Source: Branchinecta lynchi (Eukaryota; Arthropoda; Branchiopoda; Anostraca; Branchinectidae). Taken from it: a stretch of DNA of 64,000 bases. Made by a program: the position numbers and the translations under genes. Below, in pieces: positions 1-64,000 of this stretch; the first letter of the stretch is position 1; each line of letters starts with the position of its first letter. The DNA is taken from the NCBI GenBank assembly GCA_023053575.1, contig JAKZAP010000017.1:21995023-22059022 (forward strand), in the 5' to 3' direction. The notes beneath the pieces are model-generated. The model was not told the DNA's origin. It was given only the letters and a program-made list of their open reading frames with translations, and made no database searches.

Positions 1-553
1 GCAAAACCAAAATTAAAGTGATCCAGATTAATTTCGTCAACTGCCTATTTTTTAGAATAAAATCCGTTTCGGAAGCATTCCCCGTGTTCCCGTTGTTTCC
101 GTCCGCGTGGAGTGACTCCCACTATCCTCGCCGTTCCCTTCGACTCCTCGCGGAGTCCTCGGGGAATGGCGAGAATACACCTTAAGAAACAACAATTAAG
201 AATAGGGGATTAGACCCAACAAGCCATTTTTATTGTAGAGGCCCCGTTTGTTGTTTCTTCCTTTCGCGTTATGGTAAAAATCATTCAAAAGAGTATTTGT
301 CTTCTGAATCGCTTATTAACTTCATTAGGTAATTGTTACTATTTCTTATATGATAGAGGTTATGGAAAACATATTTTTATGCTTGGTTTAGATGTTTTCG
401 ATGTTAATAAAAGCGAGTGGTATGAACCACATAGCAGGCTAAGGGGTTGGATAGTTCTGTTGGTATGGTATCAGTCGAGGTTGCTCCCTCGACTGTTTTC
501 TTTGCGTCTGGTAGATGTGTTACGATACGATACAAATTTATTAGGTCAAATCG
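1..553. other. Intergenic, no gene recognised
   Basis: I see no supported gene here. A 98-codon open frame at 271-567 has no recognisable motif and runs into the next repeat. The stretch holds a strong hairpin (127-173) and a looser inverted pair, AAGAAACAACA near 183 against TGTTGTTTCTT near 249, which may be remnants of one small inverted-repeat element. Confidence 0.5.
127..173. repeat. Perfectly folded 47-nt hairpin
   Basis: CTCGCC at 127-132 pairs with GGCGAG at 168-173 and TTCCC (134-138) with GGGAA (162-166), with a G-T wobble between. After a small internal loop, GACTCC (142-147) pairs with GGAGTC (152-157) over a TCGC loop. It could be a transcribed structured RNA or a MITE core; nothing flanking settles this. 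Confidence 0.5.
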
Positions 554-556
554 CTA

Positions 557-1086
557 CACTGGAATGAAACTATCCTACCTCCAAATGGGCTCCGATTGAA
601 ACTATCCTACCTCTAAATGCGCTCCGATTGAAACTGTCCTATCTCCAAATGTGCTCCGATTGAAACTATCCTACGTCCAAAAATGGAAAAAATGGTTTAG
701 TAGTCTATCTTGTGCGAAATTGTGTGCTGAATCCGAATTTGCAGTCAGAATTGGCACCACGCCACTAGATGTCTTCCAAATCGTCTTTTCTTTCTTATCC
801 TATGTTGCAAAGTTGCTTTTATCACGCCGTGAAACTGTTCTATGTCCTTATTTGGACTTGGGATTGTTTCAAGCAGTAGATTTTGATGAGCTAAAGGACA
901 TAGGATAGTTTGTTTGGACTTAGGATATTGCCATTCTAAAGTATAATAAAATAATCTTAAACACTTCAAATAGCTCTCCTGAAAAGTAGCTGTTTTGGAC
1001 ATAGGATAGTTTCAATCGGAGCACATTTGGAGGTAGGATAGTTTCAATCGGAGCCCATTTGGACGTAGGATAGTTTCATTCCAGTG
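557..1086. mobile_element. Non-autonomous DNA transposon with tandem-repeat TIRs, TA target site
   Basis: The ends are CACTGGAATGAAACTATCC and its reverse complement, each flanked by TA (555-556 and 1087-1088), the mark of Tc1/mariner-type insertion. Each terminal inverted repeat is built from a 32-bp unit containing CCAAATGGGCTCCGATTGAA. About four units lie on the left (from 565) and two to three in inverted orientation on the right (to 1080). The middle, about 680-990, has no meaningful coding frame. Confidence 0.8.
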
Positions 1087-1258
1087 TAGAGAAATAACAT
1101 GATAGTTAAATAAGACCCTATCAATAAATTATAAAACATAATGTCACTTACTCATTAGAATGCTTTACACAATACTGACGAAAAGAAGATCTATACCGGT
1201 TAGAAGCTGGTGGTTTGCAGGGCTCTAATTTATTTTGATGCCTTGTGTTATATCCAGT

Positions 1259-1859
1259 TCATGCCGGTTCCGGTAGCAAATCACGATGCTTACTTGATTC
1301 CAACATTTTATTCCCGCATATCATAGTAAGCTGGTGACGCCGGACAACAAGGCTTTCTATACCAAGGACCTTTATACCTTCTTCATAATTTGTGTACTCC
1401 TGGCCCAATATCACACGAACAGCTCGCGTTTGCACATTTTCAAGGTCATTGCTTTGTTCCTTACTCAACCCTGGATGCCACACAGGACAAACATATTCTA
1501 AAATACTTAATATATACAGTTTGTAAAAATTTAAAAATGATGGACGACTAAAACCAAAACGCTTTGTAGTTACTAGATTTCTTAGTGCTATATTTGCCTT
1601 CTTAATAATAATATTTACATGATCCGACCATGATATCTTCGAGTTAAAGGTCAAACCTAAAATTCTTCATTTTATTTACAATTGGCACATTTAAATCTCC
1701 TTGACTAGGAATCTCATTTTTTTTAAATGAAACTCTCATAACTGCTGACTTTTTCCTGTTGATTTTGAGCCGTTTTTCTTCGCAGTCTGACTCCAGACGA
1801 CGAATTATCCCATCCGTACTGATGAGGGATTCAAGCTTTTGAAGTATCAACAACGTCAA
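1259..1859 (-). pseudogene. LINE reverse transcriptase C-terminal fragment
   Basis: Two overlapping minus-strand frames carry the C-terminal thumb region of a non-LTR retrotransposon ORF2. Recognisable blocks are KINRKKSAVMRVSF, TFNSKISWSDHVN, FYKLYILSILEYVCPVWHPG, LENVQTRAVRVILGQEY and LGIESLVVRR. The two frames meet near 1650 through a frameshift, and the catalytic part of the RT is missing, so this is a dead 5'-truncated copy. The clade (CR1, L2 or jockey-like) cannot be fixed from this piece. Confidence 0.8.
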
Positions 1860-1913
1860 ATATTCTGCAAACTTGGCTCGGTTTTGTTAGTGTGAGGTCC
1901 ACATCGCTGCACG

Positions 1914-2216
1914 CCCGATGAAAAATTTACCTCAGAATAGTAGTATGAAGTTGTTCGAGAAAGTAGTATGGAGTACTAACTGATGCTACTACGTGCTTCT
2001 ACTTCAACACTACTGTGTTACTGCATTCTACTGCATGCTACTATTAGCAAGACTGGATGCTCTTAGAGCAATACAGGACGCTACTGGATACTACTACTTA
2101 AGATTGGCCCAGTCTGAGGCACATTAAACGATAGTACTGTTTACTATTACATATCACTAGATGTAACTTTTTGTACAACTACCATACAACTACGCCGGCT
2201 GCAAATTTTATTCGGG
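1914..2216. mobile_element. MITE, CCCGATGAAAAATTT family, copy 1
   Basis: Left end CCCGATGAAAAATTT and right end AAATTTTATTCGGG form the inverted repeat. Flanking dinucleotides are CG on both sides, suggesting a 2-bp duplication. The interior is rich in CTACT/AGTAC words and has no coding capacity. Close copies lie at 24007-24310, 28016-28320 and 57101-57394, with a decayed one near 7100-7421. Confidence 0.75.
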
Positions 2217-2519
2217 CGCTCCAGCTGGGATCTGATCGGTACCATGTCTGGTGAACGCCCGGTTCCCGGAACTGAAAAACCCCTTTATCAACAGTCGGTA
2301 CCAACCAGAATAGCTGCGTTCGTTGTCCGGTGACTGATCACCGGTGCTTCTTCTGTACGGATGTTGCGATTAACGAAAGATGCAATTCACATGAAATTGT
2401 CACTAGATGGTGCCGTCTACCCGGCAACGTTTTGGCACAGAGGAAAAACACTCCCTGAGACCAAGCTGATTTCGAAACGAACCTGCAATAAATAACTGAA
2501 GCTCCTACCAACTATAAGT

Positions 2520-2990
2520 ATCCTAGTTGACGATGCAAAACGGACATGTCAGCTACATTTTATTAGACGTATCCGTTTTGCATCTTCAAATATGATTCGC
2601 ATTCAACTTGGGCTGAAGGAATATCTATAAGAATCTTATTTAATTGCCCCAAATAGGATACTGAAAAGTCAGACAAATGTTATCGATAAGTCGACAAAAT
2701 GCAGAATTTGAATTCTTGCGTGTAAAAAGAACCCGATGTGCCACTGAGTCAGGCGACGCCCGACAAAAGCATGCAAAATTTAACTAGTGAACTTTGCACC
2801 GTCAAATATGATTCGCAGTCAGCTTGGGCTGAAGGACTATCTAGGATACTTATAGTTGGTAGAAGCTTATTGATTGCATGTTCCCCAAAGTTGTCTCTGA
2901 CCTTCGATAGCCTAACGAAGACCCTTGCCAAGAAGGGCCGTAATATCTCTGCCAAAGCATCGTAGCTGAAGTTTTCGTTATATGTTTATG
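2520..2990 (+). repeat. Decayed hammerhead-ribozyme repeat fragments
   Basis: Two pieces of the hammerhead repeat family lie here. Around 2525-2630 are the tail words of that family (CAAAACGGA, then CAACTTGGGCTGAAGGA). At 2912-2951 a hammerhead-like core survives, but CTGACGA has become CTAACGA and GAAA has become GTAA, and the stem I bases no longer pair. Stem II with CTTGCCAAGAAGGGCC is preserved. It should be inactive. Confidence 0.6.
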
Positions 2991-3596
2991 AGACAGGAAG
3001 ATGCCATCTTCGCGTTCAACTCGAGTAGCGTCGTTGAACCAGAGACAACCGGCTGGATGGTGACGAAACCCATCGAGCTTTTGATATATATATGGCCATT
3101 GAGCTAGATGGCATTGACGCAAAACGGTAATGGGGCGTAATATTTAGCAGAGCAATCCGCAAGAAAACTTCAAAGCCTATAGGTGGGTAAGTAATTTATT
3201 TGTAACTCGCCATTTTTTAAAAGTGGATCAAATGAAAGAATATAAATAAAACATAAAAAAGACACTAATTTTCAATCTTCTGACAGGAAGCAGTGGATAA
3301 CGTCGTGCGCTGGTTTGACTCTGTTGTCCAAGAGTTTTGAAAGCGCCGAGGAAACATCCAAGAGGGTAACACTTGCATCTTGAATTTTGAGCTTCTCCGT
3401 CAATGTATGGTTATGAAACAACTTCGACAGGTAGAGCACGGCGTAAAATAACACGATCTCATCTTTTTGATCTCCTTTCGCAGAACATGAGTGACACCAG
3501 AACAAAATAGTATAGAAGGATAGCAGAAAGTGCTGTACAAATTTTCCAAAGCTTTATGATTATAGCATCCCCGGTTGGAGACGATGCGCCCATAAT
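2991..3596. other. Intergenic, nothing recognised
   Basis: Short open frames at 2850-3122 and 3272-3505 on the minus strand show no known motif, and no splice pattern links them to a gene. Confidence 0.4.
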
Positions 3597-3892
3597 GAGC
3601 GTGTTCACAGCCTAATAACAGTAGTAACTATTAGTTATTATTTTCGTTCCAACCTCATGAAAAGTTACTACGCTGACCGTTCCGACCTTCTCGAAATAGT
3701 AACTATTTGCTTACCATGCTCGGGAGCCTAGAAAGCGTGGTAACTACGCATCTCTGCAACGTGATTGGCCGGATTCTCCCGTGGCATGATGTTCTGCTGT
3801 GAAATAGAAAAATCGTTCCAGCCTTGAGGGCAATAAGCCAGAATTCGTGACGTCAAGCGTAGTAACTACGGTAAGTAGGATGGAACACGCTC
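3597..3892. mobile_element. MITE, GAGCGTGTTC family, copy 1
   Basis: Ends are GAGCGTGTTC (3597) and GAACACGCTC (to 3892), flanked by AAT on both sides. Internally GTAGTAACTA-type words recur in both orientations. Related copies are at 38331-38800 and 43627-43910. Confidence 0.75.
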
Positions 3893-4576
3893 AATGTGCT
3901 TCAAGAACCAACGACCAAGGCAGGAATGTTAATTGTGTATTTTTGTGTCTTTAAATATAGTCCAATGAAACTGAGAAAAAACTTTAACATATATGTAAAT
4001 GTAAGCAAACGTCCCATGGGAACCTAACAGCTGGAGGCATTTCTAATAGTTGGTGTTTGAGACTTTTTTTATCCCCAAGTTTTTTTTCTCTTGTCTACTA
4101 CTTTGAAAACTTGGAAGTATTTCACGGTGATCAACAGATTCATCCCAAAATTCATCAAGAGCTGTTGTCTTCGCTGGCTCAGTATCATCAGATTCAGTTT
4201 TGAAAGACTTGTATTGTAGTCAGTGTGCGAGGGTCCAAGAATAATTTTGCACGCGTTTTTGTATTGATTCAGTTTTGTCACTCTGCTCAATAGTTAGAGA
4301 TGCATGCAAGCGTACTCGGTTACAGGCCGGAGGTAAGTCTTGTAACAGCTTAGGAGTGACTCAATTGAGAGTCCAAATCGTCGTAAGTAGCTAAAGGCGT
4401 TCAAGAGAGCGCAGCCTTTGCCTGTTATGTAATCCACATGGCTACACCAGCGTAAATCGTCAGTAAACGTGACACCTAGGATTCTGACGGATTTACTCGA
4501 TGACAGATGGTCTTCCTCGATTGGTGGTACTTCGCGTTTCAGAAAACTGACGCGGAGGGTGGTGCTCTTTTCATGG

Positions 4577-5687
4577 GTTGTCGACAAAACGTCCCCATTC
4601 GAAACGTCCCCCGACGAAACGTCCCCGTGACAAAACGTCCCCACGACAAAACGTCCTTGTGACAAAACGTACCAATCAAAACGTCCCCTGGCGACACGTC
4701 CCCGCGGCTATAGATTTTTTTTTCATCGCTGAGGGATAGCTAGGCCTATGAGACTACTAATTGCGTCATCAGTTCAGGCAAAAAATATTATTGGAATTTA
4801 AACTTTTGAAAACCACGATGGGTTGGATTTAATTCAGCATCTAACCGATAGTCAAGAAACAAACCAAAGTACTGCTCTCGGCTATAGCCATTTCTTAAAG
4901 AAAGTGCAAGGTTTAGTACTTTGCCAGTTTTCGTTTTATCTTTTATTTAAATGGTTTGTTTTGTATGTTAGTTTTATTAAAGCTTTTATTAAAGGATCAA
5001 ACTGTCTAACCTAGATTTACTTGTCTCTCTACCTAACTAATTGATAACTAATCTAAATATGCTTTGAGCCAAGCTGACTTTGAAACATTTATTCAAACAA
5101 TGTTTACAACGGATACGTCAGCTATTATTCTTCATCAGCGATATTTCGGCCCTTCTTGGCAAGAACTATCAAAGATTAACAAAAGATAAAGAACAATAAA
5201 AGATAACTAATCGTTCATCCGCTTTTGTTTCCTCGCTTCCCACATCATTTTTATCCAGCGTAACGGCACTACACTTATTTTTGCATTTTCCTTGTTTGGC
5301 TCTCTTTGAGCCACAGCGGGCTTCCCCTTTCTCTGAGGAGCCTAGTGTTGCTCCTCAGATTGTGCATGTTGCTTCAAACGACTTAGAACTGATCAGTTAC
5401 GAGTCAACTGCAAGGCATATTTACACTACATACTTTAACTGAAAAAATACATTTATGAAGCAACCGGTTCTATGTCCGATCTTTCCCGCTAAAAAGGAAT
5501 GTTTCCACATCTGTAATGCACAATCTGAAGTTGTTTTACCTCGATCATGCAACTTAAAAATCTATGCTTGGGGACGTTTCGCCACGGGGACGTTTTGTCA
5601 TGGGGACGTTTTGTCACGGGGACGTTTTGTCATGGAGACGTTTTGTCACGGGGACGTTTTGTCATGGGGACGTGTCGTCGGTAAGCC
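4577..5687. mobile_element. DNA transposon with 16-bp tandem repeats in its TIRs, inserted in the LINE
   Basis: The 10-bp duplication CTTTTCATGG lies at 4567-4576 and 5688-5697. Both termini are arrays of a 16-bp unit, GGGGACGTTTTGTCAC on the right (about 5570-5680) and its reverse complement on the left (about 4582-4705), giving inverted repeats over 100 bp long. The 10-bp duplication and long TIRs resemble Mutator/MULE-type elements. No transposase is present, so it is non-autonomous. The interior contains a hammerhead-repeat fragment (5060-5173). Confidence 0.8.
5060..5173 (-). repeat. Half copy of the hammerhead-ribozyme repeat
   Basis: On the minus strand the right half of the family is present: CTTGCCAAGAAGGGCCGAAA, TATC, GCTGATGAAGAAT, and on to the tail ending TTGGCTCAAAG. 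The CTGANGA half of the core is missing because the copy breaks just inside stem II, so it cannot cleave. Confidence 0.7.
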
Positions 5688-7099
5688 CTTTTCATGGCTG
5701 ATACCAGGTTTGAACTGATCAGATTGTGACCTTAGCTCGTCAAGGACCCGTTTGACAGGATTCGATGTCGGAGAGTTTGATAGAAGCCTCATTACAGAAA
5801 GTGAGAGGTCGAAATTGTATCGATACTGAAAACCGACCATCAACCTGTTTGTGACCATTAAGAAAGCCATCGGTCCAAATTTCGTTCCTTGAGGAGCTCC
5901 ACATGTAATCGCTAGAAGTTCAGACACTTCCCCGTCCTGAAGCCGCACAGACTGCCGCCTCTCAGAAAGGAAACTTGCCAACATCCGGATTAGAAACTTT
6001 GTAGCTCCCATTGTCTGCTTCGGTAGTGATTGTGAGATGGTCGAGGTAGTCGAAGGCTTTGATGAAGTCAGCTATGATGCAGTCTATGAAAGCTCCATCA
6101 TTCTCCAGGTGGGCAAGTATGTCATGCAGAAACTTTACAAGGTAATGGACTGTGCTGAATCCGGGACCGAATCCGTATTGTCTAGGGTCAATTTTAGTTC
6201 CAATCTGTTCGCGCAACCACTTAAAGATAAAACTCTCAAAGATGTTTGAGAAAACCGACGTAACAGATATGGGCCTTAGGTCATTGGCTGACTTTGGAAA
6301 CTGTTTTTGGGGGATTGGCGTTATCGTAGCAGTTTTCAGTCTTCTAGGAAATTTGCCCTCGACCAAGCATTGGTTGATCACAGCTGTAAATGGTGCTGCA
6401 ATGTCATCGGCACACACCTTTACTAGTTTGGCTGGGACTTCTCCGGGGAGTGAAGCTTTTCGATCGTCAAGCTTCGATAGTGCTCCGAAAACTTCGCCAA
6501 TTTCCACGACTGGGATTTCAGAAACGGGTGGGAGGTCAGGCAAACGCTGAAGGCCAGGATGCTTTCGGCAAATAGTTGCAAAATGCAGGTTGATGGTGTC
6601 AGCCGATATTTTTTCTCCTCCTTCATCCCTTAGAACCAGTATCTTCTTCTCTTTGCCCATCAGCTGCTTGACCGCACCGTGGAATTTACAGGTTCAGTTT
6701 TTTCTAGTTTTTTAAGTGCAACAGAACCATATTGATTTCTTACTTTTTTTTGTTTCTTAATAATAAGGTTCTTTAGCTGTTTTGCTTTTTTTATATGAGT
6801 CATTTCTTTCCTGAATCAAGGACTTGATCTCGTCGCTTATCCATGGCTTAAGGTTTGGAGTCACAAACTTAGTTTTCAGTGGAAAATAAGCTTGAAACAT
6901 CAAATTTAACTGATCTCAGAACTGGTCTGTCTCAGTTTCTCAATCTGCAGATTTATATGGCTGCGTCCAGTTAAAAGAGAACAATGCGGACCTGAAGTCT
7001 ATTACGGCAGTTTCAGTGTAAGAACGAAATTATATATATTTTTCTTTTCAGGAACTGGCATGAACGACTTTGGTCTCTAAAGAACCATTAGGTGATCAC

Positions 7100-7421
7100 T
7101 CATGAAGCGATGGGTAACTAGATTGTCTTATTCCAGACCTTCTTGGTTAAACTTTGAGATTAACCCAGTCGGAGGCATGTTAAATCGAAGTATTCCATAC
7201 CACTACATATCATGAATAGCATTTCGGAAAGGGTTATAGCAAAGGTGTGGGAATTTATCGACGGAGCGCTGAAGCTAAGAGCAACCAAGCTTAGTAGTGA
7301 GGCTTCATAGCCGTAGGAAAATATTGTTGTTGTCTTCTCTTGTAATGTGTATTATTGTTCTGTTATATTATTATCAATACATGCAACTTTTTCGTACAAC
7401 TACACAGTCAAACGATTTTGT
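7100..7421. repeat. Decayed MITE, CCCGATGAAAAATTT family
   Basis: The words CAGTCGGAGGCATGTTAAAT and ATACATGCAACTTTTTCGTAC, and an end resembling TTTTGTATCGGG near 7421, match the family. About 140 bp of unrelated sequence interrupts the middle and the left end is not clear. Confidence 0.5.
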
Positions 7422-7790
7422 ATCGGGCTAAGAAAGTACCAGACACATCCCGACTCTTTTAGACGCTAGTGTCCCCCAAAAGGCTTTGACGAGAAACAAG
7501 GAGCAAATCGCATAACCGGTCATTCTGACTAATGAGCTCCTTGGAAGCACGAAACGGAAGCCCAATACACTAATACAGGCAAATGCAAAAATCAGTGTAG
7601 TGCCGTAAGGGTGGATAAAAATGACGGTCGAAGTTGGAAATCCAAAGATTCACAGATACTCCAAACTGATCTTTACAAAATTGAACTCTAGATGCAAGTG
7701 TGGCTGATGGAAGTCAACGTCGAGATAAGTCACCATCTTCGCCCGGAACCCTCTCACTTTAAAAACTTTCTATACTTTCAACAGCCATAC
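7422..7790. other. Intergenic, nothing recognised
   Basis: No coding frame, inverted repeat or tandem array that I can support. Confidence 0.4.
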
Positions 7791-7794
7791 AATA

Positions 7795-8520
7795 CCCGAA
7801 TGTATGACCCAACGGGATCTAGGGGTCCTGATCGACGGGGATCTGCATTTTCTCTCAATATTACAACCTTACCATGAGAAAGTGTAATAGAATCCTTTGT
7901 GTAATTCGAAGAAACTTTACATTTAAGCAGGATGGTTTGTTCTCACTTCTTTTCAAGTCGATGGTTCGCCCGATCGTTGAATGTGGCCACACCACAGTGA
8001 GGCCATACTACAATATTGTGACATTGTGGCTTATGAAAAAATACAACGGAGAGCTACGAAGTTCGTACCAGATCTGCGCGATCTTCCCTACCAAGTGAGA
8101 TAGCCAAGTTGTGCCTTCCCTCTGTTGCATACAGATTTTTTAGAGGAGACCTGATTGAAACAATACACATTAATCAATGGAAGATATGACAATTTTGAAG
8201 TGACTGATTTAGTAAGATTCAGGATTAACCGTCATCATCGGGGGCAAGCGTACAAGCTTGCAAAATCAAGATTCCACAAGGACGTTTTTAAGTATGCAAC
8301 AGAATTGTTGATCCATGGAACAGCCTTACCGAAGATGCGGTTAATGCTGAATCGATCGATAATTTCAAGCGCATTGTTGATGGCGTTTTTAACTCTGATC
8401 AGTTCGACTACTCAAAATCTTAAGAGTTATTTAGAGGCGAAAGCCTTTTCTCTTGCTTTGTATTCTTATTATTAAATCTCAGAAAGAAGAATGTATGGAC
8501 CTATTAGGTTCGTAGAGTAA
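7795..8520 (+). pseudogene. LINE RT C-terminal fragment, multiple frameshifts
   Basis: Reading across frames gives TQRDLGVLIDGDLHFLSIL, then VNRILCVIRRNFTFKQDGLF, FKSMVRPIVECGH, later LCLPSVAYRFLRGDLIET and finally WNSLTEDAVNAESIDNFKRI. This is the usual end of a CR1/L2-like ORF2. At least three frame changes and internal stops make it non-functional. Frame-by-frame open stretches such as 7874-8098 and 8155-8475 are only pieces of it. Confidence 0.8.
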
Positions 8521-8924
8521 ATCAAGGATAGAAGCCCTTTAAAGAATAACTCTCCCTCGGCACTACGGTTCGATTCTGGATTCGGCAATCCGTCTTTTCT
8601 CCCAAATATTTTCAGAGATGAACGAATATCCGGACTCGGATTCGAACCGAGGATTCGTTTTTATGGCACTTGAGCATACTCAAGTGCCATATAGCGATCG
8701 TAATTTCTGTCGGTCTGTCTGTCGCTCTGTCGGTCTGTCCAGGTTTTGCTAGTTTGGGCACTTCCACACAAGCTATGACGATGAAACTTCACAGGCATAT
8801 CAGGGACCCGACCAGATCAACTTACAAATAATCACTTTCCCAATCGAACTTTCCCCTGGTCCGTGAGTCCGGAAACTATAAAGTAAAACGGGAGCAAAAA
8901 GTAAAACGGGAGTAAAACAAAGCA

Positions 8925-8998
8925 CTGGCCGAACGGTGGATCGAATCAGGAACCTTTGGGTTGCCAGTCCAGTATTCTACCACTGAGCCATGCGACGA
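8925..8998 (-). repeat. tRNA-like SINE head
   Basis: On the minus strand an A box TGGCTCAGTGG (8990-8980) and a B box-like GATTCGATCC (8947-8938) stand at tRNA spacing around CTGGCAA, an anticodon-loop-like septamer. The stems are imperfect, and the sequence runs on (minus strand, towards 8880) into ACTCCCGTTTTACTTTTTGC repeats. This is a tRNA-derived SINE rather than a working tRNA. A-box-only relatives sit at about 9215-9255 and 11200-11240. Confidence 0.55.
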
Positions 8999-10343
8999 TG
9001 TATCACAATAATTACGGTTTAAAGATGTTCAGTCCAAGTCAAACAAATCTAGTGAAACGCTTGGCAGGAATATCAGCGAACCGACCAGATTAACTTGGGA
9101 TATAATCATATTCCGGATCCGATCATAGTGGGGGGAGTGGAGGGATGGGAAATCCGGAAACTATTAACATGCATAACTTTGGAAAGGGTAATCAGACATA
9201 CGTGAAACTTGACCTTTGTGTTGCCAGTCCAGTTTTCTACCACTGAGCCATGCCATGATCTATAAACAAGACCAAAGGTTTCGATGGGATCCCAAAATTC
9301 AATATCTGATCCAGACAACAGGGTCTTGTCTTAGCCAGATCCAGTCTTCGCCAGACTCCTTGAACATTTTTACAATTAAAATTCAGAAACAGATTAAGGC
9401 AAAATAGCTAATCACCTGAGAAAACCAAGTTCAGATTTGGATTCAGCATGTGTGTTTACCCCTATCATATCTGTTTTGACGAAAACTTCCTGCCACTTCT
9501 GCTAATTTCCCGGTTCCGGCCGAACTCCAGAACTACTTGTCCGGCGAAAAAAGAAAGCTCAAACACGAAATCAGGGTATCTTCTTTCCCCAGTAATGAAC
9601 ATCTAATCAACTTCAAATAGAAATTTAGCTTATAACAAATTTTCCGATTCCAGCCGGATTCCGGTCGAACTATATGTCCGGGTAAAATATGATTGTCATA
9701 CAGGGACTCAGCATCTCTTCTTACCCCTAAATCGCTTATCTAATCAACTAGAAATAAAACTTTGACTTCCAACAGTTTTCCGGTTTTGGCCGGATTCCGG
9801 ACGAACTACATGTCCGGGTAGAAACTTGTTTTCACATAAGTGTTCAGCATGTCTTCTTGCCCTAAATCGAACATCTAATCAACTCCAAATAAAACTTTTG
9901 ATTTTGACAAACTTTCCGGTTTGGGCCGGATTCCGGTCGAAATACTTGTCCGTCGAGAAAGTAGTTTTCACCATCGTCTTCAGCATGTCTTCCTACCTCT
10001 AAATCGAACATTTAATCAACTTCAAATAAAACTTTTACTTTCAACAAACTTTCCGGTTTGGGCCGGATTCCGGGAGAAATACTTGTCCGTCGAGAAAATA
10101 GTTTTCACCATCGTCTTCAGCATGTCTTCCTACCCCTAAATCGAACATCTAATCAATTTCAAATAAAACTTTTACTTTCAACAAACTTTCCGGTTTGAGC
10201 CGGATTCCGGGGGAAATACTTGACCGTCGAGAAAATAATTTTCACCATCGTCTTCAGCATGTCTTCCTACCCCTAAATCGAACATCTAATCAACTTTTAT
10301 TCAAACAATGTTTACAACGGATACGTCAGCTCTGATTTTTCAT

Positions 10344-10387
10344 CAGCGATATTTCGGCCCTTCTTGGCAAGGGTCCTCGTCAGGCTG
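10344..10387 (-). ncRNA. Hammerhead ribozyme motif (type I, short stem III)
   Basis: Minus strand: CAGC (stem I), CTGACGA, stem II GGACCCTT/AAGGGCC with a bulged A and loop GCCAAG, GAAA, TATC, GCTG (stem I). Both conserved cores are intact. The cleavage triplet is AUC, and the predicted cut falls between 10348 and 10347. Stem III is only an AT/AT pair, as in minimal metazoan hammerheads, which often act as dimers. Confidence 0.75.
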
Positions 10388-10425
10388 TCAGTCTTCTTGA
10401 CTGACAAGAAGTCCAAGAAGACTGA

Positions 10426-10469
10426 CAGCCTGACGAGGACCCTTGCCAAGAAGGGCCGAAATATCGCTG
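10426..10469 (+). ncRNA. Hammerhead ribozyme motif (type I, short stem III)
   Basis: Plus-strand partner in the same palindrome: CAGC 10426-10429, CTGACGA 10430-10436, stem II to 10457, GAAA 10458-10461, TATC 10462-10465, GCTG 10466-10469. Core and stems are identical to the minus-strand copy. Predicted cleavage is after 10465. A full-length transcript of either strand would also fold as one long hairpin, which would compete with the ribozyme fold. Confidence 0.75.
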
Positions 10470-10984
10470 ATGAAAAATCAGAGCTGATGTATCCGTTGTA
10501 AACATTGTTTGAATAAATGTTTCAAAGTCAGCTTGGGCTCAAAGAATATTTATCTAATCAACTTCAAATAAAACTTTTACTTTCAACAAACTTTCCGGTT
10601 TTGGCCAGATTCCGGGCGAACTACTTGTCCGATGACAAAATGGTTTTCATCATCGTGTTCAGCATGTCTTCTTACCCCATAATCGACTATCACATTAGCT
10701 GTTTCAAAACATTTTGTTTGTCCCTTAATTTGAATCCCCTCCCCCACCCCTAAATGTAGAGCTACAAAGCCCATCTACGAACTTGACTGGTCCGACGACC
10801 CAACGAACCCTCACACCAGGTTTCATCAAAATATCTCATTCCCTTCGAGAGTTATCGTGCTTACAGACAGACGGACAGACGGACGGACGGACGGACGGAC
10901 GGATGGACGGACGGACAGACGGACCACTTTTGCGATGTCACAGGTATCCCTCCACTTACGTTTTGGGATCCCAAAAAGTGAATG

Positions 10985-11420
10985 CGAGAATAGATACGGT
11001 TTAAAGATGGTCAGTCCAATTCAAACAAATCTAGTGAAACGCTTAGCAGGAATATCGGGGAACCGACCAGATTAACTTGGATATAATCATATTCCGGATA
11101 CGATCATAGTGAGGGGAGTGGAGGGATGGGAAATCTGGAAACTATTAACATGCATAACTTTGGAAAGGGTAATCAGACATACGTGAAACTTGACCTTTGT
11201 GTTGCCAGTCCAGTTTTCTACCACTGAGCCATGCCATGATGTATAAAAAAGCGAATGCGAGAATAGATCCGGTTTAAAGATGGTCAGTCCAAGTCAAACA
11301 AATCTAGTGAAACGCTTAGCAGGAATATCAGGGAACCGACCAGATTAACCTTGGATATAACCATATTCCGGGTACGATCATAGTGGGGGGAGTGGAGGGA
11401 TGGGAAATCCGGAAACTATG
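10985..11420. repeat. Tandem copies of the DNA flanking A1
   Basis: GGTTTAAAGATGGTCAGTCC, AGTCAAACAAATCTAGTGAAA and TTTTCTACCACTGAGCCATG recur at 9015-9255, 10997-11240 and from 11270, a tandem unit of about 265 bp. It is part of the B1 composite. The middle copy retains an uninterrupted GTATAAAAAAGCGAATGCGA junction where A1 sits in the first copy. Confidence 0.65.
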
Positions 11421-13376
11421 GTCTGTCGGTCTGTCCCGGTTTTGCTAGTTTGGGCACTTCCACATAAGCTAGGACGATGAAAACTGGCAGGCGCATAAGG
11501 GACCGAACCAGATTAACATGGAAACAAGCACTTCCCGATCCGGCCATCGTGGGGGGGGGGGGGGGTTGAGCAACAAGAAATCCGGAAACTAGTAACATGC
11601 ATAACTTTAGAACGGGTAATCGGACTTGCATGAAACTTGACATATGTCAAGAACAAGTGCCGATAACTGGGGGGGGGGGCTGGAGGGGGGCACCCAAAAC
11701 CTCGTGAAACGCTTCCACATAAGCTAGAACGATGAAACTTGGCAGGCGTGTTGGGAAACCGACCAGATTAACTTGGAAATAATCACTTCCCCGACCCGGC
11801 CATCTTGGAGGCAGTGGAGGGATGGGAAATCCGGAAAGTGGTAGCATGCCTAACTTTTGAACAGGTAATCAGATATGCATGGAACTTGACAAATGTCAAG
11901 AACAAGTGCTTCAGAAGCTCAATTGCAAATCCGGACCAGATCCGATAACTTGGGGGGTTGGGAGTTGGAGGGGGCACCAGAAATCTCATGAAACGCTTCC
12001 ACATAAGCTAGGACACTGAAATTTGGCAGGCATATCAGGGAACCGACCAAAAGAACTTGGAAATAATCACTTTCCCCATCCGGCCATTGTGGGAGGAGTA
12101 GAGGGATGGGAAATCCGGGAACTAGTAACATGCATAACTTTGGAACGGGTAATCAGACATGCATGAAACTTGACATATGTCAAGAACAAGTGCTTCAGAT
12201 GCTCAGTTTTAAATCCGGACCAGATCCGATCACTGGGGGGTGAGCTGGAGGGGCAACCGGAAATCTGGTGAAACGATTCCAAATCAGCTAGCACAATAAA
12301 ACTTGACAGGCATATGATGGAACCAACCAGATTAACATGGAAATAATCACTTCCCCGATCCTGCTATCGCGGGGGGGGGGGGGGGGATGGAGGGAAGGGG
12401 AATCCGGAAACTAGAAACATGCTTAACTCTGGAATGGATAATCGGACATGCATAAAACTTGACAATTGTGAAGAACAAGTGTCTCAGATTTTCAGATTCA
12501 AATCTGGACCCAATCCGAAGAGAGGAGGATTAGAGGGGGGGGGGACCGGAAATGTCGTGAAATGCTTAGGGTCGATGGATAGGGATGTCACAGTAGAGGA
12601 GTTGGAAGGGGTTTTCCCGGATTTCCGGTGATCACGAGTTAGGGTACTTCCACATGTACTAGGACCATGAAACTTGGCAGACATATTGGGTAATCTTCCA
12701 GGTCAACTTGAAAATAGTTCTTTTCCCGATCCGATGATCATGGGGGAGATTCTATTGACATGCATAACTTTGGAACAGGTGATCAGACGTGCATGAAACT
12801 TGACAAGTGTCAAGAACAAGTGACTCAGATGATCAATTTCAAGTCTGGAACGGATCTGATAACATCGGGAGGAGCTGAAGGGGGAGAAATCTCTTGAAGC
12901 GCTTAGAGTCGAGAGATCGGGATGGGACTTGGAGGGAAGAACAAGCATAAGCCATAGATACATTGTAGAGGCTTAACGGCCTGCCATTCAATTTGCAAAT
13001 ATATTATTATTATTATTATTATTATTGACAAAACAGGACCCATCGTGTCACAGTGGGGGGAGTTGGAGGGGATTTTCCCTAATTCCGATGATCACGAGTT
13101 AGGGTACTTCCAGATGTGCTATGACCGTGAAACTTTGCAGGCATGTTAGGGACTCTATTAGATTGGCTTGAAAATATAGTCCCTCCCCCGATCCAATCAT
13201 CGTTGGAGGAAGATACAGTTGTCAATGAGTGGTATAACCATTTCAGATCTACTAGATCAAGCCCATTTTCTGATGAAATGAATATGGGGAGAGAGATCCA
13301 GCCTTGAAAACTGCAAACCGTATCGGACAAACACGCTAACTGTTCTTACAAGTGCCATATGAGCTTTCAGCTCTTG

Positions 13377-13782
13377 TTTTGGCTGGATTCGAATCTTCTG
13401 CTTGTTAGGCTAGGTTCGGACTGGATTCCTAAACCCTCAATCTTCCGAAACCGCTCACATTTCTAGTCTACATCCTTCCAGTTTCCGTTACCCAATTTCT
13501 ACACAATGGACTTGGGCAATCCTATCCGTCTATCACGTTATCTGATTACCTTAGATATCGCTGCTTTTTAACACCTCTGATTTTTAAACTATAACCTACG
13601 TATATGATTTGATTTTTGTTATGAAATGGTGGATTCGTGATCGGATTCGCCCATCTCTGAATATTTCTGCTGTAGAATTCATCCTAGCTTTCGCATTCAA
13701 AAGCTAAATGATTTATGTTCTCATTCATACATACCACATCAGAGAGAAGCACTGAAAACTTCCAACAAACAAGTTTGAAAAA
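13377..13782. other. Downstream of ITPA, nothing recognised
   Basis: No coding frame or repeat that I can support between the family B end and the ITPA polyadenylation signal. Confidence 0.4.
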
Positions 13783-13788
13783 TTTATT
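13783..13788 (-). terminator. ITPA polyadenylation signal
   Basis: AATAAA on the minus strand (TTTATT on plus), 15 bp past the ITPA stop codon. A short 3' UTR is implied. Confidence 0.7.
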
Positions 13789-13802
13789 ATGAAAATGGCC
13801 GG

Positions 13803-14134
13803 CTATTCTTTCATTGTGGCAAAGTAGTTCTTTAAAGCATCCATTGCTTTGCTTCTGTGGGATATCTGATTCTTTAGTTCCTTTTCCATCTCTGCGTATG
13901 TCTTGTCATATCCTAAGGGTTGAAAGCACGGGTCCCAGCCAAAGTTCTTCGGACCTCTAGGAACTACGATGCTGCCATCTGTTTGTCCTTTAAAAAGTAC
14001 AACTTCGTCGCCTGGATTACCGGTATGGAACGCAAAGGTACATAGGGCGTAGGCACTTTTATCTTCCCAACCATTCAGGAGTTTGTGAAGACCTTCTGGT
14101 CCGAGTTTGGAAAGGAACCATTTGACGTAGGGAC
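13803..14134 (-). CDS. ITPA: ITPA coding exon 3 (C-terminal)
   Basis: The acceptor TTTTTGCAG precedes GTCCCTACGTC. The exon completes the split Gly codon (GLPG-PYVK) and runs to a stop at 13803-13805, ending in NYFATMKE. It holds the FGWDPCFQP and SHR motifs. Confidence 0.92.
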
Positions 14135-17100
14135 CTGCAAAAAGATAAGAAATCCAAAATCGAGGAGGGTCGAATGGCACCAAAAACTGGGGATTCTCCT
14201 CAAGTACCATAAACTAAGACTCTCAGACTTGCCGTAAAGTTATTGGCCGTTCGAAATCATTCTCCTGGTTTAGCAATGCTCACTGTATGTTTTGAAACTG
14301 TGATAGAGGTGTCGACTTAATTGTATTGGAATTCCAAGCAGCCGTGACGTATATAGTGACGTCGCGTGATTGAAGACCCAACATAGGATTTGATTATCCC
14401 TAGGTCGTTTCATGAATGTAAACGCGACCGGCGCCTCGCTGGTCGCTCGGCTCTCTATATATATATTAAAGTATATCTTCACCAATAGGAACAAACTACA
14501 ATTTTTCGTTTTCTGAGGATAAAATAGATCAAACAGGTGTGACGTCACGCTTGTATGGAATTACGATACAACTTAATTCGGACCGTGATAAAAGACACAT
14601 CGCACCATAGTTTGGTTCTTCAAGAAAACAAACATTTCTTGATCGTTCTCTACCCAAACCCTGCGTCGGAACCGAGACGCGTGTCATCTAGTGAGTATTT
14701 CGCCAATAAACCAGTACACTGCACTATTACTACTAATGTGCGTGCACTATTACTACTAATAGGCGCTATTATGTTATGCACTATTATATTACTACTAATA
14801 TGCACTGCTACTACTAATGTGCACTATGCAACATTACTAATATTTATTTTTTTATCTTGCGTATTTACTACGTTATTGAACGCTGATGAAGAATCGTAGC
14901 TGACGTATCCGTTGTATACATTATTTGAACATATGTTTCAATGTCAGCTTGGGCTCAAAGAATATGTATTTTTTCCTTTTATTGGTCGGTACTGCACTAA
15001 TTTTCTTAAGTGCTTAAATAAAATTTCATCATCATCATCATTATATGCAGACAAGTCGGTCAAGTAAACATTTTAAATTTGTATGGGGATATTCATAAAA
15101 ATAGAGTACCAAAAAAGGACATGCAACATGCACTTACCTGGGAGTCCCTTGAGAGCATGGAAACACAGACATGTGTCTTCAACGATCACTGGGGCCTGGA
15201 TTAGTCTAGACGCTTCAAGGCATTTCGCTTTGCAAATTTCATCTGGCTCTCCTTGAAACTCGGGAAGGTCGATGCTTTGGTTGATCACCTAGAGGAAGTA
15301 TGATGTACTGACGGAGTAGGCGTGAAAACTCCCAGCCATAAGATATTGCAAGGGTGTTCTTGTGCACCTTCGCAGTCCTTCAACCTTTTACCCGAAAAGT
15401 GTGAGGGGTAGAAAGGCAAGCTGCACCACGGGCCTTGAAGTTTACGGCCGAGTTTACGCTGACCCGCCTAATGTTTTAGTGATTAAGAGTATGCTAGTTG
15501 ATTCACTGTTTTTTGGGATCCCAAAACGTAAGTGGAGGGATACCTATGACATCGCAAAAGTTGTCCGTCTGTCCGTCCGTCCGTCCGTCTGTCCGTCCGT
15601 CTGTCCGTCCGTCTGTAAGCACGATAACTCTCGAAGGGAACGAGATATTTTGATGAAACTTGGTGTGAGGGTTCGTTGGGTCGTCGGACCAGTCAAGTTC
15701 GTAGATGGGCTTTGTAGCTCTACATTTAGGGGTAGGGGAGGGGATTCAAATTAAGGGACAAACAAAATATTTTGAAACAGCTAATGTGATAGTCAATTAT
15801 GGGGTAAGAAGACATGCTGAACACGATGGTGAAAACTATTTTGTCATCGGACAAGTAGTTCGCCCGGAATCCGGCCGAAACCGGAAAGTTTGTTGAAAGT
15901 AAAAGTTTTATTTGAAATTGATTAGATGTTCGATTTAGGGGTCGGAAAACATGCTGAAGACGATGGTGAAAACTATTTTCTCGACGGACAAGTATTTCGC
16001 CGGGAATCCGGCCCAAACCGGAAAGTTTGTTGAAAGTAAAAGTTTTATTTGAAGTTGATTAGATGTTCGATTTAGAGGTAGGAAGACATGCTGAAGACGA
16101 TGGTGAAAACTATTTTCTCGACGGACAAGTATTTCGACCGGAATCCGGCCCAAGCCGGAAAGTTTGTCAAAATTAAAAGTTTTATTTGGAGTTGATTAGA
16201 TGTTCGATTTAGGGCAAGAAGACATGTTGAACACTTATGTGAAAACAATTTTCTACCCGGACATGTAGTTCGTCCGGAATCCGGCCAAAACCGGAAATCT
16301 GTTGGAAGTCAAAGTTTTATTTCTAGTTGATTAGATAAGCGATTTAGGGTAAGAAGAGATGCTGAGTCCCTGTATGACAATCATATTTTAGCCGGACATA
16401 TAGTTCGACCGGAATCCGACTGGAATCGGAAAATTTGTTAAAAGCTAAATTTCTATTTGAAGTTGATTAGATGTTCATTACTGGGGAAAGAAGATACCCT
16501 GATTTCGTCTTTGAGCTTTCTTTTTTCGCCGGACAAGTAGTTCTGGAGTTCGGCCGGAACCGGGAAATTGGCAGAAGTGGCAGGAAGTTTTCGTCGAAAC
16601 AGATATGACTTATAGGGGTAAAAACAACAGGCTGAATCCAAATCTGAACTTGGTTTTCTCAGGTGATTAGCTATTTGGCCTTAATCTGTTTCTGAATTTT
16701 AGTTGTAAAAATGTTCAAGGAGTCTGGCGAAGACTGGATCTGGCTAAGACAAGACCCAGTTGTCTGGATCAGATATTGAATTTTTGGGATCCCATCGAAA
16801 CCTTTGGTCTTGTTTGTACATGTTTTGATTGTTTTGTGTTTTTTTCTTTCTCCTTTTTAAATGATTATAACGATAATAATAATACGGTTTCTTACATGGT
16901 TATTTTTGGACAAATATGACAGCAATTGGCAACGGCCAACGTCTGGGGTGACCCTGCTAGGATTTCAGTTCACACAAGTGCGCAATTCAAGCTTCGAACA
17001 GGGTGGTATGAAATAAGTTTCTGTAAGTAGACTGTTGTAGGTTGTTCCGTTTAGTAAGGTTTCCACTATAATCAGCAACTGAATGGCCTAAGTGTCGCTT

Positions 17101-20100
17101 TAATTCTGAGCACATTAACAATAGGGAGTAGCGCCACGACCTATGCTTTAGGTGCTTCGCAATCAGGCCCTACTCGTAGCGCCGCCCACTCCGCTTGCGG
17201 CATTTAAAGCGAGAAAAACTTGCGGGTTTAGAAATTTCTAGTAAAGCAAAGATGCGCCCTACACACATCAAGGATACAGGGGAGGTTGTACCATTTTTGT
17301 GTTGTGTTCAGAATATGAAGTTATTGGAGCCAGAACTGGTGCACGACTGGTTGAGTTTGAGTAGGGAAGTTCTCTGTCGCTAGCGGTGCTAGTGACGCTG
17401 CCATTCGAGTGTGTGTCACTTTTTTAAAGTCCTGGCTCTACTCCCTAGTCTTATTTTGCTCTGCTTTATTGATCTGTACACTTTAGCATTGCCTCAACAG
17501 CGATACCCAGGAACAAAACAAACAAGTGCGCAAGCGCTTTGACGTGGAGTGTGAAAGTAAAAAAATGTATCACAAACCTAGGCCCAGTTATCCATGAACG
17601 GGAGGGTGGGGGGGGGGGGGAACCTATATCTAGACCTAAATATCCTCGACTACACCAACTTAGAGTTTGATTCCAGTCACGGGTCAACAACTTTACTCAT
17701 GGGCAAACTGGGCACACTTGCCCATCAACAGCGGGGGGGGGGGGGGGGGGTGGCTCAACTCCACATTGATATTCCCAACCCGATGATCCAAGAGCACAAA
17801 GGAGTTTCATCGCTATCTCTAGTTTTTGTCAAGTTAAAAACATAAAAAATGGGCAATCTGGGCCCAATTGCCCCTGAACGAAGTGGGGTTTAGTCTGGGG
17901 ACCGCAAAAAGCAAAAAGAAACCCCGATGCTCTCAAACCTAACAAGTTTCAACTTGATATCTGTTGATTCCTGTCATGGGTAATGAACTTTACTCCTGGG
18001 CAATCTGGGCCCAGTTGCCCTTGGACGGGGTGGGTGGGGGAGGTGAAACTTCGAAAATATTTTCCCAGCCCTAGGACCTACAAGTACAAGGAACTTCATC
18101 GTCCTATGTCCAGGTCTGGTCAAGTTATGAACATTATTCACTGGGCAAAATGGGCCCATTTGCCCCTGAACCGGGTGGGTGTGGGGGGGGGGCCAAAAGA
18201 CACAACTAGACCCCAATACCGACAGGTGTACCAAGTTTGAACTTGATCCTTGAGATCGAGAGAGTTCAGAAGAGATGTAGTCAGATAATTTATGGTGGAC
18301 CAAAGCATCCATTATTCTTACTACCTGAAAGAAGTTAATCTTCAACTTTGGCTGAAAGAATGAAAAACCTTTCCCTAAATTTTTTTCAAAAGCTTCTAAA
18401 ACATCCTTTCCACAGCTGTCTCTTGCCTCTCCCATATGTTCCAAAGTTGACACCTGTTTTTGCTAAAACAGACCGCTATAAAAAGAGCTTTGTGCCTAGT
18501 TGTGTGGCTCTTTCTAACTCAACTTGACTTATAGTGTTTTCTTTTTGCTGATTGTGTATAATGTGTCTATTTGCTAACAAAGTATGTACCTGACGAAAAA
18601 ATATCAAATTTGGCAGTTTCCTAAGATAAGCCAAATTTTTTAATTAAAGTTTTATTCTATTCTATTCTACTTGCACTGGTTCACGAGTTATGATCTTCAC
18701 AAAATACGGTGAAAACCGAAAGCGGAAAGCTGCTATAGCGCTGGCAATAGTAGATTGTTCCAAGGAACACTCCACTAAACCCCACTGTCAACCTAGCCGT
18801 AGAACTCTACACTTCCAGAATGGCACTGTCTAGGGAACCGGGAGCCGTACTTTATGTCCTACGGGCAAGGGAACCAGTAGTCTTCACGGAAACCAAACCA
18901 TATGAGCTGCGACTCCGGGATCTGACGTCATTGACTAATGGAAACTTGTATGTGCTGTCTCCCGCTCCGGTAGTAAGTGGAAATAGCTCACGGAAACTTC
19001 ATCGCACCAGCTTCTCGTCCGGTAGTCTCACGAAATTGTCTACTCAGAAGCTAGGGAGCCAGTAGCTGATGCAGGAAACTATATAATTGGAGCTTGTGTT
19101 CCGGTAGTGTCGACATGGAATACAGAACTCACGGAACAGTTTTGATGAGAGCTAGGATGCCGGTATTTTCACTGACTTTGAGAAAATAACATGGACAAAA
19201 ACCACTATATACCAGAATTCCCGAACCCATATATTGAAAGATAAGGTACCGGTAGCAACAACCAAAATCATTCATCCAATTCTTTACCTGTCGGACATCG
19301 TTTGCTGGCGGGTCAAAAATAAATTACTTACTTACTTACTTACTATTTGGTAGAAAATGACCAGCTCACGGACACAGATGGCTACGGGCTAGGGTTCCAG
19401 TAGTGCCAATTTTTTTTTGCAGACTAGGAAACCAGAAGTGAATAATTTTAACTCACTCTTTTTATCTCGTGGGTTCAAAAATATTATTTTTTTTTGCACT
19501 ACCGGAACCCTAGCCCATCGGAGATGTGTTCCGTGAGTTAAAAATATTTGCTAGCCGAATCCAAGTTCGTGTTGAGAAGTGTCTGTGAGTTCGTAACTTT
19601 CAGTTTTAGTACTACCGGAAGTGTCCGTGAGCTGGTCATTTTCAACCAAATAGTTGTTGCTACTGGTACCTTGGCTCTCAATATATGGGTTCCGGTAGTG
19701 GATTTTTTCCCATGTTCTTTTTTCTAAGTCAGTGAAATTCCCGGCATCCTAGCTCTCATCCGAACTATTCCTTGAGTTCTATATTCCATGTAGGCACTAC
19801 CGGAACACAAGCTCCAATTACACAGTTTCCGGTATCAGCTACCGGCTCCCTAGCTTCTGAGTAGACAATTCCGTGAGACTACCGACCGGACGAGAAGCTG
19901 GTGCGATGAAGTTTCGGTGAGCTATTCCCACTTACTACCGGAACGGAGCCAGCACATACAAGTTTCCGTTAGTCAATGACGTCAGATCCCGGAATCGCAG
20001 CTCATGTGGTCTGGTTTCCGTGAGAACTACCGGTTCCGTAGCCCGTAGGACATAAAGTACGGCTCCCCGTTCTTAGACAGTGCCTTCCAGAATATCTTGT

Positions 20101-20931
20101 ATCAATATCCGTTCACAAGCAGCGGCACCGTGCCGATTCAACTCCAAATCCAGTTTATTCGCGTCTCTATCTCGGTCTCTGTTCGGGCCTTACGGTAAAT
20201 TGGTGTATTTTTTTTTTTCAGATAATAAACAAGGGTCGTTCTGCAGGTATTGAGATAACGCCGTATCCCCAACGGCTCTTCTTTCCAAAAGACCAAAAGA
20301 CAGTCCTGATGGCACACTTTAGAAAAAAAAAAACATATTCAAAGCATTGACAGTTTCGCACTATTTTACTAAGTAAACAACAATTCGAGATCGCTTACTC
20401 GGCGAATTGGGGAGAAAGATCCAGGCACTTTAGCAAAAAAAAAAATCTTCCAGGGTTATATATTCCCACTATTCCCAGTTTCTTATTTCTTTTGCTCAAA
20501 CGGTTTAGAACTGGGACTAGCTTTTGCAACAACAACAGTCAATCCCTAGTTTTTGCTTTTAGCATAACACATGGTAATGGGCTGGCTGAAGTCCTAGCTG
20601 TATTACGCAAACACAGAGTAAGGTATTTTATTCTATGCACGTAGCCTACAACTAACACACTTGTTTCTTACAGCCGAGTTGAAAGGCGGCGCTAGGCGAG
20701 CCATCTGCTGTTAGACGTGGCATTGTATTCAATTCTTTCTCTTTGCCGTAAATTATTTCTTGACGAAACGGAAAGTGCCAATCGCGTAAAGCTGAGAGCA
20801 CAAGCTTTTAAGAAAAAATATATAATGTAGCTTACTTTGTATGGAAATTCTTCTCCCAGAATTGCAATAAACTCTTCCAGTTTTTTCACGTTTCCAGTAA
20901 CAAATGTGACTGGTTTCAATTTCCAAGACAT
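13803..20931 (-). CDS. ITPA: Inosine triphosphate pyrophosphatase, three coding exons
   Basis: ITPA hydrolyses ITP, dITP and XTP to the monophosphate and pyrophosphate, cleaning the cytosolic nucleotide pool. Exons 20931-20836, 15288-15138 and 14134-13803 join in frame (96+151+332 nt) to 192 residues; human ITPA has 194. Visible blocks in order: [20 protein letters not shown] (phosphate-binding N-terminus, residues 9-29), [33 protein letters not shown] with the conserved Asp, [38 protein letters not shown] and a C-terminal [10 protein letters not shown] (Ser-His-Arg base-recognition motif). Introns are GT-AG: intron 1 phase 0 (5547 bp), intron 2 phase 1 (1003 bp). The ATG at 20931 is chosen because homologues start just before the TGN motif. 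No disabling change is seen. Intron 1 is packed with transposons. Confidence 0.93.
14135..15137. other. ITPA intron 2
   Basis: Contains a low-complexity run of CACTATTACTACTAAT words (14700-14830) and a hammerhead-repeat tail fragment (14881-14970). A 114-codon plus-strand frame at 14555-14899 is made of these repeats and is not a gene. Confidence 0.7.
14881..14970 (+). repeat. Tail fragment of the hammerhead repeat
   Basis: Starts at CGCTGATGAAGAATCGTAGC, exactly downstream of the usual cleavage position, and continues through ACGTATCCGTTGTA to CAGCTTGGGCTCAAAGAATA. The catalytic core is absent. Confidence 0.65.
15138..15288 (-). CDS. ITPA: ITPA coding exon 2
   Basis: The acceptor TTCCTCTAG precedes GTGATCAACCAAAGC (VINQS); the donor is CAG/GTAAGTG at 15137. 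It encodes [13 protein letters not shown] and [16 protein letters not shown]. This is an internal exon, so the GTG is a Val codon and not a start. Confidence 0.92.
15509..16812 (+). mobile_element. Helentron-like element, family A (copy A2)
   Basis: Plus orientation, without nested inserts: TTTTTTGGGATCCCAAAACG, GTAAGTGGAGGGATACC, a long (GTCY)n tract (15568-15615), ACTCTCGAAGGGAACGAG, GATGAAACTTGGTGTGAGGG, about seven 137-bp units with CCGGAATCCGG, then TTTTTGGGATCCCATCG and CCTTTGGTCTTG/TT at 16812. It is an inverted partner of A1, about 5 kb away. It lies in ITPA intron 1. Confidence 0.75.
16813..17123. other. ITPA intron 1 segment, nothing recognised
   Basis: No gene or clear repeat that I can support. 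Confidence 0.4.
17124..17445. mobile_element. MITE with GGGAGTAG ends, TA target site
   Basis: Ends GGGAGTAGCGCC and GGCTCTACTCCC, flanked by TA at 17122-17123 and 17446-17447. Internal words TTGCGGGTTTAG, ATTTCTAGTAAAGC and AGAATATGAAGTTATTGGAG are shared with a longer relative at 42536-43321. Confidence 0.75.
17590..18240. repeat. Tandem array, about 147-bp unit, GGGCCC palindrome
   Basis: Units recur at about 17700, 17850, 17997 and 18143, a period of 146-148 bp, after a diverged unit near 17590. Each contains a palindromic motif such as GGGCAATCTGGGCCCAGTTG followed by CCC, and a G-rich block GGTGGGTGGGGG. A related pair lies at 28484-28640. A unit length close to nucleosome size is suggestive but not proof of a satellite role. 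Confidence 0.7.
18244..18672 (+). pseudogene. LINE RT C-terminal tail with ATTCT repeat end
   Basis: Plus-strand reading gives [20 protein letters not shown], then after a frameshift [20 protein letters not shown] and [15 protein letters not shown] before a stop. This is the extreme C-terminus of a non-LTR ORF2. A TTTTATTCTATTCTATTCTA tail marks the 3' end. It is 5'-truncated, dead, and antisense to ITPA inside intron 1. Confidence 0.75.
18822..20084. mobile_element. Giant foldback element in ITPA intron 1
   Basis: The left arm (18822-19600) is the diverged reverse complement of the right arm (19605-20084 with inner continuation). For example GGAGCCGTACTTTATGTCCT at 18840 matches AGGACATAAAGTACGGCTCC at 20048. 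Motifs CTACCGGAAC and TTCCGTGAGCT recur many times in each arm. Inner arms, including TAGGGTTCCAGTAGTGCCAA against ACTACCGGAACCCTA, continue the hairpin nearly to the centre. Arm structure with short internal repeats recalls Drosophila FB foldback elements. No coding frame. An 81-bp insertion (19263-19343) is in the left arm only. Confidence 0.8.
19263..19343 (+). mobile_element. 81-bp retroposon 3' end with TTAC tail
   Basis: Present in the left arm only, between CAACAAC and TATTTGG. The right arm keeps the uninterrupted form (CCAAATAGTTGTTGC on plus). It ends in TTACTTACTTACTTAC after GGGTCAAAAATAAA, typical of a 5'-truncated LINE or SINE 3' end. Confidence 0.65.
20085..20833. other. Proximal ITPA intron 1, nothing recognised
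   Basis: A/T-rich intron sequence with a few poly-A and poly-T runs. No gene or element that I can support. Confidence 0.4.
20836..20931 (-). CDS. ITPA: ITPA coding exon 1
   Basis: The ATG at 20931 begins [20 protein letters not shown] and the exon ends GEEFPYK before the donor AAA/GTAAGC (20835). It contains the TGNxKK phosphate-binding motif. Thirty-two codons, phase 0 exit. Confidence 0.92.
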
Positions 20932-20939
20932 GTTGTATT

Positions 20940-21240
20940 TCCTTTATAACTTCTTATTTCTTGTCTAGGAAGCCGAGTGCCGATATGAGTTGCGTTTTGT
21001 AGATACCATGCTATTCTGAATCCACGGTCTAAAGTCCTTTTTGAAGTTATCGTGGTATCTGGCCAGTTGTCGTGGTACATGTATCGTGGTACCGATATTC
21101 AGATACCAAGGTCCGACTGTGTTAACTGATCGTATGTATCTGAAAAAGTCATCTCACTTTCATCATCACTAATAATAGAGCCTAGGATTTTGTGAAAGTT
21201 TTTGTTTCAAGCTTGACACTTAGTAGTGTGACTGGATATC
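20940..21240. other. ITPA upstream region
   Basis: The likely promoter is here but I see no convincing TATA box. Repeated ATCGTGGTATCT / GTGGTACC words at 21045-21110 resemble the hairpin at 47278-47372 and may be a repeat. Confidence 0.35.
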
Positions 21241-21577
21241 AGTTTTTGGGATCGAAAATCGTAAGTGGAGGGATACCTATGACTTCGTAAAAGTTGTCCG
21301 TCAGTCTGTCTGTCCGTCTGTAAGCACGATAACTCTCGAAGGGAATGTTGATGAAACTTGGTGTAAGGACTCTTTGGGTCAAGGGAAAGGTCGAGTTTGT
21401 AGATGGGCTTTGTAGCTCAACATTTAGGGGTGGGGGAGGGGGTTAAAATTAAGGGGCGAACGATTGTTTTTTAACAGCTAATGAGATAGTCGATTTAGGG
21501 GTAAGAAGACATGCTGAACACGAAATATGAAATATATTTTCTCGCCGGACAAGTAGTTTGCCCGGAATCCGGCTAAA

Positions 21578-21737
21578 AGTGCGAACACACGATGAGGATC
21601 TCCCGGCCGGATTTCCTGCACTTACATCACCAAGTCGAAAAAGTTTCAACTTTTCCATATGGAAGTGATGATGGTGCCGCAAATCCGGGCAGGAATTCCC
21701 GACCGGGAGCTCACGATCCTCATCGTGTGTTCGCACT
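21578..21737. mobile_element. 160-bp MITE with long perfect inverted ends
   Basis: AGTGCGAACACACGATGAGG at the left and its exact reverse complement at the right. Flanks read TAAAA on both sides (21574-21578 and 21739-21743, with a 1-bp overlap or extra TA), so the duplication is TA or TAAAA. It lies inside a 137-bp unit of A3, whose other copies give the empty site. Confidence 0.75.
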
Positions 21738-21956
21738 ATAAAACCGGAAATTTTGTTAAAACTAATAGTTTTATTTGAAGTTTATTAGATGTTCAATTTC
21801 GGGTAAGAAAACATGCTGGACATTTATAAAAAAAACATTTTCTTGTCGGACAAGTTATTTTTGACGGAAATTTTTTGTATTTGTTAGTTTTATTTAAAGT
21901 TGATAAGATTTATTCAAACAATGTTTACAACGGATACGTCAGCTATGATTCTTCAT

Positions 21957-22000
21957 CAGCGATATTTCGGCCCTTCTTGGCAAGGGTCCTCGTCAGGCTG
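21957..22000 (-). ncRNA. Hammerhead ribozyme motif (type I, short stem III)
   Basis: Minus strand: CAGC, CTGACGA, stem II GGACCCTT/AAGGGCC, GAAA, TATC, GCTG. All core positions are intact and identical to the motifs in H1. Predicted cleavage is between 21961 and 21960. Confidence 0.75.
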
Positions 22001-22084
22001 TCAATCCTCTGGTTCAACTTCGGGGAAGGAAACGGGGAAGGAAGGAGGTTTGTTTCCTTCCCCGAAGTTGAACCAGAGGATTGA

Positions 22085-22128
22085 CAGCCTGACGAGGACC
22101 CTTGCCAAGAAGGGCCGAAATATCGCTG
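22085..22128 (+). ncRNA. Hammerhead ribozyme motif (type I, short stem III)
   Basis: Plus strand: CAGC 22085-22088, CTGACGA 22089-22095, stem II to 22116, GAAA 22117-22120, TATC 22121-22124, GCTG 22125-22128. Intact core, predicted cleavage after 22124. Confidence 0.75.
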
Positions 22129-22380
22129 ATGAAGAATCATAGCTGACGTATCCGTTGTAAACATTGTTTGAATAAATGTTTCAAAGTCAGCTTGGGCTCA
22201 AAGAATATTTATCTACCTTGATAAGATGTTCGATTTAGGGCTAAGAAGACATGCTGAGTCCGCTTTTAAAAATTGTTTTCTATCCGGACATATAGTTTGC
22301 CCAGAATTCGTCTGAAACTGGAAAAATTGTTAAAAGTTACAAGTTTATCTGAAGTTGATTAGATGTTAGATAAGGAGTAA

Positions 22381-22995
22381 GGTAGTTTTAAGATTGAGAT
22401 TCGAAACATTAAACGCTAGAATCTGGATGGAAATTAAATTTGGCAGAAAAAGCAAAAACAAATGATAATTATGGGTGGTGTTGACTAGAATACAGTTGCT
22501 GCTGCTGTCGGAACGTCGCTCCATCCGGTTCCTGGAACTTCTTAGAATCTCGGTATTTAATCTACGGTAAATGATAGAATAGCCTTTGTAAGAGAAGCAG
22601 TGAAATTTTACAAAAATTGTATTTCGAAAATGTTTGTCTGCGGCTCTCGATTTAATTCTCTATTGGCTATAAAATAGAAGCTCTTACTGCAATCATGCCC
22701 GGCAAAATATTCTCCAAGTGGGCTTTGCCAAAACCCCGCCTAATAGTTAGCTTGTCGTCTTTCATGCTGCCGTTTAATGTTACTCTCCCTGCGTAATCCT
22801 TTCTGCTCCATAATTCAAAGCTTGAATTTCTAGGATTCGGTAAAATTTTTGAGAGATTCGATAGTTACAGCCTCGGTCCACTTCTGAACCCTGTTTCTCT
22901 CAAGCCACTGAAAGCCACAAGCGACTAAAAGCCACAAGCCAAGTTTTTACTACGCTACCCCCCCCCCCCCAAACGAGAATACTCTTGCGACGCCC
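22381..22995. other. Intergenic, nothing recognised
   Basis: No gene seen. A poly-C run and AAGCCACAAG repeats occur near 22905-22970. Confidence 0.4.
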
Positions 22996-22997
22996 CT

Positions 22998-23410
22998 GCC
23001 CGTGGGCACTTTGAATTGTCGTTTTTTTTTAGCCATCGACATGTTGAACAATTTTGATCTCGGGGCCTACGACCTCACTTATGGGCATTTTGAGTCGTGT
23101 GCATTTTGAGCCGTGAGTATTTTGGTCGTGGGCTTTCTGAATGGTGGGCACAGGGGCGTCACGACTTTGGGGGGGAGGGGGTACGCCCCCTCCCCCCAAT
23201 GCTGTCGGTAAAAAATAACCGAGTCGGCGCGAAGCACCGCGATTTTTCGTCAAAACAGATTTTTTTTCATGAAAACAGTCGGTTTTTCTGAAAATTGGTC
23301 TATTTTTCGTCAAACTAGTCGGTTTTTCTCCCCGCCCCCAAAAATTTTGGCTAGTAACGCCTCTGGGTGGGCATTTTGAAGCGTGGTGGGCAAAAAGACC
23401 GTGGTGATTT
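22998..23410. repeat. Minisatellite-like GTGGGCATTTTGA repeats
   Basis: GGGCACTTTGAATTG, GGGCATTTTGAGTCGTG, GCATTTTGAGCCGTGAG, TATTTTGGTCGTGGGC and GGGCATTTTGAAGCGTGG recur at intervals of about 20-25 bp. A hAT MITE interrupts the array. Confidence 0.55.
23151..23365. mobile_element. hAT-type MITE, CAGGGGCGTCA ends, copy 1
   Basis: Ends CAGGGGCGTCACGA and TAGTAACGCCTCTG, flanked by a perfect 8-bp duplication GGTGGGCA (23143-23150 and 23366-23373). Eight bases and CAG...CTG ends are diagnostic of hAT. The same internal GAGTCGGCGCGAAGC block occurs inverted at 44115-44425. Confidence 0.85.
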
Positions 23411-23562
23411 GGGGAACCACCCGGTATGATAGGCTGGTAGACTACCGAGGGGTTTTCAAGCGGGGTTATCCCTGCTCAGTCAAGTTGTATTTTCCAAGCA
23501 GGTATGATTTTGATTTCCGTGGCGGTTAAGCGTAGTAAAAACTTAGCTTTTGGCTTTTAGAA

Positions 23563-25583
23563 CAAGAGCTGGAAGCTCATATGGCACTTGCCAGGCTGGT
23601 TCAGAGGATGGAAGTGGGATTTTGTCAATTCTATGACTTCTGTCATACGTAATGGAAGTGACAAGTCTTCTGTGATTTCCACTCGAAAAGAAAATGGTCC
23701 CCCGGGACAGGAATGGAGATTCTCGTTGCTTTATGGTTGTTGGTCTATATAGAAGCAATTTGTCGTGGTATTTTTAGATATTTTTTATTTATTTATTAAA
23801 GTCTTTATCAGCTTCCCGGGTAAATTACAAAGTTAAAGTTGCCAGTGCCCCCTATCTAGTGATCTTACTCATGCTATGCGACTCATACTATGAGACAATG
23901 GGGAATTAACAGAAAAAGATTACTTCGAGCTCTGAGCAGAGACGAGGTGAACTTTTGTCACTCCGATCACTCCGATTGACTTAATTCAACGGAGTCGTCT
24001 TCATGACCCGATGAAAAATTTATCTCAAAATAGTACTATGAAGTAGTACGAAAAAGTTGCATGCAGTACTAACGATGCTACTATATGCTTCTACTTCAAG
24101 GCTACCGTGTTACTGTATACTACTAAATGCCACTATTAGCAAGATTGGATGCTACTATGGCAAGAAAGGATGCTACTGGATACTACTACATAAGATTGGA
24201 CAAGTCTGAGGCACATTAAATGATGGTATCCTTTGCTATTACATAGTATTACATGTAACGTTTTCGTAGTACTACCATACTACTACGCAGGCTACAGATT
24301 TTTCATCGGGGACTCCAGCTCCAAAATCCCACAACTACGACTTCCCCACTCCCAAGTTACGTTCAGTTACTATCGTCGCTTTCCTGAGAAAGAGAGTCAG
24401 ATTTAGTCTGTCTCCAGTTCCTCCACAGTTTGTTAAGAAGTTTGTTGAAAGTTTCGTTCGAAAGTCTTATATTTCACTCAATTCCGGATTCTACCTCTTG
24501 CCGCTTCCCCATACCTCAAGATTCAGGATTGCCCTCCCTCTAACCCCTCCCCCCTTGATAGTCGGATCGAGGAAGTGACTAGTTCCAAGCCAGTGTTGTC
24601 AGGTATCTAACGTTCGAGCCGAGTTTCATAGTCCTATTACATGTCGAAGTACCTTAACTTGCGATCACCAGGATTTTGCCCCCCCCCCACACAGTGTCCA
24701 AATCCCGTCCGGTTCAGTCACTGATGTATCCAGGGGTTGTGCTTGTTCTTCCCACCAAGTTTTATCCTGATCGCTCCACTCTAAGCGTGTATAACAAGAT
24801 ATCCGCTTTTTCCCTCCGATCCCCACCCCCTATCATTGGATCCAGTCCGGACTTAGAAGCAGGACACCCGAAAAATGTGGTCTTTCTAAATATCAAGTTT
24901 CATTACGATCCGATCACCCGTTCGGAAGTTATACATACCTCAAAATTCCGGATTCCCTCTCCTTCCACTCCCGCCACGATGTTCGAATCGGAAAGTTGAC
25001 TATTGCCAGGTTGATCTGGTTGGGTCCCTGATTTGCGTGTCAAGTTTCATTGACTTAGCTCACCTGGAAGTAACTTAACTGCGGATCACCGGAATTCCGG
25101 AACCCCCCTCCAACTTCCCCCACAGTGCACGAATCCGGTCTACTTCTGCCAATGATGTATATATGGCTTGTGCTTTGGCTTCCCACGAAGTTTCATCCCG
25201 ATCGCTCCACTCTATGCGTGACGCAAGATTTCTTGCTCCTCCCTCCGACTCCCCCCTCCCACATTCATCGGATTCGGTTCGGACTTCAAATGGGACATCT
25301 TAGAAGTGACGTCTTTCTAGATATCAAGTTTCATTAAGATCCGATCACCCGTTCGAAAGTAATGAATCCTCCTAAATTCCAGATTTCGCCATCTCCCCCT
25401 CCCCCCACGATTGTCGGATAGGGAAAGTGACCATTTTCAAGTCCGTTTGGTCGTGTCCCCGATATGCCTGTCAAGTTTCATCGTCCTAGCACGTCTGGAA
25501 GTACCTAACTCGAGATAAGTGGCCTGACATGCAGAGACCAACAGACTGACAGATCGAAAAGTGGTCGGATATGGCACTTGAGC
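23563..25583 (-). mobile_element. Helentron-like element, family B (copy B2)
   Basis: Minus orientation: the 5' side at about 25583 has CTCAAGTGCCATATCCGACC and a short CTGTCAGTCTGTTGG tract (first half of the 5' palindrome lost), then units with GATGAAACTTGACAGGC. The 3' end at 23563 has GTGCCATATGAGCTTCCAGC, TCTTG. A MITE (24007-24310) is nested. Open frames at 24676-24999 and 25125-25337 are unit-repeat translations, not genes. Confidence 0.6.
24007..24310. mobile_element. MITE, CCCGATGAAAAATTT family, copy 2
   Basis: Ends CCCGATGAAAAATTT and GATTTTTCATCGGG. Flanking GA on both sides suggests a 2-bp duplication. Confidence 0.75.
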
Positions 25584-25860
25584 GGAGACCCCTTTAACAT
25601 TTTTGCTATTTATCCATAATCAACCGCTTGAATATGTAGCCTACAACAAAAATGTTACCATTTTGAAGTTGTTTGCTTACAGGGAAACAACTAATCAAAT
25701 GAGTAAACCAAGTTCAGATACGGATTCAACAAGCATGTTTACTCCAGTATCTCATATCTAATCGACCTCACGAAGGTATTTTAGAATTGTGTTGTTGTTT
25801 TTCTACCTAATTCCTCGTATTTTAGCAGCATTCCCTGCGAACTGCATGGAGAGCAAAAGA
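25584..25860 (-). repeat. Family A fragment abutting B2
   Basis: AACATTTTTGCTATTTATCC and ATAATCAACCGCTTGAATA match (inverted) the 3' region of A8 near 54060-54120. The sequence then runs into a poorly conserved 137-bp unit. Family A ends are missing, so B2 probably landed in an older A copy. Confidence 0.55.
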
Positions 25861-25924
25861 TCTGGTGACGCTGGAGCTGAACCTTGCAAATTTTGCCAGC
25901 TTAAAATTCGATAATCCTCCGGGG

Positions 25925-26400
25925 AATCACCCTTAAGACCCAGTACCTAACCCCTGATTTTTTGTTTGCAAGTGAGTAACCCCTCGCGTACCTGGGAGTG
26001 GTTCAACGCACCTATGACTGGCTAACACACCTAGCACCCGGGACTGGCTCACCCAAGTGTCTAACCCCTCGAGTACTCCTTTAACGGGTACACCCAATTC
26101 CTAACTCCTCTTTGGTACACCATGAATCACCCCCCTCGCTTGACTCAACCAAGTGTCTAACCCCTCCAGTACTCCTTTAACGGGTACACCTAATTCCTAA
26201 CCCCTCGCATGCACCTCGAATTGGTTCACGAGTACCTGGGACCGGCTCACCCCACCCCCTCCCCAAACAACTTTAGTACACCCACTGAGCAGCCCCTCAC
26301 TTATCCAGTACATCTTTTTTTCCAGTGAATAACGCCTAGCTTACCAAGTACACCTTTTTCAGTGAGCAACCCCTCACTTATTCCTACAATTCCTACTACA
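25925..26400. repeat. Minisatellite of CTAACCCCTC / GTACAC words
   Basis: Imperfect tandem array of motifs such as AACCCCTCGCGTACCTGGGA. A near-identical segment, CAAGTGTCTAACCCCTC followed by AGTACTCCTTTAACGGGTAC, occurs at about 26052 and 26149, a higher-order period of about 97 bp. No coding. Confidence 0.65.
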
Positions 26401-26719
26401 TTTTCTACAATCACACATAAGATGTCGCACACACTCTCGCTCTCCACAAATCGGGCAGAAGTAAAGGACCAATTCTCCCAATCGGCGTACCCGTGTACCT
26501 CCTCCTATTTCTCAGCGGTAAAATATCAGCACGCATACCAATTAATAATTTCAATTCCTCCCTATCGAAACGCGGTATAAAATAAACACATTCACCCCAT
26601 GTCTCTTTCGCCTCTGTATAAAACCTTTGAGACCCCCTTCGACCTTCGATGACGTCACTGAACAAAGAAGTGAGTGTCGGCCACGTGCGCAGAGCTGTAA
26701 TGGGGTAGGACCGCTATAG

Positions 26720-27082
26720 CCGAAAACTGGTCGACAAGTTTTGTGTCCGGTTTCACCGGATTCCGGGTGAACTACTTGTCCGACAACAAAATAACTTTCA
26801 TATTCGGATTCAGCATGTCTCCTTACCCCTAAATCAACCATTTTAATAGCTTTTAAAAAAATATTGTGTTTGACCCTTAATTTGAAGTCCCTCCCCCGCC
26901 CCTAAATGTAGAGTTACAGAGCCCATCTGCAAACTTGACTTTACCCTTGACCCAAAGAATCCTCATACCAAGTTTCATCAAAATATCTCATTCCCTTGGA
27001 GAGTTATCGTGTTTACAGACAGACGGACATTTTTGCGATGTCATAGGTATCCCTCCACTTTTGTTTTGGAATCCCAAAAAGT
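26720..27082 (-). mobile_element. Family A 5' fragment (A4)
   Basis: Minus strand: TTTTTGGGATTCCAAAAC, AAGTGGAGGGATACC, a short GTCCGTCTGTC tract, ACTCTCCAAGGGAATGAG and one partial 137-bp unit ending near 26720. Confidence 0.6.
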
Positions 27083-28015
27083 AGTTTGAGCGATTTAGAA
27101 CCATCCAATCAAAGCCAGACTTCACCCTCCAGTTTTTCTTCCGGATTCCAGACAGCCGTTTTCGTCAATACCGATCTGGAAGGTGAAACCAGGCTACAAA
27201 CGTCTGGATATCTGGGGTGTTGGACAATCGAGATTCCGGATGTCTGGATGGTGCCATAGACGCAACTCATTTGTGAGACGCCGTAAATATGCAAATGTAG
27301 GAAGAAAAGGGAAAGTGATGGACAGTTATGGTTGGGATGCAAGAGATATCTGAAATGCGAAGGGGATGTCAAGGAAATGCTGAAGAAAGGCAAAATAAGC
27401 TGTTGTCACTAGAATGCAAATCTGGAAAGGTTGACTTTACTATGCAGAAAGCCCAGATATCTGGGAATCTGGAAGGTGAAGCCTGGCTTCAATCGAACCA
27501 AGTAAAACCGGAAAATGATAGATTCATATGGACCTTATTCGCTGGGAAATCCGAATTAAGGTAAGCTAATTAAGATAATACGTAATAGAGACATCACTAC
27601 TTTAGTAACCATTTCTACATCGCCAGCCATAATCTGTGTTTCCAGCTAGACTCAGTAGTCTATAGGCTAGAGGCTATATGATTTTTGTATGCTTAGACTC
27701 TCATGCAACCAGAAAAAGAAAAGAAAGAACAAGTGCGCAGGTGCCCAAACGTTAAGTGTCCAAGTAAAATGTTTATCACATCGTATATACAAGCAGCGTT
27801 GCGACCAAGACATTTCACATCCCCAATGAACAGACAAGTATTGAAAGTACCCAATTTGAAAGCATACCATTTGAAAGCTTTTAATGTAAACAAACCGCAT
27901 GTAGAATCAAGAGAGATCTTTAAGATCTTGCAAGAACAGTTTCAATTTCAATACTGAATTTCTTGCCAGCTAGTCCGACCCTTTAAACCTCTTTTCAGTT
28001 ATCAAGGTAGTAACA
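27083..28015. other. Intergenic, nothing recognised
   Basis: Several short open frames (27109-27393, 27328-27564, 27703-27957) lack any family signature. TCTGGAAxxTGAA words recur around 27180-27500 as a weak internal repeat. Confidence 0.4.
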
Positions 28016-28320
28016 AGTGCAATAACCCTCAACATAGTATTACGAAGTAGTACGAAAAACAAGCATGCATACTAACGATGCTACTACATGGTCTATATGG
28101 TTCTACTTCAAGGCTACCATGTTACTGCATACTACTATCTGCTACTATTACCAAGACTGGATGCTACTATGGCAAGACATGATGCTACTGGATACTGCTA
28201 CATAAGATTGGACCAGTCTGAGGCGCATTAAATCATAGTATTTTTTTCTATTACATAGTATTACATGCAACGTTTTCCTACCATACAGTTGGCTACACAG
28301 GCTACAAATTTTTCATCCGG
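28016..28320. mobile_element. MITE, CCCGATGAAAAATTT family, copy 3
   Basis: Interior matches copies 2 and 4 (GAAGTAGTACGAAAAA, GATGCTACTACATG, GACTGGATGCTACTATGGCA). Right end CAAATTTTTCATCCGG at 28320; the left end is diverged. Confidence 0.65.
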
Positions 28321-28483
28321 AAACCAAATCGTGGCAGCATATACCCCTTTCCTCAAACTTTAAAGTACGTCGCGTGGTCTTATTTTTTGCTGTTACACCA
28401 AAATCCACATCTATACATAGATGTCCACAAGTATGCAAGAGTTGAACTCGAGACCTGTCATAGATAAACTTACCGCATAGGAA

Positions 28484-28720
28484 ATCTGGGCCAGGCTGCC
28501 CATGAACGGGAGGGTGGGTGGGTGGGTGGTATATATCATCAAGTATACTAGCAATAGTTTGATCCCAGTCAAGGGTCAATAACTTTACCCATGGGTAGTT
28601 TGGGCCGACTCCCCCATGACCTGGAGGGTGGGAGGTTGATTCAACTCCACATATATTTTTCCAAACCCTTAGATTTAAAAGCAAAAGGAGCTTCATCGCC
28701 CTATCTCCGGTTATTGTTAA
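28484..28720. repeat. Two GGGCC-type units related to the 147-bp array
   Basis: AATCTGGGCCAGGCTGCCCA and TAGTTTGGGCCGACTCCCCC each precede GAACGGGAGGGTGGGTGG- or GGAGGGTGGGAGG-type G-rich blocks, as in 17590-18240. Confidence 0.5.
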
Positions 28721-28734
28721 GTTAAAGTTTGTTA

Positions 28735-28874
28735 AGTTTAAGTTTACCCTTGATCCAATGAATCCTCACACCAAGTTTCATCAAAATATCTCATTCCCTT
28801 CGAGAGTTATCGTGCTCACAGACAGACGGACATTTTTGCGATGTCATCTCCACTTGTTTTGGAATCCCAAAAAC
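28735..28874 (-). repeat. Family A 5' terminal fragment
   Basis: Minus strand TTTTTGGGATTCCAAAACA, a short GTCTGTCTG tract, ACTCTCGAAGGGAATGAG and GATGAAACTTGGTGTGAGG, then breaks off near 28735. Confidence 0.6.
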
Positions 28875-29799
28875 CTAACTCCCCCACAGCCTTGTCTGAT
28901 ACGTAGATAGAATTTCATCTTACGTAAATAGAATCTGACTCGGTAAATAGAATTTCATTATGTCTGCTTTTGCCTCATCGTTGTCTGAAGCTTAATGACT
29001 ATGGCTCATTTCGTCTCTATCTACACAGCCTATTTGGATTTTATGCTCATTCTTTCTGCTATCACGATTCATGACAGTACTACTTGATATACGAACACCC
29101 CAAAGCTGTTTGGGTGAAGGTTGTTCTTGAACAGGGCTCTTATTTATGTGAAAAATTAAACATGCGCGATTCTTTGATACGGGTTGAAAATGCCAAGGTT
29201 CATACTTACGAGCGAAATTTTATATTGAATTCGCTGGTTGGTTACTCATTTAGTGAGAAACCGCGATTTGTTGTATCAAATGTGGGAGCGATTACATTGA
29301 GATTATATTGATAATCGAACTGTGTTTCGACTGCGTTAAATTTGGTGCCCACAGAACTCGATTCTTTCCGCTTATGAATTGAGACATAACGCGAATAAAA
29401 TTCGAATTGGAGCTGGAAAGGGTTGGGTGAGAATACTCTTGATGACTATCTCTCCTTGCCGATGCAAAATCTCCGGCCTCTCCGGGTAGCTAGCGGAAGA
29501 AAGGCAGAAATGGTGTCACAGCTGCACCCAAAGATCGCGGTGATTGATTAACACAGAATTTGAGTCGTTGACTTTGAGTAGTACGGACAAGCTTACTCCT
29601 TCTTCCTGAGGATCACTGGTGTGTTTGGACTTAGTCATATAGAGTATTATGTGGCCGGACGACGCAGATTTTCACCGCTTGCGAGTTCGAATAGCAAATC
29701 GGAATTCGCGTTTTGTTAGCACCTAGCAAATCCGGGAGGTTCGCTGACTAGTCCATTTGGCACCACAAAACAGGGCAATACTATTTTTTTTTTTTTTTA
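28875..29799. other. Intergenic, nothing recognised
   Basis: A 75-codon plus frame at 29084-29311 has no recognised motif, splice context or repeat match. It stays unassigned. Confidence 0.35.
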
Positions 29800-30120
29800 C
29801 AAGAGCTACGAGCTCATATGGCACTTGTTACGAGTAGGTGATGCAAGAAAGTAGACGAAAACGTCAACCTCTCGAAGTTCGCACCTAGAAGTAAGATAAC
29901 TAGCCTCGGATCATATGGGGCAAGTGAATTTTTTCTTTCCAAGTTTAGATCCATTCATTTGATACCTAGACGTCCCACACTATTTCCGATACCCCCCCCC
30001 CCTCCAGCTCCCCCTACCGCGGCCGAACCTGGTTCGGACGCATAAAGGATAATCCGAAGCATCTTAGATTAGATATGGGGTTTGCTGGAAAAAAATACTA
30101 GGAACTACAAAACCCTCCAG
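29800..30120 (-). repeat. Family B 3' end fragment (B3)
   Basis: Minus strand ends GTGCCATATGAGCTCGTAGC, TCTTG at 29800. Upstream sequence to about 30120 keeps only degenerate family B words and a poly-C run. Confidence 0.5.
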
Positions 30121-30281
30121 AACTTTGCACTTGTTAAGAGGTTTAACAAACCCCCTTTGACAGATTAATCTACATAACACTATAATAAAGAAAGAAAGAA
30201 GAAAAAGAGAGGAAGAGAGAAAAGAAAAAAAATATTTTTCGTATTTTTAAGTATTTTTCGAACCAAGTTCCCAATTCTTTT

Positions 30282-30503
30282 TTATTTCTGGAGGTGCAGC
30301 ACATAATTATCCAGCATTAGGAAAATTAGACAGGCTAGTAGCAGGTAGACGCAGCCATACACAAATCCTAATTTTTCGGGCACAATACTTTTGGTGACTA
30401 ACTTTATCTGCAAATGAAGAATCGCCATGTACCTAAGAGCCGCAAGTGTCACCACAGCTGTCCCCATTTCGCCGTTTATGGGTTGACCCAGGACTCGAGT
30501 CAT
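30282..30503 (-). CDS. Unassigned small hydrophobic ORF or last exon
   Basis: I do not recognise this. A 73-codon minus-strand frame begins MTRVLGQPINGEMGTAVVTL and ends LMLDNYVLHLQK. A hydrophobic stretch, LGFVYGCVYLLLACLIFLML, would span a membrane. The stop codon overlaps AATAAA. TTCTTCATTTGCAG just before IKLVTKSIVPEK looks like a splice acceptor, so the true feature may be a terminal exon starting near 30412. An upstream frame (30687-30433) could hold an earlier exon. There is no homologue that I can name, and it may be chance. Confidence 0.25.
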   Translation of the reverse strand: MTRVLGQPINGEMGTAVVTLAALRYMAILHLQIKLVTKSIVPEKLGFVYGCVYLLLACLIFLMLDNYVLHLQK

Positions 30504-30747
30504 GGTTCGGGTGACGTTTCTTATTCTTCCCTAGGTTCACTGGCGTGATTGTATATTCCAGCGCGGGATATACCCGCAAGCGTTTCAGCCTGAAAGGTGG
30601 AGCAAAAAGGCCTGGAATAAGCAGACAATAATGCCCTGCACGTTTGTAAGCAGATTTTCCATGGGGGGTATTCTCCCCTTGCTCCATGGCAATGTGCTCA
30701 TACGTTTCGGTACACCCTAATGTTGGAGCACCGTTCTAAAAAATTAA

Positions 30748-31119
30748 AGGACCCGACGTGTCTATAATGCCAATGCAACCTACTTCCGTGACTGCATTCA
30801 TTAATTCTTAAGCTCGGAGACCCCAGTTTAATATGGTACATTCTAAGCCCACTAACAATACTTCACTGATTTTTGCACTTGCCAAGACTCACTGGTTTCC
30901 ATGCGTATTATCCTCCCGATGAGTGTTCGCCTATCATGCTACTGATGCGTCAAAACGGCTATCTCAATGTTGCCTAGTCTTTGCTAGAAGTCAGTGGACC
31001 TGGAAAAAGCCTCAAAAAGCCAAAGCCGTGGATAATTTGTTAAAAGCAGAGCTCAATTTTTGAGTATTCAAATAGTCTTGAATATTTGAGCTTAAACAGT
31101 AAGTAGTGTGAGGTGAGCT
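30748..31119. mobile_element. TTAA-site MITE, AGGACC family, copy 1
   Basis: TTAA at 30744-30747 and 31120-31123 bracket a 372-bp element starting AGGACCCGACGTG. Shared words with copies 2 and 3 include CAACCTACTTCC, GGAGACCCCA and GTACATTC. TTAA duplications point to piggyBac-type mobilisation. The right end is the most diverged of the three. Confidence 0.65.
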
Positions 31120-31239
31120 TTAAGGATTTGTGGATGACTGGCTATACGAGCATAACCATTTTCCTTTTGTTAATTGAACCCAACCGTTTCGGCCGTTGGG
31201 TCTGAACTGAAGTAATATAAGGCCTTTTTCTGCGACACA

Positions 31240-31860
31240 ATTGTGGGCCACACACTTCTGGGTGTTTGTCGCGGAAACAAGATTGTGTGTCACACAGTCG
31301 AGCCACGAGTTGAAACTCGCAGAAACGCCGTTTTGTCTATTTTTTTGGCGGAAATTTCAAATATTTGAAAATAAAAATAAAATTCATGTCAAATCTCAAT
31401 AAGTAGAACTCCAGGCTTATTTCCTTGCCATTATGTGCAAAAGGGATACTCAGTTTCAAGTCTATATAATTGAAAAAGTAGTTAACTTTGTTGTTTAGAC
31501 ACTATTTTGCTGCTTTATTTAAATTTCCCGCCAGAATCGAGCCACAAAATCGACAATCACCTCGCCAGTTGTTTGTAGAACTTGAGCCACAAAGCGAGCC
31601 ACGAAAATCTTATTGCTCAAGGAAACACAGTTATGGGCCGCACAAAAAACCACGGAAACACTCTTTTCGAGCCACAATCGACCCACAAACTATTTGTGGA
31701 AGTACGGAAAAACGTCTATACTGAAGTTGCCGTTTGTGAAGGAACTGGAAAGATCTTTCGGCGTTACTTTGCACTGGCTTTCGCACTGCTTCGGAAACAT
31801 GCCGAACTTCCCACCCGGTTTCGCGCTTTGGAAACCGAAGTAGCTTTTCCCAGAACGCAG
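31240..31860. repeat. Interspersed GAGCCAC / GGGCCACAC motifs
   Basis: GTGGGCCACACA, GAGCCACGAG, GAGCCACAAAATCGAC, GAGCCACAAAGCGAGCCACG, GGGCCGCACAAAA and GAGCCACAATCGACCCACAA recur irregularly. Overlapping open frames here (31488-31724, 31582-31968) encode no known domain. Confidence 0.4.
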
Positions 31861-32301
31861 AAAGTTAGTGCTAAGCTCCGTGGAAAGTTGAATGCTTCGG
31901 CGGGAACTTTGAAAGCGTGGAACGCAAGCGTCATTAACGATGAATACCTTGGTACATATGAAAATTGAATACATGTGCAGTGAACCTTTCTTATTCTAGA
32001 GAGTTTGGAAGTCAACAGTTTTCCAGCGATTTCAGCTTTCCATGCGTTTTCTTGATCAGTTCAGCAGTAAGCAATTCGAGGAAAGTTAGTGCTAAGCTCC
32101 GCGGAAAGTTGAATGCTTCGGCGGGAACTTTGAAAGCGTGGAACGCAAGCGTCATTAAAGATGAATACCTTGGTACATATGAAAATTGAATAAATGTGCA
32201 GCGAACCTTTCTTATTCTAGAAAGTTTGGAAGTCAACAATTTTCCAGCGATTTCTGCTTTCCATGCGTTTTCTTGATCAGTTAAGCAGGAAGCAATTCGA
32301 G
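31861..32301. repeat. Recent tandem duplication, 221-bp unit
   Basis: AAAGTTAGTGCTAAGCTCCG begins at 31861 and again at 32082. The two copies stay nearly identical through TTGAATGCTTCGGCGGGAAC, TACCTTGGTACATATGAAAA and CCATGCGTTTTCTTGATCAG. The reading frame is not maintained in a way that suggests a gene. Confidence 0.85.
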
Positions 32302-32829
32302 GAATCGGATTCCTACAATTTTTGCTATGTGCTTTGACCGCTGGAAAGTGATTACGGAATCTCGCAAAACCCTTCCTTTACCGAAGATGTATCACAGAAG
32401 CTACATTTTTACCTGGAGAAAACAGAGTGTTTGTAAAATGAAACATTGTAGTCCTGCAACACCTGTTGAAACAGACACGGTTCAGAAATGTTAATTGTGT
32501 GCCTTGCATTCCCAGCCAATTTGTAGGAAGTCGAAATGATGAGCGGATCTTTCAAGACAATCATTAGTCTCAGGGTCATACCGCAAACCACCCAGGGTGA
32601 TTCCGTACTTTCTTTGACTTCAACATTCGCCCTACCAGAATAAGCACGGTGGGCTGGATAAATACGACATCCCTACAAATCACTGCCACGCCATAAATGG
32701 CATGAAGAGACAGGTGCAAGAGACGGATTAAGTGGGAAGTGTGTTTATACCCACGCCGCGATTTTATGTACTACATTTCGGGTGACAGGGGTGTATATTT
32801 ATCAAAGCCCGCTTGGTAGGCTATCATAT
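32302..32829. other. Intergenic, nothing recognised
   Basis: No gene or element that I can support. Confidence 0.4.
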
Positions 32830-33450
32830 TTAATAATATTGTAATAGTCGATGATGATCTGAAATGGAATTCTCATGTTGACAATATTATCCGTAAAACC
32901 AAGTTTTTCATTGAATCCCTCTCCACCCTTAAATCTTTCGGTCTGGATACTAAATGCCTCCTCTGTTATTTTAAAACTTACATCCGTCCTCATTTAGAAT
33001 ATGCTTCACCGGTTTGGCATTCTTCTCTTTCTGCAGAGCTCTCTGATCGCCTGGAACATGCCCAAAAGAGAGCCATGAGAATCATTCTGGGTGACCATAA
33101 TATTACATACGAAGAGGCTCTCATTAAACTTGACATTCCTAAATTATCTGTACGTAGAAATACTCTTTCAAACAATTTTGGAGCTAAGATAACGTGTTGT
33201 CCCCAGATGACCCATCTATTCCCCTCTCCCCTCCCGTCTTCCGTGCGTCGGTCCGAGAGGAATACTGGCAATAAGTTTTCCCCATATCCCGCTAATTCTT
33301 CTACCCAATTTTTACGTAGTTTCATTCATTTATTTCTGGTAATTTCTTGTAAGTGTATTAGTAAATTTGTTACTTGTGTGTCTGTGTATTTTGTAAATTT
33401 GTATTCCTTTTCTAGCTTTTAACTATTCGGATTAAACTTGATTGATTGAT
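32830..33450 (+). pseudogene. LINE RT C-terminal fragment, open in one frame
   Basis: A single open frame from about 32837 to the stop at 33420-33422 reads IVDDDLKWNSHVDNIIRKTK, LSTLKSFGLDTKCLL, FKTYIRPHLEYASPVWHSSL, LEHAQKRAMRIILGDHN and LDIPKLSVRRNTLSNNF. It is 5'-truncated: the catalytic RT palm is absent. A TTGATTGATTGATATT tail follows. The lack of stops over nearly 600 bp suggests a fairly recent insertion. Confidence 0.85.
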
Positions 33451-33613
33451 ATTTTCGCTAAGAAGTATTGTTAGTTTTATAGACGAAGGTTTGAATAGTG
33501 ACCGTAAGTCTGGGCTCAGTGAAACTGTCATATCTGAGGTTACGTTGAATCGCTCTTCACGCGGATGCTGACCCAGGTCCGGATATAGAGATCCAGTTCC
33601 CCTGGGCAGTTAA

Positions 33614-33976
33614 AGGACCTGTCTTACCTGTAATACTAACGCAAACTACTTGCATAATCACTCCATATATTTCTAAACTCAAAGACCCCAATTTCGTACG
33701 GTGCATTTTAACCCCTCTAACCAAAACCACGCTGATTTTCTCACTTGCCGTGTTTTGCTACCTGTGATGTTATCACGCTGTCGACGAATGTCTGCGAGAA
33801 GTTTTCCATAAGAAAAACCGGTTTTGTAAATTGTTTCGCTACAAGTCAACAGGTCTCGGAAAAGGCTTGAAACAGCCAAACCCGTGGGTTATTTTTTTGA
33901 AAGCACAACCTAGTTTTTAAGTATTAAAATATTTAAAAATACTGTAAGTTGAAGAGTAGATAGTGCGAGGGGTCCT
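33614..33976. mobile_element. TTAA-site MITE, AGGACC family, copy 2
   Basis: Perfect TTAA at 33610-33613 and 33977-33980, ends AGGACCTGTC and GGGGTCCT. 363 bp. Internal match to copy 3: ACCCCAATTTCGTA, ACACGCTG-type and GTTTTGTAAATTGTTT words. Confidence 0.85.
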
Positions 33977-33980
33977 TTAA

Positions 33981-35440
33981 CAGAGTGGGGGCCCCGTTTT
34001 TTTTAATCTAGCAAACAACTAAGTTTACTTTTACTTTTGTGCTTATTACCGTTCTTTGCTTAAAGAATAGACACATACAAATGAAATAGACAGGTACCAA
34101 CTATATTTTTTCCGCAGTATAAATTAATACTTCGGGCCCAGGTCATCGCCCTTTCTGAGGTTGGGCCACTAGGCAGAAGTTTGCTACTGTGCTGACTTGT
34201 AAAGGTTCAAGGTTAAAAATGTCGCTTCGGATCGTTAGTTGGTTCGGCCCCAGGCCGTGACACTTTCCGATGGCCACTTTCGTATAAAGGCTCAGGACGT
34301 CGCCTTATTACTTGGTTCTACCGTCGGCCGAGCAACACCGCTAATTGCTGGTTTTTGGGCATTGTCAAGTCAAAATAGCGTCTTAATACGAATTAAATTA
34401 AAACGTGACATTAGCAAATAAAGAAAACACTGTCTGATTATCTCTCGATTTGTCCGAAGATACCTTGAACTTTATGCACCCAAGACTAGTGACTAGCAAC
34501 GGTGAATACCGACAGATCAACGAAACGCCATGAACAGCGTGAAGAGATAGCTGCCAGATTAAGACTTAAGTGGGTAGTGTTTACAGTTTATGCGCGAGCT
34601 ATGATTACCTGAACTAAACCGGTATCGAGGAAGTACAGTGGAGTTATGCTTGTTTGAGTGTCGCGTAATTTTGAACGGTCGCCGAAGAAAACACTAAACC
34701 CAATATTTGCTCTCAAGTTCCTTCTTTAAAATGTGCACCTGATGCGAAATGGCGCTTAAATTTCATTAAGACTATGACGTTCGGACAAAATAACACAACC
34801 CAGTTGAAGACAAAAAAACAAACTAAAAGTAAAAAAAAATAATTTTGTTTTGCTTACTGAGTGTCAGCAGAAAGCTGACACAGTTGACTATTATATGATA
34901 TCAAGTTTGTTATTTTTCCTTACCACGCAACTGTTTTATATAAGCAAGAAACAAGCTAAAGGTGGTGAAACATTTAAAAAAAGTATTCAAAGAATCACAC
35001 TCTCAGACCTAGTATGATGTTGGATTCTTATCTTAGATAATGTCTTAGATTTCCTGAAACTTACATTCACTTATATTTTGGTTTGTAGTTTACAGTTTAT
35101 CAAAAAGAAGGAAAGTTGTCTATACTTCTATTTTAGTCGGGACTGTAGTTCTCGGCACTGCTGTCTTACTTTATATCGCTCTTCACAAGACAAAGGTTGC
35201 ATGCCCATAGATATCGCGTTGTCAATTGGTTGTAGGCTACTGTGTGCTTTACACAGCTGATTGCTGTTTAACGGCTATGCACAAGTAAGAAGATATAATT
35301 GCCAAAGGTGTTACAGGTCCCAAGCCATGATTTTTTTAAACTACACTAGGTGAATAGGCTATACATCTCTGAAACATGTTTTGTTTTTACTTCGTCACTC
35401 AGTACAGCGTTACTGGATATATATATACATCTGTATTGAA
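33981..35440. other. Intergenic, nothing recognised
   Basis: No gene or element seen. One perfect small hairpin, GTGTCAGC-AGAAA-GCTGACAC, lies at 34861-34881. A short TA-rich run precedes the next element. Confidence 0.4.
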
Positions 35441-36554
35441 CAAGACCAAAGGTTTCGACGGGATTCCAAAAATTTAATATTTACAGACAATCGGGTCTTG
35501 TAGCGGTCCAATGGTAATCATTGGAGAAGACGCAGTTCAAATACGGATTCAGCATGTGAGTTTACCCCTATAGCCTGCGTCATGTCTACTTTGACGAAAG
35601 TTCCTGCCTTACTTCTGCCAAATTTCAAGTTTCAGCCGGATTCCGGGCGAACTACTTGTCTTGCAAAAAATTAAAGTTCAAAACAGATCCAGCGTATCTC
35701 CATACCATCCATATCTCCACAATCAACTTAACATAAAACTTCAACTTTTAACAAATTTTCCGATTTCAGCAGGATTCGAGGTGAAATGTGTCCAGGTATA
35801 AAATGATTGTCATACACGAATTCAGCATGCCTTCTTACCCGTAAATCGAATGCCTTCTTACCCGTAAATCACCTAATGAAATTCATATAAAACTTATACC
35901 TTTAACAGATTTTCCAGTTATGGCCGGATTCCGGGCGATCTACTTTTCCGGTGACAAAATAATTTTCATATTCGAATTCAGCATGTTTCACTATCTTTCA
36001 ATCGAACCTCTAATCAACTTCAGATTAATCTTTTGTTTTTGCCAAACTTTCCGGTTTTGGCCGGATTCCGGCCGATCTACTTCTCCAACGAGAAAATCAT
36101 TTTCATATCCTTATTCAGCATGTCTCCTTACCCATAAATTGGATATCTAATCAACTTCAGATAAAACTTTTACTTTTAACAAACTTTCCGGTTTTAGCCG
36201 GATTCCAGGTGAACTACTTTTCCGGCGAGAAAATGGTTTTCATATTCATGTTCAGAATGTCGTCTTGTATCTATCTCATTAGCTTTAAAAAAATATTTGT
36301 TTCGCCCCTTAATTTGAAACCCCTCCCCTTTCCCTAAATATGCAGCTATCGGGCCCATCTTCGAACATCGACCTTTCCCTTGACTCGATGAGTCCTCACA
36401 CCAAGTTTCATCAAAATATCTCATTCCCTTCGAGAGTTATCTCGTTCTCTTCGAGGGTTATCGTGCTAACAGACGGAGAGACGGACGGACGGACAGAGGG
36501 ACAACTTTTACGATGTCATAGGTACACCTCCACTCACGTTTTGGAATCCCAAAA
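35441..36554 (-). mobile_element. Helentron-like element, family A (copy A5)
   Basis: Minus strand from TTTTTGGGATTCCAAAACG (36554) through a (GTCY)n tract near 36470-36500, CTCTCGAAGGGAATGAG and several 137-bp units to CCTTTGGTCTTG at 35441. The palindromes are slightly mutated (GGGATTCC). Confidence 0.7.
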
Positions 36555-37029
36555 ATACCAAAATCAGCAACATTACTGCTAATCTATGCGTGGTTATATG
36601 GAGACCAAAAACCCTTTTAAAACCATACCGTCTATGTGCTCACTTGTCCATACCGGTTGTCAGATCAAACCTCTTGCAACTATTACTACTTGAATTTAAG
36701 AAGAACTAAACTGGTTTTTATTGGAAAAATTATATTTTGTATCCGTCACCTTTAACTTCTAACTTTAAATTCAACAATTTTTGGTTTTTAAGATTTTTTT
36801 TTGTTTAGTTTGGCCGATCCTCATGGACAAGGGGAACTGGAGTTCACCTCTCTCTTCAGTGCTGCATTTTTTTTTTTCACTGGTATTGAAAGATTAAGAG
36901 AACTTGAACTTGAAATATACATTGTTTAAAAAAAGACACGCAGAAATGGTCATCGTAATAAGCCTATTCGCCAAGTTGTAAATTTGTATGGCACCAGCAG
37001 CTCTTAGCTGAAGGGGCGTCTACCGATTG
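36555..37029. other. Intergenic, nothing recognised
   Basis: No gene or element that I can support. Confidence 0.4.
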
Positions 37030-38036
37030 CCTTTACGTCGTTCGGCTGGTCCACTAATCGCGAGTTAAGGTACTTGCAGATAGGCTAGGACGATAGGACT
37101 TGTCAGGTGTAAATTATAATTTCCAGGATCCGACTATCCAGTGGGAAGTGAGGGAGGGGGAATCCAAACACCGGGCGTCATATGAAACTCTTAGAGTGGA
37201 GGGATCGAGACAGGACTTGGCAAGAAAGACGCATAAACTCCTAGATTAATATTTACAGAACCGGATCCGCCTCTCCCACAAATCGTGTGGCATGCATAGT
37301 TCTCGAATGAGCGATATGATTTGGATGGAACCAAGATGGATGTTTATAGTTGTTAAGATCACTTGTCTATATGTTCTGTTTACAGGGTCGAACCAGATTC
37401 GACCACTGTGAGGGGAGTTAAAGGGGCTTCTCGGAAAATGTATGGCATGCGTAAGTCCTGAATGATTGTACCGTTCTGGAATGGAACTTGAACAACACAA
37501 ACACGTGTCCTAGACGATTCACTAGCAGATCCGGACCGGACCCGGTAAGTAAGGTGGGAGTTAAAGGAGGTTCTCTTTTTCTTGTGGCATTCTTAGGGTG
37601 AAGTTATCGGGGCAGAAATTGTTTGACAAGAAGGTCGTATAGGCCTGTCGTAAGCGCAAGCCGCCGCGAAAAATAAGGAAGGGCAGGACCCCTTTTCTGA
37701 AGTTATTCTTGTTCTTCTTCCTTAAGACAGGAGCCCTGTTCTGAGGGAGGAGCCCCGTTTTGATTTAAAGATCCAGACTGCATCTGGGTAGTGGGCGGGG
37801 GGAGTTGAAAGGGTATCTTGCCGTACGCTTGAACTGTTGTGGTCAGGACTGTAACTTTGCTGTCAGGACAGTCATAGGCTCTAGATGTGCCATTAACAGG
37901 TCCTAGACCAGATCCGGCGACAAAGAAGTTGTAGGGATCTCGGCCAGCGGGGGAGTAATCTTGACAGCGCTAACGTTAGCTGATGTACATTACAAACCAT
38001 CTATCCTTGCAAGTGCCATTTAAGCTTTCAGCTCTT
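37030..38036 (+). mobile_element. Helentron-like element, family B (copy B4), 5' end missing
   Basis: Units with GCGAGTTAAGGTACTTGCAG, TAGGCTAGGACGATAGGACT and G-rich blocks lead to the 3' end CAAGTGCCATTTAAGC, TTTCAGCTCTTG at 38036. The GTCY tract and 5' terminus are absent. Confidence 0.6.
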
Positions 38037-38244
38037 GTTGAGATCTTAATTCAGGTGTATTTAGTCGAAGGTAGCCTTCAGTAGAAAAAGATGAATAGTC
38101 TTAAATATTTCTACAGCTTAGCTGACTACGAATCATGGTCAATCAGTGGTTCTAAACCGGTAAGTAAGCCAAGGTTTATTCCAGGGACAAAATTGCAATC
38201 GAATATTATAAAAATTAATTTTATGAAAAATTAATGCAGGTCAT

Positions 38245-38330
38245 TCTTCTAGCTATTGCAGGAAGTTTCTCCTTGGTCAACAAGGGCCGAAATATCCTGG
38301 GAATAAATCTTAGCTGACTTACCGTTAAGA
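38245..38330 (+). repeat. Degenerate hammerhead-repeat fragment
   Basis: CAAGGGCCGAAATATCCTGG and TAGCTGACTTACCGTT match the core 3' half and tail. The CTGANGA half is not recognisable. Confidence 0.5.
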
Positions 38331-38800
38331 GCGTGTTCCACCCTACTTACCGCAGTTACTACAAATGACGTCACAAATTCTGGCTTTTTGGCATCAACGC
38401 CGGAACACATTTTTCTATTTTCAGCAAAATATCGTTCCACGGGCTAATCCGGCCAATCACGTTACAGGGATTCTTAGTTACCACGCTTACTATGCTCCTG
38501 GGCTTGGCAAGCAAAAAGTTACTATTTCGAGTAAGGGTTGAATGGTCAGCGTAGTAGCTTTTCAAGCGGTTGGAAGGAAAATAGTAACTACACTGTAAAA
38601 AAGAATCTTGCAGTATTTGCTACTGGGATTAATCTTGTCTTTAAAAAGATAATCATATCTCTAATTGTGATTAATCTTATCTTAGTAGAGACAAGATTAA
38701 TCCCAGTAGCAAATACTGCAGTTACCTTTAATCCTTAATCGGAGAAACTTTTACAGTGTAATAGTTCATATTCTTAGAAAGGTGGAAAACCCTCTTAGCG
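38331..38800. mobile_element. MITE, GAGCGTGTTC family, copy 2, interrupted
   Basis: Starts GAGCGTGTTCCACCCTACTT and continues with GTCACAAATTCTGGC-type and GGTCAGCGTAGTAGC words shared with copies 1 and 3. A 168-bp MITE splits it at an AGTAACTA/TAATAG junction. The right end is diverged. Confidence 0.65.
38591..38758. mobile_element. 168-bp MITE, CACTGTAAAA ends, TA target site
   Basis: CACTGTAAAA and TTTTACAGTG ends flanked by TA on each side (38589-38590, 38759-38760). A longer inner inverted repeat, GTATTTGCTACTGGGATTAA and complement, makes the element almost wholly foldable. Confidence 0.85.
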
Positions 38801-39249
38801 TATCATCAACCATTAACAGTCAATGTCCAAATTCTCACGGGCACGTCAAATAGACCTATTCGATTTCCAGCCCATCGGAATCGTTTTACAACCTGCCATC
38901 CACAGAGAAAATGCCTGAAAAGCCGAGTCACGTAATTGCCTACTGTATAACTTTACTCTTAACAGCTGAATGGGCGGGAATTTTCAAATCTGATGAGTCA
39001 CGAGTCCGTGTCTAACATGCTCATTCGCTAGTATTGCATTCGTAATAGTCAACGATTTCCCACGCATGCCTGGATATGAATGGACTTTTGAATCGTAGGT
39101 CCATCAGTGGACCACAAAACAATGGCCGGAAGAATAGTAAGGGATAGGGCATAGATAGAAAATGGTAAGATGCAACAGTAATGGATCACTCGATTCGGCT
39201 TAGGATGGATATTAACCGTCCGGATCTTTCCTCTTACAAACAACTGATT

Positions 39250-39745
39250 TTGCGCGATTTTTCGGCCTTTCTTGGCAAGGCTCCTCTCCAGGCCGTAACT
39301 TGAAAATTGGAGCTTCCGGAATCTTTTTATTATTTTTAGTTATTTTCATTGTGCAAATTTTAAGGATTTGAATTTTAAGAATTTCTGGATCTGAAATACT
39401 TTTTTGGCCATTCTTGGCAAGGGACCTCTCCTTGAAAATTGGAACTTTCGTAGTTTTTCTTTTAGTTATTTTAATTGTTATCATCGTGTAAATTTTAAGG
39501 ATTTACTTTTTTAAGAATTTCTGGATCTGAAATCGGAAATAGTTTGGCCCTTCTTGGCAATGCTCCTCTTCAGGTCGTAGCTGGAAAATCGGAACTTGCG
39601 GTAAAAAATAATCAATATTCTAATAATTTTCGATTTGCAAGTTTTAAGGATTTCATTTTTAAGAATTTCTGGAACCAAACTATTCGGCAATTTCTCGGCC
39701 TGTCTTGACAAGGGTTCTCTTCAGGCCATGAAATCGGACCTCTGT
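39250..39745 (-). repeat. Tandem array of four degenerate hammerhead units
   Basis: Minus strand. Stem II words built on CTTGCCAAGAA recur with plus-strand positions 39271, 39413, 39553 and 39704, a period of about 140-150 bp. Cores are mutated: CTGGAGA, GGAGAGG, CTGAAGA and CTGAAGA for the first half; CGAAAA, CCAAAA, CCAAAC and CGAGAA for the second. Units share TAAGGATTTxxATTTTAAGAA words. The arrangement is that of a retrozyme-like tandem array that has decayed. Confidence 0.65.
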
Positions 39746-40403
39746 AAAAAACTAAACTTCAAATGTGCAAATTTTTTATTTAATCTTTAAGACTGGAGCA
39801 TGAAGCAATAAAGGATATGAAGCCATGTTTGTTTTTACGATTCGGAGGTTTACCCGTGCATCAGTTGGACTCTTCTAGGTTCACGGGTGGTGTGTTTCAA
39901 TGCTATATTGGTTTATTTTAATTGATATATTTGAATATTTTAGCATGACAGCGACATAAAAAAATGTGGTGAAAAAAAAAAACCCTTGCGAAGTGCCATC
40001 TCGCTCCCATACGTACAACTGGTGCAAGTAACACCTTACCGGAAGGATAAAATAATCAGTAGCCTATCAGTAAAAACATATAACTGAAACGTTACTTTCT
40101 TCTATCCACGGTAAAGAAAGATGTTACTCGACATTATAATTCATCAAGATCGGTTGAAAAATATATCTAAGAAACGTTTTTCTTCACATGAACGTTTTGA
40201 AAAATTTCGCTTGACCCCTAATGGGCGATTAGCGACAATTTGATTATTCAGTAATACTAGAAACTTTCAATTCACGTATTATATAATCTTCAAAGCTAAA
40301 CATCTTACCATCTCCTCTTGATTTAAAGTCGACTTTTTACAATTGTGGTTTTGCCTCGGCATAGCCCGGCGTTTTGCAATTTTTGTTTGAACATACATTG
40401 GCT
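39746..40403. other. Intergenic, nothing recognised
   Basis: No gene or element that I can support. Confidence 0.4.
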
Positions 40404-40820
40404 GCGTTCGTTTTCGTCGTTTAGTTCGTCGTTCCAACGGGCGTTGAACTGCCGATAATACGGAGTTTTCTTTGGTCGGTTCAACTGCCGTTTCATTCGC
40501 CGGTCCTGAAACGACGAACTGAGCCGGAAAGTCAGGTTCACATCTTTGTTCAGTAATTAGGCGCGAATTTTCAAAATTCTTGACAAAAGAAATTAAATTT
40601 GTGAACCAAGTTTAAAAACAATGATCCTGTTATTCTAAAATCCATTTTAGTACTTTACTATAGCTGCTGTGGCAAATATGAAGTTAGTTCGACTATTATC
40701 GTTTTCGTACCAACTTCGTTCGCGAAACGACGTTTATGGAACGTCCCAAAGAAAACACTAATATGAAAATATTTAAACGACGTTCTTCGTACCGAAAACG
40801 ACGAAAACGAAAACGAACGC
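40404..40820. mobile_element. Inverted-repeat element, GCGTTCGTTTTCG ends
   Basis: GCGTTCGTTTTCGTCGTTT at the left and CGACGAAAACGAAAACGAAC followed by GC at the right, imperfectly inverted. Internal CGTCGTT/AACGACG words recur. The target duplication is not clear. Confidence 0.55.
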
Positions 40821-41695
40821 GACTATTGATCCCCTGTTAGATTCTGCAAAACCACCGACACCTGTCTGGGTATGTTAGTTTTTCCTTTGCCTTTAAATTC
40901 CTCAAGACAAAAATCCCAAGGTTAACTTGATAATTATATGTCCTGTTTTAGGCTTATCCATTTCCCGCCATTGATTTGCATACAAGATAGGGTGGTAATA
41001 AAAAAGTGAGACGAGAAAGTGAGGAGGAATTTGAAGGTGTTGATTGTTGGGTTGATTTTTCCCTATCGGATGTTACTTTGCGGGGCGGTGGAAACCCTAA
41101 AAGAGAACCATGGAGTTCGGTAGTACAACATTTTGTTCGCTATTTTTAAATGCTATGTTGCTAACTAACGAGTTTTAGGCGCGCAGCTGTGAGTAAACAA
41201 AATAAAGAAATTGGGATTGGGAACGAATTTCAACCAATGCGGATCTTAAAAGCTATTGACAAGTGACAGGATATCTGTTGATTTTGGAAGTTATAATTAA
41301 TAGAATTTATAGAAATTTTTAGAAATTTCGAGAATTTATGGAAATTTCTAGAATTTGTCTTCGTTCTGTAGAATTTGTCTTCGTTTCTTCGTTCTGACTT
41401 TTCACTGCGTTAAGCTGATCGTGCCATGACATAAGGCGCTGCATTTCAGGGAGATTTGAGGTGGCAAAGTCATTGGTGACTTTGTCATGCCGATGAAATG
41501 AGTTTGTCGCCTCATTCGCAGCACAAGATGCTATTATCCCACTTACAAACAAAAATCTCGCCTAATCGCATTTTCCAGGTTTTGGTTTGGTTCGTTTCGT
41601 ACGAAAAGACATCAGCACGTAAAGTGATCCCCTATATTAATCTCATTGCATTTAATTGTTAGTAACAGTTTCCTTTGTTTCTTATGTTTCGTTAA
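40821..41695. other. Intergenic, nothing recognised
   Basis: No gene seen. A self-complementary run of AATTTCTAGAATT-type words is at 41310-41360. Confidence 0.4.
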
Positions 41696-42258
41696 AGGAC
41701 GTGTCTTACCTATAATACTAATGCAACCTACTTCCATAATCATTGCATATATTTCTAAACCTGGAGACCCCAATTTCGTAAGGTACATTCCAACCCCCCT
41801 AACAAAACCACACTAATTTTCTCACACTCCGTGCTTTGCTACCTTCAAAATGTATCACGTTGTCGACGGTTGTCTGCGACAAGTTTTTCCGCCAGAAAAA
41901 CCGGCTATGTAAATTGTTTCCCTGTTTTCGCTACAAACCAACGGGTCTCGGAAAAGACTTAAAACAGCCAAAAACCGTGGGTTATTTGCAGGCCCGTATC
42001 CAGGAATTTATTTCGGGGGGGGGGGGGGGGGGGGGGGGGGGTTATTGCTTGCTGGTCGGACAAAACATAAAAAAAACACATAGATCAGAGTGAAAAGCCT
42101 ATAAAATCGTTATTTTTGTATGTTTCGGGGGGGGGGGGGGTGTCAACGCCTTAACCCCCCCCCCCTGGATACGGCCTTGGTTATTTGTTGAAAGCGCAGA
42201 CTAGTTTTAAAGTATTCAAATATTTTAAATGCTGTAAGTTGAGGGGTCGAGGGGTCCT
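41696..42258. mobile_element. TTAA-site MITE, AGGACC family, copy 3, interrupted
   Basis: TTAA at 41692-41695, AGGACGTGTCTTACC start, right end GGGGTCCT followed by TCAA (mutated TTAA). Removing the nested hAT MITE and one 8-bp duplication leaves 364 bp, matching copy 2. Confidence 0.8.
41989..42179. mobile_element. hAT-type MITE, CAGGCCCGTATCCAGG ends
   Basis: Perfect 8-bp duplication GTTATTTG (41981-41988, 42180-42187). Ends CAGGCCCGTATCCAGG and CCTGGATACGGCCTTG. A run of 24 G begins near 42017, followed by a second G run and a C run near 42165. A relative is at 56723-56858. Confidence 0.88.
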
Positions 42259-42535
42259 TCAAGTGCTGCGCTATAGTGCGGTGTGAATATATTTCACATT
42301 GGCTTAACTTTTGCTTAACGAAAAGTTCAACCGCTTAGGGCTGAAATTTGACAGTCTAGTTACCCTTCACTTCTTCACTTAAAGTATAACTGATAGGCTG
42401 AAGCTGCTTATTGTTACATCTGAATTATTTTGACTCACCTCAGGGATTTTGTATTTTTTCACCCAGGGTTTCAGTAATAACGTTCAGAATCTGCGCTGCT
42501 TGCACGACCACCCAAAACAGAGCAAAATAAAACTA

Positions 42536-43321
42536 GGCAGTAGCGTCAAGACCTTTGCTTTCCTTGATTCGCGAACGGGCCACAGTCATGGCGCCGCCCA
42601 ATACGGGGGCGGCATTTGGCATTTGGTAGGTGTGATGCTCCTGTAAAACCTTTTCTTTTCAGAGCGTACTGTACACAACTGTATTGCGTTTCCCTCGTGA
42701 ACAGGCTTACCCTGAAGCGTGGGAGTACTTTTCGGGTCCTATACAACAATTCTCTAAGGTGGTTGCAAGGGTTCAGGTATGTTTGTTGGTCAAGGTCTTT
42801 CGTCTTTCGGTGAAATGAGGTGGGCATCTGCCCTATCACTTCAGACACGAATTCTGCGCGCTGAGAATCCTCTCCTTCTCGTGATGGTGAGTTCCCATAT
42901 GCGGCTGAGTTTGCCAATTTGGCTGTCGTGGGGTACTCTACTGTATTGTGAGTTCTCTCCAGGTTGAAATGCTGAAATTTGTTTTATTTTATTTGTAGTT
43001 TATATTTATGCAGTGTTTGTTAATTATTTTGTCATTTCTTTGACCCTAGTTGGTCGTATCCTAGTTTAAATAAAACAGTAAATACTACGCTTCCAACATT
43101 TAAAGTAGACAAATTTGCGGGTTTAGGAATTTCTAGTAAAGCTAGGGTGCGGTCAACAAACACCGAGGAAACTGAGAAGGTTGTATCTTTTTTTTTGCTT
43201 TGTTCAGAATATGAAGTTATTGGAGCCAGCGCTTTTACACGACCGATTCTGTTTCAGTAGGGACGTTCACTGTCGCTAGTGGTGCTAGTATTGCTGTTAT
43301 TCGAGTCTTGGCTGTACTCTC
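42536..43321. mobile_element. Longer relative of the GGGAGTAG MITE, TA target site
   Basis: Left GGCAGTAGCGTCAAGACC after TA (42534-42535), right TTGGCTGTACTCTC before TA (43322-43323). Its right half matches 17190-17445 (TTGCGGGTTTAG, AGAATATGAAGTTATTGGAG, CACTGTCGCTAG). The extra middle has no recognised coding region. Confidence 0.6.
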
Positions 43322-43626
43322 TAGTGTTATTTTGATCTGACTCACAATTCACCCAGCAGAGATCGTTTGAATTCCAATGAAAGCCTGCATTTCCATGTGT
43401 TAAAGACGCCAAGTCCGGAAAAGTCACGACTGAAGAAAATAGGAAAGTGATTTCAAGCTGTGTCTTGCAAGGAATCGTGCGATTTTTAGTTTATCTTTGG
43501 GTAATGGCTGTGCACGCTCACGCTGGCTCACTTTCTACTTAACCTATACTGTTCTTCCTTATGTTCAGGTCTCTTTTCTATCAATTAAACCCTAGGAAGA
43601 AAATGATAAAGGAAGAATAAATCAAG

Positions 43627-43910
43627 AGCGTGTTCCACCCAACTTACAGTGGTTACTACGTGTGATGTCACGGATCCTGGCTTCTTGGCATCAAGTCTGG
43701 AACGTATTTCTCCATGGCAAACTATCGTGCCGCGGGATGGTAAGGCCAATACGTCACAGAGATCGTAGATACCCCACTAACTACGCTCACGAGCATGGCA
43801 AGCATTTAGTTACTAGTAGTTACTACTTCGAGAAGGTTGAAACGGTCGGCGTAGTAACTTTTCACGAGGTTGGAACGACAATAGTAGCTAATAATCACCA
43901 TTGTTAGGAG
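43627..43910. mobile_element. MITE, GAGCGTGTTC family, copy 3
   Basis: Starts GAGCGTGTTCCACCCAACTT and keeps the family interior (CGGCGTAGTAACTTTTCACG). The right end is degraded to GTTAGGAGAGCAC. Confidence 0.7.
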
Positions 43911-44114
43911 AGCACAATTTTTCACTCTACAATGCGAATTTTTAAAAAATACAAAAGATTAAAAATTATTGTCTTTAAATAATCTATGTCTTAAATCGAA
44001 GATTAACGCCAGATCTAAGGATTCTTAAAAAATGTGAGAATTGTGCGTGAATCTTTTTGTGAACCCTTATAGTCAGCTTTTACTTTACAATGTGATTTTG
44101 TTTGCCATTGTCGC

Positions 44115-44425
44115 CAGTGGCGTTACTAGCCTCATTTTTTTTTTTTGGGGGGGGGAGGGCAAGGTAAAGACCGATTGGCATTTTCACTGATTACTTTTGC
44201 AGAAAAACAAATTCGACTGGTTTTCAGAAAAACCGACTGTTTTTTAAGAAAAAATTTAATATTTTCACGAAAACCGACTGTTTTCAAGAAAATCTGACTG
44301 TTTCCAAGAAAAGTCAACTGTTTCTACGAAAAATCGCGGCGCTTCGCGCCGACTCGCTTATTTTTTACCGACTAGCCGACAGCATTGAAGGGGGGGGGGG
44401 GGGGGCTCGATACGTGACACCCCTG
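44115..44425. mobile_element. hAT-type MITE, CAGGGGCGTCA family, copy 2
   Basis: Ends CAGTGGCGTTACTAG and GTGACACCCCTG. The 8-bp flanks ATTGTCGC and ATTTTCCC match at 6 of 8. A CGCGGCGCTTCGCGCCG hairpin lies inside. Inverted relative to the copy at 23151. Confidence 0.75.
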
Positions 44426-45285
44426 ATTTTCCCTACTTGCAGGTGTTTGAGTTTTGATGGACACTTATTCAAAACAAAAATTACGGTCAACGGCAGTTTG
44501 CACCTCGGGTACTCGTATCGCAACAAAGGATTTTGCGTGCGAAAAATACTTGATATCAGCGGTGCGTTAAAGGACGCTTCAGTTCATCCACGTGTGACTT
44601 CCTCCACGTTACTGACACTTACTACCTACAGGAAGAGTTATTCTGTCGATAGCCTTAGCCAACTCCTAGATCTTGACCGTACAGCAAAAAGATAATGAAG
44701 GCGGTTTGTGAGAAATATGCCAAGTTCATCAGGACTGGTGAGATTGATCACTGACGGCTTTGCTTGATCTTCCCAAAGTCGAACATCTGGCATTTGTTTG
44801 GTCGGTTAATTTATTTCCTATACACGATATCCGTCCATCGTTTTGAGCGTTAGGTAATTCTAAACAGTGTCATTTTCATCCACTTGCTGTCACAAAAGTC
44901 AAATACCAGTCAGCCGAAATAGCAAATTAAGGGCTCCTTAGAAAACCCGAGTGCGTGTTTTGGGTCATCCTTTTACCATTTAGCCAAAAACTGCACTGTT
45001 AACCAATAACCAACCAGAAATAAGATGCAGGCCGCCCCGGAAACCCACTGTACTTGTCCAGTGCTCTCTTGTTGAGATCCCAAGAACAACAAAAGAGCCA
45101 CTGAGGGGCTACATAGAACCAGCCAATACATCTCACATTTGACAGTTTTGGGTTAAAGGTTCGTCCGAGTTCTGTCTTCTTTGTCCATCTTCTTTGTTAA
45201 AATACTGTTGGTCCTCGGTGGTCCTCGCTCTGCGTAACTGGTCCTCTAAGAACGACCATGACAAAATTACAACACAAAGTAGAGC
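44426..45285. other. Unassigned; 93-codon open frame at 44414-44695
   Basis: TTCCCTACTTGCAG precedes a plus-strand frame containing FDGHLFKTKITVNGSLHLGY and ending LLDLDRTAKR. Acceptor-like context and balanced codon use make an exon possible, but no family is recognised and no partner exon is seen. The rest holds nothing that I can support. Confidence 0.2.
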
Positions 45286-45289
45286 AAGC

Positions 45290-47167
45290 AAAAGACCAAC
45301 TTCATTACCCAAGGGCCTATGATCATTTGTGTACCAGTGCTTTTGCTAACAAAAATGATTCCTAGCCCCCTTGAAGTGCGCATTGTAACCGCAAAATGCA
45401 TGGCATATTTTTGTGGCACTTTTCCGTCGGTCTGTCGGTCTGTCCTAGTTAGGGTACTTCCAGATGGGCTACGACGATGAAACTTGGCAGGCGTATTAGT
45501 GACCCGACCAAACCAACTTGGAAATAGTACTAACCCGATCAGACCATCGTGGGGGAGGGAGGGGAGCGGGAATCCGTAATTCAGTGGCCTGCAGGACTTT
45601 TGAAGGGGTGATCGGATCTTAGTGAAACTGGATATTTGGACAGTCCGAACCCGATCCAGTGAATGTGGGGGGAGTCGGAGGGGGAACCGGAAATCATGTG
45701 ACACGCTTAGAATGGAGCGATCGGGATGAAACTTGGTGGGAGGAAGAAGCACAAGACTTAGGTATATTATGAAGAGAACTGCACCAGATTTGGGCACGGT
45801 GGGGGGACTTGGAGGGGGGAGTGCTGAATTCCGGGGATACGGAGTTAAGGTACATCCAGGTAGGCTGGGACGATACAAATTGGCATCGGATCCAACCAGA
45901 TCCGATTGACTTGAACATAGTCGGTTCCACCATCCGTAGGAGCGGAGGGAGGGGGGAATCCTGAAAATTGAAGTATATAACTTTCGAACAGGTGATCCGA
46001 TCTTAATGAAATCTGATATTTGGAAAGACCTCATGTCTAAGATGTTCCATATCTGGTCAGGACCGGATCCGATGAACATGGGGGTGGAGGGGAGAACAGG
46101 AAATCGTGTGACGTACTCAGAGTAGAGTAATCGGATGAAACTTGGTGGGAATAATAAGCACAAGCCCTAGATTCATCAGTGACAGAACGGGACCGGATTC
46201 TAGCACCGGGGGGAGTTGGAGGGGGGGGGGGGGGGGTAATTTGGTAATCGGAGTTCAGGTACTTCCAGGTGTATTAGGACGATGAAACTTGGCTGAAAAA
46301 TTACAGACTTGACAAGATTGGCTTAGAAATTGTCACTCCCGAGATCGGACCATCCCTTAAGGTACTGATCGGAACCGGAAAGTCTAAAAAATACTTTCAA
46401 GCATAAGTTACATTTTCGTGATCGCTATGAGCCCCTTATCATTTTTACATTAGGAATTTTCCTTAGAAATTAATTTCTACCTCCCTTAAAGTACGCATCT
46501 GAACAGCACAGTAAAAAGAAATGCTTTTGACCAAACGATACATTTCACGATCCCCGATCGCCCATGATGTTTTTGCCACAAGGGTTTGGCTTAAAATGAG
46601 TTTTTATTACCCTTGGAGTGCGCATCTTTACCGAAAATAAAAACATACTTTTGATCAACCAATATATATTCCTGATCCCCAAGGGCCAACGATGATTTTT
46701 GCCTATCTTATCAATGAATTCCTTAAATTACAAAAATACTATTCAGCAAAAAATACATTTTCATGATCCCGATGAGCCTATCATCGTTTTTGTCTTAAGG
46801 CTTTTGCTTACAGATGAATTTCTAGCCCCTTAAAGTGCGTGTCATCACAGCCAAGTGCACAAATAAAATACTGTTTACCAAGCGATACAGTCTCATGATT
46901 TCCATGGGCCCATGATCATGCTAATCTTATCGGGTTTTGTTTCCGAATAATCACGACAAACCCACAAATTGGCAAATTCCTACTTTCATCCTCTCACCCA
47001 GCCTCACAAGGGCCATATGAGCTTCCAGCTCTTGTTTTGCTAAACCATACATGTTCGCTAATCCAAAATGCCCATAATCGTCTGTGTCTCAAGACAGCGC
47101 AAATCTTCAGCTGATACCTTTAGCTACTACGTACGTTTGCAAGTGCCATATGAGCTTACAGCTCTTG
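45290..47167 (+). mobile_element. Nested family B elements (B5) with about 127-bp tandem array
   Basis: A 5' end lies at about 45410 (TTTTTGTGGCACTTTTCCG, then GTCGGTCTGTCGGTCTGTCC) and two 3' ends at 47034 and 47167 (GCTTCCAGCTCTTG and GCTTACAGCTCTTG). Family B units fill 45440-46400. Between about 46420 and 46980, four to five diverged units of about 125-130 bp recur (TTTCTAGCCCCTTAAAGTGC, CATGATCCC, GGCCCATGATCAT). One such unit also precedes the 5' end (45290-45400), implying one element inserted in another. The 298-codon minus frame over 45267-46163 is a shadow. Confidence 0.6.
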
Positions 47168-47277
47168 TTTGTCAGATTGGTGGGAAAAAAGTTATGTCAC
47201 TCTAGATGACAGTGGATATCATTATTTCTTTTTTGATGATTTCTCAAAGCGCAAGAAATTGTCTTTTTTGACAAGCA

Positions 47278-47372
47278 ACCGTAGTATCAGATACCACGGT
47301 AACTGCAAAAACGAGTAATTGCAGATCCAGTTACCGTGGTATCTTACCGTGGTATCTGCAAAAACGCAACTT
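47278..47372. repeat. GTGGTATCT hairpin
   Basis: CAGATACCACGGTAACTG faces CAGTTACCGTGGTATCTTAC, with a further ACCGTGGTATCTGCAAAAAC. Similar ATCGTGGTATCT words occur near 21045-21110. Confidence 0.55.
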
Positions 47373-47529
47373 ATGGATCGCCGAGGACTTAGTTTTTAGG
47401 AGGAACAGCGTATTTTGATCATTCACATTTTCGGTGGCACAGAACTTCAAATCTCTTTTTTTTTTTTAAATGTTCGCGATGGCATAGCGGTATCTGTCAT
47501 ACCATTATACACTAGCGACACTTTTCAAC

Positions 47530-48603
47530 TTTTTGGGATCCCAAAATGTTATTGACGGGATACCGATGACTTCGTAAAGATTGTCAGTCCGTCTGTCTGT
47601 CCGTCTGTTAGCACGATAATTCTCGAAGGGATGGAGATATTTTGTTCAAACTTGCTGAAGATTCTTTGGGTCAAAGTACAGGTCAAGTTCGCAGATTGGC
47701 TTTGTACCTCTATGACTCGGAGTGGGGGAGAGGGTTGAAAATTAAGGGGCGACAAAATTTTAAAAAGCTAATGAGATAGTCGATTTAGGGTTAAGGAGAC
47801 TATCTGGATCCGAATATGAATTTATATTCTCGCCGGACAAGTAGTTCACCCGGAATCAGGCCAAAACCGGAGAACTTGTCAAAAGTAAAAGCTTTATCTG
47901 AAGTTGATTAGAGGTCCGATGTAGGGATAATGAGACATGCTGAACTCGTTTCTGAACTTTACTTCTGGCAGGACAAGTAGTTCGCCCGTAATCCGACCGA
48001 AACCGGAAATCTGCCAGGACATTCTAAAACACAATGAGATAGTCAATATTTAAAATAAGGACACATGTTGAATCTAGATCTGAAACTAATTCTCTTGCTG
48101 GAGAAGAAGTTTACCCGGAATCCGGCAAAACCGGAAATTTGGTAAAAACAAAAGTTCATTCTTCATTTGTTTAGAGGTTCACATTGGGGAAAAGAACATT
48201 CCATAAATCCACCTCTTTAGATCGATTGGTTCTTGGTTCGCCCCTCGATGCCACCATTGCTTTTGCTGTGCATGCAAATGGCCCCGAATACAGCTAAAAC
48301 CAGGAATTTGGTCAAAGTTAAAGACCTTTCTAAAGTTGATTAGAGGTGAGATATGGGCTAGGGTTAAACATGCATTCTGAATCCATATCTGAGCTTGCTT
48401 TTTGTCACTGATTAGTTTTTTGGCCGTAATTTGTCAAAAACACGAAAACGGTATCATGTCGTGTACAAGTGGATTATCATGGATAAATAGTAACATTTTA
48501 AAGAGGGCTGGCGAAGACCGAAAATCTACAAGGCCCGATTGTCTGGATCAAGGAGTCTAATAAATAGTCAGTTTTTGGGATCCCATCGTGACCGTCAGTC
48601 TTG
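47530..48603 (+). mobile_element. Helentron-like element, family A (copy A6)
   Basis: TTTTTGGGATCCCAAAATG, a GTCCGTCTGTCTGTCC tract, TTCTCGAAGGGATGGAG, several 137-bp units (CCGGAATCC), then TTTTTGGGATCCCATCG and GTCTTG/TT at 48603. Both terminal palindromes are intact. Confidence 0.75.
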
Positions 48604-49391
48604 TTTCAGGAGACGAGATAAGCGTTTGTAAATTACATTGGTAACATGGCGCTTAGTACTTTTGAGATCCCTGTTATCTCGAAAACACATTGTCCCACAG
48701 CTCTGAAATGTTTACAGAATGGGGGGTTTGGCCCTAGGTACGAACTAAATCAATCATTCATTTTCGCCAAAAAAATTGTCGCTTAGTACTTATGTTCTGA
48801 CATCGTCGATATTTGTGGTGGCACAACACTTTGTTTTCTTTTCTAAGACACTGGGAGAACACGAGAAGACCCTTAGAACACTGGAAGTCCAAGAGAAAAC
48901 CCATTGGCAATAAATATACCCCTGCCGCCTGGTATCAAATTAAGCATTCTTGCGCAAATCTACTTCCGCCAGCTCTGAACAAGTTCCATGACGAAGAGAG
49001 AGGAGCCCTTGACGTGACGAGTAAATAGAAGAAAGTAAACAATCTTTGAAATATCCATAACCGAAATTCGCCAATCAATCAAACCTGGCGAGGCTTTCAT
49101 GTACCACTAATGAGGCTTTCTTGAATTCCTGTGTTTTGGCCCCAAAGGAAAACTAATTTTAAGGTGTGTAATATCCTAATTTTTCGTTTGAGGGAAATTA
49201 TAGCTTGCGTAACGATAATGTGGTTTCTGCCACACCTTACTTATTGGTTGCAGAATGCACTGAAGTGGTGCTTAGATAAAACATCGGGGTGGGCTAGTCC
49301 TGTTTAATGCCCAGGTTTTGAAGATCATAAGCTAACTTATGACCGGCTTCTGCCAGACTATTGTAGTGATTTGGGAACTCTGTTCACAAGC
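48604..49391. other. Intergenic, nothing recognised
   Basis: A 71-codon plus frame at 48813-49028 has no motif. No element that I can support. Confidence 0.4.
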
Positions 49392-49464
49392 CCCTCGATA
49401 GCTCAAATGGTAGTGCGCCTGCCTTGTAAGCAGAGGGTCCTGGGTTCAAATCCCGGCTGAGGAG
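49392..49464 (+). tRNA. tRNA-Thr (anticodon TGT), possibly a pseudogene
   Basis: Seventy-three bases fold as a cloverleaf: acceptor CCCTCGA/CTGAGGA, D arm GCTC, anticodon loop CTTGTAA (TGT at 49425-49427), 5-nt variable loop, T arm CTGGG-TTCAAAT-CCCGG. The A box TAGCTCAAATGG and B box GGTTCAAATCC are exact, and TTTTT at 49467-49471 gives a Pol III terminator. Mismatches at 1-72, 7-66, 12-23 and 27-43 weaken the structure, so it may be a decaying copy. No SINE tail is evident. Confidence 0.65.
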
Positions 49465-49659
49465 TATTTTTGTCATTCAGTTCACTACTTATAAAATAAG
49501 CTAACTCCTGAACCTTTAATCTGATATCAAGAATTGTCATATCCCCGTTGCAACCTTATGTCCTCCCGAGGCCAGAACAAGGTGAAACGTTGACATGAAA
49601 TGAATTTTGGTAGCGAGCCACTTAAAGGACGGTTAGCCGATAATTCTCGAAAAATCCCA

Positions 49660-50220
49660 AAAGTTTTTTTTATTTATTTATTTATGACCGCTTTTTGCGT
49701 AACAGCGGAGTATCAGTAAAATACACAAAAACATACATATTCAAACACTTAAACAAAACTATGTAAATAAACATGGCAATATTCTTTTCATATAGATAAA
49801 AACACACACTAAATAGACTTAAAATTTATACACAGTGACCAACACATTAATCGGGTTCAGGAATGAAAAACTGGCTAATAATTTCATGGGTTGAGAGGGC
49901 AGGATGTTTGTGGAGGGAAAATAGATTTGAATACAAACGAAGAAGTGTATTAATACTATCCTGAACATTAAAATTCGAAACCAATTTACGATTACGAAAA
50001 GATTTTGGAAGATACATACAAAATTTACAGTACTTAAAGAAACAACTTCTCAAATTTTTTACATCTTTTTTTCTTAGGACATGGTAAACTCCGGAACAAC
50101 TGTGGATATATGGGCCGCAAAAAAGCACTATACAACCTTCTGAGTTGTTTGTCTCTTTGCAGTAAACATCCGATATTATTAGAAACGTCGGGGAATAGGC
50201 TACCCGACGTTTGCTCCACT
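49660..50220 (-). pseudogene. Probable LINE C-terminal fragment
   Basis: Minus-strand frames 50219-50034 (DKQLRRLYSAFLRPIYPQLF) and 50128-49847 (CGPYIHSCSGVYHVLRKKDV, then LYSNLFSLHKHPALS) together look like the end of a non-LTR ORF2, out of frame with each other. AAATAAATAAATAAA near 49670-49685 (minus strand) would be the 3' tail. Weaker evidence than the other LINE pieces. Confidence 0.5.
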
Positions 50221-50428
50221 GAAACTAGTAAAACTGATGATTCTCTTCTTTGCCAATCACCTCTGTCTGCTCTTGTTCAAGAAACTATGTAGTTATTTCT
50301 AACTGACATTAGACTCGCAGCAAGTTAAAATTAACATCCGTCTTATGCATGCATTTTATTAATCCTCTTTCTTTTCATATTTTTGTCATTCTCCATTCTA
50401 TCTTTTTTCTTTTCACATTTGATAGTGC

Positions 50429-50515
50429 AAAACGGATACGTCAGCTGAATTTTATTAGAGCTATATTTCGGCCCTTCTTGGCAAGGGTCCTATTCAGGCG
50501 CAAAACCGCTAAGTT
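50429..50515 (-). repeat. Degenerate hammerhead repeat fragment
   Basis: Minus strand CTGAATA in place of CTGANGA, then GGACCCTTGCCAAGAAGGGC, CGAAA, TATA and GCTCTAATAAAATTCAGCTG. The core G at position 8 is changed to T, so cleavage is unlikely although GAAA and stem II are intact. Confidence 0.65.
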
Positions 50516-50985
50516 GAAAAAACGACAAACTAAAGATTCTAGCTTAGCGTCAAATATTTGACTTCGACAATTCCTTTCTGAGAGATGCCTGGAGTTGAAA
50601 AGGTTGCTTTGATTTCATTTTGGACACGGCTGCTGTTTTTGGTGCTCGATTGGGTCGTTTAGTATTTCTTAAAATAAATCGAACAAGTATTATTTTCACA
50701 GTTTTTTGTTCTTTTTCGTTATTTTGGGTTCACAATCCTCTTTCCTTAACTTTCCGGGACAAGTCCTTCTTTTTCTCTTTTTTTTCTCGGTTATGTTTTC
50801 AGGTCCACTTTTGTTATTAAATATTTTTGAGAAATAGTGTCCAATAGTGTTTTAGCTGCCCTATTTATATGATACCAAATATGATTTAATCAGAATCTAA
50901 CGATACATCGTGTAACTATAAAAAAAAAGAGTAGGACAAGAAAATATTCTGAAGATGAATTTGTTCTACCTAGCTAACAGTCGAA
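50516..50985. other. Intergenic, nothing recognised
   Basis: T-rich sequence without a supported gene. Confidence 0.4.
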
Positions 50986-52487
50986 CAAGATCTAAGGTTT
51001 CGATGGGATCCCACAAATTAATATTTGTTCCAGACAACTGGGTCTTGTCTTCGCCAGAACCAATCTTCGCCAGGCTAATCATTAGAGAAAACGAAATTCA
51101 GATGTACCTCTATAAGCCATATCTATTTTGACTATACTTACCGAAACTTCCGGCTTTACTTCTGCCAAATTTCCGGTTTCGGCCGAATTCCGGGCGAACT
51201 ACCTGCCCAGCAAAAAAAGAAAATTCAGAATCGAATTCAGCGTACGGTATCTCCTTATAATCAATTTAAAATAAAACTTTAGCATCTAAAAAAAAAAACA
51301 CGGTCAGAACCGGATTCCGGACGAATTATTTGTCCGGTCAAAAAAATAATTGTCATTTACAGACTCAGCGCCTCTTCTTACCCCATATCTTCATCTAATC
51401 AACTTCAAATAAAACTTATTACTTTTAACAGATTTTACGGTTTTGACCGTATTCCGGGCGAACTAGTTGTCAGGGTAGAAAATGCTTTTCACATAAGTGT
51501 TCAGCATGTTTACTTACCCCCAAATCGAGCATTTAATCAACTTCAAATCAAACTTTTACTTTTAACCAACTTCCCGGTTTTTGCCTGATTCCGGTCAAAC
51601 TAGTCGTCTGGAGAGAAAATGGTTTTCACCATCGTTTTCAGCATATCTTCTTTTCCCTAAATTGAATATTTAATCAACTTTAAATGAAACTTTTACTTTT
51701 AACCAACTTTCCGTTTTTTCCGGATTCCGAGCGAACTACTTGTCGGACGAGAAAATGTTTTGCATATTCATGTTCACCTTGTCTTCTTACCTCATAATCG
51801 ACTATCAAATTATCTCTTTAACAATATTTTGTTTGCCCTTAATTTAAACCCCCTCCCCCACCCCTAAATGTAGGGCTATAGAGCCCGTCTACGAACTTGA
51901 CCTTACGCTTGACCCAAAGAGTCATCACACCAAGCTTCATCAAAATGTCTCATTCCCCTCGAGAATTATCGTGCTAACAGACAGACGGACGGACAACTTT
52001 TACGATGTCATACAGGAGTGCTGCGTGAAGCCGCCACCCTAAACTCCTATTTTTGGGAAATGACTTAGGGAAAAAGAGTAAAGGTTGAGATAAAATTCAG
52101 TGGAGTATCCTGAATGGAAGCTTAGAACCTTCACTTTCTGCTGGTACCATAGTTTACTTGTAATTGTTCAAGGCTAAGCTAGAGAACACGAAAGAATGTA
52201 GGCACCCAAGTGATCATGAAGTCGCCCACTTTGCTAAAAATAGTATTTTGCTACATGGTGAAGTTAGAGGCCAGCTGTTTGGTCAGAGAGGTTCCTTGAC
52301 CTTTTGCAAATAACAAAATTTGCTGTTTTCTTGGAATTTGCATGATTTTTCTGGGGTGGCAGCTTCATGATCCAAGGTGGCAGGATCATGTACCATGGCC
52401 AATTGGGGGGTGGGCGGTGCCATAGTAAGGGCAGCTTCATGCAACACTCCTGTAGGTATCTCCACTTACGTTTTGGGATCCCAAAAA
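50986..52487 (-). mobile_element. Helentron-like element, family A (copy A7)
   Basis: Minus strand from TTTTTGGGATCCCAAAACG (52487), AAGTGGAGATACC, [440-bp MITE], TGACATCGTAAAAG, GTCCGTCCGTCTGTCTG, CTCGAGGGGAATGAG, then 137-bp units, to GATGGGATCCCA-type sequence near 51003 and CTTAGATCTTG at 50986. Confidence 0.7.
52013..52452. mobile_element. 440-bp MITE, CAGGAGTG ends, TA target site
   Basis: CAGGAGTGCTGCGTGAAGC and GCTTCATGCAACACTCCTG (23-bp TIR with three mismatches), flanked by TA (52011-52012, 52453-52454). Other family A copies read GATGTCATAGGTA at this point and so provide the empty site. Confidence 0.88.
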
Positions 52488-52858
52488 CTAGAAGGGTCGA
52501 TGCTTCACAATATCTGATGACCGGTGGTCCAAAACCTTTGCCCCAGAATCAGATGCAAAACTTGAGAAATGGATCTAGAAACCCAACCGAAATGTGTCGT
52601 GCATGCAAGGCATGTGTCGCCCACCTTCCGACATGCAGCCAAAGATCCATCGGATACATCAACCCTTTGTTTAAAATAAAATAATTCTATACTGACGCAT
52701 TGGACGCAAGGACCTGGTTTCCAATCTGGATTGAAGATCCTGCTCTGATTTTCTACACTTCCTGATACGTCTGTAAGTTAAAATTCTTTTACTTTAAAGG
52801 ACCTCTCGTACGTAGTCTGCCTTTTATATCATGTCGGCTCCCCTGCAGAATTGTAAGC
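52488..52858. other. Between two family A elements, nothing recognised
   Basis: Only an isolated TTTAAAGGACCTCTCG word near 52795 recalls the TTAA-site MITE end. No gene. Confidence 0.4.
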
Positions 52859-54184
52859 TTCCAAAACGTAAGTGGAGCGATACCTATGACATCGCAAAAG
52901 TTCTCTGTCTGTCCGTCCGTCCGTCTGTTAGCACGATAACTCTCGAAGGGGTTGAGATATTTTTTTCAACTTTGACACGATGCCTCTTCGGGTCAAACAG
53001 GTCAAGTTCGAAGATGGGCTCTTTATCCCTATATTTAGGCGTGTTGGAGGGGTTTCAGATTAAGGGACGACAATAAAATATTTTTAAAATCTAATGAGAT
53101 TTAGGGTTAAGGAAACATGCTGAATCCGAATATGAAAATTATTTTTACGCCGGACAAGTAGTTCGCACTGAATTCGGAGATATATCATGAAGTTTTAACA
53201 TAGTCGAAATAGAGTAAGAAGACATTATTATTGCACTGATGCAACTTTCGAACATATTAATGATAACAAAAAAATGTATGCGATCAATTTAGTTATCTCT
53301 CAAGTCCTAACCAGCATTTACTGGGTCGGAAAGTCAGAATGCATCCGACAACTATCTGGTAACAATTTAAGAAAATTTGGTGACCAATTTTTGACCATTG
53401 ACCAGTCCCTACCTTACCCCTTTATTCATACATGCGAAAGCTCTGAGCATGGGTGAAGTCACTTTGTTTAATCTATGCACCAAGGGGGGATGGTGACTTC
53501 GCTTGCGCGTATACGCGTACAGTTTATTGGGTTTAATAGAAGACTGTGTAAAATCGAAGGGGTTAATATATTTTGTTCAAACTTCGGAGAAAGACTCTCT
53601 GGCAAAGTAGAGGCCAAGTCCGTAGATGGGTCTTTTAGCCCTATTTAGAGGCAGAGGAGGGGGTTTCGAATTTAGGGTAAAAACAAATATGTTTTATAAG
53701 CTAATGAGATATTCCTTAAAGGGGTAAGGAGGCTCGCTGAATCCATATCTGAAATTAGTTTTCTTGCCGGACAAATCATTCACCAGGTATTCGGCTGGCA
53801 AAATTACCTGGAAATTTGGACTGAAAGGTTCGGTCTCAGTGTCACTAGATCTTTTGCTCTGCATGAAGTTCGCCGGGAATACTGCTAAAATAAGAGGAAT
53901 TTGGTTGAAAAAAAAAAAAAAATCAAAAAGACCTTTTTGAAGTCGATTAGATATGAGATATTGGAGTAAACGTGCTTGTTGAATCCATATTTGAACTTGG
54001 TTGCCTCATTGTTTGGCCGTAAGCAAAACACTTCAAAACACTAACATTTTTTTTTGTACCTATTCAAGCGGTTGATTATGGATAAATAGCAAAAATGTTA
54101 GAGGGGTCTCGCGAAGACTCGGAAATGTTCAAGATTCGATTGTCTGGATCAGGAAATCCCATACCATCGAAACCTTTGGTCTTG
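52859..54184 (+). mobile_element. Helentron-like element, family A (copy A8)
   Basis: Starts in a damaged palindrome, CCAAAACGTAAGTGGAGCG, then a GTCTGTCCGTCCGTCCG tract, ACTCTCGAAGGGGTTGAG, diverged 137-bp units, AAGCGGTTGATTATGGATAA, and CCTTTGGTCTTG at 54184. An extra diverged 5'-like block near 53560-53680 suggests internal duplication. Confidence 0.65.
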
Positions 54185-56084
54185 TGAAACGTGGTGGCAC
54201 AGTTTTCAAATATTTTGCGTCGAACCTCCGCGTCCGAGAGCAGGACATCTTGACAAGTCTATCGACAAGAGCCAACACGAAAATCGCCAATTCCAAGGAA
54301 CATGTAGGCTATTTGTATTTTGTTTAACAGAATTTTTTTTATCGTAATAAGAAGATCATGCCTAGTAAGAGCTTTGCTTTCAGCTGAGGAACAAAATTTT
54401 TTTTTTTTTTTTTAACAATCCAGTTGAACAACAAGCTAGTCACCAAATTTGCCACTGGAACGGTACTCTAGTGAAGACTGGTTTAAATACGTTGTTTATG
54501 CTTAAAGTAAATTGTACACTTTATTTTCTGAGACATGTGAGACATTTCTGTCTTTCCAACCAAGTGTAATCAGCAATGACAAAAATGCATATGTGGTTCC
54601 GGCTGAGACCTCTCTGGCGAACCTCCACGAGCATAAGCCCCCGCGAACCCCACGGACAAAACCGCTGATCCCAACATCCTTGGCGACCCCCCCTCCCCAC
54701 ACACACACAGTCAGTAGCCCCTTAGCGACTTGAACAGACGTGCAGTTTGTTTGCCACATAGTATCTTTTACCTCATTCGCGTCCAGTATGAATTGGCCCG
54801 GTGACTACGCCTTTTTTTTTTTTTTTAATTATGACCGATCTAACTAATTAGCATCATCTAAACTATCCTCTGTCTCTGCTTTTCATTTTAATGAAAGTTA
54901 TAACTCTTTCTATTACACTCTTTTTCCTTAATCCTAAAAACTCATTTTCCTCTCAGTTATTTAACCACAGCATACTTTCTTTAAATCTTCTTCCTTAAAA
55001 ACTCAACAACAAATCAGTATTTTTGAATAGCAGATATTTTCGGATAAACGTCCAAAACGTGCTGATAAAATACTGTTAAAAATTTGGAAATAAAAACGAA
55101 TTTTTATGAAAATTATACATAGAGGCGACCGGTGAGGGAGCTGCCGTCACGCGTTTACATTTAACTCGCGTGTCAAGTGCTTGCAGTCAAAACTGCATTA
55201 AATACAAATTTATGTTTCTGAAAAGTGTGTATAGAGACGAGTGGCCATCAAGCCGCCGTTACGTTTTTATTGAACTCGCGTATCTATGGAAAATTCTTAA
55301 CGCTCAACTGAAAAGCCAACTTATTTTTATATCATGTAGCTGAATAAACTGCATTATTTGGATTGGGTTAAGGGATTTTTTTAATTTTCAACTATATGCT
55401 CGAGTATGACGTTCAGGATATCTACGGCCGCCCTCACAACGCGAAAAGTCTAATATGACGCAGAAAATTTGAATCTCAATCGGAACGCGGCTTTTCAGTG
55501 GCCATGGGTCAGCTCGCGGAAGGTAGATCGCTAAGTTTTTCCTGAATCGTTTTCGTCAAGCATGTAACACAGGTGCAAGCGCGTAGAGGTACCACAAGTC
55601 CGACAGGGAAATTCCAAGATACGAAAATAGATTATTCGTGAATGGCGGAGCAACGAGCTAACGCATTTTCATAGGGTCTTCAACCTTCTTTATGTGAATA
55701 AGTGATCCGTAACTAGGTTGTCCTATCCCAGCCCTTTTCAGTAAAATTTAAGTAACTGCAGTTTTTATTAGTTTTCTAACTTACTATATATTTGCATATG
55801 GGGAGGGCCGGGGGGGGGGATACCGTTCTTTTTCGTCGGGGAGCTTTCGCCTATACCCATGCACATCTAACCCTCTTAACTCATCGTCGATCACGCTTTC
55901 TTCCTATTCCACGACGCTATATTTCCTAATTTCCGGTCTAGCCCGGATTGTGACTGGTTTTCACTATAAATCGGAATTTCCTAGAATATCCCGATGTCCT
56001 TTGTTTCTATGAAAACCACCTTAAGTTTTATCAGAGGATTATTTCTTGAAATGAGAGATCACATTCGACTTGCGCCGAATTCAG
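54185..56084. other. Intergenic, nothing recognised
   Basis: Nearly 2 kb without a supported gene. A weak duplicated segment (TAGAGGCGACCGGTGAGGGA near 55123, TAGAGACGAGTGGCC near 55232) and several homopolymer runs are the only structure. Confidence 0.4.
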
Positions 56085-56152
56085 TAGACAGACAGACAGA
56101 AGGACGAACAAGGTTTACGGAGTCGTACAGGATAGTGATCCCAAAAACTTGA
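56085..56152 (-). repeat. Family A 5' terminal remnant
   Basis: Minus strand TTTTTGGGATCACTATCC, CCTTGTTCGTCC, TTCTGTCTGTCTGTC, a (GTCY)n-like end about 300 bp upstream of the next gene. Confidence 0.4.
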
Positions 56153-56450
56153 ATGCGACGCTGACGGGTTAGATTGAAAATGAAAGCCTAAATTCAGGGC
56201 TAGAACTACCCTAACCACAGCATGCAAGGATATGTGATGGGCTGCCGGAAAGACAAACCGCAGAGAATGCGTTTCGTTATTTCGCATTTTTATTTTGTAA
56301 AAAAAAAACGACAGACCAGCGTTTAGGCCCATTGATAGTTTCTTCCGAGCCACTCCTGAATAGTCGGCATAGCCAAGGTCAGTTTTCAACCAATAGGAGA
56401 AGCGCGCCGAGCCCAAGACCAAGACCTCAAGCAAAAGAAGCGGCTAAGCT

Positions 56451-56485
56451 TATAAGCTATATGGTTAACGAAATAATCTTCAGAC
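56451..56485 (+). promoter_or_regulatory. Core promoter of the SYSAPA gene
   Basis: TATAAGCTAT at 56451-56460 lies about 30 bp upstream of TTCAGACGAGTG (56479-56490), an arthropod-like initiator. That gives a 5' UTR of about 50 nt before the ATG at 56532. Spacing and short leader match many arthropod cuticle genes. Confidence 0.6.
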
Positions 56486-56531
56486 GAGTGTAAGTGACGA
56501 CGACAAAAGTGCAAAGCTTAGCTGGATTATC

Positions 56532-56546
56532 ATGAAAGCCTTTGTA
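56532..56546 (+). CDS. Exon 1 coding part (MKAFV)
   Basis: Five codons, then the donor GTA/GTAAGT at 56547. A tiny first coding exon ending inside the signal peptide is a common plan for arthropod cuticle genes. Confidence 0.85.
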
Positions 56547-59500
56547 GTAAGTATTCGACTCTACAAGTTTTCCCTTTCAGTAATTTGGATTTATTTGGGA
56601 GAATTTTAGTTTCTTAAATTCTTTACTTCTTACTACCGTTCCTTTTATTTTTTGATTCTCGGTTAACGTTTTGGGTCAGTTTGTATTGTGCAATTTGTTT
56701 AAAAGAATAAATGGGTTAACCCCAAGGTCGTATCCAGGGGGGAATTTTTATAGACTTTTTCCTCTTATCTATGTGTTTTTTGTCAGACCAGCAGGCAACC
56801 CCCCCTTCCTCGAAAAAAACACCCCCCCCCCCGAAATAAATTCCTGGATACGGGCCTGAGCCTACCCCTTAAACGTCAACAATACAAAATACTTGAAACT
56901 ATACTTGACAAAATGAATGGCAGTTTTAGCAAAAGGTAATCCATACGTGAACTTTTTTCGGATTCTTGTCATTAACGGACCATCCGATTTGTTTTCTTTT
57001 TCCAGTCCTATGCTTTACTTATATTAGTCCTCAGATTTTGCTTCACTGATTACTCCTCGGGTATTACCGTATCTTTCGTCCGATTTCTTATTGTCCCTAA
57101 CCCAATGAAATTTTTTTCTCAAAATAGTACTATGAAGTAGTACGAAAAAGTATCATGCAGTACTAACCATGCTACTACATGCTTCTACTTCAAGGCTACC
57201 GTGTTACTGCATACTACTATATGCTACTACTAGCACGACTGGATGCCACTATGGCAAGACAGGACGCTACTGGATACTACTACATAAGATTGGACGAGTC
57301 TGAGGCAAATTAAATGATAGTATTCTTTGCTGTTACATAGTATTACATGCAACGTTTTCGTACTACTACCATACTACTACGCAGGCTACAAATTTTTCAT
57401 CGGGAAAGGCTGCCTGATTCCTAGAATCTCCGTTTTGATATCATTATATTCTATTGACCCTAACTGTATTTCCTTACGAACTTGGTTGGTGGTTTCTGAT
57501 ACCCCTTGGTAGAAACTGAATGGGAAGCTAGACTGGCCATATGTGCTGCCTAATTTTTTTTAGTTCAAGCTAAGCAGGTCGGGGCGTGAAAAATATAAAA
57601 ATAATAACACATCATTTGTCCTGAAGCCATGGTTTAATTGATACTTCTGAAATAAACTTAAGTTTAGACTTACTTGATCCTTTTCCTCGTCTTTTTTTCG
57701 AAAGGTCACCGGTATAGCTTAATCCCTTGTAACTAGCCTACCTGAAACAAAATGCCTATGAATATGCAAAACGAAAAATTAGCGAGGTAATTGGCTGTTT
57801 GGGTCATCTTTATTCCTGGATGATTTAGCACTTTTTTACGTTGACTACGTCCGGATGTATAATATTTGCATATTGACGAGGCTTTGCCAAACGTAGAGAT
57901 GAATACAAACCACTTTAGTGCCAGCAGTTTCATAGATAGCGAGAGTGAAAGGCACAAGTGCCGGTTCTCATGTCGTAACTATGAATCACAGAACGTAATT
58001 ACATTGCGTATTTATGGAATGTGGTTAATCGTGATTTTGGATATGGCATGAGCAGTTACGTTGTCTCCTTTGACTGGGACAACGTTATACTGGCAAGGGA
58101 TATAGTATAGCTAAAGGGTTGAGTAAATCCTTCGAAGTCATTTAAAACGAACTAACCATCCCTCCTTTCTAGGTTTGTCTATTCGCAGTCGTGTCCCTCG
58201 CTGTGGCGGACAAGGGACATGGTGGTGGACATGGGCATGGGCATGGACATGGCCACAGTTCAGCAGCCGGTCCAGCATACGGTGCAGTGGCACCTGTAGA
58301 ATCATATCACTCTTCAGCACCGGCATATACTGCCCCAATCTACTCCGCACCTGCTGCACCAGCCTACTCAGCTCCAGCATACTCAGCCCCAGCTGCACCA
58401 GCCTATTCTGCTCCGGCTGCACCAGTCTACTCTCCTCCAGTGCCAGTTTACAATGAACCAGAAACATACGTAAACGGAAAGGCCGTACAAAACCAGCCAC
58501 TTCATTATGCCCCGCACAATTATCTTGCCCAGGGAAAGGCTTCTTCCAAGCCGTACGCAGCACATGCTAGTTCCTATCATGGAGGGGCTCCAGTATACCA
58601 CTCTGCCCCTGTTGCACCCGTTCTTTCGTATGCTGCTCAAACCCACGGGGGAAAAAGCGGAAAAGGATACTCGGTCCCAACTCCTGTAGCCTATGCTCCG
58701 CCTGCTCCGGTTTATCACGCACCAGCAGCACCCGTTTACCAAGCTCCAGTATCATCATACGCGCCTGCTGTGCCTTCGTATGAACCAGTTTCTCAGTCGT
58801 ATGCATCAGCTGAACCTGCTTACGGAGCCCCAGCATCATACCAAGCATACCATGTAGCCGAACAAGCTCATGCACCCTCATCGGGCTATGGGTTGCCCAA
58901 GCAGAAATCTAAAGCAAAGTCACCAAAATCCTCTTATGGCGTTCCTAAGGCATCGAAAGCACCGAAATCCAGCTATGGACTCCCCAAACAATCCAAAAAG
59001 GCTCCGAAGTCTGGTTATGGCGTCCCTAAAAAGCCGAAGGCAGCTTACGGCGTTCCAATAGCCCACGCCCCTGCTCCACACTATGGAGCTCCTGTCCACG
59101 CCCAGAAGGCCCCAGTCTCGTCATATGGTGTTCCAGTCCAGACCCACTTCCCTCAAGCCCCTTCATATTCAGCACCGGCCCCAGAATATAGCGTGCCTTC
59201 CCCATCGTATAGTGCTCCCGCTCCTATTCCCAGCTACAGCCCCCCTGCTGCTCAGTCTTACAGTGCACCAGTACAGGCCTATAGCGCCCCAGCTCCAGTG
59301 GCCCAGTCATACAGTGCCCCTGCTGCTCAGTCTTACAGTGCAGCAGTACAGGCCTATAGCGCTCCAGCTCCTGTGTCCCAGTCATACAGCGCCCCTGCTG
59401 CTCAGTCTTACAGTGCACCAGTACAGGCCTATAGCGCCCCAGCTCCAGTGGCCCAGTCATACAGCGCCCCTGCTGCTCAGTCTTACAGTGCACCAGTACA

Positions 59501-60872
59501 GGCCTATAGCGCTCCAGCTCCTGTGTCCCAGTCATACAGCGCCCCTGCTTCTCAGTCTTACAGTGCCTATAGCGCCCCAGCTCCAGTGGCCCAGTCATAC
59601 AGCGCTCCTGCTGCTCAGTCTTACAGTGCACCAGTACAGGCCTATAGCGCCCCAGCTCCTGTGTCCCAGTCATACAGCGCCCCTGCTGCTCAGTCTTACG
59701 TTGCACCAGTACAGGTCTATAGCGCCCCAGCTCCAGTGGCCCAGTCATACAGCGCCCCTGCTGCTCAGTCTTACAGTGCACCAGTACAGACCTATAGTGC
59801 CCCAGCTCCAGTGGCCCAGTCATACAGCGCGGCTGCTGCTCAGTCTTACAGTGCACCAGTACAGACCTATAGCGCCCCAGCTCCAGTGGCCCAGTCATAC
59901 AGCGCCCCAGCTCCAGTGGCCCAGTCATACAGTGCCCCAGCTCCAGTGGCCCAGTCATACAGCGCCCCTGCTGCTCAGTCTTACAGTGCCCCAGCTCCAG
60001 TGGCCCAGTCATACAGCGCCCCAGCTCCAGTGGCCCAGTCATACAGCGCCCCTGCTGCTCAGTCTTACAGTGCACCAGCACAAGCCTATAGCGCCTCAGC
60101 TCCAGTGGCCCAGTCACACAGCGCCCCTGCTGCTCAGTCCTACAGCGCACCAGTCCAGGTCTACAGTGCACCAGCCCGTCCATCCCAGGCTTACATTGCC
60201 CCGTCAGCACCAGCACAAACCTACCGTGCTCCAGCGGAATCAGCCCAAGCTTACAGAGCACCAGCTCAGACTTACAGTGAGCCAGCTGTTCCTGCCCAGA
60301 CCTATAATGCACCGGCTGCCACAGCCCAGGCTTATAACACACCAGCAGCCCAGCCTGAGATTTATGGTGCACCAGCTACTCCAACCCAGACTCACAGTGC
60401 ACCAACTGCTTCAGCCCAGACATATAGTGTCCCTGCACCTGTTGCTGCCCCTGCTTCCCCTTATTTTGCTCCTGTGGCACCAGTTGTTGAAAGTTACGTT
60501 GCTACTGCTCCTTCTGAACAGGTTATCGCAGCCTATGCTGCTCCAACAGAAAATGCTTTTTCTGTTTCAGCCGACCAAGCTCCCGCAGTTCAAGAATACA
60601 GAGGAAACGAAGAGGTTATTGTCGGTCAGTGGATCCCCATGATCGATGTCCCAACCCCCCAGTCAGTCCTCGAGGAGATCCCCTTCTCAGCCGATCCAGT
60701 TCCCGGTGCCAAGGCGGCTGAAGCCACCCAGTCTGAAGTAAATAGCCCGGTACCAGCCGCTGAAGTAGAGAAAGCGGCAACATTTGCTGACGTTGATCCG
60801 ATCGATATTAGAAATACTCCGGTGAATCCCAGTGAAGATGAGAAGTGTGACGAAGAATCGCATTCTTCTTAG
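56532..60872 (+). CDS. Secreted proline-rich structural protein with SYSAPA repeats, two coding exons
   Basis: Exon 1 (56532-56546, MKAFV) joins exon 2 (58173-60872) in phase 0 to give 904 residues. Residues 1-17, MKAFVVCLFAVVSLAVA, are a signal peptide with cleavage before Asp18. Next come a GHGGGHGHGHGHGH block (20-33), Ala/Pro/Tyr-rich sequence with APAYSAPA units, a Lys-rich block with six YG[VL]P motifs (about 240-330), a 25-residue tandem repeat domain (about 358-675) of SYSAPA, QAYSAPAPVAQ and SYSAPAAQ, then diverged units and an acidic C-terminus (VGQWIPMIDVP, about 800-904). There are almost no Cys and no Rebers-Riddiford chitin-binding domain. SYSAPA repeats occur in insect vitelline membrane-like and cuticle proteins, so an extracellular matrix role (cuticle or eggshell) is inferred. 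Tyr could be cross-linked. Confidence 0.88.
56723..56858. mobile_element. hAT-type MITE, CAGGCCCGTATCC family, copy 2
   Basis: CAAGGTCGTATCCAGG and CCTGGATACGGGCCTG ends. The interior (TCTATGTGTTTTTTGTC, GACCAGCAGGCAA) is the inverse of the copy at 41989. The 8-bp flanks are no longer clearly matched. Confidence 0.75.
57101..57394. mobile_element. MITE, CCCGATGAAAAATTT family, copy 4
   Basis: CCCAATGAAATTTT at the left, AAATTTTTCATCGGG at the right, with AA on both sides. The interior is almost the same as copies 2 and 3. Confidence 0.75.
58173..60872 (+). CDS. Exon 2 of the SYSAPA gene (main coding exon)
   Basis: Begins GTTTGTCTATTCGCA (VCLFA) after the acceptor AG at 58171-58172 and ends at TAG 60870-60872, giving 899 codons. 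The GTG at 58191 is internal and is not a start. Confidence 0.88.
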   Translation, partial: VCLFAVVSLAVADKGHGGGHGHGHGHGHSSAAGPAYGAVAPVESYHSSAPAYTAPIYSAPAAPAYSAPAYSAPAAPAYSAPAAPVYSPPVPVYNEPETYVNGKAVQNQPLHYAPHNYLAQGKASSKPYAAHASSYHGGAPVYHSAPVAPVLSYAAQTHGGKSGKGYSVPTPVAYAPPAPVYHAPAAPVYQAPVSSYAPAVPSYEPVSQSYASAEPAYGAPASYQAYHVAEQAHAPSSGYGLPKQKSKAKSPKSSYGVPKASKAPKSSYGLPKQSKKAPKSGYGVPKKPKAAYGVPIAHAPAPHYGAPVHAQKAPVSSYGVPVQTHFPQAPSYSAPAPEYSVPSPSYSAPAPIPSYSPPAAQSYSAPVQAYSAPAPVAQSYSAPAAQSYSAAVQAYSAPAPVSQSYSAPAAQSYSAPVQAYSAPAPVAQSYSAPAAQSYSAPVQAYSAPAPVSQSYSAPASQSYSAYSAPAPVAQSYSAPAAQSYSAPVQAYSAPAPVSQSYSAPAAQSYVAPVQVYSAPAPVAQSYSAPAAQSYSAPVQTYSAPAPVAQSYSAAAAQSYSAPVQTYSAPAPVAQSYSAPAPVAQSYSAPAPVAQSYSAPAAQSYSAPAPVAQSYSAPAPVAQSYSAPAAQSYSAPAQAYSASAPVAQSHSAPAAQSYSAPVQVYSAPARPSQAYIAPSAPAQTYRAPAESAQAYRAPAQTYSEPAVPAQTYNAPAATAQAYNTPAAQPEIYGAPATPTQTHSAPTASAQTYSVPAPVAAPASPYFAPVAPVVESYVATAPSEQVIAAYAAPTENAFSVSADQAPAVQEYRGNEEVIVGQWIPMIDVPTPQSVLEEIPFSADPVPGAKAAEATQSEVNSPVPAAEVEKAATFADVDPIDIRNTPVNPSEDEKCDEESHSS
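59230..60180 (+). repeat. Coding tandem repeat, 75-bp unit with 30-bp sub-units
   Basis: The unit runs from CAGTCTTACAGTGCACCAGT through CCAGCTCCAGTGGCCCAGTC to CCTGCTGCT, 25 codons. About nine units occur; one is shortened (near 59550-59580). From about 59880 the 30-bp half (SYSAPAPVAQ) is amplified alone. VAQ and VSQ versions alternate in the first units, suggesting a higher-order 150-bp period. Unit length divisible by three keeps all frames open. Confidence 0.85.
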
Positions 60873-60918
60873 TCACACTTAGCTCCTAAATTCCCTCTAA
60901 TCTATTTTTATATTGTTG

Positions 60919-60924
60919 AATAAA
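60919..60924 (+). terminator. Polyadenylation signal of the SYSAPA gene
   Basis: AATAAA 46 bp after the stop codon, in T-rich surroundings. A short 3' UTR is implied. Confidence 0.75.
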
Positions 60925-61323
60925 TTTATTGTTATATTTTCAATACTGGCGTTTGCTTTACATGACAGATATGTTCGAAAAATCACTCATATTTATGACA
61001 TTATAGCTCCTTTTGTTTCCTGGATCAGTATTTGGGAACTTTTTCCACCGATTATTATTACCTTGACCTTAAATTGCAGTCTGGAGAAATTGTTTTTTTT
61101 TTTGACCGGTTATAAAAAAAAATAGAGCAATAATTATGCGAAAGAAAAAGGACAAAACGCAGAAAAAGTTCAAACTGAAAGAAAAAAATAGTATGGAGTG
61201 TGCATATTCCAGAACTGCAAATAAAGTACGTCCGAAACAGAGTGCCAGTCGTTTCCGCTATTTTTTTCTTAGTGTGAAGCCATTACTCCTCGCTCTTCGA
61301 AACGGGGTCAGCAATATTGAATC
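60925..61323. other. Intergenic, nothing recognised
   Basis: Two 70-codon frames (60913-61125, 61136-61348) have no motif and no splice context. Confidence 0.4.
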
Positions 61324-61682
61324 TAGTGTTGGGCGATATTCGATATGATAATCCAAATATCGATGATATTGAAAAGTTGATATTTCGATATTCACTTTTC
61401 AAATACCGATATTTTCGAAAGTTGCATTACAATGTGCAACAGTTCTATCATTCGGGATTTTAAGAATAAAAGAACAAATAGGGATTTCAAACATGATTTC
61501 GACTGGTGAGGAGAAACAGATTGAGAAGGAAATGCGAGGAAATGCTACTATTTCTTAATGAATGTTTAATTTTGTTGTTTTAGTTCACTTTTGTAGCAGT
61601 ATAATCAGTTTCAAATGTCATATACGATAATCGAATTTGAAAGTATCGATATTTCGATATTCCCGAATATCGCCCAACACTA
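61324..61682. mobile_element. hAT-type MITE, TAGTGTTGGGCGATATTCG ends
   Basis: TAGTGTTGGGCGATATTCG at the left and CGAATATCGCCCAACACTA at the right. The 8-bp flanks ATTGAATC and ATTGTCTC match at 6 of 8. The ends are rich in ATCGATATT words. Confidence 0.8.
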
Positions 61683-63019
61683 ATTGTCTCTCTCCCAAGG
61701 AAGGCAATGCAGAAAGCTGTCTGGTATCACGCGGGCTGTAGGAATTAGTGTCAAAGTGACGTCGAAAGTCCTTACCTTTCGTCCGCCAAATTGCGGGTAA
61801 AAAACACGCATCAGTCATATTACACTTCAACCTGTACATAATTCGCACGGGAAATTAATACTAAGGCATATAATTAACCGTCACTGGACCTAACCTTGGC
61901 AGACGGTATTTCACTGCTGTTTTCACGTAGCCACAAATACGGAAATAACGCATTTACTGCTTTTGTCAAGGCTCGTGTGTATTTTTTTTTACCCGGATTT
62001 GCCGCACAATCAGTACACTAAGCTCCGTAACCTAGCGAAGATGGGGGTGTTTGGCGGTTAGTGGTTTATCTAAGGAATTTAGGTTTTTAAATAAGTTTTA
62101 AGGTTTTTTGTTGTTTGTTCGTTGAAGTAACTTTTTGCCACTATAAGAGAGATTCTCTAAGGACGGTAGAGCATCTTGAAACAGGTAGTGCGTGAGTTTA
62201 AAATTTTTGTTTTTTGTTGGTTGTTTATTCCTGATCGAACCTATAAAATTTGACTGCTTGATTCGAAGTGAAAAAAATTGTACATAATTCGGGTTTTTGC
62301 CAGGTTTTAAAATATGAGTAGATTAATAGTAAAGAAGAAAAGATATTTAATGGTTGTAAAATATGGTAGATAAAACTTAATACTGCTAGAAAAATGAAAA
62401 AAGGGTAGATTTAGGTTGTAGGTTTAGTTTTTATGGAGGAAGGGTTTTTGAATGAGAGAGTGAGTTTTGAGGAGAATATTTGATATAAAAATTAAAAATT
62501 TTGAAAAGAGAAGTTAGAGTGGATAAATTACAAAGATAATAGGTTTAAGACGAAAGTGTAAGTGACGTTAAAGTAGGGTAAGCTTCTACGTAATTTTTGT
62601 ACTAACGTCACTGAGTTGGAGGTGGAGACGTAGCCACTTGTTTTGGTTCAATCCAAAGCAAGAACAAATGAAAAAGAAGCTACTCGGGATTATAAAAAAA
62701 AGAAAAAAATAGGAATTTAGGTTTCTAGTAAAACTGCTCATCCTATAGTCACCTTTTCTGGATTTAAGTTGTGTGTACGCGCGCCATCTAAGTTACCGTT
62801 AAACGGATCGTCAGTTTTGCACACCCTCAGGTTCGGGTCACTTTCCTACGTTTCTTGACCTTCGACTGGCGGATGTGTTACCTTGACACTCAAATAATAC
62901 TGTGTTTTTATGAAGTGCCGGCGCTCTTTGAAAATGGGAAAAGAAGGAGATATCTCGTAAACTCATCTTCGGGTATTTGAGTGTCAGACCGTAAGACACT
63001 TTCCGACTGACGCATTGAG
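61683..63019. other. Intergenic, no gene; contains a C-free tract
   Basis: No supported gene. The plus strand lacks C entirely from 62387 to 62530 (39 G, no C). An AGTGACGTTA/TAACGTCACT inverted pair lies at about 62560-62615. Confidence 0.5.
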
Positions 63020-63339
63020 GCTTTCACACTGAGGTACGCAACCTCTGCGTCGCGCTTGTGGTGACGCAAGGCAGAGCTTACGCAGAAAAATTGCGTTGAC
63101 GTATTCGCATCAGATTTGTCAGTGAAAATTTGAAGTTCTTGAAGACAAACTGCAGAAAACCTACTAACGATGAAGAAAAACTTAGTAATGATGACAGAAA
63201 CGAGAATTTAGCATAAGACACAGAGAAAGAAAAACGTAAATACACATCCAGCGTGAAAGCTTGTCAAGCAGGTGTGAAAGATACGCTACGCAAACTGCAC
63301 GCAGCGCAACGCATCGCAACGACGGGTCACTGTGAAAGC
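63020..63339. mobile_element. MITE with GCTTTCACACTGA ends
   Basis: GCTTTCACACTGA and TCACTGTGAAAGC (12 of 13 inverted). Internal GCGTTGC/GCAACGC words near both ends. The 8-bp flanks match at 5 of 8 only, so superfamily assignment is open. Confidence 0.6.
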
Positions 63340-63722
63340 GGCTTAAGTCAAACTGAGAATCAGGGAATTGCATTAGCGTTTGCTGTGCGTGGAATCTGCC
63401 AAATCCTGTCTCGTGAAGTCGTCGAAGCCTGCAGACCAGGCGATCCAAGGCCATCGTCCTCGCAAAAAGTTATTCAGTAACCTAATATTATTCAGTACTA
63501 TGCTCCGGTGATTCGAGGTTCGAAATAAATAACTCCAGGATCATTGGTCCGAGTGAAGACCAAGTGATTTGTGTTCATCTCTATTTGGCAAAGCTTCGTC
63601 AATATGCAAATGTTACATACCCCAACGCAGTCAACGCAAACTGTAAAAAAAGAAAATTGCACTAAGTATTCCAGAACTAAAGATAATACGGACAGCCAAT
63701 TGCCTTGCTGATTTTTTGTTTT

Positions 63723-64000
63723 ATTATGGCACTTTGCAGCTTCGCTCATGTGCCATGTACCGATCACTTTCCGGTCGGTCGGTCTGTCAGACCACTGTTC
63801 TCGAGTTAGGGTACTTCCAGAAGGGCTAGGACGATGAATTTTGGCAGGCATAACAGTGTTCCGGCCAAACTAACTTGGCAATGGTCACTTCCACGCTCCA
63901 ACCACCGTGGGGGGGGATTGGAGGGAAGAGGAATCTTGAGAAAGGTATAACTTTGGAACGGGTGATCGGATCTTAAAGTTTAACTGAAAAGCCAAAGCCA
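63723..64000 (+). mobile_element. Helentron-like element, family B (copy B6), runs off the window
   Basis: TATGGCACTTTGCAGC and GCTCATGTGCCATGTACCG form the 5' palindrome, then CCGGTCGGTCGGTCTGTC, GAGTTAGGGTACTTCCAG, TAGGACGATGAATTTTGGC and a G-rich block. The 3' end lies beyond the window. Confidence 0.65.

Follow-up and report, generated by a model that had tools for sequence, protein, structure and literature searches.

The question raised by this locus of Branchinecta lynchi is why the same small ribozyme should lie on both strands of one short element, and what kind of element would carry it so. In the window, that is, the whole stretch of 64,000 nucleotides that was analysed, direct reading of the sequence places four identical minimal hammerhead (HHR) motifs where an earlier note had put them, on the strands claimed. 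CTGACGA starts at 10430 (+), 10383 (-), 22089 (+) and 21996 (-), and at all four motifs it is preceded by the stem I half CAGC, with GCTG following GAAATATC. The description of their two host elements, E1 and E2 (Table 1), as head-to-head inverted repeats also holds, self-alignment to the reverse complement far exceeding chance (232 bp, 94.8% identity, E 1e-101 for E1; 289 bp, 92.7% identity, E 4e-117 for E2). The E1 insert (10297-10553) is flanked by a target-site duplication (TSD) of 11 bp and the E2 insert (21909-22218) by one of 9 bp, both read directly; the 137-bp tandem repeat array at the left flank of E1 occupies 9597-10296. Neither element contains an ORF reaching 150 aa. E1 and E2 are non-autonomous, ORF-less inverted pairs of pseudo-LTRs (pLTRs) derived from an endonuclease-type Penelope-like element (PLE), and the four HHR motifs are real, yet they are ordinary PLE parts and do not make up a special two-ribozyme element.

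Table 1. Features of E1, E2 and related single-arm copies in the window (pLTR positions in sense coordinates of the source element)
Feature	Position	Strand	Basis
E1 TSD, left copy (CTAATCAACTT), within 137-bp tandem repeat	10286..10296		direct reading
E1 short arm, inverted pLTR, sense positions about 33 to 136-140, ending at PLE start codon	10297..10399	-	alignment
Minimal HHR motif, E1	10344..10387	-	sequence motif
E1 centre, filler built of local pieces	10400..10413		by eye
E1 long arm, pLTR positions 33 to 172-175; 3' excess is the tail (PLE ORF start)	10414..10553	+	alignment
Minimal HHR motif, E1	10426..10469	+	sequence motif, folding of isolated motif
E1 TSD, right copy	10554..10564		direct reading
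E2 TSD, left copy (TTGATAAGA), in the 137-bp repeat family of the E1 flank (by eye)	21900..21908		direct reading
E2 short arm, inverted pLTR, positions about 12-137	21909..22033	-	alignment
Minimal HHR motif, E2	21957..22000	-	sequence motif
E2 centre, filler	22034..22045		sequence and alignment
E2 long arm, pLTR positions 6-176 with tail	22046..22218	+	alignment
Minimal HHR motif, E2	22085..22128	+	sequence motif
E2 TSD, right copy	22219..22227		direct reading
Single-arm 5'-truncated copy of E1/E2 pLTR (positions 61-171), TSD GATAACTAATC	5054..5163	-	alignment
Single-arm pLTR copy, 5' end (position 84) at hammerhead cleavage site	14881..14969	+	alignment and motif

An intact relative in the same assembly, L039, contains an 863-aa RT/GIY-YIG-like ORF between direct pLTRs (352 bp, 98.9% identity), the ORF starting at the tail. 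At least 30 homologs of this ORF are found among the matches listed, with RVT_1 in 24 and GIY-YIG in 2 according to precomputed domain annotation. In alignment, the ORF and seven homologs share the invariant ADKG, SxD, MG and RxVDD of a reverse transcriptase (RT) of the PLE kind, and the C-terminal GIYSIPC...YVGRT...R...EH of the L039 product (P0031) aligns with the GIY-YIG endonuclease region of P0001 and P0015. A Pfam scan of P0031 itself returned 0 families, leaving GIY-YIG undetected there, while the corresponding region of P0001 falls slightly under the Pfam cut-off; a PDB sequence search gave no informative match. The pLTRs, tail and short TSD of a PLE are all present, the pLTRs in L039 and TSDs of 7-11 bp in part of the sampled clusters. 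In sense coordinates of the source, +1 is the A of ATTACAGG, the TATA box TATTTATA lies at -30, the HHR occupies about 45-88 with its cut site at 84|85, and the start codon is at 136. Its 3' termini fall preferentially at two places, short (133-142) and long (165-184).

Each motif combines the core CUGANGA and GAAA with a cut-site base other than G. This is the minimal type I hammerhead of PLEs, present in each element on both strands, and its stem I covaries in an alignment of 43 copies. The covariation score of stems I and II in this alignment (43 sequences chosen from 56 distinct ones) was 0.129 against 0.078 when shuffled (0/500 shuffles as high), a figure inflated by kinship of the copies; slid structures reached at most 0.056. 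The outer stem I pair is CG in 18 of the 43 copies, GC in 11, AU in 3, UG in 3 and other in 8. Pairs changed on both sides (3) and further pair types (9) did not rise above shuffles (172/500 and 454/500, respectively). A second family has an A at the hammerhead cut site, and a short open frame runs through the HHR motif. As to the stem III described as AT/AT, the two adjacent pairs exist, but the loop is absent, and closure within one molecule is impossible because the pairs adjoin without it. The suggested check against Rfam failed, no hammerhead model matching at the gathering score in the whole window or at E<=10 in E1 and E2, an outcome that the note had listed as refuting. This miss is not counted as decisive, taking into account the covariation of stem I in the 43 copies and that PLE hammerheads are described, in the part of PMC7761336 available, as lacking helix III. 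In the accessible portions of PMC7761336 and PMC6155905, such hammerheads are likewise type I, without helix III and located in PLE pLTRs, and it has been proposed that they act as dimers (Cervera and De la Pena 2014; Lunse et al. 2017); compared by description only, nothing is distinctive here except the bulged A in stem II.

The view that the arrangement is unusual is not supported, inverted pLTRs having already been published (PMC3846280) and head-to-head pairs occurring here in 29 of 39 distinct best-matching places. These 39 derive from 40 places matching all or nearly all of the query (L023 and L024 being one insert). Palindromes were found in 26 of the first 29 places (the exceptions being L012, L014 and L019) and in three of the other 10 (L065, L066 and L067); L062, L063, L064, L069, L070 and L071 are non-palindromic within the stretch fetched, and in L068 the copy itself is single-arm and a separate palindrome adjoins it. 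Since the selecting query contained the long tail, long ends are favoured in this first set. A further sample, C1, not chosen by the tail, comprised 25 of 100 places listed, selected visually because they resembled the motif; in it, 15 hits in 14 inserts belong to the E1/E2 pLTR family, 7 of the inserts being palindromic and one, L044, a complex direct tandem. An automatic search found TSDs of at least 7 bp in 13/41 clusters (range 7-11 bp), and missed those of E1 and E2, read by eye, because the arm ends overran; L078 and L081 are single arms with TSDs, also by eye (that of L081 imperfect).

The closest known counterparts, as far as the consulted text of PMC3846280 goes, are the Penelope elements of Adineta vaga (Pen2a_Av and others), with an RT and GIY-YIG ORF between direct pLTRs, its first codons inside the pLTR, a 9-bp TSD, palindromes at the inverted junction, and at their 5' ends adjacent inverted, head-to-head pLTRs 37 bp shorter than the direct ones, with a 31-bp tail on one side. 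Unlike the family described here, those elements have a very low copy number, whereas most palindromes examined here show no ORF; the word 'hammerhead' is absent from the main text of that paper.

Arms were defined as aligned segments with at least 88% identity spanning position 115 (n=97), 49 of which were hits used for picking loci, with the core obligatory, and 48 free. Their 3' ends fall at 133-142 in 39 arms and at 165-184 in 42, with 1 at 143-164, 3 at 125-132 and 12 beyond 184; in the free arms 33 are short, 13 long, 2 below 133 and none between. In the pair count, which included 38 palindromes (the 29 above, E2, 7 from C1 and the L068 neighbour), with outer ends used for the composite inserts L013, L018, L025, L027 and L055a, one short and one long outer end occur strictly in 32 (23/26 of the first-set palindromes, E2, 5/7 from C1, L065, L066 and the L068 neighbour), or in 35 including the near misses L050, L055b and L067. 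No short + short pair was found among the 38. The six exceptions are L023 and L037, with two long ends, L036, whose partner ends at 87, and the near misses, whose short ends lie off-site at 131, 125 and 149, respectively; the ends at 131 and 125 are those of the remaining two C1 palindromes.

At the other end, 58/97 arms begin at -5..+5, a site 30 bp below the TATA box. An extra G precedes +1 in 39 of the 62 arms stopping there, while T occupies that place in all 20 arms reading through (binomial p 3e-10). Only 1/48 free arms has the ribozyme cut site as its 5' end, which suggests that the hammerhead is seldom cleaved in the RNAs serving as templates. The fillers (n=10) have in common with the arm ends a longest piece averaging 9.2 nt, against 4.3 when shuffled. 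Between L022 and L032 the centre differs at only about 3 nt; the other centres compared all differ. The variant at position 100 matches between arms of one insert in 27/27 comparisons from 25 inserts (0/20,000 permutations as low; table of 30 rows, three for L018 without data and L025 and L027 entered twice each). Subfamily variants are nearly always common to both arms, which requires that a single RNA served twice, that the RNAs had one source, or that gene conversion followed later.

It is probable that palindromes of the E1/E2 type consist of two cDNAs, each primed on one of the cut target strands, that were reverse-transcribed from mRNA still capped and uncleaved and then joined in head-to-head orientation. 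The PLE endonuclease would cut both target strands about 7-11 bp apart, and both 3' ends would prime reverse transcription inside the capped sense mRNA, at the short site for one strand and at the long site for its partner. Both cDNAs would traverse the uncleaved hammerhead up to the cap, where the extra nucleotide copied could account for the added G, and their ends would be joined via short fillers copied from themselves. The product would be two head-to-head pLTR copies inside a TSD, with the antisense and sense HHR motifs as by-products; any ribozyme role would be that of the full-length element and not of the palindromic stubs. In vitro, the protein of PAc, a Poseidon PLE of Anolis, cleaves and extends both target strands, with internal starts at two sites bounding the tail (PMC11167929, as far as accessible). 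In PAc the hammerhead also adjoins the ORF start, the ORF beginning in stem II, while here it begins 87 nt after the first CTGACGA core base; in the same accessible part, no head-to-head products are described. Counting against the two-cDNA origin are the variants common to both arms, the six exceptions to the pair rule, the TSDs found automatically in only 13/41 clusters, the absence of any observed difference in start site between the strands in vitro (PMC11167929) and the frequency of single-arm inserts (7/14 C1 inserts are not palindromes).

A wider proposal, somewhat more doubtful than not, is that PLEs integrate in a two-sided manner: a dimer on a single capped mRNA would use two fixed internal start sites, one per cut strand, so that a normal insertion would begin as two converging cDNAs. 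The inverted pLTR, long known from PLEs, would then represent the second of these and not an accident of self-priming, and a further landing site, located 113 nt inside the ORF (L013, L014, L025), would serve when the enzyme jumps to another RNA. The novelty may lie in the record of the insertion reaction. Mirror-image pairs give a way to test how PLEs insert; in its accessible text, PMC3846280 asks for experiments separating antisense self-priming from sense templates, and here the many short inserts with readable ends make start sites, cap end and joining step countable.

The alternative that survives best, although it is unlikely, is that a single target-primed cDNA folds back at its end and copies itself into an inverted arm. 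This would agree with the variants common to the arms of one insert, the short palindrome centres and the truncation of both E1 arms at the same position (33 and 33). Such a mechanism, however, allows the first strand to be the long cDNA alone, and so the short arm should never be richer in 5' sequence, as against the 12 to 86 nt by which it is more complete in L022, L032, L050, L054 and L057, the reverse being seen in L010, L013, L016, L029 and L066; the last three of the first group are old copies (78-86% identity) in which later deletions are possible, and L022 and L032 are the two with similar centres. In L061 the arms would hardly overlap, the short one covering 46-137 and the possible long one about 136-152 (2/200 shuffles score as high).

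Self-priming on an antisense transcript, which the available text of PMC3846280 prefers for the rotifer elements, differs from the two-cDNA origin favoured here and appears improbable. It would account for the head-to-head order and the palindromes, but gives no reason why arms should stop at +1 and carry an additional base there, and loops of contiguous upstream sequence would be expected in place of the rearranged arm-end pieces seen.

It is very improbable that the two-strand arrangement is itself functional, with transcripts of either direction self-cleaving in the manner of retrozymes. When isolated, the covarying motif forms stems I and II in folding prediction, and the copy at 14881 begins at the cut site. 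In predicted folding of E1 and E2, however, the hammerhead pair probability is 0.0, which speaks against the self-cleavage that had been suggested, and stem I approaches 0 even in +1..+175 of L039; the scarcity of free arms beginning at the cut site also argues against it. The other possibility raised, a single long hairpin, agrees with predicted MFEs of -206.8 and -253.7 kcal/mol for E1 and E2, a fold that excludes both HHRs. The ribozymes are thus probably silent in palindrome transcripts, because the arms pair with each other. According to the part of PMC7229834 available, metazoan retrozymes are likewise short non-coding retroelements with a type I hammerhead and TSDs above 4 bp, but they are tandem repeats expressed as circular RNAs, whose direct monomers should each carry a closed hammerhead; membership of E1 and E2, inverted pairs from a coding PLE in which stem III cannot close, is not supported. 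Matches of E1 and E2 to miRNA precursors (Rfam, E-value mode) were under the gathering score and were set aside, since any long hairpin fits.

Finally, an amplified palindromic element, MITE-like or ribozyme-bearing and moving as a unit, is scarcely credible: its terminal inverted arms, TSDs and the similar L022 and L032 centres would fit, but neither the equal inverted termini nor the conserved internal region of a MITE/TIR transposon is found, the ends being unequal by about 37 bp and the other centres differing, and the same ends occur in single-arm and full-length copies.

The earlier note had placed two hammerhead motifs in each of E1 and E2, the head-to-head palindromes of the window (C8:21995023-22059022 of the searched assembly, 575.7 Mb in 216 contigs), and a direct reading of the sequence found all four exactly where it had put them. 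When each element is compared with its own reverse complement, the inverted repeats are near-perfect with unequal outer ends: TTTATTC opens the left arm, and the right arm is ~37 bp longer, running to ...AAAGAATATTTATC. Target-site duplications, read directly, abut E1 (CTAATCAACTT) and E2 (TTGATAAGA), both lying within a copy of the same 137-bp tandem repeat (by eye for E2). A nearly identical spot of this unit has been hit by E1, E2 and, apparently, the insert at another locus, L032.

A DNA search of the assembly yielded, among its listed matches, 40 places that carry all or nearly all of the query. A full-length element (L019/L039) has direct pseudo-LTRs (pLTRs) of 352 bp that are 98.9% identical. 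The start codon of its 863-aa ORF falls at the end point of the short arms; therefore, the tail by which long arms outrun short ones corresponds to the first dozen codons. The protein has at least 30 homologs, RVT_1 being annotated in 24 among the matches listed, and its RT and GIY-YIG motifs align with theirs; a Pfam scan of the protein itself gave no scoring match. By its sequence, the source is an endonuclease-type Penelope-like element (PLE). Its anatomy matches that of a rotifer PLE, for which PMC3846280 describes an inverted pLTR 37 bp shorter, a 31-bp tail, a 9-bp target-site duplication and head-to-head palindromes.

In sense coordinates (+1 being the A of ATTACAGG, with TATTTATA at -30), the core lies at 49, the hammerhead cut at 84|85 and the start codon at 136. 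The 3' ends of 97 arms fall mainly into two groups, 39 at 133-142 (short) and 42 at 165-184 (long), with one at 143-164, three at 125-132 and 12 beyond 184; their 5' ends lie at -5..+5 in 58, upstream in 16, at 6-83 in 20, at 84-86 in one and later in two. Among the 48 free arms, which had no part in the choice of loci, 33 are short, 13 long and two end below 133, and the 5' ends are at -5..+5 (28), 6-83 (14), upstream (3), 84-86 (1) or later (2). Short and long outer ends are paired in 32 of the 38 palindromes; the near misses L050, L055b and L067 have the short end at 131, 125 and 149, both ends are long in L023 and L037, and the partner arm in L036 covers positions 1-87, ending 3 nt beyond the hammerhead cut site. 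A copied mRNA cap leaves an added G in retroelements. The base before +1 is G in 39 of the 62 arms stopping there (T 15, C 5, A 3), and T in 20/20 arms that read through; the added G at the cap end would be a copy of the mRNA cap.

Two target-primed cDNAs, a mechanism derived wholly from sequence, would yield the head-to-head arms and fit most of these observations. This reading agrees with the extension of both strands by an Anolis PLE in vitro, as reported in PMC11167929. Alternatively, a single cDNA could snap back on itself, yielding the inverted arm. The arms of one insert share variants (27/27 comparisons at position 100). Both therefore come from one RNA, or from one source, or were later homogenised; these shared variants do not discriminate snap-back from two-sided priming on one RNA. 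Snap-back is unlikely, as the short arm is the more complete in five inserts (L022, L032, L050, L054, L057), of which three are old copies and two resemble each other in their centres. Antisense self-priming could also yield palindromes, but it leaves the cap end unexplained and is very improbable. No prior statement of the two-cDNA mechanism was found in the open-access literature searched, which is weak evidence of novelty.

Between exact cap ends, ten fillers of 4-32 nt (nine loci) share with the arm ends a longest piece of 9.2 nt on average, versus 4.3 when shuffled, and for 8/10 fewer than 1% of shuffles match as well. Such sharing is reminiscent of templated end joining, or of strand-switching from one cDNA end to the other. 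At L013, L014 and L025, a copy extending 113 nt into the ORF, to position 248, precedes one with a cap start, which looks like a jump of the enzyme onto another RNA. Similar direct tandem joins occur in L018 and L027 at 270-276; the five joins reach 113-141 nt into the ORF, and 3/5 end at one base. In the Anolis PLE, reverse transcription starts 111-118 into the ORF, according to PMC11167929.

Head-to-head palindromes occupy 29 of 39 distinct best places among those listed, a main set picked by a query that contains the long tail. The sample as a whole is small. Elsewhere, of 25 motif hits on the plus strand in the first part of contig C1, 15, in 14 inserts, belong to this pLTR family and 7/14 inserts are palindromic, while ten arbitrary places (60 kb in total) hold four inserts of at least 88% identity, one with an antisense partner. 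Two of the four better-preserved copies in the window are palindromic. Single-arm inserts with duplications were also seen by eye at L078 and L081. A loose core pattern gave 42,665 and 46,453 matches in the assembly, well above its reversed control (16,991 and 16,033), and motif copies are therefore very numerous.

The isolated 49-nt motif segment is predicted to fold with stems I and II (MFE -14.8, z -2.96); the motifs, taken as intact-looking hammerheads in the earlier note, gave no match to the Rfam hammerhead models in the window, E1 and E2 included. Of 43 copies from several related families of this genome, 18 have CG as the outer stem I pair, 11 have GC, 3 AU, 3 UG and 8 other combinations. 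None of the 500 shuffles or slid controls reaches the covariation score or the share of paired cells; pairs changed on both sides (172/500 shuffles as high) and further pair types (454/500) are not above chance in these copies. In a second motif family, stem I is formed by GAGC/GCTC and the cut-site base is A. On this evidence the hammerhead seems to be structurally conserved and to belong to the minimal type lacking helix III, which PMC7761336 and PMC6155905 report for PLEs. In longer context stem I is unfavoured: its predicted probability is ~0 within L039 +1..+175, and the predicted folds of E1 and E2 give the hammerhead pairs a probability of 0.0. According to PMC11167929, the Anolis PLE ribozyme cleaved only after protein was added, and insertion did not require its cleavage. 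An older PLE family (L043, L045, L046, L048, L058 and others, besides the window copy tabulated) differs in its 5' flank; its stem I is mostly GAGC/GCTC and its cut-site base A.

Features of the window and their positions
Feature	Position	Strand	Remarks
Single-arm insert	5054-5163		with target-site duplication
ORF fragment	5962-6660	-	likeness to LINE reverse transcriptase (by eye)
137-bp tandem repeat	9597-10296		(GACG)n or (GTCC)n close by
E1	10297-10553		palindrome
137-bp tandem repeat	15801-16476		(GACG)n or (GTCC)n close by
E2	21909-22218		palindrome
137-bp tandem repeat	35873-36261		
Four decayed hammerhead-like cores	39243-39731	-	direct order, ~140-150 bp spacing; flanks differ from those of PLE arms; possibly what is left of a tandem, retrozyme-like array
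Older PLE family copy	50449-50504	-	
137-bp tandem repeat	51392-51761		
893-aa ORF	58191-60872	+	presumably cuticle-protein-like, which would point to an arthropod host; rich in YSAPAPVAQS repeats
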